This document shows, piece by piece, positions 1 through 64,000 of a stretch of DNA of 64,000 nucleotides. Where the stretch lies: assembly GCA_001789205.1 (NCBI GenBank), contig MFYT01000096.1, positions 1 to 64,000 on the forward strand. Reading direction: 5' to 3'. The DNA is from Candidatus Raymondbacteria bacterium RIFOXYA2_FULL_49_16 (GTDB lineage Bacteria; Fibrobacterota; OXYB2-FULL-49-7; XYB2-FULL-49-35). Positions within the stretch are counted from its first letter, which is position 1, and each line of letters begins with the position of its first letter. The position numbers and the translations under genes were made by a program. The notes beneath the pieces were generated by a model. It worked only from the letters and a program-made list of their open reading frames with translations, ran no database searches and was not told the DNA's origin.

Positions 1-13
1 CCTATGCCCCCAG

Positions 14-40
14 CCCCCTCTCTTGAAAAAAGAGAGGGGG
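14..40. terminator. Hairpin downstream of the giant beta-helix gene
   Basis: An 11-bp perfect inverted repeat (arms 14-24 and 30-40, CCCCCTCTCTT pairing with AAGAGAGGGGG) lies 28 bp beyond the stop codon of the 4877-aa gene. It could act as a transcription end, but there is no T-tract on the minus-strand side. The C/G-rich stem with a short A loop also resembles a dispersed extragenic palindrome. Confidence 0.4.
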
Positions 41-67
41 AGACAGGGGTAGAGTTCCTTTTAATTG

Positions 68-3000
68 CTACCTTTTCTCGTCCGCCCCGATATCCCACAA
101 ACTATCGCTGGGTATTCCCCTGATTTCCCCATCAATATCAATGGTGAACCGGTTGTTGAGCCTGGCACCAGCATCCTTTGCCACGCTCCCGCCCTGGATA
201 TGCAGATCTCTTGTTGCAGCAGCCGTGTCCACAAAACTTATCTGGCTGGCTGTGACGTTGTACTGACAGTGCGGCCCAGGCCCAACCGTGACGAGCGAGC
301 TGTCCTTGCCAATGTTGTTGCTGTCGTTGCTGTTGAAACCAACAGACCCGGACACTTCCTCGTAATCAACGCCATTGCCCCAGGCAATATTGTTCACAAC
401 GTACATACTATTGTACACGTAGTTCCCGTGACTGCACTGGATGCCCTTATTGCACCCGTACACGGTATTGTTTGCCACAAAGTTCCATTGGTTTGTGCTG
501 ATATTTATGCCTGCTGAGGCAAAACCATACACAATGTTATTATACACGCTGTCGCTGGAACCATTATAATAAAGGTGGATGCCATAACCGCTGCCATCGC
601 GGAATATGCACGAGCGTACCACATCACCCCGGCCGGAAACATACAGCCCGTAGGTCCCGCCGGAATTCCTCACCTCAAGACCATCAAGCGTTACCCAGTC
701 CTTGTATATGTTCCAGACACTGCCATTGCAGTTTATTACAACACCAGTGCCCTGGATGCCGGTATGGCGGTTGCCCGGCGCAGCTGCCAGCATGATCGTA
801 TGCAGGCTGTCCGTGACCCAGCCTGATCCGCCTATGTCGTACCGCGCGTATTCGCTCCCGTCCTTGTACATAAGCGCAACCTCGCGCTGGTCAAGGCTCA
901 CAAGGTTACGGCCTGTGCTTATCCACGACTGGATAGTGCTGAATTTTCGCATAATAGAATAATCACTGCCACTATAGCCACTATCAGCAGTTCTGGTCAG
1001 CCTGAGGCTTGTTTCCGTCAGGACAGTATCAATGACATAGCCACCTGCAGCCACTGTATAAAGGCTGTCACCCTTGCCGCGATTGGCTGTTTTCCAGGCT
1101 GTGCCAGTACCGGTTACTGTTTTGCTGCCTGCTGTCAGATGCACGCTGCCTGTGGTATAGTTGCCTGCCGTGCCGATTGAAACATAGTGCGGCGCTGGTC
1201 CGGTCTGTGTCTGCTCAAGGTTATATATGTCTGTGGCAACAGAACTGTTGTTTCCGGCATTGTCCTGTGCAAAGTATTTTATCGCCATGCCATCGGTTAT
1301 GGGAGATATGGGATAATAATCATCATACACGGACGACGCATCTGAAGGCGTTGTGCCATTGGTTGTGTAATAGATATGCAGGATGTCAGACAGTGTGTCT
1401 GATGCAGTGAGCGTTACAGAAGAATCACTGTTAAAATATTCCTCTGAATAATCCCCGCCTGCAGGCGTGGCCCAGGTTGTGGGCGAAGTCAGGTCTATGG
1501 TAAAGCCCATGGAATCATACGATGTGTTCCCTGCATGGTCCCATGCCTCGACATTGACCGCATGCATGCCTTCCGCAGATACCTGATGCCCGCTTTCCAC
1601 GGTATCGCCGTCCACTTGTATCACCAGGAACGGATTGGTGTCGGTCTCGTCAGAAACCGCCACAGAGACCTGTTTTGAAGTATTGTAATAATACCCGTTC
1701 AGCACCCCGCTGATCGCAATGGACGGGGCAAGAGTATCGGCCCAGACATTTTCATCAGCGCCCACATCCCATGCGCCAGCGCGGGTGTTGCCATCTATGT
1801 CGCCAGTAAAAAACGACGACAGGTTTGCCCCGGTATTCCTGGCAATGCTGCTCCTGCGGATATGAAGATCTTCGCTGCCAGCGGCAGTATACAGGAAACC
1901 CATCTGCGCGCTGCTTACATTGCCCGTATTCTTCTGGGCATTGCCAATGGTCAGTATTGAATTGTCTCCGCTGATGTTATTGGTGTCGTTTGCATTGAAC
2001 CCGGCCGCTCCCGTCACTTTCCTGTAATCAACACCATTGCCCCAGCAGATATTATTCACAACACAGGCATTGTTCGTCACTGTATTGCCGCTGTTCAGGA
2101 ATATGCCTTTGCCGCAGCCGTACACGGTGTTATTCGCCAGGAAGTTGCTCCCATATGAGCTTACTTCAATGCCAATGGAATCAATATCAAAGAAGATATT
2201 ATTGTAAACGCTGTCCCGCGCAGCATCATAGTACACGTGGAGGCCAGTGCCTGCGCTGTTGCGGAAAAAACAGTTCCTTACCACGTTGCAGTTGCCTGCC
2301 AGATACATGCCATAACCGCCTGAATTGCGTATTTCAAGATTCTCAATGATTGTATTGCCTTTGTACAGGTTCCATACGCTTGCCATGCAGTTGATGGCCG
2401 CGCCTGTCCCGGCCCTGCCCTGGTGACGGTTGCGCGCGTTTGAGGTCATGATGATCCGGTGCGTGCTGTCTGTCTGCCAGTTGCCATCAATATGCGATTG
2501 GCTGGTCACTGTAAACTCGACGCTGTCTTTGTAGAGCACGGCCGCCTCGTTCTGGTTTGCGGCAATCAGGTTTCGGCCCTGCAACGCCCATGTTTGCAGC
2601 GTGGCGTATTTCCTCTTTATCACATATGAAGCGCCGGAACATGATACTCGGGCGTTTGTGAAAAGCGCAAGCGCGGTGTCGTTCCGCACAGAATCTATGG
2701 TATAACCTGTGCCATTGACTATGATGCTGTCTCCCCTGTCCCTGTTGCCAGCCGCCCACGCTGTTCCCGCGCCTGTGACTGTCCTGCTGCCTGCCACCAG
2801 CTGCAGGCTTCCAGTTGAATAATCAGCCTTATCGCCCACGGAAACATATCGTGTCTGCGGGACTGTGTATATTTCCCTGTGCGCTGCGCTGGCCACGCTG
2901 CCGGTCTTGAGACTGGCAATGCTTATGCTGTCTGTGTAAAGGCCTATGCGCAGGGAATCATTCTGGCCCAGTGACAGGAAATCAGCGCGGAGTATGTAAT

Positions 3001-6000
3001 TGGCTGGAGATGAAACATTAAAGCTTGTTGAAAACGCAATGCGGCCTGTTGACCCGTTAATGGTTGCCGTGCCTGCGCCGCCTATCGCTGTCTCATTGCT
3101 ATCGACCACTCCGTCGTTGTCCGCATCCGCGATTAGTTCCATGCCATTGATGATATCTTGCGATATATTAAGGACATTCCATAGCCTGAAGGCCATGCGC
3201 GTTACAACCGCTGTACCCAATGAGGGGGTCAGCCTAAAACGGAATATGGCTGCATGGGTCTCCCCTCCGTGTTCCAGGAAAGCGTCTGTTGCCTGGTCCA
3301 CTGTGTGGCTGGCAAGGGTGAGGACCGGGGCTGTATACGGAGACTCAACAGCGCCAGCATCTGGCCCATTGCCCTGATTCCTGGAATTTCCCCAGATATC
3401 GGTTGATAGCGCGTAGGTTGCGTTTGCCCAGTCAACAGCAAGGTCGTTCTGTGAGGGCCGAAGGAAATTTGAATCAGAAATACCCGTGCTTAAGAAAGCA
3501 GTGGCAGAGGAATCGCACATACCTTGAACAAAAAATGTCCCATTCTTGCCCTGGAATGCGCATGTTGCTGGAGAAGATTCGTAAATAGTGTTATAAACAG
3601 CATATGGCCCTGCAGCATATGGCGAGGTGCCGTAAAACAACGTGTCGTTCCCGCTCGATATCACGTTGTTCGCAGCCACAAGGTGCGCCATAACGCCAGT
3701 GCCCCCATCATTCATAATATTCAGGAACTTTCCATCACAGTCGTACGCAGTATTATTCACGATAAAATAAGCTGAATCGCGCTGGCCCGAGTTGCAACAG
3801 CCGTTTTCCCTGATGGTAATGGGGTTTTTGCCCTTGTAGAAAATATTGTTCCTGATATACACATCTTTTGAGCTGCCTTCGCCAGTGCTGTAAATTCTGA
3901 TTTCGTGTATGCTGGTGCCAGCGGTAATGCCGGAATTGTCGAAAACATTCCTCTCGATTATCATGCCTTCTATGTGGTTGGAGCTGGTCGCTGGTCTGTA
4001 GGACTCGATGCACATATTCGAATGTATTCCCCCATTGCCGGTCATGGCAAACTTAAGGCCCTGGACGGTCGTAAAGCTGCTGGTGCGGAATATATATGTG
4101 TTGGAGCCAGTGCCAGTTGCCGCCCTCTTAAGGACAGGCATGTCCGTGGCCTTTTTGGCAAAGTCCTGCGGCCTAATGGTAAGGCGCGCATTGGACGATG
4201 TTCTTACATCAGCAAGGTTTATACCGCTATTACTCTCGATCGTATATGTGCCCCTGCCAATTTTAACTGTAAGGTCGCTGGTAAGGGAGGCTGTCCTGCT
4301 TATGCGGCTAAAAGCAGTATCAATGGTCTTGAACGGGTGCAGTGAGTCATTGCACTCGTTGCATGTATTGTCATTGCCGCACACAGAATCGACCCAGATG
4401 GTTCCTGAAACAAATGCGGCATTGATGCAGCCAAGGTATTCAGCGCTTACCACTGCGCTTGCATTGCCCGCATAGTCATAGGCAATGGCCTTCAAGAGCG
4501 TTCCTGCCGCAATATGGGTAAGCGGGCCTGAATAAAGCGTCGAATTGTTGTCCGGGATTGCGCCATTCAAAGTATAATGAATATACGGCTCTTCGGACAG
4601 GTTATCTGACGCAGACAGGGTAATGGAAGAATCGCTGTTAAAGAAGGCTGCTGAATGATAGCCGCCAAGGGGCGATACCGAGACCACCGGAGGGGTGAAA
4701 TCAAGTGTGAAATGCACTGTGTCTGCTGATTTATTATTTGCCCAATCAGTTGCAAAGACAATAAGGGTGTTAAAACCTTCGTCGCTGGCCAAATGGCCGG
4801 TCTGGATTGCCTGGCCGTTGAGGGTTGCAGTATAGACAGGTTCCGGGTCCTGGTCGTCTGTTACCGTAATGGTTATTGTCCGGGCATTGTTGTACATGCC
4901 GTTTTCAGATACGCCTGACACGGTAATGACCGGGGCTATTACATCAACTGTGGTGTTTTCATCCGCGCCTATGTCCCACAATCCTGTTGTCCGGACAATG
5001 TTGTCAATGTCCCTGGTGAAACATGCGCCAAGGTCTGCGCCGACATTCCTGGCAGCACTGTTAATGCGAATGTGCAGGTCCCGTGCGGCAGCGGAAGCAT
5101 CAACGAACTTTATTTGCGCAAGGGTGATATTGTTCAGGCAGTGCGGCCCAGCGCCAACCGTGACAAGCGAATTATCGCCTGCAATGTTGTTGCTGTCATT
5201 GGCATTAAACCCAACAGACCCAGGCACTTCGCTGTAGTCCGCATTGTTTCCAACGCTGATGTTGTTCACTGCGTACATATGGTTGTACGAGCTGTTCCCA
5301 TGGCTGCACCGGATGCCTTCATGGCACCCGTTTACAGTATTGTTCGCAACAAAATTCCATTCAGTCGTGGCAATATCTATTCCTGCTGAATCAAAGCCAT
5401 AGATGATGTTGTTATACACGCTGTCGCTGCTGCCCGCATAGTACACATGCAGGCCATGCCCAGTGCCGCCATGAAACAGGCACGAGCGGACCACATTCTC
5501 GCGGCCGCCAATATACATGCCATATGGGCTGCCCAGGTTCCTTACTTCAAGGTCTGCAAATGAAACATTGCTGGCATATATGGTCCAGACATGGGAATCA
5601 GCATCCAGTACAACACCTGTCCCTGCCACGCCATTGTGCCTGTTGCCAGGAGCGGCAGTTATTATGATTCTATGCGCGACACTGGTCTTCCAGCCGTCCA
5701 CCAGCGCGGTTTTGTAGCTGGCCGTGTCATTGTACATGACCGCGACCTCACACTCGTCAGCCATGATAAGATCCCTGTCCTGGGCTTCCCATGCTGCAAA
5801 GGTGCGGAACTTGCGCTTTATGCTGTAGCTGCCTGTAAATGAAGCTGAGGCTGCCTGCGTGAGTACAAGGCGCGTGTTGGACGTTGCAGAATCAATCGTG
5901 TAGCCGATACTGTTTATTATTACGCTGTCGCCCTGGCCCCTGCTGCTGTCCAGCCATGCAGTGCCAGTGCCTGTGACTATCCTGCTGCCAGCTGCCACCT

Positions 6001-7160
6001 GCACACTCCCAGCTGAATAATCAGCTTTTGTGCCAATGGAAACATACCGTACCGGGACACTATGCGCAGGCGGTGCAGGAGGTATGTACCCGCCTGCTTC
6101 ATCAGCGCCAATGTCGTACGGGCTTGTGCGCGTATTGCCGTCAATGTCTGTCTGTATGATTGCGCTGCCTGAATCCCTGGCTGCGCTTGTCTCATTGATG
6201 TGCAGGTCATACTGTCCGGGTGTGGTGTTTACAAAGGCTATCCGCGACAGGGAAACATTCAGCTTGTTGTTATTGGCAGGGACTGAATTGTCGCCTGAAA
6301 TATTGTCCGTGAACGTATGCGTCCCGGTCCAGACATAATCACCGCTTATATTAGCTGCGGCAATGTTATTCAGTATGGAGCTGCCATTGCCGTAAGCCTC
6401 AATGCCTTTGCCGCAATTGAAGACTGTATTATTGGCAATGAACATGGACCCTGGACCAGCGTATATGCCGGTCATGCCAAGGTTGTAGACAATATTGTTG
6501 TACACGCTGTCGCATGTATTGTCGTACTGAAGAGATATACCCTTGCCCGAACCATCATGGACAACGCAGTTCTTCACTGTCGAATGGTCGCCAGCAATGA
6601 ACAGCCCGTATTCGCTGTTTATATTCTTTATCTCTATGCCGTCTATGGTCATATAATGCGAATAGGTGCTTATGCCATACCCGCGGCAGTCCAGCGTTGC
6701 GCCACGGCCGGCCGTGCCATAGGTCCGGTTATTGCCGATCGCGGTCACGGTAAGAGTATGCGAAGCGTCCGTGGTCCACCAGTTGTTCCAGTCGCCTATG
6801 CTGGAACCAACAAGGGGTACATTGTCGTTGTAGAGAACTGCAACTTCTGATTCGTATGTTGATACCAGATTTCTATTCTGATTTGCCCATGGTGCAAATT
6901 CCGCGAATTTCCTTTTTATCGCATAATTCGATCCTTCATATGTTTCATTCGACGATTGTGTGAGCAACAAAGCCGTATCCGAAAGCACCGATTTAATTGT
7001 AAACCCATGATTATTTATGATAATACTGTCGCCCTGTCCCCTGTTCGCGCTTAACCAGGATGTATTTATTCCCGTCGCATGATCAGATCCTTTGGCTATA
7101 TGAATGGTTCCTGAGGAATAATCATACGCGCTGCCAATCGAAACAAAATGAATCCGGCTA
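68..7160 (-). repeat. Four near-duplicate beta-helix modules within one gene
   Basis: Units at about 7160-6085, 6060-4925, 2860-1740 and 1180-68 encode about 360-370 residues each. Each starts with (H/R)YVSIG-x-x-x-(D/N)Y and closes with a DIDGxxR...DIGADE motif. Similarity is obvious at DNA level. For example, the stretch around 270-420 closely matches that around 5130-5290, with shared runs such as the NNIAWGNGVDY/NNISVGNNADY-coding part. Ig/chitobiase-type linkers and one unrelated beta-helix separate some copies. This fits internal duplication with gene conversion. Confidence 0.8.
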
Positions 7161-10100
7161 AATGTTCTGTAAATTGTTCCTGTTTTTAGTATGACCTGAC
7201 CGAAACAGTTTGTTATCCGTACCGATACCGAAATAGAATCACCCTTTGCGCCTATCAGTTCCGGACTTTCATTTTGCGTGAGCTCCAATATCTTCTCTCC
7301 AGGATATATATCGTCAATAGTCCAGTTTTTAAGAACCCCTGTAAAATCGCTTATTGAAAATTCAACGGACTTGATAAATATCGAGGAATTTATCGCCATC
7401 TCAATCATGTTGCTGTCTTCATTGTATCCGACATTCAGATTTGCACTATAGGGCGTCCAATCCGGAATATACGTTTCCGTATGAATGGAAGTTTCCACGC
7501 TCCACGGGTCTACAGCAAAGAACTTTAATGTTGTATAATCGCTGAATTCCAGATATCCTTCCATAAATTTCGCCGAAGAGTCTGTGGGAAGGCTGCCGTC
7601 GGTGGTGTAATAAATGACAGCGTCCGGACTATTTGATTTAAGAGAAACCTGTACGGGAGTGGAAAAAACCCGGGACACGGGATCTGCATAGGAATTCAGG
7701 TTCTCGTGAACATCGTAATAATGCTCAACTGTTTCACTGTGGCGGCCCATATTATCAATAGCCCAGGCCTGGAAAATCCCCGATTCGCCAACATACAATG
7801 TTCTGGATGCCATTGTGCCATACGCCGAATCCACTGGTTTCGAACCGATTTGCCAATAGATCCACGCATTTTCGCTGCATTGCATTTCCACCGGTATTGA
7901 ATCCACTCCATGGTGATAGAGGGGTAATAAAGATATGGCCGGGGTGGATGTGTCCTTTGTAATGGTAAGTGAATAGGCGTTTCTGGTATTTAAAGAAATA
8001 TGGGACAATAAAATCCGGTTTTCACCTTCATTCAATTGCACATTGTGCACCCAATTATAAAAAGGAGCCTCGCCAGAAGGGTCTATTGTTTCAAGTTCAC
8101 CTTCATTTACAGTGACATAGATGGGCGAAATGCTGTTGGTCAGAGGACGCATACCAGGATCAAAGATCCTGCCTTTTAAAGCATATGATTCATTCGCCGT
8201 AACAATGTGATCATTATTCTCATATACTGCAAGCATCGAGTAGTCGTCAGGGACTGCGCTGCCGCCCGCAAAACCATAAAAATGTGAGAACACAAATTCT
8301 TCTTCCAGCGCAGGACTATGCGGAATAATGACCGGACCGACGTTGACGGAATATGCTGCAATATCAAGATGGCCCGGAACCGGAGTCCAAACATCGCCGT
8401 TTAACGAATATGAGGCCCAGACAGTATCATTTGACCGGACTATCTGCATCCAGATGCCTGCCGCCCCATTGGCGGTAACTGGTTGAATAGTTGTCAGTCC
8501 GTTATCATACGGGCGTTTGTACCATCCAATTCTGCCTGCGGAATCAATGAGAAGCGCGCCCAGTTTCCTTGTGCTGTCCGAAAGGCCCTGAATGGTGCTG
8601 CGAACACTGATTCCCGCATGAAATGACGCCTCGGGCAAGGAATCCATTCTGAATATCACTCTAAAATCACCCGGCAGGAATTGGGTGAAACTTATCCCTT
8701 CTTTTTCCGGATGACCGCTGGAATATCCGGAGGCCCTGATCTTCAGGCGTCCATTTTCCCAATAATAGGAAGAAAGGGTTGTATTGGTAAGCCTTGTTGT
8801 ATCGAAAGATACCTCACCGGTTATATCATACACTTTCGTGTTTACATTTTCCCGGCCCCATGCATCAACGGCAAAAAACTTCAGGGTTGTATATTTATTT
8901 ATATAAATAGACTCGGTAAATACAGGCGACTCCAGGCCGGGTTCGGCGCCATTTAACGAATAATGAACAACAGCGCTTGAACGGTTTGGCGCAAGGGTTA
9001 TATTGAGAGGCTGCGCATATGTCCCGCTGGCATAATTGGCCGAACTTACCGGTGGGCTAATAATTGTATAACTCTGACTCTGCGCTGCGGACTGGTTCGT
9101 TGCCCTGTCAATGGCATAGTATTGAACCTGAGCGTTTCCGGATAGAGTCAATATCGTATCGCCCTGCGCAACTTCCCGGTATTCTTCCCCATTCACGGAA
9201 ATATAAAGAACAGCGCTTTCATTGCAATACGCGTGGACGTTCAGGGGCGAAGAGAAGGGGCCTTTGTCTGCAGAAGGATTTACAATGACGGCCGGAGAAG
9301 AATTATCATATACAACATTGGCCCTTGCCGTAAGGGCCAAATCGGGCTGCTCAATGAAAATCTGATTGTTCCCCGAATAATTCAGACGAACGTATTTGCT
9401 GAACGTATTGTCGTTTCCTACTGATACATAACCGCCGTTTGCAAGCACATAGAAGATATTTGCATTGCTCAAAACGCCTCTTACCTGCACAGAGTCAATG
9501 TTCGTCCAGAGGGTATCTGCCGGTTGGGTTATGCTTAAGACAGGATGGGGATTATCAATATCCATACCGACGCTGTCAAAATCCGCCTGAGCGGTAACAG
9601 CCGTGTCTTCAGAGACAACGGAGAGGCCGCTGTAAACAATGCCCGGCATATTGACTGCGGTTATCAAATTCCAGTCCCTGCTGTTTTTTGAACTATAAAA
9701 ATAGACGGTGTCCTTCTGCCTCGCACTTTTCAGCCAGTTATCGGCACCGACATGCAGAATTTGAGTGTCCAGCAGGCCGCCAGGGGCCTCTCGTTTTACA
9801 ATTTTAATTGTTGTGTCATTTAATACCGATACCAGGCATCCGATGGTTGAGGAGTATGTTGACTTGAATACGGCAAGCCCCTGCTTTCCCCCGGCGACCG
9901 ACATGGGTTTTGCGACAAAAACAAAAGACGATTCCGCGGCAATGACGGCCGCTCCGAAATGGAATCCATCCCCGGAAATAGGCGCTGTTACCGAGTTTAA
10001 ACGGTACTGCCTGCTTCCGGTCCATTCGCCCGAAGTGCTTTCGGCGGTCCCAACCGATAAAACGGAAAGCGTTCCGGCTTTGACGATTTGATACAGCCCG

Positions 10101-13100
10101 CTGAATGTTTCGGTTTCTCCGGATTTGGTTTTATAAGAAGCATATGCTTCAAGACGATCAGAATACCGTAATTTGACGGGGGCGCCATATATGCTCCACC
10201 AGGCTTCTTTTCCGGTTTTAAAGTATATCTGGGCATCATATGCACCTATATTATTGCATGTTAATGAAACTTCGGCTGAATCATAAAAAACACCCGGATT
10301 GGGTGAAACGAACATTTTAAACTCCGGCGCGATTTGGAAAGTGCCGCTTATTTGATTTGAAGGGTTACCCGCATAATCATACCCGACAGCGGTTATCGTA
10401 TAACTGGTGGGATAATATTTGTGATATTCCTCCACCGTGTCCGGTTTCAGTGTCAAGGCCACAGGGGATGTTAATGGTATGTACGGTTGATTCGTACCGC
10501 TATAATATATATTGCCCGGTTCGTTCAGGCATATTGTCAGATCGAGACTCTTCTCGTACAATCCAGGTGGAGCCGAAAATGATACTTGGGGAGCAGTGCT
10601 GTCGCAGGTAAACCATGTCAGGCCTTTCTGGCCCGTCAGCGGATCTTCAACAAGGACTTTGAAAAAATTCTCCGTGTGGGAAAAATCGATGTTCTTCTGG
10701 AATTGCGAAGAAAAAAGCGGGAGTTTCCCGTACGTGACGCCGTTTAAATAGACAATAACGCTGTCGCCTGAAACGGTCTGGCGGGATATGCCGCCTTCAA
10801 AATGCACGTAATATGATTGAAAATACATCCCGCTTACTGGCGAAGTAATTGAGATTACCGGAGAGCCGTCGGGCAATGCTCCGCCATTGAAACCCTTGAA
10901 CCCGGTCACTCTCATCCGCGCGGAATTCTCCGCTGTAAAAGCAGGGCCGATCAATACGCTGTCCTGGCCGATTTCCGCGCTTCCAACAGACGTCCAGTTA
11001 ACGCCGTCGGATGAAAAAAGGGCTGTTAAAATTGCGCCGATTTTTACCATGCGCAGTTTTGCGGAATGACCGTAAAAAATATCCGGGATCGCCGTCTCCA
11101 CGGCAAGCGAATCCGATTCCGCGCGGGCCATCAGATTTGTGCCGTCATTGTGACGAAAGGAAAACCATACCATTGAAGAACCGGCCCCTGTCCCGGACCT
11201 TGCCATAATACCGGCTTCTTTCCATGGCGAAATATCATCGGGCTCAAGCACTTTGAAACTTACATCAAAGTCTCCCCCTAATTTCTGATAGGCAAACATG
11301 CAGTTATCGGAATTTGATCCCACGGCCTCCCCGATGCCCGTAAGAGACATTGTATCCCGTTGCCATTCATACGCCGTTATTTCACCCGAGCCGACTGACA
11401 GCGTATCAAGGTCAAGAGAAACACCAATTCCATACGCAAATTCAAAAATGGCAGAGGTATCAAAAGCGTCAGCCCCGATAGCCTTGATGGTCATATCATG
11501 ACTGACGATAAGCGTGTCAGTATAAATTGAGGAACCTGTATCGGGCGTCGTGCCATCAATCGTATAATAGATATTTGCGTGCGTCCTGCCCCTGGTTGGA
11601 ACGCTGAGCGCAACATGTTGAGGCTCCGGATACGTTCCCGGACCAGGACTGGCCTCAATAACAAGCCCTTCAAGAATATCGTAGCTCTCGGTTATGGTAT
11701 CCGAAACATTCTGCGCAAGATCAACCGCATAAAATGACATCGTGGTAGCGCCATCAATATATACGGGATTTTCATAGAGTGAATATGATGGATCACCGGT
11801 AAATTTATAGTAAATATTCGCCGGTTCACTGCTGGAAAGCGTATCAAAAAACGGCGCTGTCGCCGTTCCCATTATGCGTCCGCCGGAAGCGTACACAATG
11901 GGTCGCTTCGTATCGAGAATGGCCGTATATGCCTGCAAACCTCTTCCTTCCAGCGACGAAACAGTAATGCTGTTTTCACCTTGCTTCAGAGCTACCGTTG
12001 CCTGAAACGAACCCCCTGTTACCGGCACTGCGTTGTTATTTATCAAAATAAAGTTCGAAACGCCTGATGTGAGCGTACCCTGAACAAGATAGGGCGACTT
12101 ATTCGTATATACTTCCGAAGCCTCTGGATAGGCCAGCGTATAGGAAAATACCGAGGGGTTTTCTATTGTGAAATCAACGTTTTTCACGTCTTCGGCAACA
12201 CCATTATAAAAAGCCCTGAATTTGAGCGTGGACGGGCAGTCAATGATAAAAGGAGCCGTATACAAGGGAGATGACGATGTAATATTTGATCCGTTTAATG
12301 AGAAATGTATGTCCGCAGACGGCTCAGAACATGTGAGCGTGCATGAAACAGCGCTTGAAAAAACGCCCCCGTTCGGCGCTGCAATGGTAACAGGAACCGG
12401 GACAATTTTATACTCCGCCTTTGCCACTGGACTTATTCTTCCGAGTATATCTTTTGACCATGCCTGGACAACCGAGGGGCTGTCGGGAGTAAGAGTGACC
12501 GGCGAAGTATACTGTACCGGCATATGATCACCGATCTGGATAAATGCCGTATCACCGGAATGATTCACGGACACTGCAATGCTGTTTGGATAAAGGCCCG
12601 AAGATGGGGCGATTGACGCCATGGGCCCTGCCCCGACAAGGAATTCAGACGTGGTAAGGGAACACGGCGGACCTGAGGGATTGGTCCTTTGTATCAGAAA
12701 ACCTCCCGTTGAAGCGCCGTAGGGGACCCTGGCTTCAACGAAGTTATCGATTACCCATTCCACCGGGCAGGACAGGCCGTTCAGGCTGACATTCCAGCCG
12801 GCAGGGTCGTCGGTTCCGGCGTTATCGCTTAATGTAAATGATACAACGGCCCCGGTATCGCCCCAGGCCGGTCTCATGGATACAAAGCCCGGGCATGTTG
12901 ATGGTGACATTACTCTTATGATATTGACCAGGGTGTCTGAATTGCCGTTGCTGCTGGAAATATAGGCACTATAGGTGCCTGCTGGAATTCCTGAAATCGG
13001 CGCGGTAAACCCAGTTTCTGAATATTTCGTGACGCTGTCAAAGGGGATTGAAAAATTCTGGCCAGGGCCGGTAATGACCAGGTATTGATTGTCCCCGTTC

Positions 13101-14701
13101 TGCACAAATTTCCTTAAATCCGAACCCCATGCGCTGAAAACGATCTCCTGGCCTTCAAGCACCTCTGCGGGAAATATTTTGCCGAATTCCGGACCGGGAA
13201 AATGAGCGGAAACAGTAAATATGATTTCGTCCGCCATGCCCGTGCCTGAAGGATTTCCCAAATTTTCACAGGTTATTTTGACATGGTAGTTGCCCGGGGA
13301 AAGTTTCGGCATCATCAGGCTGCTGCTATCTGCACATGAAGTGCAAACCTCGTCTGTCGTATCATTGGTATAATACACATCCTGCGCGCGCGACAATAAC
13401 GTTAATGTCTGCACGCCCGTATCGGTTGGCAGGAAAAGTCGTGACTTATGAATGGCCGCGGTCATACCCAAAGAGGTGTCCTTGTCCGGCCAGGGTGCGT
13501 TTTCCGGTTTTATCCGGACGGTTATCTTAGCCGCGTCGTACGGAGAATTGGTGCTGGCAAATGAAACCGATGCAGGCAGGACCTTGAATGGAATCTCTAT
13601 TTCTTTGCCGATCGCAATGGCATACTCCGCCTGTGCAGGCGTATCAAACCGGAGCGGGTTTAATAATTGGCTTCCCTGCCCATCCCCGGGAACCACCCAT
13701 TTAGGAGAGGAACCGGGCCCGTTTCTAAGGTCGTTATAACTTGATATGGAATACCATATCGTGTCTCCGTTTTTCAGCCCGCGCAGAATAGCATGTTTGA
13801 CCATGCCCGCGACAAGGCTGTCATTGAGATTGCTTGAAGATTTGCCATAAAAGATCTTGAATCCGTTCACTGAAGGGGCGGAATCGGGTTTTTTCCACGA
13901 AAAATCGACCCCATAGTTTATTGGGGCCGCTATTATATTGCCAGGATGCGGCAGGAATTCATCGTTATCAATGCGTATGGTATCGTACCATCCTGATTTT
14001 ATGCTGTAAACATACGGATAACTGGCTTTTATTGCAGAATCATTTGAGGGATTTTCCACTTCAAACGAGGCGAAAACATGATACTTTCCAGGGGACATTG
14101 CTTTTGTATTCCATTCGTAGGCATAGCGCCCTGTCACAGTGTCCCAGGGAATGGCTGTCGCAAATTTATCGCCCGTCCAGTTGGGCAGGGTGTCTATGTC
14201 GCCGGGACAGGTATTGCAAAAGATCGCCGGTGTTGCGCGCAAATCAAGCAATCCCCTTGTTTTGCCTTTGACCATACCCGCAATATGATAGGTTGAAATG
14301 CCGTTCTCTTTGCTTGTCTCGTACATGGTATCCAAGGATACTTCAGGACGTTTGGGCATGAAACGTATCTGGTAATTAAACCCCGCTGTTGTCGTATCGG
14401 CCAGGGAGTCAAAATAAACCGCGTATACGCCCGGCTGGCTCAAATCAAAACCCGCCGCAACGGTCTTCACGTCGCGGTAAGATTCCACACTTGGGTCGGC
14501 GTCCCTGAACATTGAACCGCCCGGATATTCAACCCTTATTTCACCCTTTGTTTCCGCTCCGGCCTCATTCATTATTGCCGTAAGCCTTCCCGGGGACACA
14601 ATGTTTACAGTGCGCCTTACAGTATAAAGCTCCGCCGCTGACATGCTCGAAAGCAGCAGGACCAGAGCGTACACAGATGCTTTTTTTATGTTAAATCTCA
14701 T
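68..14701 (-). CDS. Giant secreted multidomain beta-helix protein (4877 aa)
   Basis: Probably a cell-surface or secreted adhesin or polysaccharide-binding protein; no catalytic motif was recognised. The start at 14701 is chosen because AAGGAG lies 10 bp upstream and a clean signal peptide follows (MRFNIKK, then a hydrophobic stretch to SMSAA). In-frame ATGs also exist at 14743 and 14794. Rough domain order: FN3-like 248-325; several chitobiase C-terminal/Ig-like domains with the xIYYTxDGxxP pattern; concanavalin-like (DUF1349-type) domains near 1090-1280, 1540-1715 and 1960-2155; then right-handed parallel beta-helix modules near 2515-2870, 2885-3258, 3950-4320 and 4508-4877, with a different beta-helix at about 3430-3790. 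It ends in DIGADEKR with no type IX sorting domain, so the export route is unclear. It lies 58 bp downstream of the 2755-aa gene and is probably co-transcribed with it. Confidence 0.85.
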   Translation of the reverse strand: MRFNIKKASVYALVLLLSSMSAAELYTVRRTVNIVSPGRLTAIMNEAGAETKGEIRVEYPGGSMFRDADPSVESYRDVKTVAAGFDLSQPGVYAVYFDSLADTTTAGFNYQIRFMPKRPEVSLDTMYETSKENGISTYHIAGMVKGKTRGLLDLRATPAIFCNTCPGDIDTLPNWTGDKFATAIPWDTVTGRYAYEWNTKAMSPGKYHVFASFEVENPSNDSAIKASYPYVYSIKSGWYDTIRIDNDEFLPHPGNIIAAPINYGVDFSWKKPDSAPSVNGFKIFYGKSSSNLNDSLVAGMVKHAILRGLKNGDTIWYSISSYNDLRNGPGSSPKWVVPGDGQGSQLLNPLRFDTPAQAEYAIAIGKEIEIPFKVLPASVSFASTNSPYDAAKITVRIKPENAPWPDKDTSLGMTAAIHKSRLFLPTDTGVQTLTLLSRAQDVYYTNDTTDEVCTSCADSSSLMMPKLSPGNYHVKITCENLGNPSGTGMADEIIFTVSAHFPGPEFGKIFPAEVLEGQEIVFSAWGSDLRKFVQNGDNQYLVITGPGQNFSIPFDSVTKYSETGFTAPISGIPAGTYSAYISSSNGNSDTLVNIIRVMSPSTCPGFVSMRPAWGDTGAVVSFTLSDNAGTDDPAGWNVSLNGLSCPVEWVIDNFVEARVPYGASTGGFLIQRTNPSGPPCSLTTSEFLVGAGPMASIAPSSGLYPNSIAVSVNHSGDTAFIQIGDHMPVQYTSPVTLTPDSPSVVQAWSKDILGRISPVAKAEYKIVPVPVTIAAPNGGVFSSAVSCTLTCSEPSADIHFSLNGSNITSSSPLYTAPFIIDCPSTLKFRAFYNGVAEDVKNVDFTIENPSVFSYTLAYPEASEVYTNKSPYLVQGTLTSGVSNFILINNNAVPVTGGSFQATVALKQGENSITVSSLEGRGLQAYTAILDTKRPIVYASGGRIMGTATAPFFDTLSSSEPANIYYKFTGDPSYSLYENPVYIDGATTMSFYAVDLAQNVSDTITESYDILEGLVIEASPGPGTYPEPQHVALSVPTRGRTHANIYYTIDGTTPDTGSSIYTDTLIVSHDMTIKAIGADAFDTSAIFEFAYGIGVSLDLDTLSVGSGEITAYEWQRDTMSLTGIGEAVGSNSDNCMFAYQKLGGDFDVSFKVLEPDDISPWKEAGIMARSGTGAGSSMVWFSFRHNDGTNLMARAESDSLAVETAIPDIFYGHSAKLRMVKIGAILTALFSSDGVNWTSVGSAEIGQDSVLIGPAFTAENSARMRVTGFKGFNGGALPDGSPVISITSPVSGMYFQSYYVHFEGGISRQTVSGDSVIVYLNGVTYGKLPLFSSQFQKNIDFSHTENFFKVLVEDPLTGQKGLTWFTCDSTAPQVSFSAPPGLYEKSLDLTICLNEPGNIYYSGTNQPYIPLTSPVALTLKPDTVEEYHKYYPTSYTITAVGYDYAGNPSNQISGTFQIAPEFKMFVSPNPGVFYDSAEVSLTCNNIGAYDAQIYFKTGKEAWWSIYGAPVKLRYSDRLEAYASYKTKSGETETFSGLYQIVKAGTLSVLSVGTAESTSGEWTGSRQYRLNSVTAPISGDGFHFGAAVIAAESSFVFVAKPMSVAGGKQGLAVFKSTYSSTIGCLVSVLNDTTIKIVKREAPGGLLDTQILHVGADNWLKSARQKDTVYFYSSKNSRDWNLITAVNMPGIVYSGLSVVSEDTAVTAQADFDSVGMDIDNPHPVLSITQPADTLWTNIDSVQVRGVLSNANIFYVLANGGYVSVGNDNTFSKYVRLNYSGNNQIFIEQPDLALTARANVVYDNSSPAVIVNPSADKGPFSSPLNVHAYCNESAVLYISVNGEEYREVAQGDTILTLSGNAQVQYYAIDRATNQSAAQSQSYTIISPPVSSANYASGTYAQPLNITLAPNRSSAVVHYSLNGAEPGLESPVFTESIYINKYTTLKFFAVDAWGRENVNTKVYDITGEVSFDTTRLTNTTLSSYYWENGRLKIRASGYSSGHPEKEGISFTQFLPGDFRVIFRMDSLPEASFHAGISVRSTIQGLSDSTRKLGALLIDSAGRIGWYKRPYDNGLTTIQPVTANGAAGIWMQIVRSNDTVWASYSLNGDVWTPVPGHLDIAAYSVNVGPVIIPHSPALEEEFVFSHFYGFAGGSAVPDDYSMLAVYENNDHIVTANESYALKGRIFDPGMRPLTNSISPIYVTVNEGELETIDPSGEAPFYNWVHNVQLNEGENRILLSHISLNTRNAYSLTITKDTSTPAISLLPLYHHGVDSIPVEMQCSENAWIYWQIGSKPVDSAYGTMASRTLYVGESGIFQAWAIDNMGRHSETVEHYYDVHENLNSYADPVSRVFSTPVQVSLKSNSPDAVIYYTTDGSLPTDSSAKFMEGYLEFSDYTTLKFFAVDPWSVETSIHTETYIPDWTPYSANLNVGYNEDSNMIEMAINSSIFIKSVEFSISDFTGVLKNWTIDDIYPGEKILELTQNESPELIGAKGDSISVSVRITNCFGQVILKTGTIYRTFSRIHFVSIGSAYDYSSGTIHIAKGSDHATGINTSWLSANRGQGDSIIINNHGFTIKSVLSDTALLLTQSSNETYEGSNYAIKRKFAEFAPWANQNRNLVSTYESEVAVLYNDNVPLVGSSIGDWNNWWTTDASHTLTVTAIGNNRTYGTAGRGATLDCRGYGISTYSHYMTIDGIEIKNINSEYGLFIAGDHSTVKNCVVHDGSGKGISLQYDNTCDSVYNNIVYNLGMTGIYAGPGSMFIANNTVFNCGKGIEAYGNGSSILNNIAAANISGDYVWTGTHTFTDNISGDNSVPANNNKLNVSLSRIAFVNTTPGQYDLHINETSAARDSGSAIIQTDIDGNTRTSPYDIGADEAGGYIPPAPPAHSVPVRYVSIGTKADYSAGSVQVAAGSRIVTGTGTAWLDSSRGQGDSVIINSIGYTIDSATSNTRLVLTQAASASFTGSYSIKRKFRTFAAWEAQDRDLIMADECEVAVMYNDTASYKTALVDGWKTSVAHRIIITAAPGNRHNGVAGTGVVLDADSHVWTIYASNVSFADLEVRNLGSPYGMYIGGRENVVRSCLFHGGTGHGLHVYYAGSSDSVYNNIIYGFDSAGIDIATTEWNFVANNTVNGCHEGIRCSHGNSSYNHMYAVNNISVGNNADYSEVPGSVGFNANDSNNIAGDNSLVTVGAGPHCLNNITLAQIKFVDASAAARDLHIRINSAARNVGADLGACFTRDIDNIVRTTGLWDIGADENTTVDVIAPVITVSGVSENGMYNNARTITITVTDDQDPEPVYTATLNGQAIQTGHLASDEGFNTLIVFATDWANNKSADTVHFTLDFTPPVVSVSPLGGYHSAAFFNSDSSITLSASDNLSEEPYIHYTLNGAIPDNNSTLYSGPLTHIAAGTLLKAIAYDYAGNASAVVSAEYLGCINAAFVSGTIWVDSVCGNDNTCNECNDSLHPFKTIDTAFSRISRTASLTSDLTVKIGRGTYTIESNSGINLADVRTSSNARLTIRPQDFAKKATDMPVLKRAATGTGSNTYIFRTSSFTTVQGLKFAMTGNGGIHSNMCIESYRPATSSNHIEGMIIERNVFDNSGITAGTSIHEIRIYSTGEGSSKDVYIRNNIFYKGKNPITIRENGCCNSGQRDSAYFIVNNTAYDCDGKFLNIMNDGGTGVMAHLVAANNVISSGNDTLFYGTSPYAAGPYAVYNTIYESSPATCAFQGKNGTFFVQGMCDSSATAFLSTGISDSNFLRPSQNDLAVDWANATYALSTDIWGNSRNQGNGPDAGAVESPYTAPVLTLASHTVDQATDAFLEHGGETHAAIFRFRLTPSLGTAVVTRMAFRLWNVLNISQDIINGMELIADADNDGVVDSNETAIGGAGTATINGSTGRIAFSTSFNVSSPANYILRADFLSLGQNDSLRIGLYTDSISIASLKTGSVASAAHREIYTVPQTRYVSVGDKADYSTGSLQLVAGSRTVTGAGTAWAAGNRDRGDSIIVNGTGYTIDSVRNDTALALFTNARVSCSGASYVIKRKYATLQTWALQGRNLIAANQNEAAVLYKDSVEFTVTSQSHIDGNWQTDSTHRIIMTSNARNRHQGRAGTGAAINCMASVWNLYKGNTIIENLEIRNSGGYGMYLAGNCNVVRNCFFRNSAGTGLHVYYDAARDSVYNNIFFDIDSIGIEVSSYGSNFLANNTVYGCGKGIFLNSGNTVTNNACVVNNICWGNGVDYRKVTGAAGFNANDTNNISGDNSILTIGNAQKNTGNVSSAQMGFLYTAAGSEDLHIRRSSIARNTGANLSSFFTGDIDGNTRAGAWDVGADENVWADTLAPSIAISGVLNGYYYNTSKQVSVAVSDETDTNPFLVIQVDGDTVESGHQVSAEGMHAVNVEAWDHAGNTSYDSMGFTIDLTSPTTWATPAGGDYSEEYFNSDSSVTLTASDTLSDILHIYYTTNGTTPSDASSVYDDYYPISPITDGMAIKYFAQDNAGNNSSVATDIYNLEQTQTGPAPHYVSIGTAGNYTTGSVHLTAGSKTVTGTGTAWKTANRGKGDSLYTVAAGGYVIDTVLTETSLRLTRTADSGYSGSDYSIMRKFSTIQSWISTGRNLVSLDQREVALMYKDGSEYARYDIGGSGWVTDSLHTIMLAAAPGNRHTGIQGTGVVINCNGSVWNIYKDWVTLDGLEVRNSGGTYGLYVSGRGDVVRSCIFRDGSGYGIHLYYNGSSDSVYNNIVYGFASAGINISTNQWNFVANNTVYGCNKGIQCSHGNYVYNSMYVVNNIAWGNGVDYEEVSGSVGFNSNDSNNIGKDSSLVTVGPGPHCQYNVTASQISFVDTAAATRDLHIQGGSVAKDAGARLNNRFTIDIDGEIRGIPSDSLWDIGADEKR

Positions 14702-14759
14702 GATTCGGGTACTCCTTGCATGACCATGATACTTTTGTTTCATTTGTAGTTCCCCACGC

Positions 14760-17700
14760 CTATTCTGCAAGCGGATAATCACCGGGATCCACAAGGTCTA
14801 TTCCGCTCTGCATCAGGACTCCGTATTCGCCGACAACCGGAAAATCATAATATAACATGAATCCTTTTTTATTATTCGCGAAGTCTCCCGCTTCCGCACC
14901 CACTATTACGGGTCCCAATGAAAATGGCGGCACGGCCACGCCAAACACTTTGCCTGCCGCGCCCTTCTTTAAAGCAGCACCCAATTCGGCCTTAACCGTG
15001 AACTTGGCCCTGTTTGCAGCTTCCCATAAATGCACCCAGGCCTCACCCCATATCTCCACACCCCACTTGTCTATTCCGATCTTGACATGGCCTCTGAAAT
15101 CAGAAAAATTCTTTGCGACTCCAACGCATTCATTCCCTTCCACCCACCCGAGAATCACGAGCTTGCCGAATTCTACAATATCTATCTTTTCAACATTTAC
15201 CCAGAAACCGACCTCGCCTTCGGCAATGCCGCCTCCGGCAGTAAAATAGAGCCTTAATTGCAGGCGCCTTCCGTCCATTGCCGCGGACCGGAAACAGTAT
15301 TCCGCATACTCGACCGGCACTGTGCCGTCCCAGTCGCCCTGCTCGTAACAACCCGTTATCCCATTCAAATACACCCCTGTTGCCCCGACAGGTATGCCGA
15401 GCCCGCTTGCCTTGAATGTCATGCAGGTCTTTTTCAGGAACGGGAGAGGCATTGTATCGAGTTTTTCCGCGACTTCAACCACAGCTCCAAGCTCGCCTTC
15501 GAGCCCGGGCAATACGGCCGACGCTTCTCCGCCATAGTAAAAACCAAGGGCCGACGTATAGCCCATAAAAAGTTTTAAATTGCCCAATCCTATCACGTCG
15601 ATAGGCACATGCAGATCTTTTGCATCAAGTTCAACACGGGCCCCGCCTGATGCTACATGAAAATAGGGATCGTCGTTGTCCAGCCTTATATCATTCAGCT
15701 CAACCCTCCCGCCTTTTAATATGTCCGGAAGGATTGCAGTGGCTTTATGACAGGTCAATGCTGGATTTTTAAAATCAAAAGCAATATCTTCAAATACAAG
15801 CCTGGCCCCTTGAAATAACGGAACTTCGAATTTTGTTATTCCCGGAATAAAGGAAACACCGGATTTGGCCACATGAAAATCAGCCAGCTGCAAAGACGTT
15901 GTAAGCCAGTTGGCCGATATGTCTTTGGGTAAGGTAAGCTGGCCTGTGCGGGCGTAAACGCCGTCTTTGTCGAGTCTCACATCTTCAAATTTTACGCCAA
16001 AACCAGACCAGCCGAGTCTTATGCTGTCGATGCTCCCGGAAAACTTGGTACGTTCGATAACTCCGCCGAAATTAACAGCAACAGTATCGATCCGCAGAGT
16101 GCTGCCGGACAGGTTGAAATTTTCCGGGCTAAAGGTACTTCCAAGATCGGGCGTCTTGATGGAACCGTCAAACAAATAGACCTTGAAATTCTCCTTTGCC
16201 GCAGTCAACCCCTTTTTCGCCAGGCCCACGCCGATGGTGTCAACATTCAAATCAAAAGGCATTGGAATATCAGAAAACTTGGTGGTCGCGTTGAATTCGG
16301 ACACAATTCCGTCTTCATTTATCTTAAAAGTCTCTATGGTGACATTCCTGTCCCCGAACCATGGCAAATTATAGGGCGTGTGGATGGTCACGTTGCTGAG
16401 CACGCCGTAATATTTCCCGCTCGTATCCCTGCCAATGGAAACCTCCATATTATTACCAATGCCATGGCAATCAAAGCCGTAGAAATCAAAAGGCGTCAGG
16501 GGCGTGCCTATGTCCATTACGTCCACATCGCCGCCGGATGTCAGTGTAAACGCATGCACGGTAAGGCATCTGCCCTTCAATCCGTCTATCTCAATATTAT
16601 TTGTCAGCTGCGCGGTGATGCCGGAACCAAGCGAAAAACTCCATCTGCTTATAGGATTGGGTATATCACCGTTATAGGACACTATAATATCCTTGTATCC
16701 TATTGTGACAAGCCCGGCAAGTTCTATTTTCCTTTCGCCGCGATGTATGTTCGCGTCAGCTCTTTTCAATCTCGGGGCCCCGGAGCCCATATCAATCATA
16801 ATGTTAAAGTTCTTTACTTCAGTATTTCGCAGGGATTCAAATGCAAAATCCTGGGTAAAGACCAGGCTTCCCGAAAACCCTATGCTGTCCCTTGAAGCTT
16901 TAATACTAGTAAGGGTATCTTGCAAACCGTCAATATACGGCAGCGTATAAACCACTTTCCCGTTCGGCAGGTCAATTGAGATGTCGGAATAATCCAGTTT
17001 GCCTGTACTTATATTAAAGCTCAGATTGTTAAAGTTCGCTGTTGCGCCTTTTAAGGCATTGACCGGGAAACTGTCCGTCAATGAAAAATTGAAATTTTTC
17101 CCGGCAATTGTGAATTTATCGTCAACATACGAAAAAACTGCCGTATCTATGGAATATGCGAACAGCCCGATTGTATCCGATGCGTTAAGACCTATTTTGC
17201 TTGTGAAGGTAGAGGGGTTCATGCCGGTAAGGTTTAATGCATTCAATGTGATTGCCCTGCCGGAAAGTGACGGAATATCGGGAAAACTGTCTACACGCAC
17301 AGTAACATTCTTCAAACCGGCATCCATTGCCTGCGCCCCGGCATCCACCTTGAAAAACATCTTTCCGGACAGGGCAAGATTGTTGTTGAAAAACTTTGCG
17401 CACAGAGGCTTGGTTTCATAATAAAAATCAGAAAGCCCCCTGGCGGTGATCAGTATGCTGTTGATGGCAAAAGCCGCGGTATCCAGAGATGTTCCGGCGC
17501 TGTCGATAAACGCCTCTCCCTTACCGGAAAAGTCAAGTTTTGGAAAATCTCCATACAATGCGGCAGAAGCGCCGTTTGGAAATGTGATCTGCGTATTATC
17601 GCCCAGGTTGATTTCGCATCCACCCCAGTGCAGCTTGAGACCGTAACCGTATTTTGCAGCATCGAGCCATACGGTTCCGGAATCAAGCGATATCCGGCCT

Positions 17701-20700
17701 TTTAGTTTCAACCCGGGTTTTTTATTTTCCCATTCCGGAATGATTTCAATGTTTTTCCCGCACACTTTTGCATTGTCCTTCATGTAGGGCAGGTCAAAAC
17801 AGATGGAATCAATGACGATCCTGTCGTCTTTCAGCGTAAAATCGTACAATTGCATGTTTCCCGATGCGTTTTCCATCCAGCTTGAAATTATTCCGTAAAC
17901 CGGGTCCGCAAAATTAGTCCTGACAATCCGTGAAGGGTCGAATGAATACCGTGCGATGACACTATCCGAGACACTATCCGAAAGGACATCGTTGACCGGG
18001 AATATATCAAGGCTATCGAGATCCAGATTGGTGGTTTTACCGGTAAGCCCGCTTACATTTGGGATACTCCACTTCAGCTGGACATTCTCCTTCAAGGTGA
18101 TCTTTGAACCAGATGAAAGATCTTTTATCCCCTTCCCCGCCTTGATTCGGGCAAAACCATATTTTCCTATGGGGTATTCTACATTGAGAAGTTCAATACT
18201 GGCCTTTATGCCATAAGAAGTCACTTTATGGGTCCCGCTTAATTGTGTTACAGGATTGTCTCCATTTTGATAAACAGGGGTTTGAAAAAGCAGATTGCCT
18301 TTCCCGTCCGAGGTAAATTCAATCAAATCACCCGCTATGATTTCATTTTCACCTATACTGATGGGAAATGCGGCCTTTGCCTGGGTTACTCCTCCAGTTC
18401 CGGAAAGAGGGGATATAATTTCCGTCCACCAACTGGACGATGTATTAAGCTGGTTTGTATTTGTAAGAGCCAGATCGCCTGCTTTAAGAGAATATATCCC
18501 TTCTCCGCCATAGGGAGAACGATCCGGAACAACCCCATCGTAAAAGACAACATACGCGGAATCAATGTCTATTTCATGGTTTTGATGATCCAGGTGCGCA
18601 TGCCTGACATTATATGCCGTGCTGTCGGGTTTTACAGCAAATGGATTCACAACGCCGTTTTCAATGCCAAGGTTTACGCCTGAATATGTCAAATGCATTC
18701 TTTTTGCAACCAGGGGGCTGTTCAGGGAATCATGGAATGCGGATAAATTGCCGGACACTATTATGCCATTCTCCGTGAGCGTGTCCCTTATTGCCTGGAG
18801 CGTCCAGCCGCTAAAACTTGCGCTTGTAATAGGGCTTGTCCTGCCTTTCATGTCAATAGCCTGAAGCCCTCCCAGTTGAACCGCTCCGTATAAGGGGACG
18901 TTCGCATATTTGAAATGATAGCTCCCCGCATCAGCCGTAATTGTATCTATCATCATCGTTTTATCATGTACTTTACTCAGGCGCAGGCCTTTCAGTTTAA
19001 GCGGGACCTGGTTTGGGACACTGTTGTATCTGACATTCGAAAGAAAACTGTCCGAAAGATCCACTGTTGTTATGATTTTACTACCATTCTGGCCGTCTAT
19101 CCAGTTGAAACTGCTTTCCGGCACAGCCATGGTTCTACTTGGAATGCCAAGCGCATTGCACTGTGAATTAAATTCTATTTGAACATTTGCAGGAGGACCA
19201 ACCTTGTCCGGCGCAATTTCTCCGCTTAATATCCAGTTGCCAAAATAGAAGAAATTTTTAATCGCTATGCCGTCTATCGTTCCATTTGAGTTAATTTTAA
19301 AACCTTGCGCCTTTCTGTTCCCTGCCTGGTCAATGGCATGGATGAATATTTCATAAACACTGCCGCTGTCCGTCTCGGACCCAATATTATCGAGCGCGTG
19401 AGTAATGATGTTTTGTTTGTTCCCGGTATAGTCAGGCAGGCTGTCCCGCGTTTCAATCCCGTTGCCAGTCTCTTTTATATATACCCTGACAAGAATATCA
19501 GATGGGTTTGTTGTAATGGCATCAGATGCAATGTTCCCATTCCAATGCAGCGTCATGGCTGAACCGTCGTGTGAAAGGGTGCATGCCGCCATCGAAGGCT
19601 CGGTGAAATCAAGGGTCAATGTATGGAGTGTTGTCCGTTTATGCCCTGCCATGTCCTTGGCATACGACGTAAGGACTGCATTTCCGTCCGTATCGACGTC
19701 CGTTATTGTATACTCAAGCCCATAGCCCGTATCCGAAAACAACGCGCTGTCGTCAATGGACTCTTCATTCGACGAATCGGTCTTTTTTATGGAAAAGACA
19801 CTACGGCTTACATCCCGAAGGGAATCCACCTTCAGATAAACTTTGTATCTCTGCACGTTTCTCGTTGAATTCCATTCATTGCTGCCGGTAAAAGCTGCAA
19901 CATTCGTATTTACTGAATAGTCGACAAGCGGGGCATCCAGATCTACTTTAAATTTAAAGCTCCGCTCCTGTAGTCTTGAGGGAATATTGAGAATATTCTG
20001 CGTCTGGACATCTAAAGTATATGAGTTATTCGTGTCATTTGGCCCAGGGGCCCATGAAATCAGCCTTGACTGGGGAAGGGATGTGTTGAACGCCGTATCC
20101 AGCCCGATATTCTGCAGGGTTATAACAGTTTGGTTGTTCCAGTTTGTTACAACATATCCGTATCTTAAAATGGGGGCATTGCCTGCCGCAAGGGCATGCA
20201 GTATTTTAAAATGCTGGGAGCCTGTTGAACAAATAGCCTGGCCGATGATATTGAAATCAGGGATTTTTGATGTATCGATCCTTATTCCCTGCGAAGTAAA
20301 TGTGATACTTGAGTCCGCACCGCCAGGAGATATTGCGGCCTTCAGCCAGACAGTATATGGCCCGTTCTTGACTCCCGTTGTGTCAAGAGCAATGTTCCTT
20401 TCAGTCTGAGAGGCGGCATCGGACTTTGGTATTGTTAAAACAGGATTACCCAAATTATTAGGTTGCAGACCATTTAATGAAAGAACGCTGTACACCCAGA
20501 TATTCAAACCGTTGTAAATTGTAGGCCCTGTTATTTTTGCTTTTACAGCATTTGGTGTAGATCCAAACCAGAGATTACCACTGGTGTCTATCGCCCCCTG
20601 ATTGCCGAAGTTTACACCAGAAATAACAGGATCTGCCCATGAAAATTCAAAATCCCCGGATTTTTGAACAATGTCTTTCTCTTTGATATTGGCGGTCACG

Positions 20701-23027
20701 GTTAATTTATAATTGCCGTTCAGCGGCGGGCCAGTAACGCTATCGAATATGCCTGCGCCATTCCAATGTATGGTCTTGGAGGTATCGGATGCTACGGTAT
20801 AGGTGCCTGCTGAAATCTTTTTGCTGCTGTCATTAGCCTGCGTCCACTGCACAGCAAACGTGCAGTACCCGCCATATCCGTTTATTGTTACATTTGCAGA
20901 TTCAGGAAATACATTCCCGCTGCCTTGGAATAAGGTAACTGTTATATTTCCCGGTTCGACTCCTATGTTATTTTTGAATATCTGGATTTTTCTTACCAGC
21001 TGTATATGGTCTGTTCCAGAGGAATTTGTCTGCACAACAAGGAACAGGTCCTGGCCGTGTGAATAATCGTTAGGATTGAAAGGAACTGACAACCCTTCAA
21101 AATCCTGACTATCATACGCAAGAGTACATGCAGTTTCCAGTCCCGGATTTGCCAGGCTGGTCAGGTCATTTGTATCCGTAACTATGCCGACAATGATTGG
21201 AATGGATTTGCCGTCTATTCGTGTGTCTCCACCATACCCGAGCGTAATCTTAAAATTCAGGTCCGGTCCTGTACTATCAATAATCGCAATACCCGAAATG
21301 GCAGGCTTGTAATCCGCCCTTATAAACTGAAAACCCTCGATGGTATCGCTAAAATTTCCACACCCATCACTTTTTATGCGTCCAAATAATTTATATGTCC
21401 CTGGTTCCAAGAATTTCGCAAGGTTCGTTTCATGTATATCCCCAATAAAAGAAACCGAATCACCGATCCGTTCAGTATTATTCGGCTGAATAAGACTATC
21501 TTTTATCTTCGTCTCTAACAACCCGCTCCCACTATCTACAATGCCATTCGACGAGTCCTTTACTATCCAGTTAAAAAAATAGCCGGCAGGACCTTCTATA
21601 GAATCAGTGACGCTGCCCATCATTGTTCCCGTATTTACATGCGGCGTCCAATCTAATTTTACATACTTTGGGGTGCCAAAGCTCCACCCTGACGTATCAC
21701 CTGCAGGTTGTGTGGGCGCTACGATGGTGCTAAGCTCGGGACGACGGCGAAGGTATTGAGAATAGGTCATGGTGTCAGGTATTGATCGTACGGCACTAAA
21801 AATTGAATCTGTTAAATATACGCTTAACTCCCAATCGCCCCCACCCGCAACACTGTCAATATCAAGAGGGATAGATGCATTAACTTTGTTAAACAATATT
21901 TCACGAGAAAAATTTGTATCATATTCGGCAGAAGGATTCTCATCTCCCCAGAAATGCACTGTATCTCTTCCTGAAAAAACCCTACCACTAAGTCCGTTTA
22001 GAGAAAACGACCAATCCAAAAAAGCAGCTTGCGAAAGCGTATCGCGTTTGCCGTATATTACAGCACCTATAGGAAATGTGAAATACGTACCACTCCCATC
22101 AGGAACCGCACCATCTAAGACATATAGTCGCATGCTATCCACTATCATATTTTCATCATCGGGTATGTTTCGCAAATGCTCTACTCTTAATGAGGCTGTA
22201 GAATTTGTAAACCTAAAAACATCAAAGGGGCCTGTTTCCAAATCATATAAGTCGTTTTTACTTAACTCAATATATCCTAATTTATCTTGTGGCAAATTCT
22301 GAGAACTTGCTACAGTAATATTTCTTGTAACTGGGTCTGGAAAACTTCCTCCTTTTGCAAGAGTTGGCCCCACATCTGTATAAGTTGAATCGTCGCCAGG
22401 AATGCCAAGCGTTTTCCAAATGGTTTTTTCTCTATGTCCTTCCTGACATATTCCAGGACGGACATCTAATGGATCTATTCCCCATATTGTTTTAAAGAAA
22501 GCCTGCCCCTCATCATCAACATCTATCCTAAATAGTCCCAGATCTATATAAAAACCGTTTTCGACTTTCTGAATCCTTAAAAACATATAGCTATAGCCAA
22601 TCGATGGCTTATACAAATTAGCTGCTAAATAATATTCCGTATTGGCTAACATGGTAAACCTAACGGTACCATCTCCTGGAAGATAAAACATGTTACCAGG
22701 ATCTTCTTCTTCATCTAAATTTAAGGGACTATCATCAGAGTTAAAATAAATAATAACATTCTGATTTGACTCGGTACGAAATTGAGCGTATCGAACTATA
22801 TTACTATTATTCACCACCATAGGAGTTATACCATCTACGAAACCGCTGCGGTTGCCTGCAATGATGTTATAATGCTCTGTTCCGGACGATTCTATTTTCA
22901 AATCAACATTTCCATCGGGTAATTGCGCATACAAAACAATAGGGCTTAAAATCATCAATAAAATAAGAGGGCATATAAATGCCTTTAAAACATTTCTTTT
23001 GAGTAAACATTTTGGACATATTCTCAT
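14760..23027 (-). CDS. Giant secreted repetitive beta protein (2755 aa)
   Basis: Function unknown. The N-terminus is a signal peptide (basic MRICPKCLLKR, then a long hydrophobic core ending at LYAQ), and AAAGGA lies about 10 bp upstream of the ATG at 23027. The first half (to about residue 1300) carries Ig/cadherin-like beta repeats with recurring 'DSTG..' and 'ITVTANIKEKD' style strands. The second half (about 1400-2450) is a long series of short beta units built on 'GL.L..V....PNG...L.G', reminiscent of AsmA/TamB-type repeats, though that comparison is only by eye. The last 300 residues are Gly- and aromatic-rich. No catalytic motif and no type IX sorting domain was seen. It is the first gene of a two-gene minus-strand unit. 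Confidence 0.8.
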   Translation of the reverse strand: MRICPKCLLKRNVLKAFICPLILLMILSPIVLYAQLPDGNVDLKIESSGTEHYNIIAGNRSGFVDGITPMVVNNSNIVRYAQFRTESNQNVIIYFNSDDSPLNLDEEEDPGNMFYLPGDGTVRFTMLANTEYYLAANLYKPSIGYSYMFLRIQKVENGFYIDLGLFRIDVDDEGQAFFKTIWGIDPLDVRPGICQEGHREKTIWKTLGIPGDDSTYTDVGPTLAKGGSFPDPVTRNITVASSQNLPQDKLGYIELSKNDLYDLETGPFDVFRFTNSTASLRVEHLRNIPDDENMIVDSMRLYVLDGAVPDGSGTYFTFPIGAVIYGKRDTLSQAAFLDWSFSLNGLSGRVFSGRDTVHFWGDENPSAEYDTNFSREILFNKVNASIPLDIDSVAGGGDWELSVYLTDSIFSAVRSIPDTMTYSQYLRRRPELSTIVAPTQPAGDTSGWSFGTPKYVKLDWTPHVNTGTMMGSVTDSIEGPAGYFFNWIVKDSSNGIVDSGSGLLETKIKDSLIQPNNTERIGDSVSFIGDIHETNLAKFLEPGTYKLFGRIKSDGCGNFSDTIEGFQFIRADYKPAISGIAIIDSTGPDLNFKITLGYGGDTRIDGKSIPIIVGIVTDTNDLTSLANPGLETACTLAYDSQDFEGLSVPFNPNDYSHGQDLFLVVQTNSSGTDHIQLVRKIQIFKNNIGVEPGNITVTLFQGSGNVFPESANVTINGYGGYCTFAVQWTQANDSSKKISAGTYTVASDTSKTIHWNGAGIFDSVTGPPLNGNYKLTVTANIKEKDIVQKSGDFEFSWADPVISGVNFGNQGAIDTSGNLWFGSTPNAVKAKITGPTIYNGLNIWVYSVLSLNGLQPNNLGNPVLTIPKSDAASQTERNIALDTTGVKNGPYTVWLKAAISPGGADSSITFTSQGIRIDTSKIPDFNIIGQAICSTGSQHFKILHALAAGNAPILRYGYVVTNWNNQTVITLQNIGLDTAFNTSLPQSRLISWAPGPNDTNNSYTLDVQTQNILNIPSRLQERSFKFKVDLDAPLVDYSVNTNVAAFTGSNEWNSTRNVQRYKVYLKVDSLRDVSRSVFSIKKTDSSNEESIDDSALFSDTGYGLEYTITDVDTDGNAVLTSYAKDMAGHKRTTLHTLTLDFTEPSMAACTLSHDGSAMTLHWNGNIASDAITTNPSDILVRVYIKETGNGIETRDSLPDYTGNKQNIITHALDNIGSETDSGSVYEIFIHAIDQAGNRKAQGFKINSNGTIDGIAIKNFFYFGNWILSGEIAPDKVGPPANVQIEFNSQCNALGIPSRTMAVPESSFNWIDGQNGSKIITTVDLSDSFLSNVRYNSVPNQVPLKLKGLRLSKVHDKTMMIDTITADAGSYHFKYANVPLYGAVQLGGLQAIDMKGRTSPITSASFSGWTLQAIRDTLTENGIIVSGNLSAFHDSLNSPLVAKRMHLTYSGVNLGIENGVVNPFAVKPDSTAYNVRHAHLDHQNHEIDIDSAYVVFYDGVVPDRSPYGGEGIYSLKAGDLALTNTNQLNTSSSWWTEIISPLSGTGGVTQAKAAFPISIGENEIIAGDLIEFTSDGKGNLLFQTPVYQNGDNPVTQLSGTHKVTSYGIKASIELLNVEYPIGKYGFARIKAGKGIKDLSSGSKITLKENVQLKWSIPNVSGLTGKTTNLDLDSLDIFPVNDVLSDSVSDSVIARYSFDPSRIVRTNFADPVYGIISSWMENASGNMQLYDFTLKDDRIVIDSICFDLPYMKDNAKVCGKNIEIIPEWENKKPGLKLKGRISLDSGTVWLDAAKYGYGLKLHWGGCEINLGDNTQITFPNGASAALYGDFPKLDFSGKGEAFIDSAGTSLDTAAFAINSILITARGLSDFYYETKPLCAKFFNNNLALSGKMFFKVDAGAQAMDAGLKNVTVRVDSFPDIPSLSGRAITLNALNLTGMNPSTFTSKIGLNASDTIGLFAYSIDTAVFSYVDDKFTIAGKNFNFSLTDSFPVNALKGATANFNNLSFNISTGKLDYSDISIDLPNGKVVYTLPYIDGLQDTLTSIKASRDSIGFSGSLVFTQDFAFESLRNTEVKNFNIMIDMGSGAPRLKRADANIHRGERKIELAGLVTIGYKDIIVSYNGDIPNPISRWSFSLGSGITAQLTNNIEIDGLKGRCLTVHAFTLTSGGDVDVMDIGTPLTPFDFYGFDCHGIGNNMEVSIGRDTSGKYYGVLSNVTIHTPYNLPWFGDRNVTIETFKINEDGIVSEFNATTKFSDIPMPFDLNVDTIGVGLAKKGLTAAKENFKVYLFDGSIKTPDLGSTFSPENFNLSGSTLRIDTVAVNFGGVIERTKFSGSIDSIRLGWSGFGVKFEDVRLDKDGVYARTGQLTLPKDISANWLTTSLQLADFHVAKSGVSFIPGITKFEVPLFQGARLVFEDIAFDFKNPALTCHKATAILPDILKGGRVELNDIRLDNDDPYFHVASGGARVELDAKDLHVPIDVIGLGNLKLFMGYTSALGFYYGGEASAVLPGLEGELGAVVEVAEKLDTMPLPFLKKTCMTFKASGLGIPVGATGVYLNGITGCYEQGDWDGTVPVEYAEYCFRSAAMDGRRLQLRLYFTAGGGIAEGEVGFWVNVEKIDIVEFGKLVILGWVEGNECVGVAKNFSDFRGHVKIGIDKWGVEIWGEAWVHLWEAANRAKFTVKAELGAALKKGAAGKVFGVAVPPFSLGPVIVGAEAGDFANNKKGFMLYYDFPVVGEYGVLMQSGIDLVDPGDYPLAE

Positions 23028-23093
23028 AAATGCCCATCCTTTAAGTTGTAGACTTCATGATTTTCTCATTATGCGAATGGCAGAAGTATAGTG

Positions 23094-23146
23094 TATTTGT
23101 CATTTCATGCGCAATATTTATTTTGCTATCCCCTGAATGACAAATA
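23094..23146. promoter_or_regulatory. Divergent promoter region with a 12-bp inverted repeat
   Basis: Arms TATTTGTCATTTC (23094-23106) and GAATGACAAATA (23135-23146) are inverted copies with a single missing base, separated by 28 bp. The repeat lies between the 2755-aa gene and the M64 peptidase gene. A possible -35 (TTGCTA, 23123-23128) and -10 (TATTGT, 23145-23150) for the peptidase gene overlap its right arm, so a repressor site is plausible. Confidence 0.4.
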
Positions 23147-23156
23147 TTGTATATTA

Positions 23157-24569
23157 ATGTCTATGAAATTAACAATGATTGTTTTAATCTTTTTGGTTAA
23201 TTTTTGCTTCGCAATTAAAATTGCGGACAACGGACCGAATTTTGCCAGGATAAATTTTGTGATAATGGGAGATGGCTTTACGCTCGATGAACAAAGCAAG
23301 TTTGACAGCTTGGCCAACCTTCTTAAAGAAAGCCTATTTTCCTTCACCCCATACAAGCAATACCAAAAATTCATCAATATACATAGAATAAATCTGGTTT
23401 CAGAGGAATCCGGCACCGACATCCCCTCAGAAGGCAATTATATTAGCACTGTTTTAAACAGTTATAGGGGAACATATGGATATGGAATTCGTGAAGACAT
23501 TGCGGAGGGAATCGCAACGGATTCTATCGGATCTTGGGATGCCGTCATTATTATTATTAATTATCATCAAGACGGTGGTGCAACGAGAGACAAAGTGTGC
23601 TTTTTCGGCATTGACGATTATTCGAATACTTGCAGGCATGAAATTGGTCATGCTTTTGCCAATCTTGCGGACGAATACGTAGGTTTCACATTAGACACGA
23701 ATCCTCCTCCGTATGTAGTGGAACCCAATGTTGCAGTTCCGCCGGATACAACACCCGAAACTATAAAATGGGCAAAGTGGGTAACAGGTGGAGTACTATG
23801 GCCTACACCTAATGAGGGAATTTATTCTTGGCAAGTAGGTCTTTTTGATGGAGCAAGATATACTTATGGTGTTTACAGACCGGAATTCTTTTGCATAATG
23901 CAAACAGGGGGGGGGGCATACTGCCGCATTTGCACAGAAGCGATTGTACTTAAAATCAAAGACAAAGTAAACACAATAGACTCACCCAATCCCCCTTCGT
24001 GCAATGTTGGTTACACAACAGAACCGCTTGAATTTTCGCTTGGCCTTTTAGACACAGAAAATATCCATTACATAGTTAGATGGTATTTAGACGACAGCCT
24101 TCTCACAGACGAACAGGCTCACACAATAACAATCGTTCCGACATCATTTAATTTTGGCACAAATAATCATACACTAAAAGCCATTGTAAAAGACTCATCA
24201 ACCTACTGGTATCATCCAGGCTGGGACACCGTCCCCTTCGTTAAAAACGACCCCCGCAACCTCATGCAGGACACCATTGTGTGGCCTCTTATTTACGGTA
24301 TTGCAGTTGAGAAAGCCACGCTTGCGCAAGCCCAGCCATTATTCAATGTATTCAGCACAGGCAATGCTGTTGGCATACGCTTTAATCCGCAAGGGACGTT
24401 CAGGCTCAGCGTGCATGATATACGGGGAAGGCTTGTGGATAATATGGGCAGCGGTTTTTCACGGGTTACTGTCCAAAAGCAGTTCCGCCCCCTTGCCTCG
24501 GGGGTGTATATTGTGCGACTAATAGCCGGAAGCAGGGTTTATTCTGGAAAAGCGGTTGTGCTGAGGTGA
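23157..24569 (+). CDS. Secreted M64-family metallopeptidase with type IX sorting domain
   Basis: Zinc peptidase of the IgA-peptidase M64 family, exported and probably anchored at the surface. The start at 23157 gives a signal peptide (MSMKLTMIVLIFLVNFCFA); there is no clear ribosome site and a -10-like box ends only 6 bp upstream. The zinc motif HEIGHAFANLADEY runs from residue 161 (His161, Glu162, His165), the M64 signature. Residues about 390-470 form a type IX C-terminal sorting domain (SVHDIRGRLVD ... LASGVYIVRLIAG ... KAVVLR). A run of ten G at 23907-23916 lies in the coding region (Thr-Gly-Gly-Gly) and could cause slippage. It is divergent to the giant-protein genes. Confidence 0.9.
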   Translation: MSMKLTMIVLIFLVNFCFAIKIADNGPNFARINFVIMGDGFTLDEQSKFDSLANLLKESLFSFTPYKQYQKFINIHRINLVSEESGTDIPSEGNYISTVLNSYRGTYGYGIREDIAEGIATDSIGSWDAVIIIINYHQDGGATRDKVCFFGIDDYSNTCRHEIGHAFANLADEYVGFTLDTNPPPYVVEPNVAVPPDTTPETIKWAKWVTGGVLWPTPNEGIYSWQVGLFDGARYTYGVYRPEFFCIMQTGGGAYCRICTEAIVLKIKDKVNTIDSPNPPSCNVGYTTEPLEFSLGLLDTENIHYIVRWYLDDSLLTDEQAHTITIVPTSFNFGTNNHTLKAIVKDSSTYWYHPGWDTVPFVKNDPRNLMQDTIVWPLIYGIAVEKATLAQAQPLFNVFSTGNAVGIRFNPQGTFRLSVHDIRGRLVDNMGSGFSRVTVQKQFRPLASGVYIVRLIAGSRVYSGKAVVLR

Positions 24570-24583
24570 TTTTGCTAAAGGTA

Positions 24584-25687
24584 TTAGTTTGCCAGTCGCA
24601 CGACCCTGAATCCAATTCCATAGGTATGTTTTGAAGACGCCCAGCCTATTCTTGAGCCAGCGTTAACGCTGGTACTGCTATATCCCCCACCCTTCATTAT
24701 CCTGTTGCTTCCGCTCTCTGCGCCTGTGTAGTCTGTTCTGTTGTACTGACGTACAGTATCCTCATCAATGTTCCAGCACCATTCCCATACATTCCCGGCT
24801 AAGTCATAAATACCGGAAGGATTCGGCATAAAGGAAGCAGCCTCAACCGACGAAGGAGGCTCTTTGCATCCGTAATAATTTGCATTAGCGCAACTTATGG
24901 TGCCATCGAATGTTGGATACTGCATCTGCGCCGCACCCCTTGCCGTAAGCTCCCATTCATCCTCTGTCGGCAGCCGGAGACCGTTCCGCGTCCAGTCGCA
25001 AACCAGATTATTGGCAGAAGAAAAATTAATGGATGTGTAGGTATAAACCGTATCAAGGCCGTTTAATCTGCTGCGCGCATTGCAATACATTATCATTTGA
25101 AACCAGGTTATATAGTCAACAGGATATTTTCCTGAAGATTCCCTGAAATACGAAGGTGCCGGTGCCGTGTCCATCACATCCTTAAATTCACTCACTGTAA
25201 TTTCCGTTGAATCCATCCAGAAATCATATGAAATCGTTGCCGTGTTTGAATCCTTGTCCAGAAAACTGCCTGCATGAATGAGCTTCATGCCAGGGGAAGC
25301 ATAGGATTTTACGGTAAATCTCCGGACTGGACTGGATGCAGTTGAATTTCCATCTTTGGCAGTTATTTTCCAGTAATAAACCGTATTAAAAATTAACTTT
25401 GTAACCGCATACGTTGTATCCGATATGGATGCGCCAATTATTGCCAATTGGCCGATATCTGTCCCGAAATAGACATCGTATCGCACTGAATCCCCATCCG
25501 GATCGATTGCTTGCCTCCAGGTCAGAGTAACGCTCTTTTCCTGATTAAGCGCGCTGTCGGAGGGAGCAAGACATATGGGAGCAATTGGAGGGTTGTTTAC
25601 GGGTGTTGGATCAACAGGATTATTATTAGTGCAGCTAAAGAATACAAATGCAAGGATGCATAGCAGCCAAATACTGTTCTTCCTCAT
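24584..25687 (-). CDS. Lipoprotein with FN3 and formylglycine-enzyme-like (SUMF1) domains
   Basis: A 367-aa exported lipoprotein: basic start, hydrophobic core and lipobox FFSC with Cys19. Residues about 35-125 form a fibronectin type III domain (PVDPTP linker, then VTLTWRQAIDPDGDSVRYDV ...). From about 130 to the end it is a formylglycine-generating-enzyme/sulfatase-modifying fold, with GMKLIHAGSF, DSTEITVSEF, RLPTEDEWE, YDLAGNVWEW and GFRVVRLAN as family landmarks. In FCB bacteria such secreted FGE-like domains are common, and many are binding or structural rather than sulfatase-activating. It converges with the M64 gene, whose stop is 14 bp away. No clear ribosome site was found. Confidence 0.85.
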   Translation of the reverse strand: MRKNSIWLLCILAFVFFSCTNNNPVDPTPVNNPPIAPICLAPSDSALNQEKSVTLTWRQAIDPDGDSVRYDVYFGTDIGQLAIIGASISDTTYAVTKLIFNTVYYWKITAKDGNSTASSPVRRFTVKSYASPGMKLIHAGSFLDKDSNTATISYDFWMDSTEITVSEFKDVMDTAPAPSYFRESSGKYPVDYITWFQMIMYCNARSRLNGLDTVYTYTSINFSSANNLVCDWTRNGLRLPTEDEWELTARGAAQMQYPTFDGTISCANANYYGCKEPPSSVEAASFMPNPSGIYDLAGNVWEWCWNIDEDTVRQYNRTDYTGAESGSNRIMKGGGYSSTSVNAGSRIGWASSKHTYGIGFRVVRLAN

Positions 25688-25734
25688 ATGACACTAAAAT
25701 AATATTTATTCGATTGGAGAGAAAGAAATCTCTA

Positions 25735-26096
25735 TTACTCGCATTTCCATTCCACAATCTCAAAATTAGTCTCTGTCAAAAGCCCCAGCGGCGCTGAATA
25801 ATTATACGGCAGCTTCAGCCGGTCGATCTTTCCATCAATAAACAGATTCTGATACGGCTGGGCTTCATCAGCACGCGCCAGGAACGCTGCTCCGGCAACA
25901 GTTATTATTCTGTATTCTTCCAGACCCTTTAACGTATATGGTCGCAAAAGGCCGGACAACACACTAATTTCTCAATATTATCCATATGCGAAGCGGTGTA
26001 CTGCTCATCGGCGTGGATAAGCCTTACCTCGGCTTTCTTTGCCTGTTCCACAGCCCTGTCCGCACGGGCGATCAGGTCATCACTGTTTTCCGGCAT
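25735..26096 (-). pseudogene. Small unknown gene split by a frameshift
   Basis: Two overlapping minus-strand frames appear to be one gene of about 120 aa. The first begins at 26096 (MPENSDDLIARADRAVEQ...), with AGGAGG 5 bp upstream, and stops at 25929. The second runs on to 25735 (LSGLLRPYTLKGLEEYRIITV ... EIVEWKCE) and has only a GTG at 25962 as a possible own start. A one-base change between about 25930 and 25962 would fuse them. No family was recognised. Translational coupling of two small proteins is the alternative. It sits at the outer left edge of the integrative element, divergent to the element's first gene. Confidence 0.45.
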
Positions 26097-26268
26097 TCCG
26101 GCCTCCTGTTGATATGCTGGTAAGATAGGTTCCTGCAAATCAACCCGTCAAGCTCATTGTTAGTTTCCGCATAAATCTGTAATAACCATATTGAACCAGG
26201 AAACCGCCTTCGGGTTGTTTCTTCTTTCATCCAAAATTCCCACATCAACCTCTACAAAAGGAGCCCCT

Positions 26269-26667
26269 ATGCCAGAAGTCAAAGTCTCTTTCTCCGAGAA
26301 CGTCCCCAGCCCGGACTACAAAAGTAAACGTTTCAGCGTCGAACTGTCCGACCAGGTCCCTGACCCCAAGTCCATCCCTGCCGCTGTCCAGGCCCTTTTC
26401 CAGATCGCAAAGCATGAAGTTACCAGCCAGATTGCCGCAAACAACGGCAAACCCGCATCTTCGACCCCTGCCGCACCCGCCCCTGCTGACCATCCGGCAA
26501 GCCAAAGGCAACTGGCAGCCATTTTCGCCATCGGAAAATCCCTGAACCTGTCACGCGAAGATGTGGAAAAGTTCAGCGGCGTTAGCCTGGAACAGGCCAA
26601 ACTCAACGCACGTGACGCGTCGAAGATCATAGAGCACCTTAAAATGCGCCAGAAGCAGGCGGCCTGA
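26269..26667 (+). CDS. Unknown 132-aa element protein, partner of Fe-S nuclease
   Basis: The start is the ATG at 26269 (MPEVKVSFSEN), with AAAGGAG 8 bp upstream, rather than a longer frame to 26191. The N-terminal half is beta-rich. A linker of Ala/Pro/Ser follows (SSTPAAPAPADHP, about residues 69-82). The C-terminal 45 residues are helical (ASQRQLAAIFAIGKSLNLSREDVEKFSG), a layout seen in phage and element proteins beside recombination nucleases. No family was identified. It ends one base before the nuclease gene, so the two are surely co-translated. Confidence 0.7.
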   Translation: MPEVKVSFSENVPSPDYKSKRFSVELSDQVPDPKSIPAAVQALFQIAKHEVTSQIAANNGKPASSTPAAPAPADHPASQRQLAAIFAIGKSLNLSREDVEKFSGVSLEQAKLNARDASKIIEHLKMRQKQAA

Positions 26668-26668
26668 C

Positions 26669-27424
26669 ATGAAAATCACTGTCAAAAGCCTCTCCTACTC
26701 AACCTACTCATCCTTCATCAACTGCCCACAGCAGTTCTTCTACTCGAAAATCCTGAAAAAACGGCCTGTTGGCGTGTCCGCGAACCTTCCCTTTGGCAGC
26801 GGCGTCCATGCCGCAGCTGAATACATGTACCGGCGCCAGCAGGCCTTCCAGGAACCCCCGGAAGTCGATGTGCTCATGCGTATCTTCCAGAGCGTCTTCG
26901 ACCACTCGACGGACGTGATCTATGGCGAGAAACAGCCCAAAGAACAGTTGTTCTCCACGGCCAGGCAGTTACTGACACTCCTGGTGAATGAACCGCCTGT
27001 CCGGGTCATTGCCGTTGAGCATGAGATCCTCGTCCCTGTCGATGGTTTCTATGTCATAGGCAGGATCGATTTGCTCACCGAAGACCAGAATGGTCTGATT
27101 CTCTGGGACATAAAAACCGGCGCCAAGAAGTACTCTGATGAAGACCTGAAACGAGTGGCACAGCAGCTGGCTTTGTATGGGCTTGGCATCAGCAAACCCG
27201 TCCGGTACGCTGTGAAAACGCTTCTGAAGCTGAAGGAACCCAGAATTGAGAATCTTCAGGTTCCGGTCACGCAAGCTGACCACCAGGAGATCATCGAACA
27301 ACTGTTGATGGTCAAGGATGCCATGGAATGCGGAAAGCCATATAGAATCCGCAGTTATCGCTGCGAAACGTGCGGCTTCAAGCACCTTTGTGACCCGAAT
27401 AACCAGAAGGAGAACACGCTATGA
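26669..27424 (+). CDS. Cas4/RecB-like PD-(D/E)XK nuclease with Fe-S cluster
   Basis: A 251-aa nuclease of the PDDEXK_1 (Cas4/AddB C-terminal) type, expected to process DNA ends. Catalytic motifs visible: His47 (GVHAAAE), Asp134 (GRIDLL), Asp147 and Lys149 (WDIKTG), and the helix QQLALYG around 166-171. Four cysteines are placed as in Fe-S nucleases: Cys19 (SFINCPQQFFY) and a C-terminal Cys232-x2-Cys235-x5-Cys241. No CRISPR array or other cas gene is nearby, so a role in element recombination or replication is more likely than spacer acquisition. Its stop overlaps the next start (ATGA). Confidence 0.85.
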   Translation: MKITVKSLSYSTYSSFINCPQQFFYSKILKKRPVGVSANLPFGSGVHAAAEYMYRRQQAFQEPPEVDVLMRIFQSVFDHSTDVIYGEKQPKEQLFSTARQLLTLLVNEPPVRVIAVEHEILVPVDGFYVIGRIDLLTEDQNGLILWDIKTGAKKYSDEDLKRVAQQLALYGLGISKPVRYAVKTLLKLKEPRIENLQVPVTQADHQEIIEQLLMVKDAMECGKPYRIRSYRCETCGFKHLCDPNNQKENTL

Positions 27425-27597
27425 CTGAAACTCGTTGTGTACATTGCGGCCATTCCCTGCTCGAAACTGACGGCAACATCATCAATGCAGAAAAATTGTT
27501 CAAGGTCCTGATGGTTCCGGTTATACGGTTTGTACCGGATAGCCATTGCCAAAGGTGCGGTTCAACCCTGCCCCAGGAACATGGGCAGGCTGCTTAG
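27421..27597 (+). CDS. Small double-CxxC zinc-ribbon protein (58 aa)
   Basis: Begins at the ATG overlapping the stop of the nuclease gene (ATGA at 27421). Two CxxC pairs, Cys6/Cys9 (RCVHCGH) and Cys43/Cys46 (HCQRCGS), make a zinc ribbon. The 33 residues between them carry a short hydrophobic stretch (KVLMVPVIRFV). Position and overlap suggest it works with, or modulates, the nuclease. No family was recognised. Confidence 0.65.
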   Translation: MTETRCVHCGHSLLETDGNIINAEKLFKVLMVPVIRFVPDSHCQRCGSTLPQEHGQAA

Positions 27598-27609
27598 AAG
27601 GAGACCCAT

Positions 27610-27858
27610 ATGCTTACATGTATTATTTGCGGCTTTCAAGCTGAAACCGAGCTTGTTCATCATATTCATGCTGACCATGGGAGCGTGAAGGACTATTTGA
27701 ACGAGTTCCCCTTGGCCCACATTGTATCGCCTGAAATCGAACAGCTGATTCTGGGCGGCAAGGGTACAAGCTTGATCGACGCCACTTCATCAGCTGTGCT
27801 GGCAAAACATTTCAAATCCATCCAGCCCAGACGGTCGGATATTTCCGTAACCGAATAA
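27610..27858 (+). CDS. C2H2 zinc-finger protein, CobS N-terminal-like (82 aa)
   Basis: AAGGAG precedes the ATG. The N-terminal 35 residues form a compact zinc finger: Cys4-x2-Cys7 then HHIHADHG, followed by KDYLNEFPLAHIVSPE. The same layout (CxxC ... H ... HG ... YxxxFPxAxxxS) is found at the front of phage and bacterial CobS-like AAA+ proteins, here from memory and by eye. It is a separate polypeptide in this element. The C-terminal half is helical and unrecognised. Confidence 0.6.
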   Translation: MLTCIICGFQAETELVHHIHADHGSVKDYLNEFPLAHIVSPEIEQLILGGKGTSLIDATSSAVLAKHFKSIQPRRSDISVTE

Positions 27859-27888
27859 ACCTTAACAATTCGGAAGGAGGTGAACACA

Positions 27889-27990
27889 ATGAACCCCAAC
27901 ATCGCGAAACTCATCATCGCCAGCGTATTGACAATTGCGGGAAATGTCCTGCTTGCCAATTCGACACGCCCACCCCAGGAGCAACCGTGA
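27889..27990 (+). CDS. Very small membrane peptide (33 aa)
   Basis: A near-perfect ribosome site (AAGGAGGTG) lies 6 bp before the ATG at 27889, which argues that this short frame is translated. The product is one hydrophobic helix (KLIIASVLTIAGNVLLA) with a short polar tail (STRPPQEQP). The stop TGA overlaps the GTG start of the next gene (GTGA), so the two are coupled. A small-membrane-protein pair, such as a holin-like or toxin-like pair, is possible but not shown. Confidence 0.55.
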   Translation: MNPNIAKLIIASVLTIAGNVLLANSTRPPQEQP

Positions 27991-28205
27991 ACCACGCAGA
28001 AGACCTGCTACTATTCGACAAGTTGCTTCGCCTGCTCGAATCCGCTGTGAAAATCATGGCAATCGCCACGTTAATCACCGAAATTTCAAAAGAGCAGAGC
28101 CCTGAAATACGGCAAAGTATGATTGCCGTGTTGTCCGGGATTATCGGGATGGCGATTCCTATCATGCAACAACATGAGTCGGAATACTACCAGCCTGGTT
28201 ATTGA
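27987..28205 (+). CDS. Small membrane protein coupled to the 33-aa peptide (72 aa)
   Basis: Starts at GTG 27987, overlapping the preceding stop by 3 bp. Residues about 4-30 are an amphipathic helix and about 43-60 (SMIAVLSGIIGMAIPIM) a membrane segment, then a polar tail ending in YYQPGY. No family was recognised. A terminator follows after about 20 bp, so this closes the first transcription unit of the element. Confidence 0.6.
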   Translation: MNHAEDLLLFDKLLRLLESAVKIMAIATLITEISKEQSPEIRQSMIAVLSGIIGMAIPIMQQHESEYYQPGY

Positions 28206-28226
28206 AGCGGCTATCAACACAACCAG

Positions 28227-28264
28227 AGGGCTGTCTGGTGTAAATACCAGGCAGCCCTTTTCAT
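28227..28264 (+). terminator. Rho-independent terminator
   Basis: A 13-bp stem (AGGGCTGTCTGGT with ACCAGGCAGCCCT, one G-U pair), a 6-nt loop and then TTTTCATTTT. It separates the nuclease unit from the next gene. Confidence 0.8.
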
Positions 28265-28288
28265 TTTCAAAAAAACGAAAGGAATATC

Positions 28289-29161
28289 ATGGGAAGAACT
28301 CTGCATTACACACTGCTGCGCAATGACGCATTCCCAATAACTGAAAAGGATTGGGACCGCATCATCGCTGCCACAGAAGCCTTTAATACCAAATTCACCT
28401 GGACCTGCGAACGCGTGGGTTTCCATAACGTAGACTATTACCCGCGGTGGCCTTCAAGGTTCAAGAATTCCAGGTTGCCTGTTGACGGCGACGCCTGGGA
28501 ATATATCAATGCGCGATATAAGCGGTTGGAGAAACGAAACCTGAATCATCTTCAGATCGTCCGGCGGATGCTTTCCGAAAAATTCATTGCCATTCATGGA
28601 GACAATCCTGATAAGATCGATCTCCAGCAGGCGAACGGCTTTACAAAAGTTGCAGGCAATGAATGGAACGCATTCTTGACCGTCGCATGGATTGTGACGG
28701 TATCGACCATGCTGCCGAACCATGAGATTGAGCTGAACGACGAAGGCCATTTTCTGAAATGCCCGCTTGTGATCAAAAACGGCAAGGCCAGACCGAATTG
28801 CATGCGCATGGTCGAGTACATCCACTGGCTGAAATTAAAAATCAGGGAAGGCATTGTGGCTTATCAGAAATACCTGCCCGAGGCAGAGGAAAACTACAAA
28901 ACCTTCAAGGATGTCGGAACCAAATCAATCGGCTTCTTCTGCAGACCGGTGGATCGCGCTGACTTTGAACAGTACCCGAAGTTTGACACGGTTACTATTG
29001 ATATGTCCGGTGAAATCACCGGCAATCCATTGGCAATTACGGGTGGCTTTGAAGGGGAATATTACGGCAAGGTCAGCCAGACCGAGGCAATTCTCAAGGC
29101 AAAGAAGTGCTTTGAGAACATTTTCAAATCCATTTTCCCGCACAAGGAGGCAAAAACATGA
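28289..29161 (+). CDS. Unknown 290-aa element protein
   Basis: No family recognised. The ATG has GAAAGGAA upstream. The protein is mixed alpha/beta and soluble, rich in Trp, Tyr and His in the first 70 residues (WTCERVGFHNVDYYPRWPS). The C-terminal third has a beta stretch (IGFFCRPVDRADFEQYP) and a helical end. The stop overlaps the next start (ATGA at 29158), so it is translationally coupled to the SpoVG gene and belongs to the same DNA-metabolism unit. Confidence 0.7.
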   Translation: MGRTLHYTLLRNDAFPITEKDWDRIIAATEAFNTKFTWTCERVGFHNVDYYPRWPSRFKNSRLPVDGDAWEYINARYKRLEKRNLNHLQIVRRMLSEKFIAIHGDNPDKIDLQQANGFTKVAGNEWNAFLTVAWIVTVSTMLPNHEIELNDEGHFLKCPLVIKNGKARPNCMRMVEYIHWLKLKIREGIVAYQKYLPEAEENYKTFKDVGTKSIGFFCRPVDRADFEQYPKFDTVTIDMSGEITGNPLAITGGFEGEYYGKVSQTEAILKAKKCFENIFKSIFPHKEAKT

Positions 29162-29454
29162 CCGAACTGGACATCACGGAACTGAGGATTTATCCCGTCA
29201 AGGAGCGTAGGGCAGGCTTGCTTGCTTTCTGCACAGCCACGCTCAACAATGCCCTTGTCATAACGGGCATTCGTATCGTAGAAGGCAAGAAAGGCGTCAG
29301 TGTCGCTTTTCCTGTGAAGAACAGACAACCCGCCGTGTATTTCACAAGCGACGAGGCCAGAAAGCAGATTTGCGACAGAATTCTCGCGACGTACATCATC
29401 AACCACTGCGTCGATGATTACGGAGAAAGAACAAAACAGGCTGCACAAGCCTAA
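29158..29454 (+). CDS. spoVG: SpoVG-family DNA/RNA-binding protein
   Basis: A 98-aa protein matching SpoVG: TELRIYPVKERRAGLLAFCTATL..., then VITGIRIVEGKKGVSVAFPVK, the family's core, and a C-terminal helix (RKQICDRILATYI). SpoVG proteins are small site-specific DNA- and RNA-binding regulators. Copies on mobile elements are usual near SSB- or recombination-type genes. It overlaps the upstream 290-aa gene and lies 13 bp before the DUF932 gene. Confidence 0.8.
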   Translation: MTELDITELRIYPVKERRAGLLAFCTATLNNALVITGIRIVEGKKGVSVAFPVKNRQPAVYFTSDEARKQICDRILATYIINHCVDDYGERTKQAAQA

Positions 29455-29467
29455 AAAAGGAGACAAA

Positions 29468-30529
29468 ATGAAAGAAGGCAGATCAATCACAGCGCTTGCC
29501 GAAGAGGTCGAGCTTCAGGCAAAGGCGAAGAAAGACTATGTCGTTCCGACAAGCAGAATGCACATGACCGACACCGCTACACTGGCCCTGGACGGAGTCG
29601 GCACATTCGACTTCACCGAACACGCACACGAACAGCTGGCTCAGCGCTTGGACATTCCCCGCAAGTATTATGACCGTATGCGCCCGTCACCAGGGCTTCT
29701 GCAGGCTAACGTGAACCACTGGTTTACAAAAGAGCCTGAAAAGCGTATGGTCCGCACGTTCCAGAACGGCAGCAACACGGTCAGGGCGATTCTGAGCGAC
29801 CGGTATCACCGGTTCGACAATTACGATTTGATGGCGCACATCCTGCCGATCCTGAAAGGGCTGGGCAATGATGTCATCGTCGCTTCGTCAGAGATCACAG
29901 AAAAGAAGCTGTATCTCAAATGCGTCTTCCCAAAACTGCAGCAGGCGGTGAAAGTGGGCGACATGGTCCAGAGTGGTCTCATGATTTCGAACTCGGAAGT
30001 GGGCTGCGCCAGTTTCCAGCTGACCAGGTTCATTTACAGACTCGTATGCCTTAACGGAATGGTAATGGAAGATGGTCGGACAAGGCGCTACCACATTGGC
30101 GCTCGGCAGGGTGTGGACGAAAGCATCTCTCATTTGCTGTCTGACGAAACGGTCAGAGCCGACGACCAAGCTTTCTGGTTCAAAGTACGCGATCTCACGA
30201 CTGCAGCGGCAAAGAATGACGAGGAATTCAGCCGCCATGTGCAGAAACTCAGGGATGCGACGAAGCTGCGGGTTGAAGCACAGCCTGTTGATGCCATCAC
30301 AGCACTTGCCGACACGTTTGTCCTGAACGAGTTTGAACACAACGCCACGCTCGAACATTACATCCGCGACAGCGATTTCTCGCTGTACGGCATGGCGCAA
30401 GCTTTGACCAGGACGTCGGCAGATGTCAAGTCGTACGACAGGGCCACGGAACTGGAGAAGTTTGGCGGTCAGCTGATAAACATATCAGGGGCTGACTGGC
30501 ACACCATTTCCAAGGCCGGAGTCAATTAA
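29468..30529 (+). CDS. DUF932 phage/plasmid-like protein
   Basis: A 353-aa member of the DUF932 (TIGR03299, phage/plasmid-like) family. Landmarks are the N-terminal AHEQLAQRLDIPRKYYDRM, the central VRAILSDRYHRFDNYDLM, and the C-terminal region with SNSEVGCASFQLTRFIYRLVC-type strands. The start at 29468 (MKEGRSITALAEE) has AAAAAAGGAG 7 bp upstream and is preferred over a longer frame from 29414. The family is widespread on phages and plasmids, with no settled biochemical role. It lies in the unit with SpoVG and the clamp-like gene. Confidence 0.85.
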   Translation: MKEGRSITALAEEVELQAKAKKDYVVPTSRMHMTDTATLALDGVGTFDFTEHAHEQLAQRLDIPRKYYDRMRPSPGLLQANVNHWFTKEPEKRMVRTFQNGSNTVRAILSDRYHRFDNYDLMAHILPILKGLGNDVIVASSEITEKKLYLKCVFPKLQQAVKVGDMVQSGLMISNSEVGCASFQLTRFIYRLVCLNGMVMEDGRTRRYHIGARQGVDESISHLLSDETVRADDQAFWFKVRDLTTAAAKNDEEFSRHVQKLRDATKLRVEAQPVDAITALADTFVLNEFEHNATLEHYIRDSDFSLYGMAQALTRTSADVKSYDRATELEKFGGQLINISGADWHTISKAGVN

Positions 30530-30551
30530 ACCTTAAAAAAGGAGCAATCTC

Positions 30552-31430
30552 ATGGGATTCTTTGAATTTCTCTTCAGACCGCAGCCAAAACCAGCCAAAG
30601 CCCCTGCTTCACCCGCAGACAGGGGCTCCTCGCCTGCCCCGGAACAGCCACAGGCCCAGGGGCCCATTCCTGCCCAGGAACCACCGCGTATCCAACGTGC
30701 CCCATTGCCCGCAGGACGAGCGAAACCCAGGCAGGAAGCACGGCTTCCCGGACCGTTCGATCAGTTCGTAGCGGCAGGGCTCAGAGCAATACGGTTCATC
30801 GATAAAAAAGGCTATCGCAAGGCATTGGCTGGAGTCTTGTATCGCAAAGGACACATCATCGCGACCGATGGTCATAGACTCCTCAAGGAACGCGTACCCA
30901 TTCCCGCTCATCTGGACGAGGTCATAATCCCGCCGGAGCTGTTTGTTGCGCATCGGCATGTTCCCATCAAGACACTTTCCCTGACCCGCGACCGGAAATC
31001 CCTGATGGTGAATGGCCAGCCGTGTCGCTTGATCGTAGGTGAAAAGTATCCGGACACAGACTCTGTGACACCAACGGTGTTCAAATTCCAGATCACCTTT
31101 GACAGGCTGCCGGTGGAAGATGCGCTGAGGCTGGCTGGCGAAAGCAAGCAGGCCGTATTCACGACCATGATGGGCAATAGGCTCAGGATGACTGTAAACC
31201 AGACCGTTCCGCCGACGGTCATCCCCTTCAAGGGACAGGTGGAGAACACGGAATTTGCCTTCAATCCGGCTTTCTTGCTTGGGGTGCTGCGGAGCCTTGA
31301 AGGTGACAACGTGACAATGAAAGGGAACTCACCCTTGAGCGCATTCGTGTTTCAGGGTGAACAGCCTGAGAGAACAGCGTTGCTGATGCCGGTGAGGATC
31401 ACAGCGGAAGAAATGAGAGCAGCAGCTTAA
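30552..31430 (+). CDS. Sliding-clamp-like (DnaN-type) protein, two domains
   Basis: A 292-aa protein. Residues 1-66 are a Pro/Ala-rich linker after a short FFEFLFRP head. Residues about 68-292 resemble the beta clamp of DNA polymerase III: ATDGHRLL (as in the clamp's AxDGxRL motif) and a C-terminal block NTEFAFNPAFLLGVLRSLE ... LLMPVRI, the signature end of DnaN. Length allows only two of the usual three clamp domains. It may load onto DNA as a higher-order ring or act as a decoy or partner for the host polymerase. AAAGGAG precedes the ATG. Confidence 0.7.
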   Translation: MGFFEFLFRPQPKPAKAPASPADRGSSPAPEQPQAQGPIPAQEPPRIQRAPLPAGRAKPRQEARLPGPFDQFVAAGLRAIRFIDKKGYRKALAGVLYRKGHIIATDGHRLLKERVPIPAHLDEVIIPPELFVAHRHVPIKTLSLTRDRKSLMVNGQPCRLIVGEKYPDTDSVTPTVFKFQITFDRLPVEDALRLAGESKQAVFTTMMGNRLRMTVNQTVPPTVIPFKGQVENTEFAFNPAFLLGVLRSLEGDNVTMKGNSPLSAFVFQGEQPERTALLMPVRITAEEMRAAA

Positions 31431-31471
31431 CAAATGATCACGCAGCCCGTAAACCCCGCAAAAGGGCGCGG

Positions 31472-31512
31472 CCGATTCAGGGGCGGGAGCAATCCTGCCC
31501 CTGGTCGGTTTT
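31472..31512 (+). terminator. GC-rich hairpin with GCAA loop and T-tract
   Basis: The left arm starts CCGA (31472) and the right arm ends TCGG (31508). About 16 bp pair around a GCAA tetraloop (31489-31492), with a TTTT run after. It lies between the clamp-like gene and the M48 gene, right upstream of the latter's ribosome site. It is one of a family of similar hairpins in the element. Confidence 0.6.
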
Positions 31513-31529
31513 CTATGGAGGAAAACACA

Positions 31530-32210
31530 ATGGATTTTGCGATTCTAATCGGAAAGATTTTCTGGGGCGCTATTGTAAGCCTCGGGATGATCTTATTGGT
31601 AATCATATTAGAAACAACCTGGAATGCCATCGGGCATTACCTCAAGGTACGGCGCATCCAACGACGGATAAAACTGCTTGGCTTTCGGGACCCAACCGGT
31701 GTAAAAATCATTGATGACGGTATAAATTCAGAATTGGCGGGCAATGCCGCTGCCGGGTTCGATACGTCCGGGAACAGGTGCATTAAAATCAGCAAAAGCC
31801 TCTATGAAAGCTTGACGATATCTGAATTTAATTTCGTAATTTCGCATGAAATAGCGCATTTCATTAACGGCGACTGCCGGGACGATGAGGAACACCGGCG
31901 CCTGGCCGATGCGAATTTGTTTGTCCGGGCAATACTCTTGCCCGGGATCAGGAAACGGCATAGGGAAAAAGAGCGCCGGGCAGATATTAAAGCCCTGGAA
32001 CTTCTTCAAGCAGCCGGATTGCCAATGCACGGAGGGGTGGCCTTTGTTCAAAGGTCGGTTGAAGAGGAATCAAAGCTTTGGTTTATTGACCGGCTTTGGA
32101 ATTCAATTTACCATACCTATCCCCTATCTTCAAAACGGGTTGCGTATCTGGCTGCGGAAATCAAGCGGCTTGAAAATAGCGGCATAACGAAAAAGCACGA
32201 CCTGGCCTAA
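31530..32210 (+). CDS. M48-type membrane metallopeptidase (226 aa)
   Basis: The start at 31530 (MDFAILIGKIFWG) has GGAGGAAAA upstream and gives an N-terminal membrane segment (about 5-30). HEIAH at residues 106-110 (FVISHEIAHFING) is the zinc motif, and ERRADIKALELLQAAG some 60 residues later provides the third-ligand helix typical of M48 (HtpX/Oma1-like). The active site is probably cytoplasmic-facing near the membrane. The role on a mobile element is unknown; regulatory proteolysis is one possibility. It is flanked by two similar GC-rich hairpins, suggesting it is transcribed as a separate cassette. Confidence 0.8.
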   Translation: MDFAILIGKIFWGAIVSLGMILLVIILETTWNAIGHYLKVRRIQRRIKLLGFRDPTGVKIIDDGINSELAGNAAAGFDTSGNRCIKISKSLYESLTISEFNFVISHEIAHFINGDCRDDEEHRRLADANLFVRAILLPGIRKRHREKERRADIKALELLQAAGLPMHGGVAFVQRSVEEESKLWFIDRLWNSIYHTYPLSSKRVAYLAAEIKRLENSGITKKHDLA

Positions 32211-32224
32211 CCCGCGAGGCGCAG

Positions 32225-32270
32225 ACCAGTTGCGGGGTGGGGAGAAATCCCTGCCTCGCGCTGGTTTTTC
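32225..32270 (+). terminator. GC-rich hairpin with GAAA loop and T5 tract
   Basis: Outer stem ACCAG/CTGGT (32225-32229 with 32261-32265) and an inner stem of about 13 bp around a GAAA tetraloop (32244-32247), followed by TTTTTC. It has the same architecture as the hairpin at 31472-31512. Confidence 0.65.
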
Positions 32271-32297
32271 AAACATAAATTTAAGGAGTGGATTCTA

Positions 32298-32639
32298 ATG
32301 GCAGAAGAACATAATCCCGATTATCAGTGGAAACGACTGTTTCTCGATGACACCCGCGCGTGTCCGCAGGGATTCGATCTCTCCCGCAACGCCACAGACT
32401 GTGTTGAAAAATTAAGGTCAAATGAATATGATGAGATCTGGCTCGATTACGACCTTGGCGACGGGCTGGATGGAGACCATGTTGCCCATGAGATATGTGC
32501 GCTTTACCGTGATGGCAGCATCCCGCGACTGAAGAAGGTCGTGGTGCATTCGTCAAACAAGAAGGGATCGGCGCACATGATGGAAGACTTGAAAAGAATG
32601 ACTGGGCTTGAGGTGGTCAGGAATCAACTGGCAAAATAA
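32298..32639 (+). CDS. Receiver-like domain protein (cREC type)
   Basis: A 113-aa single-domain protein with the fold of the cyclic-phosphate-processing receiver domain (cREC). It begins KRLFLDDTRACPQGF (acidic DD pair), has the central YDEIWLDYDLGDGLDGDHVAHEI (LDYDLG) and a final KKVVVHSSNKKGSAHMM strand-helix. These domains lack a typical output and are frequent in phages and mobile elements. AAGGAG precedes the ATG. The preceding terminator-like hairpin makes it a separate cassette. Confidence 0.7.
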   Translation: MAEEHNPDYQWKRLFLDDTRACPQGFDLSRNATDCVEKLRSNEYDEIWLDYDLGDGLDGDHVAHEICALYRDGSIPRLKKVVVHSSNKKGSAHMMEDLKRMTGLEVVRNQLAK

Positions 32640-33074
32640 CGCCTGCAAAAAAAATGAAAATGCGGGGTAGGATAATATTCCAGCCCCGCACTCATAAAAT
32701 CTATTGCATAAACGATAGCGGGAATCTATATTACATACTGGGACCAACCTAACCGCGTGGAATTGTATTCCTGCCCGCAAAGCATTAATACAATTCCACA
32801 ACTACATTTTTCGTTCTTTTAGCCCACCTGCAAAGGGTTGCACTGGAACGGTTGACAAACCGCTCCGGTAATCGCGCCCTTTGCAGGGTTCGCCTTGGCG
32901 GAAACGTCGAGGCGATGCGGCTAGGGTTGGTCCCTGAACCACACGCGGTTATCGGGGCCTTTTTTATTTTTACCACCCCGATAATCGCAGTCCGAGACCT
33001 TAACGGGTGCGAGGGGCCATGACTTTTTTCTTCAAAACGAATCAATCTGAATCCCAATTCAAGAGAGGTGTCTT
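32640..33074 (+). ncRNA. Gene-free, inverted-repeat-rich stretch; possible structured RNA
   Basis: 435 bp with no convincing coding frame. Inverted repeats in order: TGCGGGG/CCCCGCA hairpin at 32661-32690; GTGGAATTGTATT/AATACAATTCCAC, 13 bp perfect (32757-32769 with 32787-32799); CTGCAAAGGG/CCCTTTGCAG (about 32828-32837 with 32877-32886) enclosing GGAACGGTT/AACCGCTCC; TCGCCT/AGGCGA near 32890-32915; and GCGGTTATCGGGG/CCCCGATAATCGC (about 32945-32988). The nested layout fits a folded RNA better than simple terminators. An origin or transfer site is the alternative. Confidence 0.45.
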
Positions 33075-33317
33075 ATGAGTGGACTGCTTAAAATGCGTAC
33101 CGTATTTCTTCAAAATGACCTCGGACAACCGTTCAAAATCACGTTGAAAGATGGGACGGTTTATATCGGCTTCCCAGAAATCATTGGCGGCTCTATGAGA
33201 GTATCGTTGACCGCCGATTCAACATTCAGGTTGAAGATGAATGGACAGACCATTCAATTAAAATATTCTGAAGTAGACAAATATGAAATGATCACAAAAC
33301 AAGGGAGACGCCAATGA
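33075..33317 (+). CDS. Small Sm-like beta protein (80 aa)
   Basis: AGAGAGG precedes the ATG. The central part, PFKITLKDGTVYIGFPEIIGG then MRVSLTADSTFRLKM and IQLKYSEVDKYEMI, has the strand pattern of an Sm/LSm-like barrel (function by inference only). It overlaps the next gene's start by 4 bp (ATGA), and lies immediately after the structured non-coding stretch. Confidence 0.55.
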   Translation: MSGLLKMRTVFLQNDLGQPFKITLKDGTVYIGFPEIIGGSMRVSLTADSTFRLKMNGQTIQLKYSEVDKYEMITKQGRRQ

Positions 33318-33958
33318 ATATTTTGAGACTATCGCAAATAATTACTGTTTTATTTTCTATTTCCTGCTTTGCCCAAATAGACTGGACCTGGCGCAATCCG
33401 CAAGGACAGGGATTCAGCCTTAATTCAATCACTTATGGCAACAAGCAATATGTTGCGGTGGGCATATACGGCACCATCCTTACCTCAGCAGACGGCAGAT
33501 CCTGGACGATCGGGAATTCTGGCATAACGGCTGCCCTTAATTCAATCGCCTACAGTGACAGCCAGTATGTTGCTGTGGGAGAAGATGGCATCATCCTCAC
33601 CTCTCCGGCCGTGGATGTATCTGTTGAAAAAAACCAACCGCCCGTAAAACCCACCACCTTATGCGCGCAACACCTGTCCACCAATTCACTGCGTATAACA
33701 TTGCCGCAGGCATTGCGGTCGTCAACCTTAGTGGCCTCCATCTTCACTATTGCGGGTAAAAAGCTTAATAGCAGCACCATTGCCACCCCTGCTGGAGAAG
33801 CATGTGTCAGCAGTATCAATCTTCCCGCAGGCTCCGTGATGGATACGGAATGCTCCGTTTCCATGATCGCGAACCGCGCAATGGTTCGAAACGTCCTGCC
33901 TTGGATTAATATATCAACACCCTATTTGGGTGTTTTTTTAGCCAAGAATGTGGTATAA
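33314..33958 (+). CDS. Secreted YCF48/BNR-repeat-like protein with degraded sorting domain
   Basis: A signal peptide (to CFAQ) is followed by two copies of a beta-propeller-type repeat (LNSITYGNKQYVAVGIYGTILTSADG and LNSIAYSDSQYVAVGEDGIILTSP, about 35 aa apart). The C-terminal part resembles a type IX sorting domain (IFTIAGKKLNSS ... INLPAGS ... ANRAMVRNV) but is altered near the end. The last dozen residues are encoded by a terminator hairpin, so the original stop may have been lost. Only two propeller repeats are present, too few for a propeller, which suggests a remnant or fragment. Confidence 0.65.
   Translation: MNILRLSQIITVLFSISCFAQIDWTWRNPQGQGFSLNSITYGNKQYVAVGIYGTILTSADGRSWTIGNSGITAALNSIAYSDSQYVAVGEDGIILTSPAVDVSVEKNQPPVKPTTLCAQHLSTNSLRITLPQALRSSTLVASIFTIAGKKLNSSTIATPAGEACVSSINLPAGSVMDTECSVSMIANRAMVRNVLPWINISTPYLGVFLAKNVV
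33916..33939 (+). terminator. Rho-independent terminator overlapping a CDS end
   Basis: AACACCC/GGGTGTT (7 bp) with a TATTT loop and a run of T. It lies inside the 3' end of the preceding frame, 19 bp before its stop. Confidence 0.75.
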
Positions 33959-34000
33959 CTATGATAGAGAACAATTAACTTAACTCAAATGGAGGTTTCT

Positions 34001-34651
34001 ATGAAAACCATTCTATTCCTGATTCTCGCCTTTGCTACGGTCTCTTCATGTTATGAGCCAATATCTGTCGCAGCAACATCAACCGCCAAGATAGTCTCAA
34101 CGAATTGGGCTGACAGCTCGGCGTATATAGAGGCTACGTTATACTTTCATTATACCAAGGTCGTGTTCACCGCTGAAACCGTACATGTCGGTTCGAGCGT
34201 CATATACGATGGGGTGACATACGGATGTTCCGATGCAAAGGTTAGAAAGCGCTGTCTATTGACTCGTTCTGCATCTGGAAAGTATTATATACGAGGAAAC
34301 ATAACAATATGGGTTGGCGTGGTGTCGAAATATATGGCAACGCATAGGGGCGAGAGAACATACTTGTCTTATTCGTACACCAGATACGGTACTACCAGTT
34401 GCTATGACAGCATCATTAAACCGCTCACATCCATAGAATCCTCTTTATTGTCGTCAATGCCTGGGGTATCAATACTCTCCACCAACAACGGCCTGCGCAT
34501 AACCAATGCCGTGTTCCCGGTGAAGATCTACGATGTCGCCGGACGATTGGTCTATTCCCATGGACCTGGTTCGACGATATGCGCAGCGGTGAGGCCTGGG
34601 GTGTATTTCGTGAGACATGGGGATGCGGTTAAAAGGATTGTGAGGATATAA
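34001..34651 (+). CDS. Secreted protein with type IX sorting domain (216 aa)
   Basis: GGAGG lies 6 bp before the ATG at 34001. A signal sequence (MKTILFLILAFATVSSCYE) with a Cys at the cleavage region makes a lipoprotein possible. The middle is an unrecognised beta-rich region (VVFTAETVHVGSSVIYDG...). The last 60 residues are a type IX sorting domain: KIYDVAGRLVYSHGPGS ... VRPGVYFVRHGDAVKRIVRI. It is paralogous at its C-terminus with the gene at 34894. Both lie in a cargo block between the element's recombination and replication modules. Confidence 0.75.
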   Translation: MKTILFLILAFATVSSCYEPISVAATSTAKIVSTNWADSSAYIEATLYFHYTKVVFTAETVHVGSSVIYDGVTYGCSDAKVRKRCLLTRSASGKYYIRGNITIWVGVVSKYMATHRGERTYLSYSYTRYGTTSCYDSIIKPLTSIESSLLSSMPGVSILSTNNGLRITNAVFPVKIYDVAGRLVYSHGPGSTICAAVRPGVYFVRHGDAVKRIVRI

Positions 34652-34677
34652 CAACACTTTTCAAGAAGGAATTGCAT

Positions 34678-34878
34678 ATGAGGGTAATTATTCTCGTTCT
34701 TATATTGATGTTCAGCCTACGGGCCCAGAACTACTTTGAAGCATCCGGCCAGACGAAGCCGTTTACGCTTGCTGCGGGTCAGAAAGCAGATTGGGACGAT
34801 CCTACAACCACCACAGAGGCCCAGCTTGTTCAGCCTCCCGTAGCTGAAGTATCGGTATCCCCCAATCCATCAAACTAA
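34678..34878 (+). CDS. Short secreted peptide cut at the start of a sorting domain (66 aa)
   Basis: AGAAGGAA precedes the ATG at 34678. A signal peptide (MRVIILVLILMFSLRAQ) leads to a short Thr/Gln-rich region and ends in VSVSPNPSN. 'SPNP' is the usual opening of a type IX sorting domain, but the frame stops right there. It is either a truncated remnant or a naturally short secreted peptide. It lies in the run of cargo genes. Confidence 0.5.
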   Translation: MRVIILVLILMFSLRAQNYFEASGQTKPFTLAAGQKADWDDPTTTTEAQLVQPPVAEVSVSPNPSN

Positions 34879-34893
34879 ACAAGGAGATGTCTT

Positions 34894-35592
34894 ATGAAAA
34901 CGGTCTTATTCCTGGTTCTCTTTTCTACCATTTCCTTTTCAGCGTCACCATATGTTCTTACGGGAAAATCACAGCAAGTTGAATCCGTAAACTGGGCTGT
35001 TACGCCTCCAATGGCGACAGTTGCAGATACGCACGGTATACGATATAACGAATCCCTGCTATCTCCATCTTCTCCTATAAAAGGATGCTTCTATTATTTA
35101 CACATATATAATGTAACAGGTTTAAACGGTTGTGTCGTAACATCCTTTTCTAACCTCCCGATAAATATTTATGGCATTGGGGATATAGTAGTAAGGTATC
35201 AAGCACCCTTGACCTACACCGCCTCAACCGGGAAATATAATTTTCCAGTGGGGACATATTTTTCTACCATTTATATAAGATCTGATATGGGGGGCTGCGT
35301 TGGCATTAACGATATATTGGTGAATTATGATCTGTTTCCAGTTTCCGCAATCAATGCTACACGCCCAAGCAGCATAGAATCATCACAAATATCTATCAGG
35401 AAGGATATTGAAATTGTCTCTACTGGGTATGGGGTCAAGATTATCAACACCACCTCCCCAGTCCGAATCTATGACACCACAGGCAGGGTCGTTTATTCCC
35501 ATGGACCAACCAACTCACTGATTGTGCAGTTAAGGCCGGGGGTGTATTTCGTAAGGCATCGGGATGTGATGAAAAAAATCGTAAGAATGTAG
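34894..35592 (+). CDS. Secreted protein with type IX sorting domain (232 aa)
   Basis: AAGGAG precedes the ATG. A signal peptide (MKTVLFLVLFSTISFSAS) is followed by a beta-rich region of unknown type with two Cys-containing strands (IKGCFYYLHIYNVTGLNGC). The C-terminal 55 residues form a type IX sorting domain (RIYDTTGRVVYSHGP ... LRPGVYFVRHRDVMKKIVRM), clearly paralogous with the end of the 34001 gene. The mature regions have little resemblance. Confidence 0.75.
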   Translation: MKTVLFLVLFSTISFSASPYVLTGKSQQVESVNWAVTPPMATVADTHGIRYNESLLSPSSPIKGCFYYLHIYNVTGLNGCVVTSFSNLPINIYGIGDIVVRYQAPLTYTASTGKYNFPVGTYFSTIYIRSDMGGCVGINDILVNYDLFPVSAINATRPSSIESSQISIRKDIEIVSTGYGVKIINTTSPVRIYDTTGRVVYSHGPTNSLIVQLRPGVYFVRHRDVMKKIVRM

Positions 35593-35653
35593 GCAAATAG
35601 AAGGGGAAATTATACCAGAGTCAATTGTGGTATGTTTTAATAAAGGAATTCTC

Positions 35654-36178
35654 ATGAGGCAGATATGGTATCTCGTGTTCGTCATAACTATGATTACTAC
35701 GGCCAGTGGCCAGTCAATCATGGAGGTGGTAAAAAAGAGCGGGGGTAGCGAAAGAATCACGATCGACGCAATAACCAAGGTCACGTTTACGCAGACAGAT
35801 ATGGTTGTTGGCGGTGCTGGGAGTTCAATTGCGATTGATAATATTTATAAAATCATCTTCAACGACGATTCAACGACAACAAAACCGACACCTTCAACCA
35901 CGACCGGGCTTATGGAGAAAATTTACCCCAATCCATTTAATCCAACTACAACTGTTAGTTTTAACATGCATGTTGCGGGTAAATTAACAATTGAGATTTA
36001 CAATGGCCTGGGCCAGAAGATAAAAACGGTTTTCAAGGGTCCGAAGGCAGCTGGATATCACAACCTTTCATGGGACGGTACGGATGACAAAGGTACTGGG
36101 GTTGGCACTGGGGCGTATTTAATGCATATGGTCGCAGGAAATCAAAAAATCGATAAGGTGTTAACGCTGATAAAATAA
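35654..36178 (+). CDS. Secreted protein with FlgD-like sorting domain (174 aa)
   Basis: AAAGGAA precedes the ATG at 35654. Signal peptide MRQIWYLVFVITMITTASGQ. A short N-terminal part (SIMEVVKKSGGSERITIDAITKVTF) resembles the DUF-type 'I.kItF' repeats seen in FISUMP-associated proteins. Residues from about 90 are a FlgD-Ig-type C-terminal sorting domain: KIYPNPFNPTTTVSFNM, IEIYNGLGQKI, YHNLSWDGTDDKG, GAYLMHMVAG. It is followed 10 bp later by a secreted FGE-domain gene with a similar N-terminal stretch, so the two probably act together. Confidence 0.75.
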   Translation: MRQIWYLVFVITMITTASGQSIMEVVKKSGGSERITIDAITKVTFTQTDMVVGGAGSSIAIDNIYKIIFNDDSTTTKPTPSTTTGLMEKIYPNPFNPTTTVSFNMHVAGKLTIEIYNGLGQKIKTVFKGPKAAGYHNLSWDGTDDKGTGVGTGAYLMHMVAGNQKIDKVLTLIK

Positions 36179-36188
36179 GGGGCAAACC

Positions 36189-37070
36189 ATGAGAATTCTT
36201 TTTATTCTAACAATGCTACTTATCATCCAGGGATTGTCTGCGCGTGTCCTGAATGTGCATACATCCACGGGCTCAACTATGTTTGATCTTTCGACCGTGG
36301 ATAGTATTACAATCGATTCCATTCTGTATCCCGGCATGGTAAATGTACCCGCAGGTACGTTCCAGATGGGTTCCACTGCAAACAGTGACGAGCAACCAAT
36401 ACATACCGTCACCATCTCTTCCTTCTGGATGGACACAACCGAGGTAACACAGGCCGATTACCTGTCTGTCACGGGCGTGAATCCTTCCAATTTTACAGGT
36501 GACTCCCTGCGACCGGTGAACGCGCTGACCTGGTACGATGCTGTGCTTTACTGCAACGCTCGTAGTAAGCGCGATGGTAAGGATACGGCATACTTCTATA
36601 GTTCAATAACAGGTACACCTTTCAGCGGTTGTACTGGATTGGCTGACCTTGCTCAAGATACCTCTAAACATAGCTACCGTCTGCCCACCGAGGCTGAATG
36701 GGAATTTTCATGCAGGGCAGGAACCACCACAAGTTATTACTGGGGTGGCGGTAATGCTGACCAATATGCTTGGTATTTCGATAATGCGGGATTTACAACC
36801 CATACGGTTGCCAGCAAAGCAAAAAATGCATTCGGGTTGTATGACATGTGCGGCAATGTGTTTGAGTGGTGCTGGGATTGGAAAGGCAATTATGGAAGCG
36901 GGGCAGAAACAGACCCCACAGGCCCAGCAACAGGTACTTACCGCGTGTTACGTGGTGGCGGTTGGGGCTACCGGGTTGGAGACATAAGTTCTGCGGTACG
37001 CAAATACCCCGGTTCACCAGACCAAGTGGGCAACACTAATTACGGTTTCCGGGTTGTCTGCCGCCCCTGA
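36189..37070 (+). CDS. Secreted formylglycine-enzyme-like (SUMF1) domain protein
   Basis: A 293-aa exported protein: signal peptide MRILFILTMLLIIQGLSA, then a short 'FDLSTVDSITID' segment resembling that of the upstream gene. From about residue 50 it is an FGE-sulfatase fold: MVNVPAGTFQMGS, ISSFWMDTTEVTQADY, RLPTEAEWEFSCRAG, GLYDMCGNVFEWCWD, YRVLRGGGW and NYGFRVVCRP. No lipobox or sorting domain. Enzymatic activity is uncertain; the copper-site cysteines of true FGE are not evident. A terminator follows about 45 bp downstream. Confidence 0.85.
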   Translation: MRILFILTMLLIIQGLSARVLNVHTSTGSTMFDLSTVDSITIDSILYPGMVNVPAGTFQMGSTANSDEQPIHTVTISSFWMDTTEVTQADYLSVTGVNPSNFTGDSLRPVNALTWYDAVLYCNARSKRDGKDTAYFYSSITGTPFSGCTGLADLAQDTSKHSYRLPTEAEWEFSCRAGTTTSYYWGGGNADQYAWYFDNAGFTTHTVASKAKNAFGLYDMCGNVFEWCWDWKGNYGSGAETDPTGPATGTYRVLRGGGWGYRVGDISSAVRKYPGSPDQVGNTNYGFRVVCRP

Positions 37071-37114
37071 TGTTTGCTCCACGTATTATCAGTCAGCATT
37101 AAATTACGACCCTC

Positions 37115-37143
37115 AACCCTGGACAACCTCCGGGGTTTTTTTA
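37115..37143 (+). terminator. Rho-independent terminator
   Basis: AACCCTGG pairs with CCGGGGTT (one G-U), 7-nt loop, then T7. It closes the cargo sub-operon ending in the FGE-domain gene. Confidence 0.75.
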
Positions 37144-37144
37144 T

Positions 37145-37154
37145 CCCCCCCCCC
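37145..37154 (+). promoter_or_regulatory. C10 homopolymer tract upstream of a lipoprotein gene
   Basis: Ten consecutive C lie 48 bp before the start at 37203, in the likely promoter region of that gene. Such tracts change length by slippage and can switch expression. Confidence 0.4.
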
Positions 37155-37202
37155 TGATACTTCCGCCCCCTTTATGGTATCACCATTGTAAAGGAGGTCT
37201 CT

Positions 37203-38189
37203 ATGAAAACCATCATTATTCTCATGTCTCTGTTTCTTGCCGGTTGCCGTCTCGTCGCAATCGACACTGACGTCAAAGCCCCGCAGGTTGTCCAGCCCGG
37301 CCAGCCATTTGAAACCCGCCTGCTCACCCTCGGTTTTATTGTCGATTCAGGCAAGACCCACTTCCGCGACGAGTTCCGGTGCGATTCCGTCATTCTCGCG
37401 GCTCTTTTGCCCCAGGGATGGCAGATGATCGGTATCCGGTACGCTGTGATCGCTGATTTCGATGAATTCATTGAGGGAGTGGCCCGTTCTCGTGGAATAT
37501 GCAACAGCCGGTTAACGGATTCGATGATCATGGACAGTCTCGACCGCATGCCTTTGCCTGTTGTTGCACAGAGAGCGGAAAGGCTTGATGGTCAACTCTC
37601 CGTGTTCGATACCTTGAGGACAGAACGCAGGTTCAACAGCTTTGTCGGTCGCCAGGGGATTCAGATCCCAGCGGGGACGAGGTATAATTTCACCCCGGAA
37701 GATACGAATCGTACCGTGCCCTACCGGTATTTTATGATTATCGCCAAAATGACCATGGTTGCGAATATCGCGCCGGGAACCTATCAGCTGGGGTTTTTGT
37801 CCAGCCTGAACGGTGGCAAGGTGGTCAGCTCACCGGATAGCATACTCTCGTCATTCAAAGATGAGATCACGGTTGCCGTGGACGATATACCGGTCGGCGT
37901 TACCCTGTCCGGGACCACTGATGCGGGTGCGCCGGAGATCCGCACGCAGAACCCGCTTAATGCAGCTGGAACAGTGTCGTATTACCTGCCGAATAACCAG
38001 CAGGGAGCAGAGACCGATATAGGCATGGTCAATATCCGGGGGCAACGGATTTTTTGGCAGGAATGCAAAGGGACTGCGGGTTGGAACCAGATGGCCCCTA
38101 TAAGGCAAAAGGTCGCCGCAGGATCGTACATCATCGTTTTAAGGACCGGCAACCAGATCATTTCAAGGCCCGTGACCATTGTCAGGTAA
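37203..38189 (+). CDS. Lipoprotein with C-terminal sorting-like domain (328 aa)
   Basis: Strong ribosome site (AAAGGAGG). The start is lipoprotein-like: MKTIIILMSLFLAGC, Cys15 in the lipobox LAGC. A central beta-rich region (about 25-250) is unrecognised. The last 70 residues are similar to a type IX sorting domain (GMVNIRGQRIFWQ ... KVAAGSYIIVLRTGNQIISRPVTIVR). Having both a lipobox and a sorting-type C-terminus is unusual. It stands alone between two terminators, behind a C10 tract that could alter its expression. Confidence 0.7.
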   Translation: MKTIIILMSLFLAGCRLVAIDTDVKAPQVVQPGQPFETRLLTLGFIVDSGKTHFRDEFRCDSVILAALLPQGWQMIGIRYAVIADFDEFIEGVARSRGICNSRLTDSMIMDSLDRMPLPVVAQRAERLDGQLSVFDTLRTERRFNSFVGRQGIQIPAGTRYNFTPEDTNRTVPYRYFMIIAKMTMVANIAPGTYQLGFLSSLNGGKVVSSPDSILSSFKDEITVAVDDIPVGVTLSGTTDAGAPEIRTQNPLNAAGTVSYYLPNNQQGAETDIGMVNIRGQRIFWQECKGTAGWNQMAPIRQKVAAGSYIIVLRTGNQIISRPVTIVR

Positions 38190-38200
38190 GTTGAAGAAGA

Positions 38201-38228
38201 AAAGAGTGGCAAAAGCCGCTCTTTTTTA
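38201..38228 (+). terminator. Rho-independent terminator
   Basis: AAGAGTGGC/GCCGCTCTT with an AAAA loop and T6. It ends the lipoprotein transcript. Confidence 0.8.
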
Positions 38229-38287
38229 TCCTTGAGTCATACTCCCCATTTTTTGTAGATTGTTGCACTACTACACAGGAGGAACAC

Positions 38288-38548
38288 ATGCCAAGAATCA
38301 GCAAAGAAGAACTCATCAAGCTGCAGAAGACCTTGAAAACCGACGACGCAATCGGCAAGAAATTCAAAATCACCAGACAGGCAGTGCACCAGATGCGCGT
38401 GAAATACGGTCTGGATTACAACAGGAAGAAGAACCAGGAGCGGAACGAACAGGTCAAAAAGCTGTTCAAGACCGCTGACGCGGGAGTGGTGGCAAGGAAG
38501 CTGGACCTCTCCGTGTCGCAGGTATATAGAATACTCCGGCATAAATAG
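38288..38548 (+). CDS. Small double helix-turn-helix protein (86 aa)
   Basis: AGGAGG precedes the ATG. The all-helical basic protein holds two HTH-like units: residues about 18-42 (TDDAIGKKFKITRQAVHQMRVKYG) and 62-84 (TADAGVVARKLDLSVSQVYRILR). Both have the spacing of homeodomain-like/resolvase-type HTH segments. It is probably a DNA-binding regulator of the element or its cargo. Confidence 0.65.
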   Translation: MPRISKEELIKLQKTLKTDDAIGKKFKITRQAVHQMRVKYGLDYNRKKNQERNEQVKKLFKTADAGVVARKLDLSVSQVYRILRHK

Positions 38549-38646
38549 AGCATGCCCGAGGGAACCGAAGAAGTCCTCCTTCCCGCCCTCGTAAATTGGT
38601 TTTATATTCCCCTTGCCACATCACTTTCGCAATAGGCTTATCTATA

Positions 38647-39225
38647 TTAATATTGATCTCTACCATACCCCATCAGAGTTCCATGTTTCAGCCTCAGTCT
38701 CAGTTCAAGATCAAGTGCTTTTAAAGCAAAAAATGGGGTGTGACGAATATTAGCTGCATCCATTTGTCTGGCTTCGAATAAAACCCTTTCGATTAATCGC
38801 TTATCCTTAATTTTCTGAACAAGCTTTATTAACAGATAGTCACGGCACTGTATTATATAGGCATAGTTCTTCCTAATACCATCAAAAAGGCAATCTTCAT
38901 ATGCATGAATCATTTCGTGTAAGAGGATATGCTTCAAAATGGGTTTTCCTTTTAACGTTTCATTGATGCGAATTTCTCTGTTTTCGTAATCGATCGTACC
39001 AAGAATTTGGCCCTCTGTTGTGTTTTTATCTGGAAAATACTTAAAAATCCAACAGAGGGTATTGGAAGGAAAAAGGGTAGGCAATTCCCAAGTGCCTTGG
39101 CAATCAAAATCATCCGGAAAATCTTGTAAGGTAAAATCGGTAAAATATTCTCCTTGAAAATCACTGGCCATTTCAAACAGCTTTGGGTCAGACAGGGACT
39201 GACGAAAAAAAGGGTCTTTTTCCAT
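38647..39225 (-). CDS. SprT-like metallopeptidase (192 aa)
   Basis: Opposite strand to its neighbours. The start at 39225 (MEKDPFFRQSL) has GGAGG 6 bp upstream. HEMIH at about residue 103 (KHILLHEMIHAYEDC), preceded by an N-terminal beta region (GTIDYENREIRINETLKGKP), matches SprT-like/zincin domains used in DNA-protein crosslink repair and in many mobile elements. The third zinc ligand is not certain: the typical SprT CxxC zinc ribbon is absent. It is possibly a minimal SprT-type or ImmA-like protease. Confidence 0.65.
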   Translation of the reverse strand: MEKDPFFRQSLSDPKLFEMASDFQGEYFTDFTLQDFPDDFDCQGTWELPTLFPSNTLCWIFKYFPDKNTTEGQILGTIDYENREIRINETLKGKPILKHILLHEMIHAYEDCLFDGIRKNYAYIIQCRDYLLIKLVQKIKDKRLIERVLFEARQMDAANIRHTPFFALKALDLELRLRLKHGTLMGYGRDQY

Positions 39226-39319
39226 AATATCCTCCATTGGTGGGATTTAAAACTATTATATCAATAAAATAAATATTTCGGAGTGTTGAAGCTAAGGACA
39301 TGCTCAAGACACATGCCTG

Positions 39320-39462
39320 GTGTCCGGACTGCTGGAATAAATTACACGCGCCAAAGATGGGGTACTATCTGTAAACGACGTGGTCCCGGCCTATTCCCAC
39401 TTGTCTTTCGCCTTTGCCGCTTCCTTGGTCTGCCACTGCATGTTGCTGGGATCGTCAGCGCC
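39320..39462. repeat. Copy 1 of a duplicated segment (HNH 3' end)
   Basis: Plus-strand sequence from GTGTCC at 39320 through the HNH gene's 3' part. It matches, with many changes, the stretch at 39862-40005. Shared runs include AATTACACG, ACTATCT and the antisense of NMQ. Confidence 0.5.
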
Positions 39463-39594
39463 GCTGTGCTTCAGGGCTTTGGCATGGTCAATGACGTAAC
39501 CTGGACAGAGACCGCTCGTTTTACCCGTTGATGGGCTTTGATGCGACCATTCGAAGTCCCGGACCCTTTTCTTGCTGGTTTTTATACTTGGCAT
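39391..39594 (-). CDS. Small HNH endonuclease (67 aa)
   Basis: A short, but apparently complete, HNH (His-Me finger) protein. SPSTGKTSGLCPGYVIDHAKALKHSG then DDPSNMQWQTKEAAKAKDKWE is the typical sequence of small HNH nucleases with the CPGYVxDH core, the Asn (NMQWQT) and the closing KAKDKWE. The N-terminus is basic and no signal peptide is seen; many relatives have one, so the frame may lack its original front. A degraded second copy of its 3' part lies about 540 bp away. Confidence 0.65.
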   Translation of the reverse strand: MPSIKTSKKRVRDFEWSHQSPSTGKTSGLCPGYVIDHAKALKHSGADDPSNMQWQTKEAAKAKDKWE

Positions 39595-39613
39595 AAAATT
39601 AATTTTTTATATT

Positions 39614-39820
39614 ATGAATTCTGTCATTTTACGGGAATTGTGCAATGGATGCGGGGTCTGCGCCAAAACCTGCTCTGAAGTATTTATGATGGATTTGCAG
39701 GGCAAGGCAATCGTCAAGGTCACAACCGTATTGCAGGATGTGGAAAAGAAGTGTCTGGAAGCGGCAAACCAGTGTCCGACAAAGGCTATTGAGGTCTACA
39801 GAAAAGGAAAACGTATATAA
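39614..39820 (+). CDS. Ferredoxin, single 4Fe-4S type (68 aa)
   Basis: Small electron carrier. The start at 39614 (MNSVILRELC) is preferred over a longer frame. Residues 10-20 hold a CxxCxxCxxxC cluster (CNGCGVCAKTC) and the C-terminal part has the remaining site (ANQCPTKAIEVY). This is the layout of monocluster 4Fe-4S ferredoxins, with an extra Cys in the N-terminal loop. No redox partner lies next to it. It sits between two copies of an HNH-containing repeat, which suggests it was picked up as a passenger. Confidence 0.75.
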   Translation: MNSVILRELCNGCGVCAKTCSEVFMMDLQGKAIVKVTTVLQDVEKKCLEAANQCPTKAIEVYRKGKRI

Positions 39821-39861
39821 GCACTTTGCCGTGCGGCATGAATGGTTAAAACGCGCAGCGG

Positions 39862-40005
39862 GTGTCCTAATTGCTGAAATAAAAATAAATTACACGCCAA
39901 CGCTGAGGCACTATCTATTACGTACGACGGTCTGATCCGTAGAACCTCTCCTGTTCAATTACCTCTGCTGCCTACTGCATATTGCCGAGATTGTCAGGGC
40001 CGGAA
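39862..40005. repeat. Copy 2 of the duplicated HNH segment, degraded
   Basis: Aligns by eye with 39320-39462, including the order GTGTCC, TGCTG, AATTACACG, ACTATCT. The HNH frame survives here only as the last residues of the 295-aa neighbour (GPDNLGNMQ). Confidence 0.5.
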
Positions 40006-40859
40006 TCAAAATTGTCTTTAGAAATATGCCTTTTATTTATTTCAGTGCTGGTATAGAAATCCCACCTCTTGTCAAAATCCACCTGTCGAACGTCCGTCGA
40101 ATAATCCATAGTCAATTTATCCAAGTCGATCTTAAACCGGGGCGGTGATATTAAAGACGCTGTCTTTTCGATGCCTTTCATCTTTGTTGTGTGCGTAATC
40201 CATTTTAAAAATTCTTCATATGCCATATCCCCGGTTTGCGTCTTTGGGGAGAGAATACCATGATATTCACCGGGATCGTTTAGAAATAATAAAAACAGAC
40301 CGCAATCCGTCGATGTGACGTTATCGAATACTGGATCGCCGAACTCTTTTCCGACAAATATCTGGTAATATTTCAATACGTGGCTAAACAGGAAACGGAA
40401 AAATAATTTCTCGATTATGCTGTATGGGGATGAATACACCTGCGCCAACAGTTCCTTGGAAACATCGGCGTTGCGTGCCTGGTGGAGCAGTATCTTTCGG
40501 ATCTCGGGGTGCTTCCCGATGGCATAAGGCTCTTCCCAAACATCCTCATCTATATATATTGCTGTCCGAACCATCATCTCAAATTCCTGTTTGATCGGCT
40601 TTATGGCCCTGATCTCCTCGTTCTTATTACAGAAGTCATCCAGGTTTTTGGCAAAGGTGAGTGCAGTTTCAAAGGTCCAGTTGCTTTGGCCACTCAGCAA
40701 TAAAGAGTAGTATTTGGTGCTGCCGTAAGTAGTGTTTATGAATGCCGTAAGGTTTGAATCGCTTTCAGAACGCTTCAGGTAGTAGGAATGTTTTTTTAGG
40801 ACACAACTAATATGATCGCGCTTCTTCTGGCTCAATGATTCTTTTCTTGTGTTTTCCAT
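39972..40859 (-). CDS. Unknown 295-aa protein, divergent to the AAA+ module
   Basis: No family recognised. Soluble and mostly helical. Residues about 14-75 have the spacing of a helical DNA-binding front (VLKKHSYYLKRSESDSNLTAFINTTYG ... ETALTFAKNL), so a regulator is possible. The C-terminus GPDNLGNMQ matches part of the small HNH protein (DDPSNMQ), so the last ~10 residues seem to come from a fused HNH remnant. It is transcribed away from the RuvB-like/MoxR/VWA genes across a shared AT-rich promoter region, which fits a regulator of that set. Confidence 0.65.
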   Translation of the reverse strand: MENTRKESLSQKKRDHISCVLKKHSYYLKRSESDSNLTAFINTTYGSTKYYSLLLSGQSNWTFETALTFAKNLDDFCNKNEEIRAIKPIKQEFEMMVRTAIYIDEDVWEEPYAIGKHPEIRKILLHQARNADVSKELLAQVYSSPYSIIEKLFFRFLFSHVLKYYQIFVGKEFGDPVFDNVTSTDCGLFLLFLNDPGEYHGILSPKTQTGDMAYEEFLKWITHTTKMKGIEKTASLISPPRFKIDLDKLTMDYSTDVRQVDFDKRWDFYTSTEINKRHISKDNFDSGPDNLGNMQ

Positions 40860-40921
40860 ATTGCCTCCATACTATACCAATAATATAGCTTTTAGTACGT
40901 TAATACACAAGCTTTATTAAT

Positions 40922-40992
40922 ATTATCTATCTTTATATGGTTAGCCTTATCTATATTTTTATGTTGACCCTGGCTAGTTATAAATATATTTT
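40922..40992 (+). promoter_or_regulatory. Promoter with tandem direct repeats before the AAA+ genes
   Basis: Two copies of a TTATCTAT(C/A)TTT.TATG motif (about 40923-40940 and 40948-40964) are followed by TTGACC (40964-40969) and an AT-rich -10 region (TATATT at 40985-40990). A related stretch (CTTATCTATATTAATAT) is seen near 38637. Tandem spacing suggests a regulator-binding site. Confidence 0.4.
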
Positions 40993-41013
40993 TATATATG
41001 AAGGGTAAATAAC

Positions 41014-41910
41014 ATGTTCATGTTTCGTTCCACATTTATTATGGAGGGCCTCAAATGGCTAACATTTGTACTCGTTTCCGCAGTTTTGTACTGGAATCTC
41101 AGTACAACATTCCCATTTTTCGGTACAGGAGAAGCAGGAATGCGTCCGTTAGAAAGTTTTAATGGTTTCATCGGACAGACGAAAGCTGTCGAGTCGATTA
41201 TGATTGAACTTTGCGGGTCGGCAAAGGCAGGCAAAGTTCCGGAGGGTTTTCTTCTGACAGGAAATCCAGGTCTTGGAAAAACAGAGATGGCAAAGGCCAT
41301 TGCGATACAAAATAAAACCGCATTTCATACGGTACGATTTGTTACGAGAACCGAGATAGCGAAGGTGTTGTCGAAGGTCGAAAAAGGCGACATCGTTTTT
41401 GTGGATGAAGGACATCGCGTCCGGCATGAATTTTATGAACTGCTTTTCCCATGCATTGAACGGAAAGGGTTGACACTCAGTGATATCTTGGGTAAGGAAA
41501 AAGAGATTGAAGGGATTGATTCAAAAAAGCAAATTCAAGATTTTATTTTTATCATCGCCACAGACCAGCCAGGCAGCCTTCCCAATGCATTGAAAACCAG
41601 ACTGAAGGACCATATTCTTGATTTTTATTCAGAACGTGAACTGCGGACAATCATTTCCAACTGGTTTGACAGTGAGAATAAAAAGGTGCCGATGGATGAG
41701 AGCGGAATGCCAAAGAAAGAAGCTTTGGTTGAATTTACTCCTCATGTATTGACCGTCATTGCAAGGACTGGGAAAGGGAACCCACGTCAAGCTCTGAGGC
41801 ACGCTAAAACCGTTCGTCACGCAGCATTGGCAGCAGGCATGAATTCAATAAACGCACCGTTCTGTAAATCATGTTTAAAAAAGAACGATATTTCTAAAAA
41901 CAGGCCTTGA
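41014..41910 (+). CDS. RuvB-like AAA+ ATPase with membrane segment, N-terminal part
   Basis: A RuvB-family AAA+ domain: SFNGFIGQTKAVE (as in RuvB's F.d.IGQ), Walker A GNPGLGKTE (83-91), Walker B DIVFVDEGHR (Asp131, Glu132), sensor region IATDQPGSLPNALKTRLKDHI, and the NPRQALR arginine motif near 265. A hydrophobic segment at about 13-36 could anchor it in the membrane, unlike true RuvB. The frame stops at 41910 and the family's C-terminal winged helix continues in the next frame, so the gene is split by a +1 shift within 41876-41908. AAGGG lies 8 bp before the start. Confidence 0.8.
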   Translation: MFMFRSTFIMEGLKWLTFVLVSAVLYWNLSTTFPFFGTGEAGMRPLESFNGFIGQTKAVESIMIELCGSAKAGKVPEGFLLTGNPGLGKTEMAKAIAIQNKTAFHTVRFVTRTEIAKVLSKVEKGDIVFVDEGHRVRHEFYELLFPCIERKGLTLSDILGKEKEIEGIDSKKQIQDFIFIIATDQPGSLPNALKTRLKDHILDFYSERELRTIISNWFDSENKKVPMDESGMPKKEALVEFTPHVLTVIARTGKGNPRQALRHAKTVRHAALAAGMNSINAPFCKSCLKKNDISKNRP

Positions 41911-42145
41911 TGCGAATGACGTGAAAATAATGAAAGCGCTATATAACGCTGCGGGTCCTATCAGCATCCGAGAATTAGCCAACATTACCGGCATCGACGA
42001 GGATAGTATATCTCAATACTACGAACCATACCTGAACCGGATTAATTTTATTCACGTATCCAGCAAAGGCAGATACTTAACGTCAAGAGGCAATATTTTC
42101 ATGGAGGACAAGTATGCATATCGTAAAAGTAGGACGGCCGCTTAA
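41911..42145 (+). pseudogene. C-terminal winged-helix part of the RuvB-like gene, out of frame
   Basis: Continues the RuvB-like protein in the +1 frame. GLDANDVKIMKALYNAAGPIS, upstream and through the ATG at 41921, corresponds to RuvB's GLDxxDxxIL. Then come IRELANITGIDEDSISQYYEPYLNRINFIHVSSKGRYLTSRG, equal in pattern to the RuvB_C DNA-binding winged helix. The usable window for the shift contains an A6 run (41877-41882) and an A5 run (41896-41900). It is a sequencing error, a mutation or programmed slippage; two coupled subunits are also possible. Confidence 0.7.
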
Positions 42146-43094
42146 AAAGTTAATTGCCGCTGCTTACAAGGCAAGACAGCCTGTTTTGCTCGTTGGCAAA
42201 CATGGTCTGGGGAAAAGTGAAATTTTCAAGGAGGTGGCGGCAGAACTGAAGATCGAAGCCAAAGTAATAGACCTGTCAATTATTGAGCCTGTTGATTTGG
42301 CAGGATTACCAATGATCGACCAGATAGAAAAGGTAATGAAATACGCACAACCCGCAAGCCTACCGAGTGACAAGAATGGGAAAGGGATTATCCTTTTTGA
42401 AGAATTGAATCGCGTGCCCAAGGATCTGCAGGCCGCATGCCTGCAGATCTGCACTGAAAGAAAATTTAACAGTTATGAGTTACCTGACGGGTGGATCCCC
42501 TGCGCCGCAGTCAACCCCGTCACGGATGAGTATGACACAGACCAGCTCGATGCGGCGCTTATGAGCAGGTTCATGGTAGTATATATTGAGGCGGATGCTG
42601 ATGAATGGATTATGTGGGCAAGGGCCAACAAGGTGCATGAAGTCGTAATTGCATACCTTGAAAAGGACCGAAAAGCAATTAACGACCCAGACCTGAGCCC
42701 CCGAACTCTTTTTTATACATCGCGGTTCATTCTTTCGAATCAGAAAATAGATGATGATACCTTATTATCGGGCATTGTTGGCCTGGCGGGTGAAAAGCAT
42801 GGGTCTGCAATCTTTCGAATGCTCAAAAAGAAGGACATCGACCACCTTACGATAAAAGATATCCTAACCAATCCTACAAAAAGCGCTGATACTATTATAA
42901 TGATAGTAGAGAAACGCAGAACCGATAGGCTGTCAGACATAATGTCCATAATCTTGCAGTATGTGAAGAGTGGCAAAAGTCCCTCCAAGGACCAACATGT
43001 GAACCTCTTAGCTTTTATTGCCCTCTTGCCGGAACAGAAACAAAAAGAAATAAGGAGCTTTTGCAAAGGATGCGGATTTCAAACGAAGAAATAG
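42114..43094 (+). CDS. MoxR-like AAA+ ATPase
   Basis: A 326-aa MoxR-type ATPase: Walker A GKHGLGKSE (28-36), the MoxR patch DLAGLPMID, a Walker-B-like IILFEELNR (Glu96-Glu97, the usual Asp changed to Phe-Glu), sensor-1 AAVNP, and the DAALMSRF arginine-finger region. MoxR ATPases usually chaperone or remodel a target together with a VWA protein, whose gene follows at once. It overlaps the winged-helix gene by 32 bp. A GGAGG site precedes the ATG. Confidence 0.8.
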   Translation: MHIVKVGRPLKKLIAAAYKARQPVLLVGKHGLGKSEIFKEVAAELKIEAKVIDLSIIEPVDLAGLPMIDQIEKVMKYAQPASLPSDKNGKGIILFEELNRVPKDLQAACLQICTERKFNSYELPDGWIPCAAVNPVTDEYDTDQLDAALMSRFMVVYIEADADEWIMWARANKVHEVVIAYLEKDRKAINDPDLSPRTLFYTSRFILSNQKIDDDTLLSGIVGLAGEKHGSAIFRMLKKKDIDHLTIKDILTNPTKSADTIIMIVEKRRTDRLSDIMSIILQYVKSGKSPSKDQHVNLLAFIALLPEQKQKEIRSFCKGCGFQTKK

Positions 43095-44299
43095 AAGCCC
43101 AGGGCCATATAAGCACGGCCTTGATGCGTCTGGGACAAAAACATCAGTTCCATACCGCTCTTGCTAAGCATTGGGGTATCCATGCCGGCAAGGCCAGGTC
43201 AATCAGGGCCGAATTCAGCGATGAGGTGGAGATCATTTTTAGCCCAGGATATGTGAATAATGCTAAAAATATCGGGGTCATCGAGAAACGTTTATTGGCA
43301 GTATTAAAATCTATTATCAAGAAAGCATATGAAGAAAAAGACGAGGAGGAGGATAATGAGGAGAAGGATGATGGGGAGGACGGGGATGATGGAGAGGATG
43401 GGGAGAATGAGGCGATAGAATGCGAAAAGAAGAGCGAAGGTGGGCAGGAAAAAGATCCGCCAGATCCATCCAAGGCCGGGAATAGTCAGTCACTGCAAAC
43501 AAAAGCGAGTCAACAGGGTGACCAGCCAGACCCACAGAAAGAACGGGGGGATGAAGAACAACCATCCCCGCAGAACGCCGATATCGACGGCAATGGGCCA
43601 TCCCAGGGGAATCTGACGGAAGCTCTTAAGAATAAAATAAAAACTATTGCCAAATTATGCGCCATGGAGAACCCTGATGCTTCAGACATTCCCGCAGAGC
43701 TCCTGGGGGCAGACGATGATCAAAAATCGCAGGTAGGGAATATAGCAGGGAATGCGGCCGAAGTGGTAATCTCTGATGGCAATAGCGGGCTTCAATGGAA
43801 CAGAATTCTGAAAAACTACTTTGGTTCGGTACGAGAGAAGACTCGGACCAGAATGTATCCGAACAGACGCATGCCCGAGCTACTGGGTATCGTCCCTGGG
43901 AATAAACGGAGCTTTAGACGGCCGCGTATCATGATCGTCATCGACACTTCCGGGTCGATCTCCTCGGAGGATTTGACAATTATCGGCCGCGAGTGCAAGT
44001 ATTTCCGCCGTACGTCCGAGGTATGCATCGTCGAATGCGATTATGAAATTCATCGGATATACGATTTCAAGGGAAAGATCAAAGACGTTGTCGGACGAGG
44101 GGGAACTTCATTCTTACCGCCACTTGATGAAAAGTTCTTAGCAAAAAGGCGGGCTGAACTCGTAATTTATTTTACTGATGGTGAGGGACCGGCGCCTGAA
44201 AAGCCGCCGATAGTACCGATCATTTGGTGTCTTTTACGCCGAGATTCCATATCACCAGCGAAATATGGGCGGGTAGTTCGGTACGACAAGGAAATATAA
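43070..44299 (+). CDS. CobT-like VWA protein with acidic linker (409 aa)
   Basis: The start at ATG 43070 is chosen; an upstream TTG at 43061 is possible. About residues 80-200 are a very acidic, Gln/Pro/Gly-rich linker (EEDNEEKDDGEDGDD...), as in CobT/ViaA-type proteins. The C-terminal VWA domain has an intact MIDAS: DTSGSIS from Asp292, GRGGTSFLPP, and FTDGEG. No HExxH is visible in the N-terminal part, so it is not the metallopeptidase-fused form. It overlaps the MoxR gene by 25 bp, making a MoxR-VWA pair. The next gene follows after a hairpin. Confidence 0.8.
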   Translation: MRISNEEIEAQGHISTALMRLGQKHQFHTALAKHWGIHAGKARSIRAEFSDEVEIIFSPGYVNNAKNIGVIEKRLLAVLKSIIKKAYEEKDEEEDNEEKDDGEDGDDGEDGENEAIECEKKSEGGQEKDPPDPSKAGNSQSLQTKASQQGDQPDPQKERGDEEQPSPQNADIDGNGPSQGNLTEALKNKIKTIAKLCAMENPDASDIPAELLGADDDQKSQVGNIAGNAAEVVISDGNSGLQWNRILKNYFGSVREKTRTRMYPNRRMPELLGIVPGNKRSFRRPRIMIVIDTSGSISSEDLTIIGRECKYFRRTSEVCIVECDYEIHRIYDFKGKIKDVVGRGGTSFLPPLDEKFLAKRRAELVIYFTDGEGPAPEKPPIVPIIWCLLRRDSISPAKYGRVVRYDKEI

Positions 44300-44320
44300 G
44301 AGGTGGCCCAAACATCAACC

Positions 44321-44352
44321 GGCGCCAGGCCTGAAAATCCTGGCGCCATTTT
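44321..44352 (+). terminator. Hairpin between the VWA gene and its neighbour
   Basis: GGCGCCAGG (44321-44329) pairs perfectly with CCTGGCGCC (44339-44347), then ATTTT. The next ribosome site AAAGGAG follows at once, so it may be an attenuator or RNA-processing site rather than an end. Confidence 0.55.
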
Positions 44353-44364
44353 AAAGGAGAAAAA

Positions 44365-45132
44365 ATGGGGCTTTATTTGATATTACCCGGCGACAGATGG
44401 GGTAAAGTCATCAGGAAAGGTGAGACAGTGAGGAATGGCAATACGTGCATTCCCGTGTTTGATATTAAGGATGATGTTTTTGAAGGTTGCGTACCAAAAG
44501 TAGCTAAGGATATCATGGGCCTTGAAAGAGATGTGCTGCTGCTGGAAATCGTGAACCCGCCGGATATTGCCTACTACCCTATAAAACGCAAGGACGACTA
44601 TAATATCCTGGGGTTGGTACAAAATTTTGTCCCGGCGTCTGACATGAAACTCGTGTTTGCCTTCGACGTCACAGGCGGCGCACTGTGCACCATTCGCGAC
44701 GAGAAGCAGTGGCATGAGGAGTGGGAACAAAAGAACGATGCCATATTGCGCGGAAAGGTCCTTTGGACCGCTGAAGAATGGGTAGAGATCTTCAAAATCC
44801 AGGAAACCTTCGATCCCAAGAACCTGATAAACGAACAACGCCTGTACTTCATAGAACGCTACGGCAAAATGACCGGACTCAGCCATCATCTTCGATACGG
44901 GAAAATCCAGCAGTTTCTTGTTGAACATAAAGAGCAGCTTGAACAAGCTGGGCTGATGGTCATGGGTGCCAATAAGGGCTTAGCACTCAGGGCGGTACTG
45001 AAAGTACTTTGTGGAATGGAACACAACCATGACACCGGACGAAAGGGGCTTGGCAGATACACGTTCAGCTATGATGAGTTCATCAAGAAATTTTACGAAA
45101 TCCCAGAGGAAGAAAGGAAAACGAAGGCATAA
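44365..45132 (+). CDS. Unknown 255-aa protein of the AAA+/VWA cassette
   Basis: No family recognised. AAAGGAG precedes the ATG. The N-terminal 110 residues are beta-rich (GLYLILPGDRWGKVIRKGETVRNG), and the rest is helical with a basic patch (GLSHHLRYGKIQQFLVEHKEQLEQAG). It lies in the same direction as the RuvB-like/MoxR/VWA genes, separated only by a hairpin, so it may be the cassette's substrate or effector. It is bordered downstream by an 11-bp hairpin. Confidence 0.65.
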   Translation: MGLYLILPGDRWGKVIRKGETVRNGNTCIPVFDIKDDVFEGCVPKVAKDIMGLERDVLLLEIVNPPDIAYYPIKRKDDYNILGLVQNFVPASDMKLVFAFDVTGGALCTIRDEKQWHEEWEQKNDAILRGKVLWTAEEWVEIFKIQETFDPKNLINEQRLYFIERYGKMTGLSHHLRYGKIQQFLVEHKEQLEQAGLMVMGANKGLALRAVLKVLCGMEHNHDTGRKGLGRYTFSYDEFIKKFYEIPEEERKTKA

Positions 45133-45138
45133 TCCAAT

Positions 45139-45171
45139 GGCGGGGCCCACCAATAGTTGATGGGTCCCGCC
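45139..45171 (+). terminator. 11-bp GC-rich hairpin
   Basis: GGCGGGGCCCA (45139-45149) pairs with TGGGTCCCGCC (45161-45171), one G-U pair. No T-tract follows. Same size class as the other intergenic hairpins. Confidence 0.5.
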
Positions 45172-45688
45172 TCCTTCAAACACTTATGGACAGACTTGAT
45201 AGTATGTGGATGCCACCACCCCACCTTGCCTTCGGCAGGGTGGCCTGGGTCAACGACCGCACCTTCCTATCCGTTCACCCCCCGCTCTTGGGATCCGGCA
45301 GGGCTCCCTGGAACGCAATGGTCGCCGATTCTGCATCCCTGCGGTGGGTACTCGTATGGCTTTTACCAGCAACGAACGCCTGGAACCGCCGTTTCCCTGT
45401 CATTTTAAAGGATTCCCGGTCCAAAAACATTGATAAAGCATGCAAGACGGCACTATTCCGGGTCTTCTCAAGGTTCCAGACAGCTTCCGAGAGCCCCACA
45501 GCAAGCGATCCAGTACCGGCATCGGCGCCCATTGGCCGATTACCATATCCCGGGCCTGCGGGAGTTGAATCGATTGAGGTAAATATTTGCTTGGTAAACA
45601 ATGTATGATTTCATATATGTTTTTTTCTTATATAACCGTATTGTTTGTAGCCTGGGCAAAGACACTCAACCCACAAGGAACCTGAATT
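45172..45688. other. GC-rich gap without a convincing gene
   Basis: About 520 bp. Frames exist on both strands (45186-45608 plus, 45275-45601 minus), but neither has a ribosome site or a recognisable product. A 10-bp hairpin CCACCTTGCC/GGCAGGGTGG with a 3-nt loop lies at 45221-45243. GC content is clearly higher than in the AT-rich genes on either side. It could be a structured RNA or a decayed gene. Confidence 0.35.
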
Positions 45689-46990
45689 ATGGAAACGTTG
45701 GATACTAAAGGCACCATACTAAATAACCCTGTCAACGTAGTAGGCGCGGGAAGATGCCAACCAGCTTTCCGGCCCCTCAGCAAGCGTACCAAATGGGCCG
45801 TACAAATTGTTTGGCAGTTAGTTCGGACAAATCCGGAGTTCATTCAATTATGCAAAGAATTGCCGCATGATAAGACTGCTATCGATAAAATAGATCAGCT
45901 ATTTAATACTGATTTTAATTCCATCAACCGCGATTACCTTGAAATGAACACGGTGGTGCAAAAACCATTCAAAAAGTTGATAGCTGAAGATCCGACATCG
46001 ACAAGTAAAATTTGTAAACAGCGGATCACAGCGTTCCTCCCCCGGCCCTGGCGATATATTAACCCGCGCACGTCAGTATTCGGAAAAGGCTGCCATCCGT
46101 CCCAGGTACTCTATTGTATCATCGAAACCATTGAAACATCATCAATGAACAGCTTGCCAATGTATGAGAAAATCGATTTTATTAAAATTGAATTGGTAAA
46201 ATACTGGAAATTCAACAAAGAGCGACTTTGGCTCCCCCACATTCCCTTTACCGATGATAAGGAAAACATTATAAAGATTAAAAAGGCAAGGTTCGGCGAC
46301 GTGGAAAAACTTAAAAAGCATTACCCCGAAATATATGGCCAGATTTTTAATTGTAGCAAGGGAAACAACTACCTCGGCGTTTTTCCCATCTGTAAGAAAA
46401 CGGGCGAAAATATTCACTTGAAGTCTTACGGAACCGCTGACAAATCAGCCCACATCTCCCCAAGACTGTATCTGGACATCGTTTCCTATATATTTTCCGA
46501 TACGGATATCCCTTCTGCTGGAAGGATATCGAATATGGATGAGCGTGTTATACCCTCTTACTTCTTCACCGACCCACCGGTCCCATCAGGTTTTACCTTC
46601 AAAGAGTCATATGAGACGACAATAGACACAGCTATTCGAGGGTTTCTTAAGAAACTTGCACCTGAGACTCAATGGGACAGAAAACTTTCTTTTGCCTTAA
46701 AAAACAGGCTAATGTCACAACTCAAAAGAAAAGCGCTGCAGATAAAGCCGGTTCAAGGAGATAAAAGAAAATGGAATCCTTCACGGATTTTTAAAAGCTC
46801 CAATAGTACAACCCAGATTGCAACGTCTTCATCGTTAGTCGCAGAAATCAATCAGGCTGGTGAAATATTTATCGGGGACAAAATTGGATTTGTCTATGCA
46901 TTTTTATATACCGACAGCCAAATACCAGAAAAACTTAACTTTTTTCATCGCATAAACAAGGTATCGCCCAAACTCTTCTCCAGCCCGTGA
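45689..46990 (+). CDS. Unknown 433-aa element protein
   Basis: No family recognised. ACAAGGAA precedes the ATG. Soluble, Lys-rich, mixed alpha/beta, no signal or membrane segment. Features: a helical N-terminal half (KRTKWAVQIVWQLVRTNPEF), a Trp/Pro patch (FLPRPWRYINPRT), and a basic C-terminal stretch (LKNRLMSQLKRKALQIKP). AT-rich codon use, similar to the following primase gene. Position immediately upstream of the primase-helicase suggests a replication or control role. Confidence 0.65.
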   Translation: METLDTKGTILNNPVNVVGAGRCQPAFRPLSKRTKWAVQIVWQLVRTNPEFIQLCKELPHDKTAIDKIDQLFNTDFNSINRDYLEMNTVVQKPFKKLIAEDPTSTSKICKQRITAFLPRPWRYINPRTSVFGKGCHPSQVLYCIIETIETSSMNSLPMYEKIDFIKIELVKYWKFNKERLWLPHIPFTDDKENIIKIKKARFGDVEKLKKHYPEIYGQIFNCSKGNNYLGVFPICKKTGENIHLKSYGTADKSAHISPRLYLDIVSYIFSDTDIPSAGRISNMDERVIPSYFFTDPPVPSGFTFKESYETTIDTAIRGFLKKLAPETQWDRKLSFALKNRLMSQLKRKALQIKPVQGDKRKWNPSRIFKSSNSTTQIATSSSLVAEINQAGEIFIGDKIGFVYAFLYTDSQIPEKLNFFHRINKVSPKLFSSP

Positions 46991-47029
46991 CAAACCCTTC
47001 GTAAGTCGTTAATTTTTTAATAAATCAAA

Positions 47030-47066
47030 GGTATAGACGGGATCATTATCCGTATATACCAATTTT
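47030..47066 (+). terminator. Palindromic hairpin with T-tract
   Basis: Near-perfect 31-bp palindrome (47030-47060; arms GGTATA.ACGGGAT and ATCCGT.TATACC), then AATTTTT. It probably ends the 433-aa gene's transcript. Confidence 0.6.
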
Positions 47067-47193
47067 TAGCGTTTGTGTAAACCTTCCACAAGTCCTTATT
47101 TATCATCATATTTTCTTCCGCTCTGTAACACAATCCCCTATCGATTACCCCTTGATTTGAATCCTTAAAGCCTTATGTTATTAATAAGATTTT

Positions 47194-47275
47194 AACGGAC
47201 CAATCGGCAATAAATATTTCCGGCTCTGATGGAGTTCTTGGTCCGTTCTCCATCGGGGCCGTTCTATTTGAGGTA
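47194..47275 (+). promoter_or_regulatory. Alternative-folding leader of the primase-helicase gene
   Basis: Stem 1: AACGGACCAA (47194-47203) with TTGGTCCGTT (47238-47247), 10 bp perfect. Stem 2: 13 bp between 47222-47234 and 47248-47260 (GGCTCTGATGGAG with CTCCATCGGGGCC, two G-U pairs). Stem 1's right arm forms the loop of stem 2 and touches stem 2's right arm, so both cannot form fully together. The gene's GAGG site lies about 9 bp beyond. Confidence 0.5.
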
Positions 47276-47278
47276 ATT

Positions 47279-49909
47279 ATGGACAATATTGAAAGAAAGT
47301 TCCTCTTCGCTCGTTTCGACGAAGAGTCAACCGGCCGCTTCCACGAGTTCTACGCTCTCTTTGGCGCGCGGCAGAGCGCCCCTGGCAGGAACTTCCATTG
47401 TTGGAACGGCGCGGCTCATGCCCATGGTGATGCGGATCCCAGTCTTTCCATCGATAATGAACGAGGGCTCTATAAATGCCATGCGTGTGGTATCAAGGGC
47501 AACTTCAATACATTTTACAAAGAGCAAGTGGCGAATGGCCCATTCGATAAATGGGGTGGCTCTTATATAAAATGTATGATGGATCTACTCAATATTGCGG
47601 ACGTTAGCGCCGGTGAATTGGACAAGGCTAAGATAGCGTACAAAAAACTCACCAATAGGCCTGTCGCGACTAGTCCTGTGGCCGCAGCGCCCGGACCGGC
47701 AACGAACCAAAAAGAAAAGAAAACAGCTGTACCACAAAATCCATCGATTAATGAAGGCTTTGTTGCGGAGCTGTTGAATAATGAAGAAAAGGTAAAGTAC
47801 CTCTACAATAAACGTCACATAACGAAAGAGATCATTATAAAATACGGCCTGGGTTTTTCATTTCAATGGGACGGTTTTACCTTCCCTATGTACAACCAAA
47901 AGGGCGAACTCGTCAATATCAAGGTCTATAGGCCGTGGATGCCAAAAGCCAAAAAGTGGCGTTGCATGTTCAAAGACAACCCCGTTGCTCCCAGCCCTCT
48001 CAGTTCTTTGACGGCTCAGAAGATTTATCTCCACGAGGGAGAACCCGATGCATATTGTTCCCTCGCCTTTGGTATAAATGGTTTTACCACCGGGGCCGCC
48101 GGGGGAATGAAACATATAAAGGAACAATTCGGCAATCAATTTGAGAAAATATTCAAAGGCAAAGAAATAATTATTGTCCCAGACAGGGACAAAACTGGAA
48201 TTGCGGCTGGAATGGCGGCCGCCGCAAGTCTGCATCTTATCGCAAATCTGGTCAAAATCATCAATTTAGACAAGTCAGAAAAAAATCCGGACGGACTTGA
48301 TCCTACATTATTGAATGATAAAGGCAAGCGAGTAGAAAAAGATTTCACTGATTTTCTGCAAAAGAATGGGATGGATGAAACTGCCAAATCTAAATTTCTC
48401 GACCTGGAGAATATAACAGAGCTTTGGAATCCACCAAGTGACTGCAATGAAAAAGAAGCAAAAAAGAAAAAACTATTGCCCGTTGAAATTGCCGAAGACT
48501 ACTTGAAAGCCCGTGCATACAACATTGAAGACAATTATTATTTAAGATATTATAATTATCACTTTGTCTTTTTCGATGGAAAGGTCTATCAGGTTCTTGA
48601 TGACACAGATGTTGAGAAAGACATATATCAATTTCTCCAGACATACATACAATACCGCGCTTATGCCCGACCCCAGATCGTAAAAGCCATTATCGAGAAT
48701 ATTTCAGCGCTTGCATACATTCCACATAACGTTGAGCAACCAGCCTGGATTAGCGACAATAAAATAGCAGGGCAGTTTGTTGTTGTTGAAAATGGCATCG
48801 TTAATATTACGGCTTTGATTGGCAAAAAAAGAGAAGACGAGATTCTTTTACGCCATACACGATATTTTTTTTCCACGGTAAAACTCCCATTTGAATATAT
48901 ACCCGCTGCAACTTGCCCGAAATTCAAAGAATTTATCGAGAAAGTTCTTCCTGATCCAAAAGTGCGCCAGTTGGTGTTGGAGTTTGTGGCATCTCTTTTC
49001 ATCCCAGAATTCCCTCATGAACACTTCTTGATTCTTATCGGGGAAGGCGCCAATGGGAAAAGTGTCTTCTTGAATATTACGATCGCCTTGATTGGCAAGG
49101 ACAACGTTTCATCCGTGCCGTTGGAATCATTTTCACAAACACATACGCTGGCGAACACGTTGGGTAAGTTGGCAAATATCGCCTTTGAAATGGGCTATAT
49201 CGATAAAGGAATCGAGGGCATCTTGAAAGCGTACGTTTCGCGCGAACCAATAATGATCAATCAGAAGTACAAACCGGTATATTCGGCAAGGCCGACAGCG
49301 CGCTTGATCTTCGCGACAAACAATGCTCCTCAATTCAGCGACCGTTCTTCTGGAATAGGACGTCGCCTATTGATGGCTGAGTTTAATCAAACCATTCCCG
49401 ATGAAGAGCAGGACAAATTGTTGGCCGAAAAAATCATTAAATCAGAACTGCCGGGAATATTTAATCTGCTCATGGAAAATCTGGCTGCGGTGTTGAAACG
49501 TGGACGCTTTGAGGAACCAGACGCGTGCAAAAAAGCCAAAGAGGCCCTGCGCACTGAAAATGATCCGGTCCGGTTGTTCTTATCGACGGAATGTGAATTC
49601 GACAAAGATTCGTTAACGAACTGCTCAGGCCTCTATGCATCCTATGTCACATATGCCCAGAAAACAAAACAAGAAATCGTTAAAAGCACCGTTTTTGGCA
49701 AGACCCTGCATAAAACTTTCCCCTTCATTGAACGGATCCAGCGCCGAGAGGGTGACTCGTCTAAATGGTATTATAAGGGCATTAAAATCATTGGTGACAG
49801 CCAGTTATGTGGCACAACCTATAGTTTTCCCGAGAAGGTTGTAACCGATGTAACCAACGAACTGGATAAAATTAAAAATGTTTATTATGCTCTTCGGAAG
49901 GATACATAG
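47279..49909 (+). CDS. D5-type primase-helicase (876 aa)
   Basis: Replication protein of the element, P4-alpha/D5-like. Order: zinc-binding CHC2-type region near the start (Cys41, His47/His49, Cys67, Cys70; FHCWNGAAHAHGD ... YKCHACGIKG); TOPRIM domain at about 250-320 (YLHEGEPDAYC, IIIVPDRDKTG); D5 N-terminal region; superfamily 3 helicase with Walker A GEGANGKS (588-595), a motif-B-like IAFEMG, motif C LIFATNNAP, and the GIGRRLL arginine finger. It combines initiator/primase and helicase roles. The zinc His replaces a usual Cys. It follows an alternative-folding leader. Confidence 0.9.
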   Translation: MDNIERKFLFARFDEESTGRFHEFYALFGARQSAPGRNFHCWNGAAHAHGDADPSLSIDNERGLYKCHACGIKGNFNTFYKEQVANGPFDKWGGSYIKCMMDLLNIADVSAGELDKAKIAYKKLTNRPVATSPVAAAPGPATNQKEKKTAVPQNPSINEGFVAELLNNEEKVKYLYNKRHITKEIIIKYGLGFSFQWDGFTFPMYNQKGELVNIKVYRPWMPKAKKWRCMFKDNPVAPSPLSSLTAQKIYLHEGEPDAYCSLAFGINGFTTGAAGGMKHIKEQFGNQFEKIFKGKEIIIVPDRDKTGIAAGMAAAASLHLIANLVKIINLDKSEKNPDGLDPTLLNDKGKRVEKDFTDFLQKNGMDETAKSKFLDLENITELWNPPSDCNEKEAKKKKLLPVEIAEDYLKARAYNIEDNYYLRYYNYHFVFFDGKVYQVLDDTDVEKDIYQFLQTYIQYRAYARPQIVKAIIENISALAYIPHNVEQPAWISDNKIAGQFVVVENGIVNITALIGKKREDEILLRHTRYFFSTVKLPFEYIPAATCPKFKEFIEKVLPDPKVRQLVLEFVASLFIPEFPHEHFLILIGEGANGKSVFLNITIALIGKDNVSSVPLESFSQTHTLANTLGKLANIAFEMGYIDKGIEGILKAYVSREPIMINQKYKPVYSARPTARLIFATNNAPQFSDRSSGIGRRLLMAEFNQTIPDEEQDKLLAEKIIKSELPGIFNLLMENLAAVLKRGRFEEPDACKKAKEALRTENDPVRLFLSTECEFDKDSLTNCSGLYASYVTYAQKTKQEIVKSTVFGKTLHKTFPFIERIQRREGDSSKWYYKGIKIIGDSQLCGTTYSFPEKVVTDVTNELDKIKNVYYALRKDT

Positions 49910-49993
49910 TGCAAAATATAGAATTCTTTAAAATTTAGCTTTATAGAAGATAAGGGGTTTGTTGGTTACACTGGTTACAGAAGGAGGTTCTCT

Positions 49994-50575
49994 ATGCGAT
50001 TTTATGAAGCCAGACTTCATGGCCCAACACCAGTCGATGACGGTTACGGCCTTGATCCCATTCGGACCGAAGCGGCCATGAAAATCTTCCATCAGATGCC
50101 AGGTTTTATCCTTAGTTATAACCCCTCCTTGCCGCCGCGGCGCCGGATCACAGCGCCTCATTTCTGGCAGCCCGGGGACCCAACAATCATCCGCGCGTTA
50201 ACCGTTGCGCCGCCATCAAGGCTGCCGGCCGGGGTTGTGCGGGTGATTATTCCGAGCCTTCCCTACAATGCGAAAATCTATAACTTCGACACTCATAGGC
50301 TGGAATACACCCATGTGGATTTTTCAATTGAGAAGTGCATGGCTTATTGGATATCCAGGTCAGAGTGGTCAACGTGCCGCGAAGAATATCTGTCCGTGCC
50401 TGAATGCAATATTGAGCGTGCGTTTGCAGTCATTGGAATCACCGGTGATGGAATTGTCGCTGGGAAAGGGGTTTGGTTACCAAAGTTCGACAGCCAGGAC
50501 CCGGCCTGGGTGGACGATGTGCTTGTGGGCGGTCAATGTATAGATCAGGTCTTTCGGCCATATTCCGAAGGATAA
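49994..50575 (+). CDS. Unknown 193-aa element protein
   Basis: No family recognised. AAGGAGG precedes the ATG. A soluble protein with a Pro-rich region (SLPPRRRITAPHFWQPGDP) and several Trp residues. The beta-rich C-terminal part (FAVIGITGDGIVAGKGVWLPKF) resembles small-molecule-binding folds only loosely. It lies between the primase-helicase and the Xis-like gene. Confidence 0.65.
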   Translation: MRFYEARLHGPTPVDDGYGLDPIRTEAAMKIFHQMPGFILSYNPSLPPRRRITAPHFWQPGDPTIIRALTVAPPSRLPAGVVRVIIPSLPYNAKIYNFDTHRLEYTHVDFSIEKCMAYWISRSEWSTCREEYLSVPECNIERAFAVIGITGDGIVAGKGVWLPKFDSQDPAWVDDVLVGGQCIDQVFRPYSEG

Positions 50576-50852
50576 CCACTGTGGCGGACAATGAACATTT
50601 GCATTTTTTAAGTTATTTACTTAGATTTACTGGTATCACTACTTTGTAGGAATAGTTTCCACGTCTCGTCCGCCAGCGGCGATGACGGCAAAACAACAGG
50701 CAATAAGTCCTGTTTACGCAAGTCCGGCTGGAGACGGTCGGCAATGTCCCGTGTTACATGGGACTTCTCAAAAACGGCAGCGCACGATTTATGCTGCGCT
50801 GCACAGTGCTGGCATAGGGTAAGGTCTGTCAAAGCCTGCCCTGGAGAAGTCC

Positions 50853-51224
50853 ATGCAATCCACCCCAAGCCCCATCCCCCGCCCCAGGTCTGCCTTTCCT
50901 GAACCAGCAGACACCCCACCTCAAAGCCCGACGCCACAAAACAACAGCGCCACCAACCAAGATATCTGGATCAAACAAGAGAAGGCACCATTACCATCCG
51001 GAGCCAAAAGAAAAAATATTGTCTCTCTGCCGGAACTATTAACGGTCACAGAAACCGCAGACTATTTAAAAGTCCCGGTGCAAACAATCTATTCTTGGAT
51101 ACACCGAAAACGTTTGCCTGCATTTAAAATCGGTTGCGGGGTTCGCATTCGGGCTGACTTCCTGGCTGCTAGACTCCAGGGTGAACAAGGAAAAGTGTTG
51201 AATGACACCATCACAAGCAATTAG
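50853..51224 (+). CDS. Excisionase-like HTH protein
   Basis: A 123-aa protein. Residues 1-56 are a Pro/Ser/Gln-rich linker. Residues about 60-108 form a MerR-type HTH_17 domain: LLTVTETADYLKVPVQTIYSWIHRKRLPAFKIGCGVRI. Its position just before the integrase is that of an excisionase (directionality factor). The long disordered front is unusual for Xis proteins. The start is not certain; an internal start nearer residue 50 is possible. Confidence 0.75.
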   Translation: MQSTPSPIPRPRSAFPEPADTPPQSPTPQNNSATNQDIWIKQEKAPLPSGAKRKNIVSLPELLTVTETADYLKVPVQTIYSWIHRKRLPAFKIGCGVRIRADFLAARLQGEQGKVLNDTITSN

Positions 51225-51268
51225 ATTTTCCGGAAGAGATCAAACTCCATGCCGAAAGGAGGCCTGAA

Positions 51269-52396
51269 ATGGCTACACTCCGATGGCGTGGACGCTCTTT
51301 ATGGCTGGATCTGCCCAACAAGGGACAACGGTTAAGGCAAAGCATCATTCGCCGACTCTCCGATGCTCCCAGCGAAATAAAACGCTGTGAACAATTGGGG
51401 CGCGAAGTTTTGTCCAAGCGGATAGTACAGCTTAAAGAGGAAACGTTCTTTGACATTAAGAAACCAAAGTACAATCCGAAATTCTGGCGGCTTGTCGGAC
51501 TGTATTGGCACTACCACTTGCGGATGAAGAGATCGGCAAAGCAGGAACGGTCAAAACTGAACGTCTTGTTGAAAGAATTCGGCAGGGAATACGCGGTGAA
51601 GATTACTCGGGACCGGGTCAGGGCATGGGTAAACAAATCCCGAAGCAAGCAATCAAGCAGGGGCACGCCCTACAACGTGGGAACAATCAACCGTTGGCTG
51701 GCATACCTGAAGGCTGTATATTACAATGCCTGTGACGAAGACTGCGATGAGGGCAAGCGGCTTGAACGGAATCCGGCGGCACGCATAGACCCAATTGAAG
51801 GCGAGACGATCCGGCAACACCTGGTAAACGAGTACGATTTCAGGCGCATGTACAATGCCGCGAACCCATGGTTCCGGCCTCTCCTGCTGGCTGCATGGGA
51901 AACGGGCTGCAGGCCCGAGGAGCTCTACAAGACCACTTGGTCGAACGTGGACATGATCGAAAGGGTGATTTATCTTCCCACCAACATTACCAAAACCGGA
52001 GAGGCACGTATCATACCCATGAGTGAGCGGCTGTTTGATGAAATAAAATCACTTCCTAAAAAAAGTGAATATGCTTTCACGAACCACATAGGCGGCCGAT
52101 ACAGGGATGTCAGGAACGAGGTCCAGAGAATCCGGGAAAGAACAGGGAATAATTTTTGGTTCCGGGATATGCGGAAAGGATTCGTGACAAGGAAAGTTTC
52201 AGAAGGTCACGATTATTTTGCCATCATGAGCATTACCGGACACCGTACAACGGCAACGTTCAAGCGGTATAATATCGGGACCCTTGCCCAAGCCAGAAAA
52301 GTGGTGGATTCAAGGCCAAAAAGTGACGGGAATAAAAATGATCTGTCACAAATCTGTCACACAGCGGAAACGAGGGCTGTAAGCAATTATCAATAA
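51269..52396 (+). CDS. int: Tyrosine-recombinase integrase
   Basis: A 375-aa phage-type integrase. The N-terminal part is a core-binding region with a SAM-like helical domain (about 75-165). The catalytic set: Arg215 (ETGCRPEE), Lys near 243 (ITKTGEARIIPM), box II RDMRKG at 299-304 where the usual His is Arg299 and Arg302 is kept, His325 (ITGHRTTATFKRY) and Tyr334 as nucleophile. The His to Arg change at box II is a known variant in some integrases. The gene ends 23 bp before a broken tRNA-Leu gene, the presumed attachment site. Confidence 0.9.
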   Translation: MATLRWRGRSLWLDLPNKGQRLRQSIIRRLSDAPSEIKRCEQLGREVLSKRIVQLKEETFFDIKKPKYNPKFWRLVGLYWHYHLRMKRSAKQERSKLNVLLKEFGREYAVKITRDRVRAWVNKSRSKQSSRGTPYNVGTINRWLAYLKAVYYNACDEDCDEGKRLERNPAARIDPIEGETIRQHLVNEYDFRRMYNAANPWFRPLLLAAWETGCRPEELYKTTWSNVDMIERVIYLPTNITKTGEARIIPMSERLFDEIKSLPKKSEYAFTNHIGGRYRDVRNEVQRIRERTGNNFWFRDMRKGFVTRKVSEGHDYFAIMSITGHRTTATFKRYNIGTLAQARKVVDSRPKSDGNKNDLSQICHTAETRAVSNYQ

Positions 52397-52419
52397 GCAA
52401 GATAGTTTTTGCGCTGGTT

Positions 52420-52459
52420 ATTTTAAGTCCCTTGTGTCTGCCTATTCCACCACCCGGGC
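52420..52459 (-). tRNA. 5' fragment of tRNA-Leu(UAA), broken at the anticodon loop
   Basis: Read on the minus strand from 52459, the sequence has the acceptor stem GCCCGGG, the D-arm with GTGGAAT, and the stretch AGACACAAGGGACTTAAAA up to and including the anticodon UAA. After that, the 3' half of the anticodon stem (TCCC...) is missing and unrelated sequence begins. The break point is typical of integrases that target the anticodon loop, with the element on the 3' side. The matching 3' half was not found in the window. Confidence 0.8.
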
Positions 52460-52596
52460 GATAATCATTTTGAAAAGTAAATATACTTTTAACAGCCCGT
52501 GTTTTTCAATGACAATCAAAACCTATAATAGCCAGCGAGTTCAGTCTCGCAGATAAAAGCAGCGTAAAGTATAATACTGGCATTGCACAAAATATA

Positions 52597-52625
52597 TTGA
52601 TTTTGATTTACATATAAATTATACT
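52597..52625 (+). promoter_or_regulatory. Promoter of the DUF4143 ATPase gene
   Basis: -35 TTGATT (52597-52602), 17-bp spacer, -10 TATACT (52620-52625). The start codon is only 6 bp after the -10, so the transcript is probably leaderless; no ribosome site exists. Confidence 0.55.
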
Positions 52626-52631
52626 TAATTT

Positions 52632-53894
52632 ATGCAATATCAGCCTTGGATAAACAACCCTCGCTGGCAGAAAGCTGACCCTAAACTTATTGAAATAGCC
52701 GGACTGCCGGTCAGATTACCGCACACCAAACGGCTCGCTGAGGAAATTTCGGTTAAACCGCCTGGAATCATTATCGTAAGAGGCCCACGCCAGGTTGGAA
52801 AATCAACGTTTTTACGGGACTTTGCCTGCAAATGCCTGGTATCGGGCATACCTCCTGAAGCCCTTGCGCTATTCAACGCCGAGGAATACGAGAACCGTCA
52901 TGCCCTTGCAGGTGCGCTTGAGGCGTTTGCAATAAAACAAACAGGGTATTCAGTAATACTTATAGACGAAATAACCTCTCTAGATAAATGGTGGCTTTCG
53001 CTTAAGGTGCCCGCAGATAGCGGTTCTCTGAGCCAAACCCTTGTGGTATGTACGGGATCATCCGCTCCGGACCTGCAGGAAGGTGCAGACCTTCTTCCCG
53101 GAAGACGCGGCCGCCGACACCCTGTGGATCTTGAGCTGCTTCCGGTCAGGTTTCGTGATGTCCGTGGCAAACTATCTCTTGAGGAATTCATGCTTACTGG
53201 CGGTATGCCCTGGGCAATAGAAGAATACCTTCGCCTCAAGATCATCCCCTCTCATGTGTATCAATTGTATGCTTCGTGGATCGAAGGCGCATTCCTGAAA
53301 AACAAACATGCAGCTACCCACCTGCCGCATCTGCTCAATTATCTTGCTTATCACATAAGCACACCCTTCTCCGTTCAAAAACTCTCCCGCGACTGCGGCA
53401 TTGGCGCAAACAACACTGCGGAGACTTACTTAACCCTTCTCGAACGCATTTATAGCGTACTGCCATGTATGTGGACGGATATCCACACCCGGAGACCCGC
53501 AGCTCGTAAAAATAGAAAATTCTATCCCTTTGACCCCTTTATTTTTCATTTAATGTCAAGCTATGGCAAAGGGTGGGAAAACACCTTTGCAGCAGCCAAA
53601 AACATGATCCAATCTCCTGGTGAAATTGGTCCGCTGGCCGAAGCACTCGCAGCAGCTGAACTCAGGCATAGAAGCACAGCAAGCCTCTATTACTGGATGG
53701 GCAGGAAGGAAATAGACTTTGTGGCAGACTCTTTCATTGAAGTAAAATATCAGTCGCGCGTCAGCACTGCCGAATTTGAATGGGCCCGAAAAATATTGCC
53801 TGGCCACGCGCAACTGACCGTACTCACGCGCAATGACCATGCTATTGATGGTATTATTCGCCTTGTCCCGCTCGAAGAATGGCTTCAGGAATAG
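52632..53894 (+). CDS. AAA ATPase with DUF4143 domain
   Basis: A 420-aa protein of the AAA_14/DUF4143 family. Walker A GPRQVGKST (about 51-59), Walker B VILIDEIT (about 108-115), sensor VVCTGSSAP, and a C-terminal DUF4143 region (from about 205) with a PD-(D/E)XK-like end (GRKEIDFVAD, FIEVKYQ). Such stand-alone ATPases are common in bacteria; their role is unsettled. It lies just outside the integrated element on its host side. Confidence 0.85.
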   Translation: MQYQPWINNPRWQKADPKLIEIAGLPVRLPHTKRLAEEISVKPPGIIIVRGPRQVGKSTFLRDFACKCLVSGIPPEALALFNAEEYENRHALAGALEAFAIKQTGYSVILIDEITSLDKWWLSLKVPADSGSLSQTLVVCTGSSAPDLQEGADLLPGRRGRRHPVDLELLPVRFRDVRGKLSLEEFMLTGGMPWAIEEYLRLKIIPSHVYQLYASWIEGAFLKNKHAATHLPHLLNYLAYHISTPFSVQKLSRDCGIGANNTAETYLTLLERIYSVLPCMWTDIHTRRPAARKNRKFYPFDPFIFHLMSSYGKGWENTFAAAKNMIQSPGEIGPLAEALAAAELRHRSTASLYYWMGRKEIDFVADSFIEVKYQSRVSTAEFEWARKILPGHAQLTVLTRNDHAIDGIIRLVPLEEWLQE

Positions 53895-53935
53895 CTATAG
53901 TTTTATAAGCTGTTGCCTCTAAAGCATATCGTTTA

Positions 53936-54094
53936 TCAAAGCAGATCAAATTTATCCTTAGGCATATAGCAGACAGGACACACCCAGTCTTCAGGAACTT
54001 TTTCAAAAGGGGTTCCTGGTGAAATACCACCGTTTGGGTCGCCCTTTTCCGGGTCATAAATCCAGCCACAATTGGTACAAATCCATTTTTCCAT
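53936..54094 (-). CDS. Rubredoxin (52 aa)
   Basis: Small iron electron carrier, missed by length-based gene calls. Four cysteines in the rubredoxin arrangement: Cys6-x2-Cys9 ([15 protein letters not shown]) and Cys39-x2-Cys42 (PEDWVCPVC), with the conserved Gly10, Tyr13, Trp37 and Pro40. The length is standard. The gene starts 4 bp after the metH stop on the same strand, so it is the last gene of the priA-metH operon. It may donate electrons to reactivate the oxidised cobalamin of MetH, an inference from position only. Confidence 0.9.
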
Positions 54095-54098
54095 GTGA

Positions 54099-57000
54099 CT
54101 AAACCATAAAATAACGCGCCTGAGGGTGGTGTACTACAAGCGCTGTGGTTGAAAATTCAGGTTCCATCTGATAACTTTCCGTAAGCTTCACGCCAATTGC
54201 CTCACTGTTGACCAGTTTGAGCAATTTCCCGTTTTCCTCAAGATTCGGACAGGCCGGATATCCGAACGCGAATCTGGACCCCTGATAGGGCTGGTTGGCA
54301 ATATCAACGGTCTCTTGAGCAATTACCTTGGCAATACCCATTTCCTCACGCATAATACGGTGCGCCTCTTCAGCAAGCGCGTCTGTGACCTCAACACCAA
54401 GACCATGGAGCAGAAAATAGTCTTTAAATTTTTCCTGCGCATACAGCTCATGTAAAATCTTGCCCAGTGTATTACCAAGGGTGACGGCTAAAATTCCCAC
54501 AACATCAGGTCCGGCAGTCTGTTGCCTGAAAAAATCAGCTATACACAAATGCCCTGCGCCTGATTGCCGGGGAAAATCAAAGGAAACCAGAACAGAACCC
54601 TCTGTGTTCAGGACCCGCAGGGTGTTCCCCTCCGAATAGCAGTGAAAGTAGCCGTAGGATATTGCAGGCGTAAACGCATTACTTTCGATAAGCATTGCCT
54701 TCATCGAAGCATATGCAGGCTCCACAACACGCAGCCGTTGCTCCTGAAATGCTTGTGCGCTCAAGCTGCCTCTGCGAAAACCCCACCTACCCCGGAAAAG
54801 CACCTCTTTGTTTAAAAAGCGCTCGATATGGGCAAATGGGATGGTCCGGATTTGACGCACGCCTGTAAAGGGACTATTCGGTATTGTGAGTGCAGGCGCA
54901 ATTGGCCGCGTACTTTCATCAGCGTAGGCTAATGGGTTTGACACAGGCCTGCCAGGTTTGGAAAGCTGACCAATATTCCTCTCCTGCTTGCCGTTGTTCA
55001 TGGCATTGAGCCCTTCAAAAGCGTCCCTGCAATAGATGACCGTACCTTTGTATACGGGTTTGCATTCATCACGCACAAAAGCAGGGGTCAGCGCAGCGCC
55101 GCCAAGCAGTACAGGAAGGGTAATATTGTTTGAGGCAAAGACCTCAAGGTTTTCACGCATCCGGTTAGCGGATTGCACAAGCAGGCCGCTCATGCCCACA
55201 GCGTGCGGCTTGTGTTCCCGGATAGCCTCGATAAAACGCGCCGCAGGGGTCTTTATGCCAAGATCAATGACTTCAAAGCCATTGTTCGAAACAATAATAG
55301 AGACCAGATTCTTTCCAATATCGTGCACATCTCCGGCAACTGTGCCAATAAGCAGCTTTTTCCGCGCCACAACCTCTGTTTTATCCATGAATTTCTCAAG
55401 ATAACGCACTGCCTCTTTCATTACTTCAGCTGATTGGAGCACAAAGGGCAATTGCATTTTGCCCGAACCAAAGAGGTCGCCAACCTCTTTCATGGCGGGA
55501 ATCAGGTCGCCATTGATTATCTCAACCGGCTTTTTGATCGCCATGCAACCATCGAGTACATCAGTAAGACCCCGTTTGTCGCCAGTCAAAATCTGGTGCC
55601 GTATCTGCTCCACAGGCGGCCGCGCAACAGCCTCAATATCCTCTGCAGCGGTCTCCTGGTGCGTGCTGAAATGGGCCATCAGCTCTTTCAGCGGGTCATA
55701 GTCTGGCGCGCGATGATTGAGGAGAAGGTCGGTACATAGGACCCTGACTTTCTCAGGTATGGCATGGCTGGGAATAATCTTTGCACTGTCAATAATGGCA
55801 GCATCGAGTCCGCGCTCAATGGCAAGATTTAAGAAAACAGTATTTAAAAAAGGCCTTATTTCTTTTGACAGGCCAAAGGAAACATTGCTGACGCCAAGGG
55901 TGGTCAGGATGGCTGGAAATTCCTTCTTCGCAGCCTGAATGGCATAGAGCGTATCTATCGCTGAATTGAAATAAGCGCTGTCACCGCTTCCTACGGTAAA
56001 GGTGAGAAAATCGTAGAGCACATGGCCGTCAGAAAGACCGAATTCCTCGGAACAAATTTTCCTAATGCGCCTGAATACGTCCAGTTTTTGGTCGCAGCTT
56101 ACTGCCATGCCTTTTTCGTCTATGGTAAGGGCGATAACAGGCGTTTTGAACCTGGCTGCAAGGCAGCAGATTGACCGCAGCTTTGCTCCTCCATCTTCCA
56201 AATTTACTGAATTGATAAGGCTGCGGCCGGGCAGCTTTTTTAGCGCGATCTCCAGCGCGGCCGGATTAGTCGAATCAATGACAATTGGCAGCCTGACCAT
56301 TGTGCCCGCGAGGGAATAAAAAGTCTCGCTGTCCGCAAGCTCGTTCCTGCCGGCATAGGCAAGGGAAACATCAACCGCATGGGCGCCGCTTTTTTCCTGG
56401 TCGCTTGCCACGGCAACAACTTCTTCGAACTTTTCCGTAAGCAAAAGCTCCCTGAATTTCCTGCTTCCCGTGGCATTCGCCCTCTCGCCAATAATAAAAG
56501 GCGCTGGGTCTTGTTTAAAAGTCACCGCGCCATACAAGGATGAAACAACGCCGGAGCACGCTCGCGCACGCTGTGTTGATTTGGTCAAACCGTTGACTTT
56601 CTTTGCCACTGCCCGTATATGGTCCGGCGTTGTGCCGCAGCACCCGCCGACAATGTCAATGCTATACTTTTCAACAAAACGGGCAAGCGTATTGGAAAAT
56701 TCTTCCGGAGATTCGGGATAGACTGTTCTTCCTTTGAGTGAAACAGGCATGCCCGCGTTAGGCATAAGCGACACAAGACCCCTGAATTGATCGCGCAGCC
56801 GGGCAAGGTATTCTTCCATGCCCGCAGGCCCGGTAGCGCAGTTGAGGCCAACAATATCAGGACCAAAGGGACAAATGACAGCCAGGGCCGCTGGCAGATC
56901 GGAACCCGCGAGCATGACGCCTGTTGGTTCCATGGTAAGAGAGACCATGACCAGGGGCTGCTCTTCCCAGGGCACGCCAAGTTCTTTAAGCACATCGTTG

Positions 57001-57518
57001 ATGGTTATGAGTACTGTTTTTACCTGAAGAATATCCTGACAGGTCTCGATTGTTATTATATCTACCTGATCTTCAATAAAACACCGGATCTGCGGTCGAT
57101 ACGCGGCGGCCATGTCATTAAAACGTATATGGCCCAGCGAAGGCATTTTGGTTGAAGGGCCAATTGATCCTGCGACCAAAATCTTTCTGCCTGCAGAAAC
57201 GGCCGCTTTTCGCGCTATGGCCACTGCTGCCCTGTTTATTTCCACAATACGCGATTCTAATCCATATTCAGCCAGTACGATGCTGTTTGCGCCAAAGGTG
57301 TTGGTCTCAATGACATCCGCGCCAGCGCCGATAAAGCCCGCGTGTATCTCCTCCACTGCTTGGGGAGAAAAAAGGTTCAATGCCTCGATACATCCCTGAT
57401 ATTCGGGCTTTCCGTAGTGAACGCCAGCGCTCTCCTCAAGCATCTTGATCGCGCTGCCCATTGCTCCGTCAAAGACGATTATCCGGCCATTGAAAAACGT
57501 TATCCTCTTTTTGTCCAT
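54099..57518 (-). CDS. metH: Cobalamin-dependent methionine synthase
   Basis: Transfers a methyl group from 5-methyltetrahydrofolate to homocysteine through cobalamin. 1139 aa, a bit shorter than the E. coli enzyme. Homocysteine domain 1-310 with the zinc cysteines Cys227 (GLNCATG) and Cys293/Cys294 (GGCCGTT). Pterin domain about 341-595 ([17 protein letters not shown]). Cap about 620-715. Cobalamin domain with the base-off ligand His732 (GDVHDIGKN). Activation (AdoMet) domain about 900-1139 ([14 protein letters not shown]). The start codon overlaps the upstream stop by one base (TGATG). Confidence 0.95.
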
Positions 57519-58162
57519 CAGAAACCATATCCCGCGCCAATGCCAATCGCCAGAAAGCTTTCGTTCATGAGAAAATTGTCCTCCATGTAATCCGTGTCGT
57601 AGTGGTAATACTTCAGACGTAATTCGACAAAGAGCGCTTCCTTTTCACGGTATGGGAAAACCATGCCGCCGTTCATGCCGAACCCCCAGACCATGCGCTG
57701 CACCGCGTTACCGGCCTGCTGCCAGACGAGGAGATTGAGCGTGGGTCCAAGCCCGAAATAACGCCGTTCCTTCCGTGATGGCGTATAGCGGTTTGATAGG
57801 CCGAAATAGAATTCCCCGGACGCATGATAATAAATGCAATTTTCTCCAAAGGGATAGATATCGACGCCAATGGCCGGAATAAAATGATACATTCCAGTTT
57901 TATCCGCATTATCGAACGCAACATTGCCGCCAATCCCGAATACCGCGGTGGTTGTTCCCTGTTTCGCTCCGCCTGAATCAGGACCAGAGTAATAGGTACC
58001 TGCCTGTGAAGCATAGGTAAAAACCAGGCCGCCCTTGAACATAAAACCGGTATATGACAATTTTGGACTCTCTGGTTCGGAAATCATATGGTCGCGGGGA
58101 TTTTCAGCAAATGCCAGCGGTGCCAGGCACCAGGCAAGCATAAAAACATAAAGTATTTTCAT
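57518..58162 (-). CDS. Outer-membrane beta-barrel protein (214 aa)
   Basis: A signal peptide (MKILYVFMLAWCLAPLAFA) then alternating aromatic beta strands: YTGFMFKGGLVFTYAS, TTAVFGIGGNVAF, FIPAIGVDIYPFG, YFGLGPTLNLLVW, VELRLKYYHYDTDY, and an end in IGIGAGYGF, with terminal Phe as needed for barrel assembly. Size fits an eight-strand barrel of the porin/OmpA-like type. It overlaps its upstream neighbour (ATGA) and its downstream neighbour metH by one base. Confidence 0.8.
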   Translation of the reverse strand: MKILYVFMLAWCLAPLAFAENPRDHMISEPESPKLSYTGFMFKGGLVFTYASQAGTYYSGPDSGGAKQGTTTAVFGIGGNVAFDNADKTGMYHFIPAIGVDIYPFGENCIYYHASGEFYFGLSNRYTPSRKERRYFGLGPTLNLLVWQQAGNAVQRMVWGFGMNGGMVFPYREKEALFVELRLKYYHYDTDYMEDNFLMNESFLAIGIGAGYGF

Positions 58163-59625
58163 TGCGCAAGTTGCTGCGCCTTTTTGGCATATTTCAATTC
58201 AATGATGTTGCGGATATACTCGCGCGAGATACTATCACCGGGGCCCCAATTGCCCTGGGCCGCGATTTCGTTAAGCGCATCGAGATATATGGTTTCAAGT
58301 TCTTTGAATGTTCCGGTAAGAGGCGCGGTTGTATACTGGTTGGCAATGAGCTGCTGGAGTGAGACCTCGTATATGTCGGAAATCCAGTTCTTGCCAAACA
58401 GCAGGCCCAGGTCGCCCAGAAGCTCTTTGGCTACCGGGATCATGCCGAACCGCTCGCACTCCTCAACCTGGTTGTCCGTGTTGAGGACCCAGTTAGCCAA
58501 CGCGACTGAAAGATCCGGATAGGGCGTATCGCGCGGTATGCCCCACCACCAGCCGCCTGTGCATATGGCGCGGGAACCTTTGCGCAGGTATTTCCCGTTT
58601 TCATCGAGCCTGAAGGAGACGCCCTCGGGCATGAGCGCGTATCCGAAATCATCGGGATTTTCGATGTATCCGGGTTGTTCCTTTGTGTAGTTGCCATGGA
58701 GGGAAAAACAATCCAGCTGGGTCATGAAGGAAAGATAGACCTCCCCGCTCCTGAACCCTTCCCAAACATCAGCGCCGCTCCATCCTTTGTCCCACATATT
58801 CCGGTTGTATATATTTTCCCGCGTATACACCGCTTCCCATTCAAAAAGATCAATCACCTGTTCGCCATTCATGGTGACGATATTCTCCCGTGTTCCGCCC
58901 AACTGATAGGCGCGGTCAATAAGACGCTGGAACGTGCCGGAATAGCGTTTGCCACGGTGCGCCACCTTTGGCGTCACACTGCCGGAATCACGATGGGCCC
59001 AGTAATACCCTGCTACAAAAATATCGTAGTAGTCCCATTCTCCCGGATTGGGTTCGAGCATGTATCCCGAGGGAATGCCGAAGCCGTTCTGGATTTTGAG
59101 CGTTGAATCGATCCTGGCGCGCATGTTGTGCCAATTTTCAACCGCATCCGCAACCCGTGATTTTAAATAGACCAGAATACGGGTCTCAAATTTGCGCGGA
59201 AAATAGTAGAGTTTCCCGTCAAAACTCGCAAGCTGCAATAAAAAAAAGCGGTCGCGTACGCTGACCATTCCCTTGGGTCCCACGGCCGAGTCAATGCTCA
59301 TCATGAGGCCCTTTTCAGCAAGCCGCTTTGTCTGCTCAAAAGGGGTCTTGATCAGGATGGCCTTTCCCGGATAGTTGGCCATTTCCGCTTCTATGCCGTC
59401 GAGTTCGGCATAGGACCCCACATTGATTTCGCAGCGGTACTTCTTTTCGAAGGGAACAATGATGCTGTCCTTGAAGAATTTCTCCTGCGACGGCATCATG
59501 TGGATGAGCATGGTGCATTTCCGCGGCGCGGCGCACCCGGCAAACGCCATCAGGATTATCAGCGCTAAAAATGCCTCCATACGCGGATTAATGGCCGGCT
59601 TGAGAGAGCTTGTGAAGTTTTTCAT
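58159..59625 (-). CDS. Extracellular solute-binding lipoprotein (488 aa)
   Basis: The start at 59625 (MKNFTSSLKPAINPRMEA) is chosen for its GGGAA site and leads to a lipobox region (MAFAGCAAP). The mature part is a family-1-type periplasmic solute-binding fold, as in sugar ABC transporters: DSIIVPFEKKYRCEINVGSYAELDGIEAE, an AKGLM stretch, the W-rich centre (WEGFRSGEVYLSFMTQ) and the C-terminal lobe. No ABC permease or ATPase lies next to it. Overlaps both neighbours (38 bp with the upstream one, 4 bp downstream). Confidence 0.8.
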   Translation of the reverse strand: MKNFTSSLKPAINPRMEAFLALIILMAFAGCAAPRKCTMLIHMMPSQEKFFKDSIIVPFEKKYRCEINVGSYAELDGIEAEMANYPGKAILIKTPFEQTKRLAEKGLMMSIDSAVGPKGMVSVRDRFFLLQLASFDGKLYYFPRKFETRILVYLKSRVADAVENWHNMRARIDSTLKIQNGFGIPSGYMLEPNPGEWDYYDIFVAGYYWAHRDSGSVTPKVAHRGKRYSGTFQRLIDRAYQLGGTRENIVTMNGEQVIDLFEWEAVYTRENIYNRNMWDKGWSGADVWEGFRSGEVYLSFMTQLDCFSLHGNYTKEQPGYIENPDDFGYALMPEGVSFRLDENGKYLRKGSRAICTGGWWWGIPRDTPYPDLSVALANWVLNTDNQVEECERFGMIPVAKELLGDLGLLFGKNWISDIYEVSLQQLIANQYTTAPLTGTFKELETIYLDALNEIAAQGNWGPGDSISREYIRNIIELKYAKKAQQLAQ

Positions 59626-60067
59626 TATTTTCCCGCAATCTGTCCGCGAACATCTTTGACATTTCAACCGCAATGCCCGGGTTGTTCATCATGGCCTCGA
59701 CAAAATCATCACGGGTAATGCACAGCAGCGTGCAGTCGCCCCGGGCGAACACGCTCGCGGACCTCAGCGCGTTCTCCTCGAACATGGCCATTTCACCAAA
59801 GCAAGCGTTCTGTTCGAGCACGGCGAGTTCGACCTCGCTTGCCCGTGTCCCTTTGACAATACGAAGCTGGCCCCTCCTGATAATAAAAAAGGAATCGCCC
59901 GCGTCGCCCTCACGGACAACACATTCGCCGTCCTTTACTTCAATGTCCCTGGCGATCAGGGCGATCGCCCGCACTTCCTCGGTACCAAGCCGGGAAAAAA
60001 GCGTGTATTTCTTGAGGAAAATGACATTCTCCATGAGACGAAGCACGTCGGTCTTTTTAGGTTCCAT
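59588..60067 (-). CDS. Cyclic-nucleotide-binding domain protein (159 aa)
   Basis: The start at 60067 (MEPKKTDVLRLMENVIFLKKY) is well inside a longer frame and overlaps the preceding gene's stop by 11 bp. The whole protein is one cNMP-binding (CRP-like) domain: LFSRLGTEEVRAIALIARD, GECVVREGDAGDSFFIIRRGQL, ACFGEMAMFEENALRSASVFA, the binding cassette with GEMA and RSA. There is no DNA-binding part. In related transporters with HEAT repeats this domain is often fused; here it is a separate but translationally linked subunit. Confidence 0.85.
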   Translation of the reverse strand: MEPKKTDVLRLMENVIFLKKYTLFSRLGTEEVRAIALIARDIEVKDGECVVREGDAGDSFFIIRRGQLRIVKGTRASEVELAVLEQNACFGEMAMFEENALRSASVFARGDCTLLCITRDDFVEAMMNNPGIAVEMSKMFADRLRENNEKLHKLSQAGH

Positions 60068-62834
60068 ACACCAGTTCTTCCAGCTTCTGTTTTGCCTTTT
60101 CCAAATCGCCCGCCGGAAAGGTCGCGAGCGCCCGTGGATCACCGGTTTTCCGCGAAACAACAATGGCCGTGTACAGGCCAAAGGCGCGCAGCCATGGATC
60201 GCCCGAGACCGCAACCTCTCCCAATACAAAATACATGCCGGGATCGGTGAAGTGCCAGATACTTCTGCCCGTTTCGACAAGACGTCCAAGGTCCTCTTCC
60301 TCGCACAAGGGAAGGAAAAGACGGGCGTACCGTGTCTTCACATTGTTCTCTATGAGCTCAAGGGCCCGGGAACGAACGTTTTTGTCCCTGCTGGTCACTT
60401 TGCCCGGCACGCTCAACAAAAGGTCGCCGGGATCGAGCATCCTCAACAGATTGACGATAAATTCCAGATTTCTGCGCACCAGACTGTCGAAAAGAGCGTC
60501 GGCAAGCATTGCTGTCTCGTCGCCCATATTCGCGGAACGAAGTATCCAGGAATACTGCGCCCAGCCGTAGAGGGCGTGAATCTCTGTTTCAACCAGTTCG
60601 CCGGCGATCCGCCGGATTTCCGGCAACAGCGCGGCCTTGTTGATAAGCAGGGCGCGCGCTGCTGACCGTTTGATCCGGTACTGGGGATGACGCAGGAGCT
60701 TTTCCGCCAAAGCAGCATCGCGCGACAGGGGCCCGGCAAGGCCCTCCTCTATTATACGGGTCTGATGGTGACCTGCGGAGGAAAGATACCCTATGAGAAG
60801 TGATACGGAAAGTTCGTTCCCCATGTCGCCCATTGACCTGAGCATGTCATTGAACCGTACGGGATCCTTTTTAAGGGTCGCAAGCGGCATACTACTGAGC
60901 GTGTCGTACACAGCGCCTATGACGCGCGGATCTTTGATTTCAGCGGCAGCATGGACTGCGAGCCGTATCGCTTCAGCATCACCTGAAACGAGCAGTTTGC
61001 CCAGAATTTCCCTGCACCGCTCTTGCGAGGTACTTCCAGCGTTGCCCCAATGGGCGACAATGGCCTGAACACGTACGGCATTATCAGGATGATCAAGAAG
61101 TGCTGAGAGTTCCGATCCGGCCAGGGCGTTCGCGCGGCGTAGCGCTTCTATGCTCCGCGCCACGACTGGCGCTGCATTGCTCTTCAGACCCTGCTGGAAA
61201 ATGGGGACAAACCTGGTAGCGCGCTCGTTTCCCAGCAAGGCCACAATAGCAGCCTTGCGCGATTCAGGGGCGCGTTCAAACACCTGCTTCAGCCGTAGAA
61301 TTGCGACGTCACCCCTGACACGCGCCATAAGCGAGACCGCGAAATCAGCCACCCCGGGTTCGGGATCGTCAGCCACCTCAGCGGCAATGTCGAGCATTGA
61401 TTCGTCAGCCTGTTCCATGCGCATACCCAGAAGCTGTGAGATCTTCTGGCTCCGGTCGCCGCCCAGGGCCTCGAAGATTGACTGGGAATACACCTGCCGT
61501 ATCCTCAGGCAAAGGAATAGAAGCGCACATGACATGATGAAAAGCACGGTAATGCTCACCAGGATGCTTCTCTGGTAGAGGATGATGATGAGCAGGCCCG
61601 AACTGGTGATGGCAAAGGGTTTGATGATACCTTCGATGAAGAGTTTTCCTCTTCCCCGTATCTCTTTCTTTAGCGTTGAAAAGAAAATCTGAAAATTCGG
61701 TGAATATATGGAATCGAAAGCCGCGATGCGCAGGGCAACGCCGCCCATGATGACCGCGAAAAGGAGGTTGCCAAACAAGGGATAAAACCCCAACCCTTCA
61801 GTGTGCACCACGGAAAGATGTATGCACAACATGGCGCCATAAGAAATGATAAAAATGATCGGCATTATAAGTGTGGAACGCGCGGTACCCATCTTCTTTA
61901 AAATGAGGCCCGCCACGGTAAACTGGATAAGGAATGTTATCAGATTGCTGGTGCCCTTGAAGATGCCAAGGAACCGGGGGATCTCCTTCTTCAGGATAAG
62001 CGTGTCCACATCCGCTCCGGCAAACGCGGAAATGGCGAGCGCATGCGTATGGCCTTTCACAAAGTAGGCCTTACCGGCAATAAAGGTCTGTTTGAGCGTG
62101 GATAGAAAAAGATAGTCCTGGGCGAACAGTAGGATAAAACTGAGAAAATAGATGGCGGCCATGCTTTTGAGCAGGGGCTCACTCCGCACCAACTGGTAGT
62201 TTTCGGAAATTTGAGCAAGAACGCCGTCCGTACCCGGCAGCCTGGTCGAACTTTTAAGCATGGAGAAATAGCGCCGGTAAATCACCAGCACCAGGGGGGT
62301 TGCGGCAACAAGCAGGCCGGCCCATACAAAAAGCAGATCTTCCGCCGGGATTATCCGAATAAGAAAAACGACCGAGTATGAGATAAGTACGCCGCCCGCG
62401 ACACCACCGCCCGCAATGATAGGAAAAGTTTCCTTGGCCTTGCGCGCATCGGTAATATCATTAGCGATTGTCCAAAAAAGGATGAAAATCATCATCTTCG
62501 AAGCATAGGAATATGAATAGATTATCGGGAATATGAAGGGGATTTTCAGGGATATGAGAACGCGTATGCCAAGAAGGCAACAGGCATGCACGGCGAGAAC
62601 CGCGAGCATGAAACGGCCGCGGTCCACACGGTCGATCAGATTGATAAAAAAAAGCGAGAAAAGAAGCAGAAAGATAGAGTTGACAATAAACATGACCGGC
62701 AGGATCGAAGGGTCAAAATTGGAAATAAGAAGCGATTCGGCGATATTATCACCGAGAATTACCGAGGAGAAAAGAACAAAAAGAAGGCAGAAAAGCAGGG
62801 GTGTTGCCGACGCTGTTTTATTTTCCTGGATCAT
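60057..62834 (-). CDS. NTT/MFS-like carrier with C-terminal HEAT repeats (925 aa)
   Basis: Residues about 10-440 are a 12-segment membrane carrier of the ATP:ADP-antiporter (NTT)/MFS type: LFCLLFVLFSSVILGDNIAESLLI, FWTIANDITDARKAKETFPIIAGGG, and so on. From about 480 the rest is soluble helical HEAT-like repeats (AVSLMARVRGDVAILRLKQVFERAPESRKAAIVALLG). The cytoplasmic repeats probably bind a partner or sense a signal, and the next gene's cyclic-nucleotide domain is likely that partner. It overlaps the priA stop by 4 bp (ATGA). Confidence 0.85.
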   Translation of the reverse strand: MIQENKTASATPLLFCLLFVLFSSVILGDNIAESLLISNFDPSILPVMFIVNSIFLLLFSLFFINLIDRVDRGRFMLAVLAVHACCLLGIRVLISLKIPFIFPIIYSYSYASKMMIFILFWTIANDITDARKAKETFPIIAGGGVAGGVLISYSVVFLIRIIPAEDLLFVWAGLLVAATPLVLVIYRRYFSMLKSSTRLPGTDGVLAQISENYQLVRSEPLLKSMAAIYFLSFILLFAQDYLFLSTLKQTFIAGKAYFVKGHTHALAISAFAGADVDTLILKKEIPRFLGIFKGTSNLITFLIQFTVAGLILKKMGTARSTLIMPIIFIISYGAMLCIHLSVVHTEGLGFYPLFGNLLFAVIMGGVALRIAAFDSIYSPNFQIFFSTLKKEIRGRGKLFIEGIIKPFAITSSGLLIIILYQRSILVSITVLFIMSCALLFLCLRIRQVYSQSIFEALGGDRSQKISQLLGMRMEQADESMLDIAAEVADDPEPGVADFAVSLMARVRGDVAILRLKQVFERAPESRKAAIVALLGNERATRFVPIFQQGLKSNAAPVVARSIEALRRANALAGSELSALLDHPDNAVRVQAIVAHWGNAGSTSQERCREILGKLLVSGDAEAIRLAVHAAAEIKDPRVIGAVYDTLSSMPLATLKKDPVRFNDMLRSMGDMGNELSVSLLIGYLSSAGHHQTRIIEEGLAGPLSRDAALAEKLLRHPQYRIKRSAARALLINKAALLPEIRRIAGELVETEIHALYGWAQYSWILRSANMGDETAMLADALFDSLVRRNLEFIVNLLRMLDPGDLLLSVPGKVTSRDKNVRSRALELIENNVKTRYARLFLPLCEEEDLGRLVETGRSIWHFTDPGMYFVLGEVAVSGDPWLRAFGLYTAIVVSRKTGDPRALATFPAGDLEKAKQKLEELVYGT

Positions 62835-64000
62835 AGTAAGCTGTCGGGATCAAAGGCCACGCGTACTTTTACCTTCCTGAACGAAGAAGCGCGGAACCGT
62901 GCGAACCCCTCGGCCACTGCCGCGTGGAGTAGTACCGAATCCCTGCCTTTAATATACATAAAATGGCGGAACATATTGCGTATTTTAAACAGTGGCGCGG
63001 GAGACGGTCCCAGGACATCGACCCCCTCTTTCCCCTCGATTGCGCGCGCGAAATAAAACGCCGCTTCCCGCGACCGTTTCTCTGTTTTGTCCAAAAATTT
63101 CACAAGTACGCCCCGTGAAAACGGAGTAAATCCGAGTTCCCTCCTGTTTTCAAGCTCGTGGCGGTAATACGAATCATAGTCCTGCGCAACCGCGAACTGA
63201 ATGGAACGCTCATCGGGAGCATAGGTCTGCAGCACCACTTCGCCCGCGCTGCTCCCCCTGCCGCTTCTGCCGGCAACCTGGGTCAGCAGTTGAAAATTTC
63301 TTTCTGACGAGTGGAAATCAGGCATGAAAAGGCCCGTATCCGCAAGAATAACACCCACCAAAGTCACTTTATGAAAATCAAGCCCTTTGCTTACCATCTG
63401 GGTCCCGATCAGGACCTGTGCGCGTCCGCTTCTGAACGTTTCGAGGATGTCGCCTACCTTGTTTGCGCGCGAGGCAGCATCGTGATCGAGCCGTACAGCG
63501 GTAATGCCGGGAAAAAGTTTCCTCAGTTCCTCCTCCACTCGTTCAACCCCGGCACCCGCGGGTTTAAGCCTGTGTCCACCGCATGAAGGACATGTTTCAG
63601 GAGGCAGGGTGCGGGAATCACAATAATGGCAGACCATGCGGCCAATGGATTTGTGGTAGGTGAGGGAAACGGAACACTGGCCGCAGAGCGGCACATGACC
63701 GCACTCCCCGCACTGGAGAAAATTGGCGAATCCCCGCCTGTTTTTCAGAAGAATGACCTGCTCAGACCGTTCGAGTTTACATGCAATCTTCTCCTGAAGT
63801 GCACGTGAGAAAAGCGACCAGTTATTCTCCTTGCGTTCCGTGCGCATATCGACCAGTGTCACCCGTGGAAGCGACTGGTCATTATACCTTCTGGCAAGGG
63901 TCAGCAACCGGTATTTACCCAACTGGCAGTTGTATCTGCTCTCAAGGGACGGGGTCGCGCTACCCAGTACCACGACCGCGCCTTCGAGCTTGGCGCGCAT
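62831..64000 (-). CDS. priA: Primosomal helicase PriA, C-terminal part (window-truncated)
   Basis: Restarts replication at stalled forks. Only the last 389 residues lie in the window. Visible: helicase motif (VVLGSATPSLES), zinc-binding cysteines in two clusters (CGECGHVPLCGQC ... CHYCDSRTLPPETCPSCGG), VLIGTQMVSKGLDFHKVTLVG, QVAGRSGRG, and the PriA C-terminal domain ending in VRVAFDPDSLL. The ATG of the following carrier gene overlaps its stop, and the gene continues beyond 64000. Confidence 0.95.
   Translation of the reverse strand: MRAKLEGAVVVLGSATPSLESRYNCQLGKYRLLTLARRYNDQSLPRVTLVDMRTERKENNWSLFSRALQEKIACKLERSEQVILLKNRRGFANFLQCGECGHVPLCGQCSVSLTYHKSIGRMVCHYCDSRTLPPETCPSCGGHRLKPAGAGVERVEEELRKLFPGITAVRLDHDAASRANKVGDILETFRSGRAQVLIGTQMVSKGLDFHKVTLVGVILADTGLFMPDFHSSERNFQLLTQVAGRSGRGSSAGEVVLQTYAPDERSIQFAVAQDYDSYYRHELENRRELGFTPFSRGVLVKFLDKTEKRSREAAFYFARAIEGKEGVDVLGPSPAPLFKIRNMFRHFMYIKGRDSVLLHAAVAEGFARFRASSFRKVKVRVAFDPDSLL

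Follow-up and report, generated by a model that had tools for sequence, protein, structure and literature searches.

MoxR-type AAA+ ATPases and VWA proteins form a known pair of phages, plasmids and bacteria. The phage form, described in Schitoviridae, Vequintavirinae and jumbo phages, consists of a MoxR AAA+ ATPase and a vWA/metallopeptidase protein (phrog_1297/phrog_1314, COG0714/COG3864), and a survey of jumbo phages proposed a role for this pair in virion assembly and processing (PMC7824862). In the MoxR-vWA-centric ternary conflict systems of the VMAP, iSTAND and FtsH classes, the two proteins are combined with a third component (PMC7159879, PMC12839542).

Here, an operon in which such a pair lies downstream of a RuvB-like gene was analysed in a window of 64,000 nt, the whole stretch of DNA studied (Candidatus Raymondbacteria bacterium RIFOXYA2_FULL_49_16, GCA_001789205.1, contig MFYT01000096.1, positions 1-64,000). 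With slightly better than even confidence, the locus is explained as a phage-type MoxR-VWA chaperone pair on an integrative element together with a diverged, split RuvB paralogue, the RuvB-like gene and an orphan 255-aa gene being mere neighbours of the pair rather than conserved parts.

Organization of the operon

Four adjacent ORFs on the + strand (41014-41910, 42114-43094, 43061-44299 and 44365-45132) were listed, as in the first-pass annotation, and the four genes, which are real, lie in one tight operon. This follows from their anatomy, with interlocking starts and ends: the MoxR start at 42114 precedes the end of the upstream frame at 42145, the VWA start (43061, or ATG 43070) precedes the MoxR end at 43094, and the gene encoding the 255-aa protein starts 65 bases past the VWA gene with a clear AAAGGAG site. 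The Pfam matches were RuvB_N (72 bits), the MoxR-type AAA_3 (34 bits) and the DUF2201 VWA family (53 bits), with none for the 255-aa protein. The identification of the parts is firm and agrees with the earlier reading of a RuvB-like ATPase, a MoxR-like ATPase, a VWA protein and an unrecognised protein. The features are collected in Table 1.

Table 1. Coordinates of the operon and of neighbouring features in the window
Feature	Position	Strand	Remarks
SprT-like metallopeptidase gene near the operon	38647..39237	-	E=2e-4, below Pfam cut-off
Divergent 295-aa gene	39972..40859	-	no family matched
Tandem 24-nt direct repeat, operator-like	40923..40970	+	copies at 40923/40947, divergent promoter region
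RuvB-like AAA+ ATPase	41140..41910	+	Walker A GNPGLGKT, Walker B VFVDE, Arg finger and sensor-2 Arg kept; frame open from ATG 41014
+1 frame-change interval	41878..41907	+	begins in A6 run of TGTTTAAAAAAG at 41872; HMM-preferred point 41890-41904
RuvB C-terminal winged-helix domain, +1 frame	41905..42145	+	listed as ORF 41921-42145; PF05491 E=1e-12
MoxR-type AAA+ ATPase	42114..43094	+	phage ATPase family phrog_1297, E=3e-51; GGAGG ribosome site
VWA (DUF2201/COG3864-type) co-chaperone	43061..44299	+	likely start ATG 43070; N-terminal 95 aa truncated metallopeptidase fold without HExxH, acidic linker, intact MIDAS
Orphan 255-aa protein	44365..45132	+	no family matched
P4/D5-type primase-helicase of the element	47279..49909	+	downstream of the operon
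Excisionase-like HTH_17 gene (50853-51224) and tyrosine integrase (51269-52396)	50853..52396	+	

Frame change in the RuvB-like gene

A +1 frame change separates the AAA+ and winged-helix domains of the RuvB-like gene and splits it. Pfam matched RuvB_N to the listed ORF but RuvB_C (E=1e-12) to the short ORF immediately 3' of it, which lies in the +1 frame. Frame 0 ends after the AAA+ part, with a stop at 41910, and frame +1 is not open until past a TAA inside TGTTTAAAAAAG (41872 onward), so the frame change is confined to about 30 bases. Every switch point was scored with a profile built on canonical RuvBs of this phylum: the 0 frame alone reached 74 bits, switching at the A6 run 118 bits, and most switches at 41890-41904, where 0-frame KKNDIS and +1-frame TGLD both fit the RuvB linker, 119-123.5 bits. 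The frame-joined protein aligned colinearly with the RuvB of T. maritima (Thermotoga) through the junction. Its RuvB_N score (72.4, cut-off 27) and RuvB_C score (48.2, cut-off 24.7) place it in the RuvB superfamily, and AAA_lid_4 scored 14.7, under the cut-off of 27.

A single-base indel, arising by mutation or assembly error, is the simplest reading of the split. Against it stands the observation that the long genes examined in the window are all open, so that a random sequencing indel is not obviously frequent. The residue pattern favours a switch a few codons beyond the A6 run, a position that plain slippage at the run would not predict. It is improbable that the change is programmed, with ribosomal +1 frameshifting or transcriptional slippage yielding a short AAA+ form and a long winged-helix form like tau/gamma of dnaX. 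The interval does include two A-runs (A6 and, second, A5) and CCT-TGA directly after an AGG codon, the winged-helix frame is fully open with good RuvB_C similarity and coding-like composition, and the surrounding genes are intact, but no stable, stimulating RNA structure lies downstream of the switch interval (z=+0.83), the A-runs are short, and the same break was found in no homologue (distant homologues, about 36% identity at most). Shifting of the dnaX type at A AAA AAG goes -1, not +1, and a dnaX-like frameshift at this site was dropped because the winged helix sits in the +1 frame. Equally improbable is a RuvB whose halves are translated separately by coupling (stop 41910; GTG 41921 or ATG 41930): the stop and the next in-frame start are only 10 bases apart, but no ribosome site precedes 41921 or 41930, and a start at either would leave out the conserved GLD segment that precedes the first helix of the winged helix.

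Start and relatives of the RuvB-like protein

The earlier description of a RuvB-like ATPase with an extra membrane segment holds for the RuvB similarity, but the gene is not read here as a 298-aa protein with such a segment. Similarity to RuvB starts at MRPLESFNGFIGQ (codon 43, 41140), preceded by AGGAGAAGCAGGA, with a Shine-Dalgarno AGGAG ahead of the M at 41140. The 42 residues upstream contain a hydrophobic stretch and show flat, non-coding-like GC1/GC2/GC3 and a codon score near zero. Judged by these sequence features, 41140 appears to be a better start than ATG 41014 and the N-terminal extension is not supported; the membrane segment depends on choosing the upstream ATG.

It had also been considered that the gene might be an ordinary chromosomal ruvB moved by chance. 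This is not so, since the host ruvB and ruvA are ordinary, intact and side by side on another contig of the genome. The RuvB-like protein is about 30% identical to RuvBs and was rejected as a RuvB orthologue: its AAA+ part scored 103-110 bits and its winged helix 33-34 bits against an NCBIfam ruvB equivalog cut-off of 282-299, and, with the winged helix in the +1 frame, there is no continuous AAA+-lid-winged-helix protein. It shares the AAA+ N-domain, winged helix, Walker A/B, Arg finger and sensor-2 arginine with RuvB, the Holliday-junction branch-migration ATPase, but has lost three residues at the SGP motif, has an altered hairpin at the RuvA contact and some 16 inserted residues, is broken in frame, and has no ruvA recognised beside it. 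The altered SGP motif and hairpin may bear on RuvA binding. In phage and plasmid records, RuvB-like matches were only about 25-31% identical, and the annotated ones are ordinary RuvB or Holliday-junction helicases.

Distribution of the MoxR-VWA pair

The MoxR protein matches phrog_1297 and the VWA protein phrog_1314, both phage families, and the AAA_3 MoxR-type gene is followed directly by the VWA gene. Together with the AAA_3 and DUF2201 matches and the primase and integrase nearby, this bears out the proposed MoxR-VWA remodelling pair beside a divergent RuvB-like ATPase on an integrative element. The two genes are also side by side in Salmonella phage FSL SP-058 and a Sphaerotilus plasmid, and are separated by one gene in an Arcobacter plasmid.

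The first-pass annotation had proposed that the four genes form one system and had named rare co-occurrence of their homologues as evidence against it. In IMG/VR and GTDB genomes (Bacteroidales, Treponema and others), 101 loci encoding relatives of MoxR or VWA at 25-36% identity were compared: 92 have a VWA gene no more than 4 kb from MoxR, and none has a RuvB-like gene, the weak generic AAA+ matches reaching at most 15 bits. Relatives in the same phylum likewise carry the pair without a RuvB-like neighbour; two of these loci encode an AAA+ protein of 776-777 aa that matches the RuvB profile weakly but is too long for a RuvB. An IMG/VR search with the RuvB-like, MoxR, VWA, 255-aa and DUF932 proteins returned distant MoxR/VWA relatives only. 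For the operon proteins no homologue was closer than about 36% identity, and linkage and frame were compared at that distance. The four genes were thus not found together elsewhere among relatives of at most 36% identity, the outcome that the first-pass annotation had set against its own proposal, and a four-part cassette is not supported outside this element at the distances sampled.

The 255-aa protein had no homologue in phages, plasmids, IMG/VR pattern scans or 167 genomes of the phylum, and no family or significant PDB match. The structure prediction suggested earlier for this protein gave an uninterpretable single-sequence model (pLDDT 35).

In 30 loci (within L087-L166, mostly Bacteroidales), a 382-aa protein of no known family is encoded directly upstream of MoxR. 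This gene was compared as possible kin of the RuvB-like or 255-aa protein, and no relation was found.

Loss of the peptidase motif in the VWA protein

As annotated before, the VWA protein has a very acidic linker (D/E at 21/37 residues) and an intact MIDAS, whose residues D295-x-S-x-S (DTSGS), T349 and D373 are invariant in 45 relatives. The VWA partners of phages and plasmids carry HExxH in an N-terminal metallopeptidase domain, whereas EKRLL (IEKRLLAVLKSI) stands at that place in the window protein. In the predicted model, the first 95 residues form a confident helix-hairpin-helix (pLDDT about 90), followed by the low-confidence acidic linker and the VWA fold. In structure comparison, phage "metallopeptidase domain" and "VWA-like" proteins matched most of the length of the model, and the matches among solved structures were midasin and NorD-type VWA domains.

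By sequence and model, the protein is of the phage "metallopeptidase-VWA" type with the peptidase half truncated and HExxH lost, and the N-terminal remnant is presumably catalytically dead. The phage pair has the same gene order and MoxR subtype, likewise a VWA with MIDAS, and shares the helix-hairpin-helix at the N-terminus of the peptidase domain, but here HExxH and the rest of the peptidase are gone, with the acidic linker instead, and the pair lies on an integrative element with a RuvB-like gene upstream. A second comparison, with VIA-align 2, was confined to the VWA domain. In a tree of the VWA part, the window protein clusters with six phage proteins, five of them retaining HExxH (support 97/98, long branches). 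This grouping suggests that HExxH was lost in the lineage of the window protein, its exact place in the tree being unsure because of the long branches.

The SprT-like metallopeptidase encoded near the operon could possibly act as a peptidase in trans. YgjP/SprT-like genes occurred beside 11/77 VWA partners without HExxH compared with 0/12 otherwise, numbers too few to conclude from; these 11 loci are among L087-L166.

Element setting and possible function

In addition to the primase-helicase, excisionase-like gene and integrase, a block at 26-32 kb encodes a PD-(D/E)XK exonuclease, a DUF932 protein, a sliding-clamp-like protein and an M48 peptidase. This block may be part of the same element, its membership being uncertain because genes with host-like secretion features lie between it and the operon region. 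The clamp-like gene (30552-31430) is a mobile-element gene resembling the DNA polymerase III sliding clamp (phrog_947, E=2e-19), with only weak matches in phage records (about 24-25% identity, including Salinibacter phage clamps). No attachment-site repeats above chance length were found around the integrase and no Rfam family in 24-54 kb. Just past the integrase, AGTCCCTTGTGTCTGCCTATTCCACC (52426-52455) resembles a tRNA 3' end; it has no second copy in the genome and may mark one end of the element.

With primase, integrase, clamp-like protein and exonuclease nearby, the operon setting points to processing of element DNA or protein rather than to defence. Within this integrative element with its own DNA-processing genes, MoxR would form an ATP-driven ring, and the VWA protein would dock through its MIDAS metal-ion site on this ring or on a client, as family knowledge suggests, the two together remodelling one of the element's protein complexes. 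The strongly diverged RuvB paralogue placed upstream in the same operon probably served, or still serves, the element as a DNA-translocating motor; it is now split by the +1 frame change, most simply a single-base indel.

Other functions were weighed against this explanation. It is unlikely that the pair is a chaperone of virion assembly or structural-protein maturation left by a phage ancestor of the element: the role proposed for the jumbo-phage MoxR-vWA-metallopeptidase pair (PMC7824862) and the match of the VWA model to phage proteins would fit, but no capsid, portal or terminase gene was found among the element proteins scanned, and the peptidase motif is lost. A MoxR-VWA-centred ternary anti-phage (conflict) system with the RuvB-like or 255-aa protein as third component is decidedly unlikely. 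The operon shares the MoxR-VWA core with the published VMAP, iSTAND and FtsH systems (PMC7159879, PMC12839542), but no defining third component and no effector domain fused to the VWA protein was found with Pfam, PADLOC and NCBIfam, scans that included no VMAP/iSTAND profile and left the 255-aa and 295-aa proteins unclassified. PADLOC gave no convincing defence model, the best being a generic AAA+ match of 26 bits, and the nearest VWA relatives are phage proteins. Least probable is that the RuvB-like motor and the MoxR-VWA pair form a nucleoprotein-remodelling machine of the mobile element, with the +1 change as a programmed switch between forms with and without the winged helix.

The phage pair also occurs on bacterial integrative elements in a form without its peptidase, which would set the chaperone role apart from proteolysis, and if the RuvB-like protein is truly a partner, a DNA motor would be joined to a protein-remodelling ring. 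The locus is mainly a well-defined test case and a caution: of the features that gave it an exotic look, two, the membrane segment and the absent RuvB C-terminus, are explained by the choice of start and by a frame change.

Two very large ORFs on the - strand (68-14794 and 14760-23027; 4908 and 2755 aa) are repetitive and probably encode secreted surface proteins.

Divergent gene and promoter repeat

The divergent gene and direct-repeat promoter described earlier upstream of the operon were both recovered. From its position, the 295-aa gene is possibly a regulator. The copies of the tandem repeat agree at 19/24 positions, and 0/100 dinucleotide shuffles of the same AT-rich stretch gave a repeat as good.

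The 16-mer TTATCTATMTTWWTAT, a pattern picked after the repeat had been seen, has three sites in the 64 kb (38638-38653, 40923-40938 and 40947-40962) against 0.22 expected, with up to 2 mismatches. Two of them are in the operon promoter and one is between an HTH gene (38288-38548) and the SprT-like gene. Similarly worded stretches at 39283-39560 and 39840-40000 (aattacacg...actatct...) flank a small ferredoxin-like ORF (39572-39820) and are possibly decayed repeats.

What the first reader, a model, noticed from the sequence alone, without database searches (positions are those of the whole stretch)
47194..47275. Mutually exclusive stems in the leader of the primase-helicase gene
A 10-bp perfect stem and a 13-bp stem share the same right-hand segment: the loop of stem 2 is exactly the right arm of stem 1, and the two right arms are adjacent. 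They cannot both form fully. The ribosome site lies right behind. This is the form of an RNA switch that could tie primase synthesis to a signal, or of an origin with fold-back structure.
Basis: seen in the sequence. Interest (0 to 1): 0.6.

Follow-up and report, generated by a model that had tools for sequence, protein, structure and literature searches.

The report
Interleaved hairpins before a primase gene
Just ahead of the DNA-copying (primase-helicase) gene of an integrated mobile element, the messenger RNA can fold into a strong hairpin whose loop also matches an upstream segment; this probably dampens primase production, but it is an unproven variation on kinds of control already known from plasmids and phages.

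Summary
The stems are real: L1 47194-47203 pairs R1 47238-47247 (10 bp, perfect); L2 47221-47234 pairs R2 47248-47261 (14 bp, two G-U). The wording needs correcting: the arms do not overlap. Their order L1-L2-R1-R2 is interleaved, the topology of an H-type pseudoknot, so the conflict is steric and kinetic, not a shared segment. Such a pair is expected about 0.005 times per 64 kb of shuffled sequence and is unique in 804 kb sampled; given stem 2, stem 1 arises by chance about once in 10,000. Stem 2 is more stable (-25.4 vs -11.8 kcal/mol) and belongs to a recurrent class: hairpins directly before Shine-Dalgarno sites, enriched in this element (4/17 starts vs 6/216, p=0.003) and in related elements (4/30 vs 0/59, p=0.011). 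The closest usable relative (primase 31-35% identical) has a hairpin at the same place but no stem 1. No promoter, above-threshold terminator score, antisense promoter, pre-emptor, iteron or Rfam match supports a specific switch. No close relatives were found, so covariation could not be tested. Most likely a cis-acting leader hairpin or pseudoknot that lowers primase expression.

The parts
47194..47203 (+). L1, left arm of stem 1 (AACGGACCAA)
47221..47234 (+). L2, left arm of stem 2 (CGGCTCTGATGGAG), lies inside the loop of stem 1
47238..47247 (+). R1, right arm of stem 1 (TTGGTCCGTT), occupies 10 of the 13 loop bases of stem 2
47248..47261 (+). R2, right arm of stem 2 (CTCCATCGGGGCCG), directly adjacent to R1
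47262..47269 (+). TTCTATTT, T-rich stretch behind stem 2 (weak terminator-like tail)
   Evidence: terminator score d = -5.8, below threshold
47270..47273 (+). Shine-Dalgarno sequence GAGG, 5 nt before the ATG
   Evidence: read from sequence
47279..49909 (+). P4-family (D5/DUF5906) primase-helicase gene, 876 aa
   Evidence: Pfam, PHROGs and NCBIfam TIGR01613 matches
47030..47060 (.). separate weak hairpin with T-rich flanks on both sides, 40 nt behind the upstream gene; possibly its terminator
   Evidence: (I7); flanks read

Best explanation
A cis-acting structured RNA leader of the primase-helicase mRNA. As RNA polymerase passes, L1:R1 can close first around a small three-way junction. When R2 emerges, the stronger stem 2 (L2:R2) forms, either displacing stem 1 or keeping 6-7 of its pairs as a strained H-type pseudoknot. 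Stem 2, followed by UUCUAUUU and then the SD, acts as a partial terminator or expression damper of the kind this element family repeatedly places directly before SD sites; stem 1 delays or modulates its closure. The net effect is low, buffered primase synthesis. Shown: the arms, their order, their rarity, the enrichment of hairpins before SD sites. Computed: folding order and energies. Inferred: transcription through the leader, termination or damping, and any regulatory role of stem 1. No ligand is proposed.
For: Arms and order. Stem 2 -25.4 kcal/mol vs stem 1 -11.8 alone, or about -19 to -22 with inner hairpins; stem 1 is the predicted fold while the transcript ends at about 47246-47258 (47180 start; 47246-47255 with a 47100 start), stem 2 afterwards. 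Rough pseudoknot energies -28 to -31 kcal/mol with 6-7 stem-1 pairs kept, sterics not modelled. Leader folds better than shuffles, z -2.4. Rarity: 0.0053 expected per 64 kb, conditional 9e-5. Hairpins ending 8-34 nt before SD-bearing starts: element 4/17 vs rest of window and genome sample 6/216 (p=0.003); related G154 elements 4/30 vs 0/59 (p=0.011). The homologous primase gene of G154:C55 has an 8-bp G+C hairpin at the same place, sharing CGGCYC...GGGCCG-N12-TAATTATG; whole-leader similarity ranks 2nd of 555 leaders, hairpin part alone p about 0.01.
Against: Terminator score is below threshold (d = -5.8), and the scanner, whose loop limit of 8 excludes this hairpin, reports none on this strand. 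The relative's hairpin has no U-run (d = -37), so if the two hairpins are homologous, termination is not the shared function. No promoter above background between the upstream gene and stem 1. Stem 1 is absent in both relatives. No close relatives, so no covariation. The enrichment test has small counts and thresholds chosen after seeing the case.
Confidence: 0.4

Rival explanations
1. Translational operator: the interleaved stems form a true pseudoknot 5' of the SD that is bound by a replication protein of the element (autogenous control, as with T4 gp32) or is needed for or against ribosome loading (as with ColIb-P9 repZ).
For: Interleaved topology; position at the upstream edge of the ribosome footprint; rough pseudoknot energy near or below that of stem 2 alone; the relative's hairpin lacks a U-run, which fits an RNA operator better than a terminator. 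The T4 gp32 operator is a pseudoknot 5' of the SD and diverges fast among T4-like phages (PMC535899).
Against: Linkers of 3 and 0 nt leave almost no room for 10 + 14 bp to coexist in full; SD and start codon are not sequestered; no pseudoknot in the relatives; no cognate protein identified.
Confidence: 0.22
2. Ordinary intergenic hairpin: stem 2 is one of the generic hairpins of this element (partial terminator or mRNA-end stabiliser of upstream transcripts), and the L1:R1 complementarity is coincidence or relic without function.
For: Hairpins before SD sites recur in the element; stem 2 dominates every full-length fold; stem 1 has no counterpart in relatives; the finding was picked from a large amount of sequence, which inflates its rarity.
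Against: A 10-bp perfect match of the loop to the 87 nt upstream has chance 9e-5 given stem 2 and the loop of 13 nt is exceptionally long in the class.
Confidence: 0.25
3. DNA-level site: AACGGACCAA / TTGGTCCGTT (and the near copy GGGCCGTT) are operator or origin half-sites for a repressor or for the primase-helicase itself, in an A+T-rich intergenic region.
For: Region is 36.8% G+C against 45.7% for 41000-52400; three near copies of GGNCCGTT within 70 bp; P4-type primase-helicases act at origins (established knowledge).
Against: No iterons or tandem arrays, the motif is otherwise at chance level in the window, no GC-skew inflection; stem 2 contains G-U pairs, which as DNA are mismatches.
Confidence: 0.08
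4. Antisense-RNA-driven attenuator as in pT181/pIP501, with a countertranscript pairing to the leader and favouring stem 2.
For: Hairpin with T-rich tail just 5' of a replication gene, the arrangement described for those plasmids (PMC5703833).
Against: No upstream pre-emptor for L2 beyond chance (best -10.8, shuffle mean -10.7 kcal/mol); best minus-strand promoter-like site is reached by 20% of random 300-nt stretches; U-run weak.
Confidence: 0.05

Closest known systems
T4 gene 32 autogenous operator (RNA pseudoknot 5' of the Shine-Dalgarno site)
   Same: Interleaved stems in the leader of a replication gene of a mobile genome, just upstream of the SD; poor conservation among relatives (PMC535899)
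   Different: The T4 pseudoknot spans about 28 nt with short stems and lies about 40 nt or more from the AUG; here 10 + 14 bp over 68 nt ending 17 nt before the ATG; no binding protein known
ColIb-P9 repZ / IncB and IncL/M repA pseudoknot control
   Same: Loop-to-distant-segment pairing upstream of the RBS of a replication gene (review PMC8383071)
   Different: There the pseudoknot activates translation and is blocked by antisense Inc RNA and coupled to a leader peptide (own knowledge for the last point); no antisense promoter or SD-bearing leader peptide seen here
pT181 / pIP501 rep leader attenuator
   Same: Terminator-like hairpin immediately 5' of the replication gene's start (PMC5703833)
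   Different: There a pre-emptor pairs with the 5' arm of the terminator and an antisense RNA decides; here the upstream segment pairs with the loop, and no pre-emptor or antisense promoter was found
Intercistronic terminator-like hairpins of phage and mobile-element operons
   Same: Recurrent hairpin plus short U-rich stretch directly before the next SD
   Different: Loop of 13 nt with a 10-bp upstream partner

Membership tests
Intrinsic terminator / attenuator | G+C-rich stem followed by a U-run with terminator score above threshold | tested here: not met
   d = -5.8 (threshold 0); tail TTCTATTT
pT181/pIP501-type attenuator | upstream pre-emptor complementary to the 5' arm of the terminator | tested here: not met
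   best L2 partner -10.8 kcal/mol, shuffle mean -10.7
pT181/pIP501-type attenuator | countertranscript promoter on the opposite strand | tested here: inconclusive
   best site 8.7, reached by 20% of random stretches; promoter consensus of this host unknown
H-type pseudoknot leader (gp32 or repZ-like) | interleaved stems 5' of the SD | tested here: met
H-type pseudoknot leader (gp32 or repZ-like) | both stems coexist in the folded RNA | not testable with these tools
   only a rough energy without sterics; needs probing
H-type pseudoknot leader (gp32 or repZ-like) | conservation or covariation of both stems in relatives | tested here: not met
   stem 1 absent in L034 and L035; relatives at 31-36% identity, so a weak test
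Known riboswitch or RNA family | match to an Rfam model | tested here: not met
   no match in the window at gathering thresholds
Replication origin with iterons | tandem or dispersed iterons near the replication gene | tested here: not met

The most novel reading that the evidence does not exclude
A new kind of leader switch in which the long loop of a terminator-like hairpin, rather than one of its arms, is captured by an upstream segment, so that a pseudoknot controls when the hairpin closes and thereby the primase level of a mobile element from a deep-branching (probably Fibrobacterota) lineage.
Probability: 0.12. Interest if true: 0.6.

Novelty: new member of a known kind. Interest (0 to 1): 0.3.

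Why it matters
If the interleaved stems control primase synthesis, this would add RNA-level control of replication genes for mobile elements of a little-studied phylum, and the broader pattern (hairpins placed directly before Shine-Dalgarno sites in this element family but rarely in the host) would be a testable regulatory habit of these elements. If not, it is an ordinary structured leader.

Tried and rejected
Homologues of the leader DNA: none in 167 genomes of the phylum; the best match, to Fibrobacter-like genomes (L040), lies in an unrelated coding region and is taken as chance. Close primase relatives: none in genome contigs, IMG/VR, phages or plasmids beyond about 30%; in the window's own class no other genome is held. 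Rfam: nothing. Ribosome-mediated attenuation: a possible 6-codon ORF 47175-47195 (MLLIRF) ends at L1 but has no SD; rejected. Iteron or ori reading: no repeats, motif at chance. Upstream partners for L2 or R2: chance level. Origin of the paired arms as a repeated motif family elsewhere in the window: not seen. Upstream hairpins of distant D5 primases in viral contigs were folded, but many starts were guessed wrongly and the loci are too distant; not used. Literature searches for a hairpin-before-RBS class in phages gave nothing usable.

Full report
What is there. The 288-nt gap between an unassigned gene (45689-46990) and the P4-family primase-helicase gene (47279-49909; TIGR01613, DUF5906, D5_N) holds two stems just before the Shine-Dalgarno site. 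Stem 1 is L1 47194-47203 with R1 47238-47247, ten perfect pairs. Stem 2 is L2 47221-47234 with R2 47248-47261, fourteen pairs of which two are G-U. The tail TTCTATTT, the SD GAGG (47270-47273) and the ATG at 47279 follow.

Correction to the observation. The arms are disjoint. Their order is L1, L2, R1, R2, so the stems interleave as in an H-type pseudoknot, with 17 nt between L1 and L2, 3 nt between L2 and R1, and none between R1 and R2. With such short linkers, full coexistence of both stems is sterically doubtful, but a partial pseudoknot is not: a crude sum (stacking plus a Dirks-Pierce-like penalty, no sterics) gives about -28 to -31 kcal/mol with six or seven stem-1 pairs, against about -25.5 for stem 2 alone. 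A real sequence competition, L1 with the end of R2 (47256-47263), is only -7.1 kcal/mol.

Is it more than chance. In 60 dinucleotide shuffles of 804 kb (window plus 40 stretches of the same genome), interleaved stems this long occur 0.067 times per 804 kb, or 0.0053 per 64 kb; in the real 804 kb this is the only case at these lengths. Keeping stem 2 and shuffling the loop and the upstream 87 nt, a 10-bp match appears in 9 of 100,000 trials. Thresholds were taken from the case itself, so the true surprise is smaller.

Folding. Stem 2 dominates: -25.4 kcal/mol against -11.8 for stem 1 (about -19 to -22 with inner hairpins that make a three-way junction). For growing transcripts that start at 47180, stem 1 is the predicted fold from about 47246 to 47258 and stem 2 thereafter; with a start at 47100 the switch comes a few bases earlier. 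The 111-nt leader folds better than its shuffles, z -2.4. The SD is not held by either stem.

A recurring class. Among gene starts with an SD and at least 45 nt of free upstream sequence, a G+C-containing hairpin of 8 or more pairs ending 8-34 nt before the start is found in 4 of 17 cases in this element (28289, 31530, 44365, 47279) but in 6 of 216 elsewhere in the window and in the genome sample (p=0.003). The related elements of genome G154 show 4 of 30 against 0 of 59 (p=0.011) (first seen). Stem 2 is thus one of a set. Most members have a short U-rich stretch before the SD, but several, stem 2 included (d = -5.8), score below the intrinsic-terminator threshold, whereas other hairpins of these elements score above it (37115: +10.0; L101 8253: +31.1).

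Relatives. The window genome is the only one held of its class. In 167 genomes of its phylum (probably Fibrobacterota, judged from Fibrobacter-type family TIGR02171 and from the genome sizes; an inference) only G154 carries close primases: C55 (31-35% identical, gene split in two overlapping frames) and C18 (35%). The C55 element also shares three other genes with the window element (24584, 26191, 26669). Its primase leader has the hairpin TCCGGCCC-TTGAAACT-GGGCCGGA at the same distance from the start, and shares CGGCYC...GGGCCG-N12-TAATTATG with the window. Whole-leader similarity ranks second of 555 leaders; the part without the SD has p about 0.01: suggestive of common descent, not proof. 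It has no stem 1 and no U-run. The C18 primase follows a small HTH frame without a leader; that operon itself begins with a short hairpin before its SD. No homologue of the leader DNA was found. So the base of stem 2 may be conserved and stem 1 is not, but the relatives are too distant for a covariation test.

Mechanism. I favour a cis-acting leader hairpin that lowers primase expression, mostly by partial termination or by slowing the transcript's use, with stem 1 as a transient competitor or pseudoknot partner. The rival with the best precedent is a translational operator such as the T4 gene 32 pseudoknot (PMC535899) or the repZ pseudoknot of ColIb-P9 (reviewed in PMC8383071). A pT181/pIP501-type attenuator (PMC5703833) fits the position of the hairpin but fails the pre-emptor test, and no antisense promoter stands out. 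A DNA operator or origin has no repeat or skew support. A plain hairpin with an accidental stem 1 remains quite possible. The promoter that makes the leader is unknown: the best candidate, TTGATT-16-TATGTT ending at 47179, is at the background median.

Verdict. Real, non-random and correctly located, but mis-described as mutually exclusive; a likely structured leader of a known kind, function unproven.

Noticed in passing
28225-28260, 31477-31504, 44321-44347: Other strong hairpins directly before SD sites in the same element; the class is enriched in this element and in related elements but rare in the host.
   Followed up: partly
31530: The M48-type peptidase gene listed from 31434 more likely starts at 31530, behind a strong SD (TATGGAGG) and a 12-bp hairpin.
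   Followed up: partly
L035 8763-11274 (G154:C55): The primase-helicase homologue is split into two frames (231 + 607 aa) overlapping by 8 nt: zinc-finger half and TOPRIM/helicase half; a real gene split, a frameshift or an assembly error.
   Followed up: no
24584-52396 vs G154:C55: The window element has a distant relative in another class of the phylum that shares at least four genes in similar order (24584, 26191, 26669, primase).
   Followed up: partly
36189-37070: FGE-sulfatase / C-type-lectin-fold protein inside the element, the fold often used by diversity-generating retroelement targets; no reverse transcriptase was looked for.
   Followed up: no
47030-47060: Imperfect inverted repeat with T-rich flanks on both strands between the upstream gene and the leader, possibly a bidirectional terminator.
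   Followed up: partly
68-14794 and 14760-23027: Two giant open reading frames on the minus strand (4908 and 2755 aa) directly beside the element.
   Followed up: no
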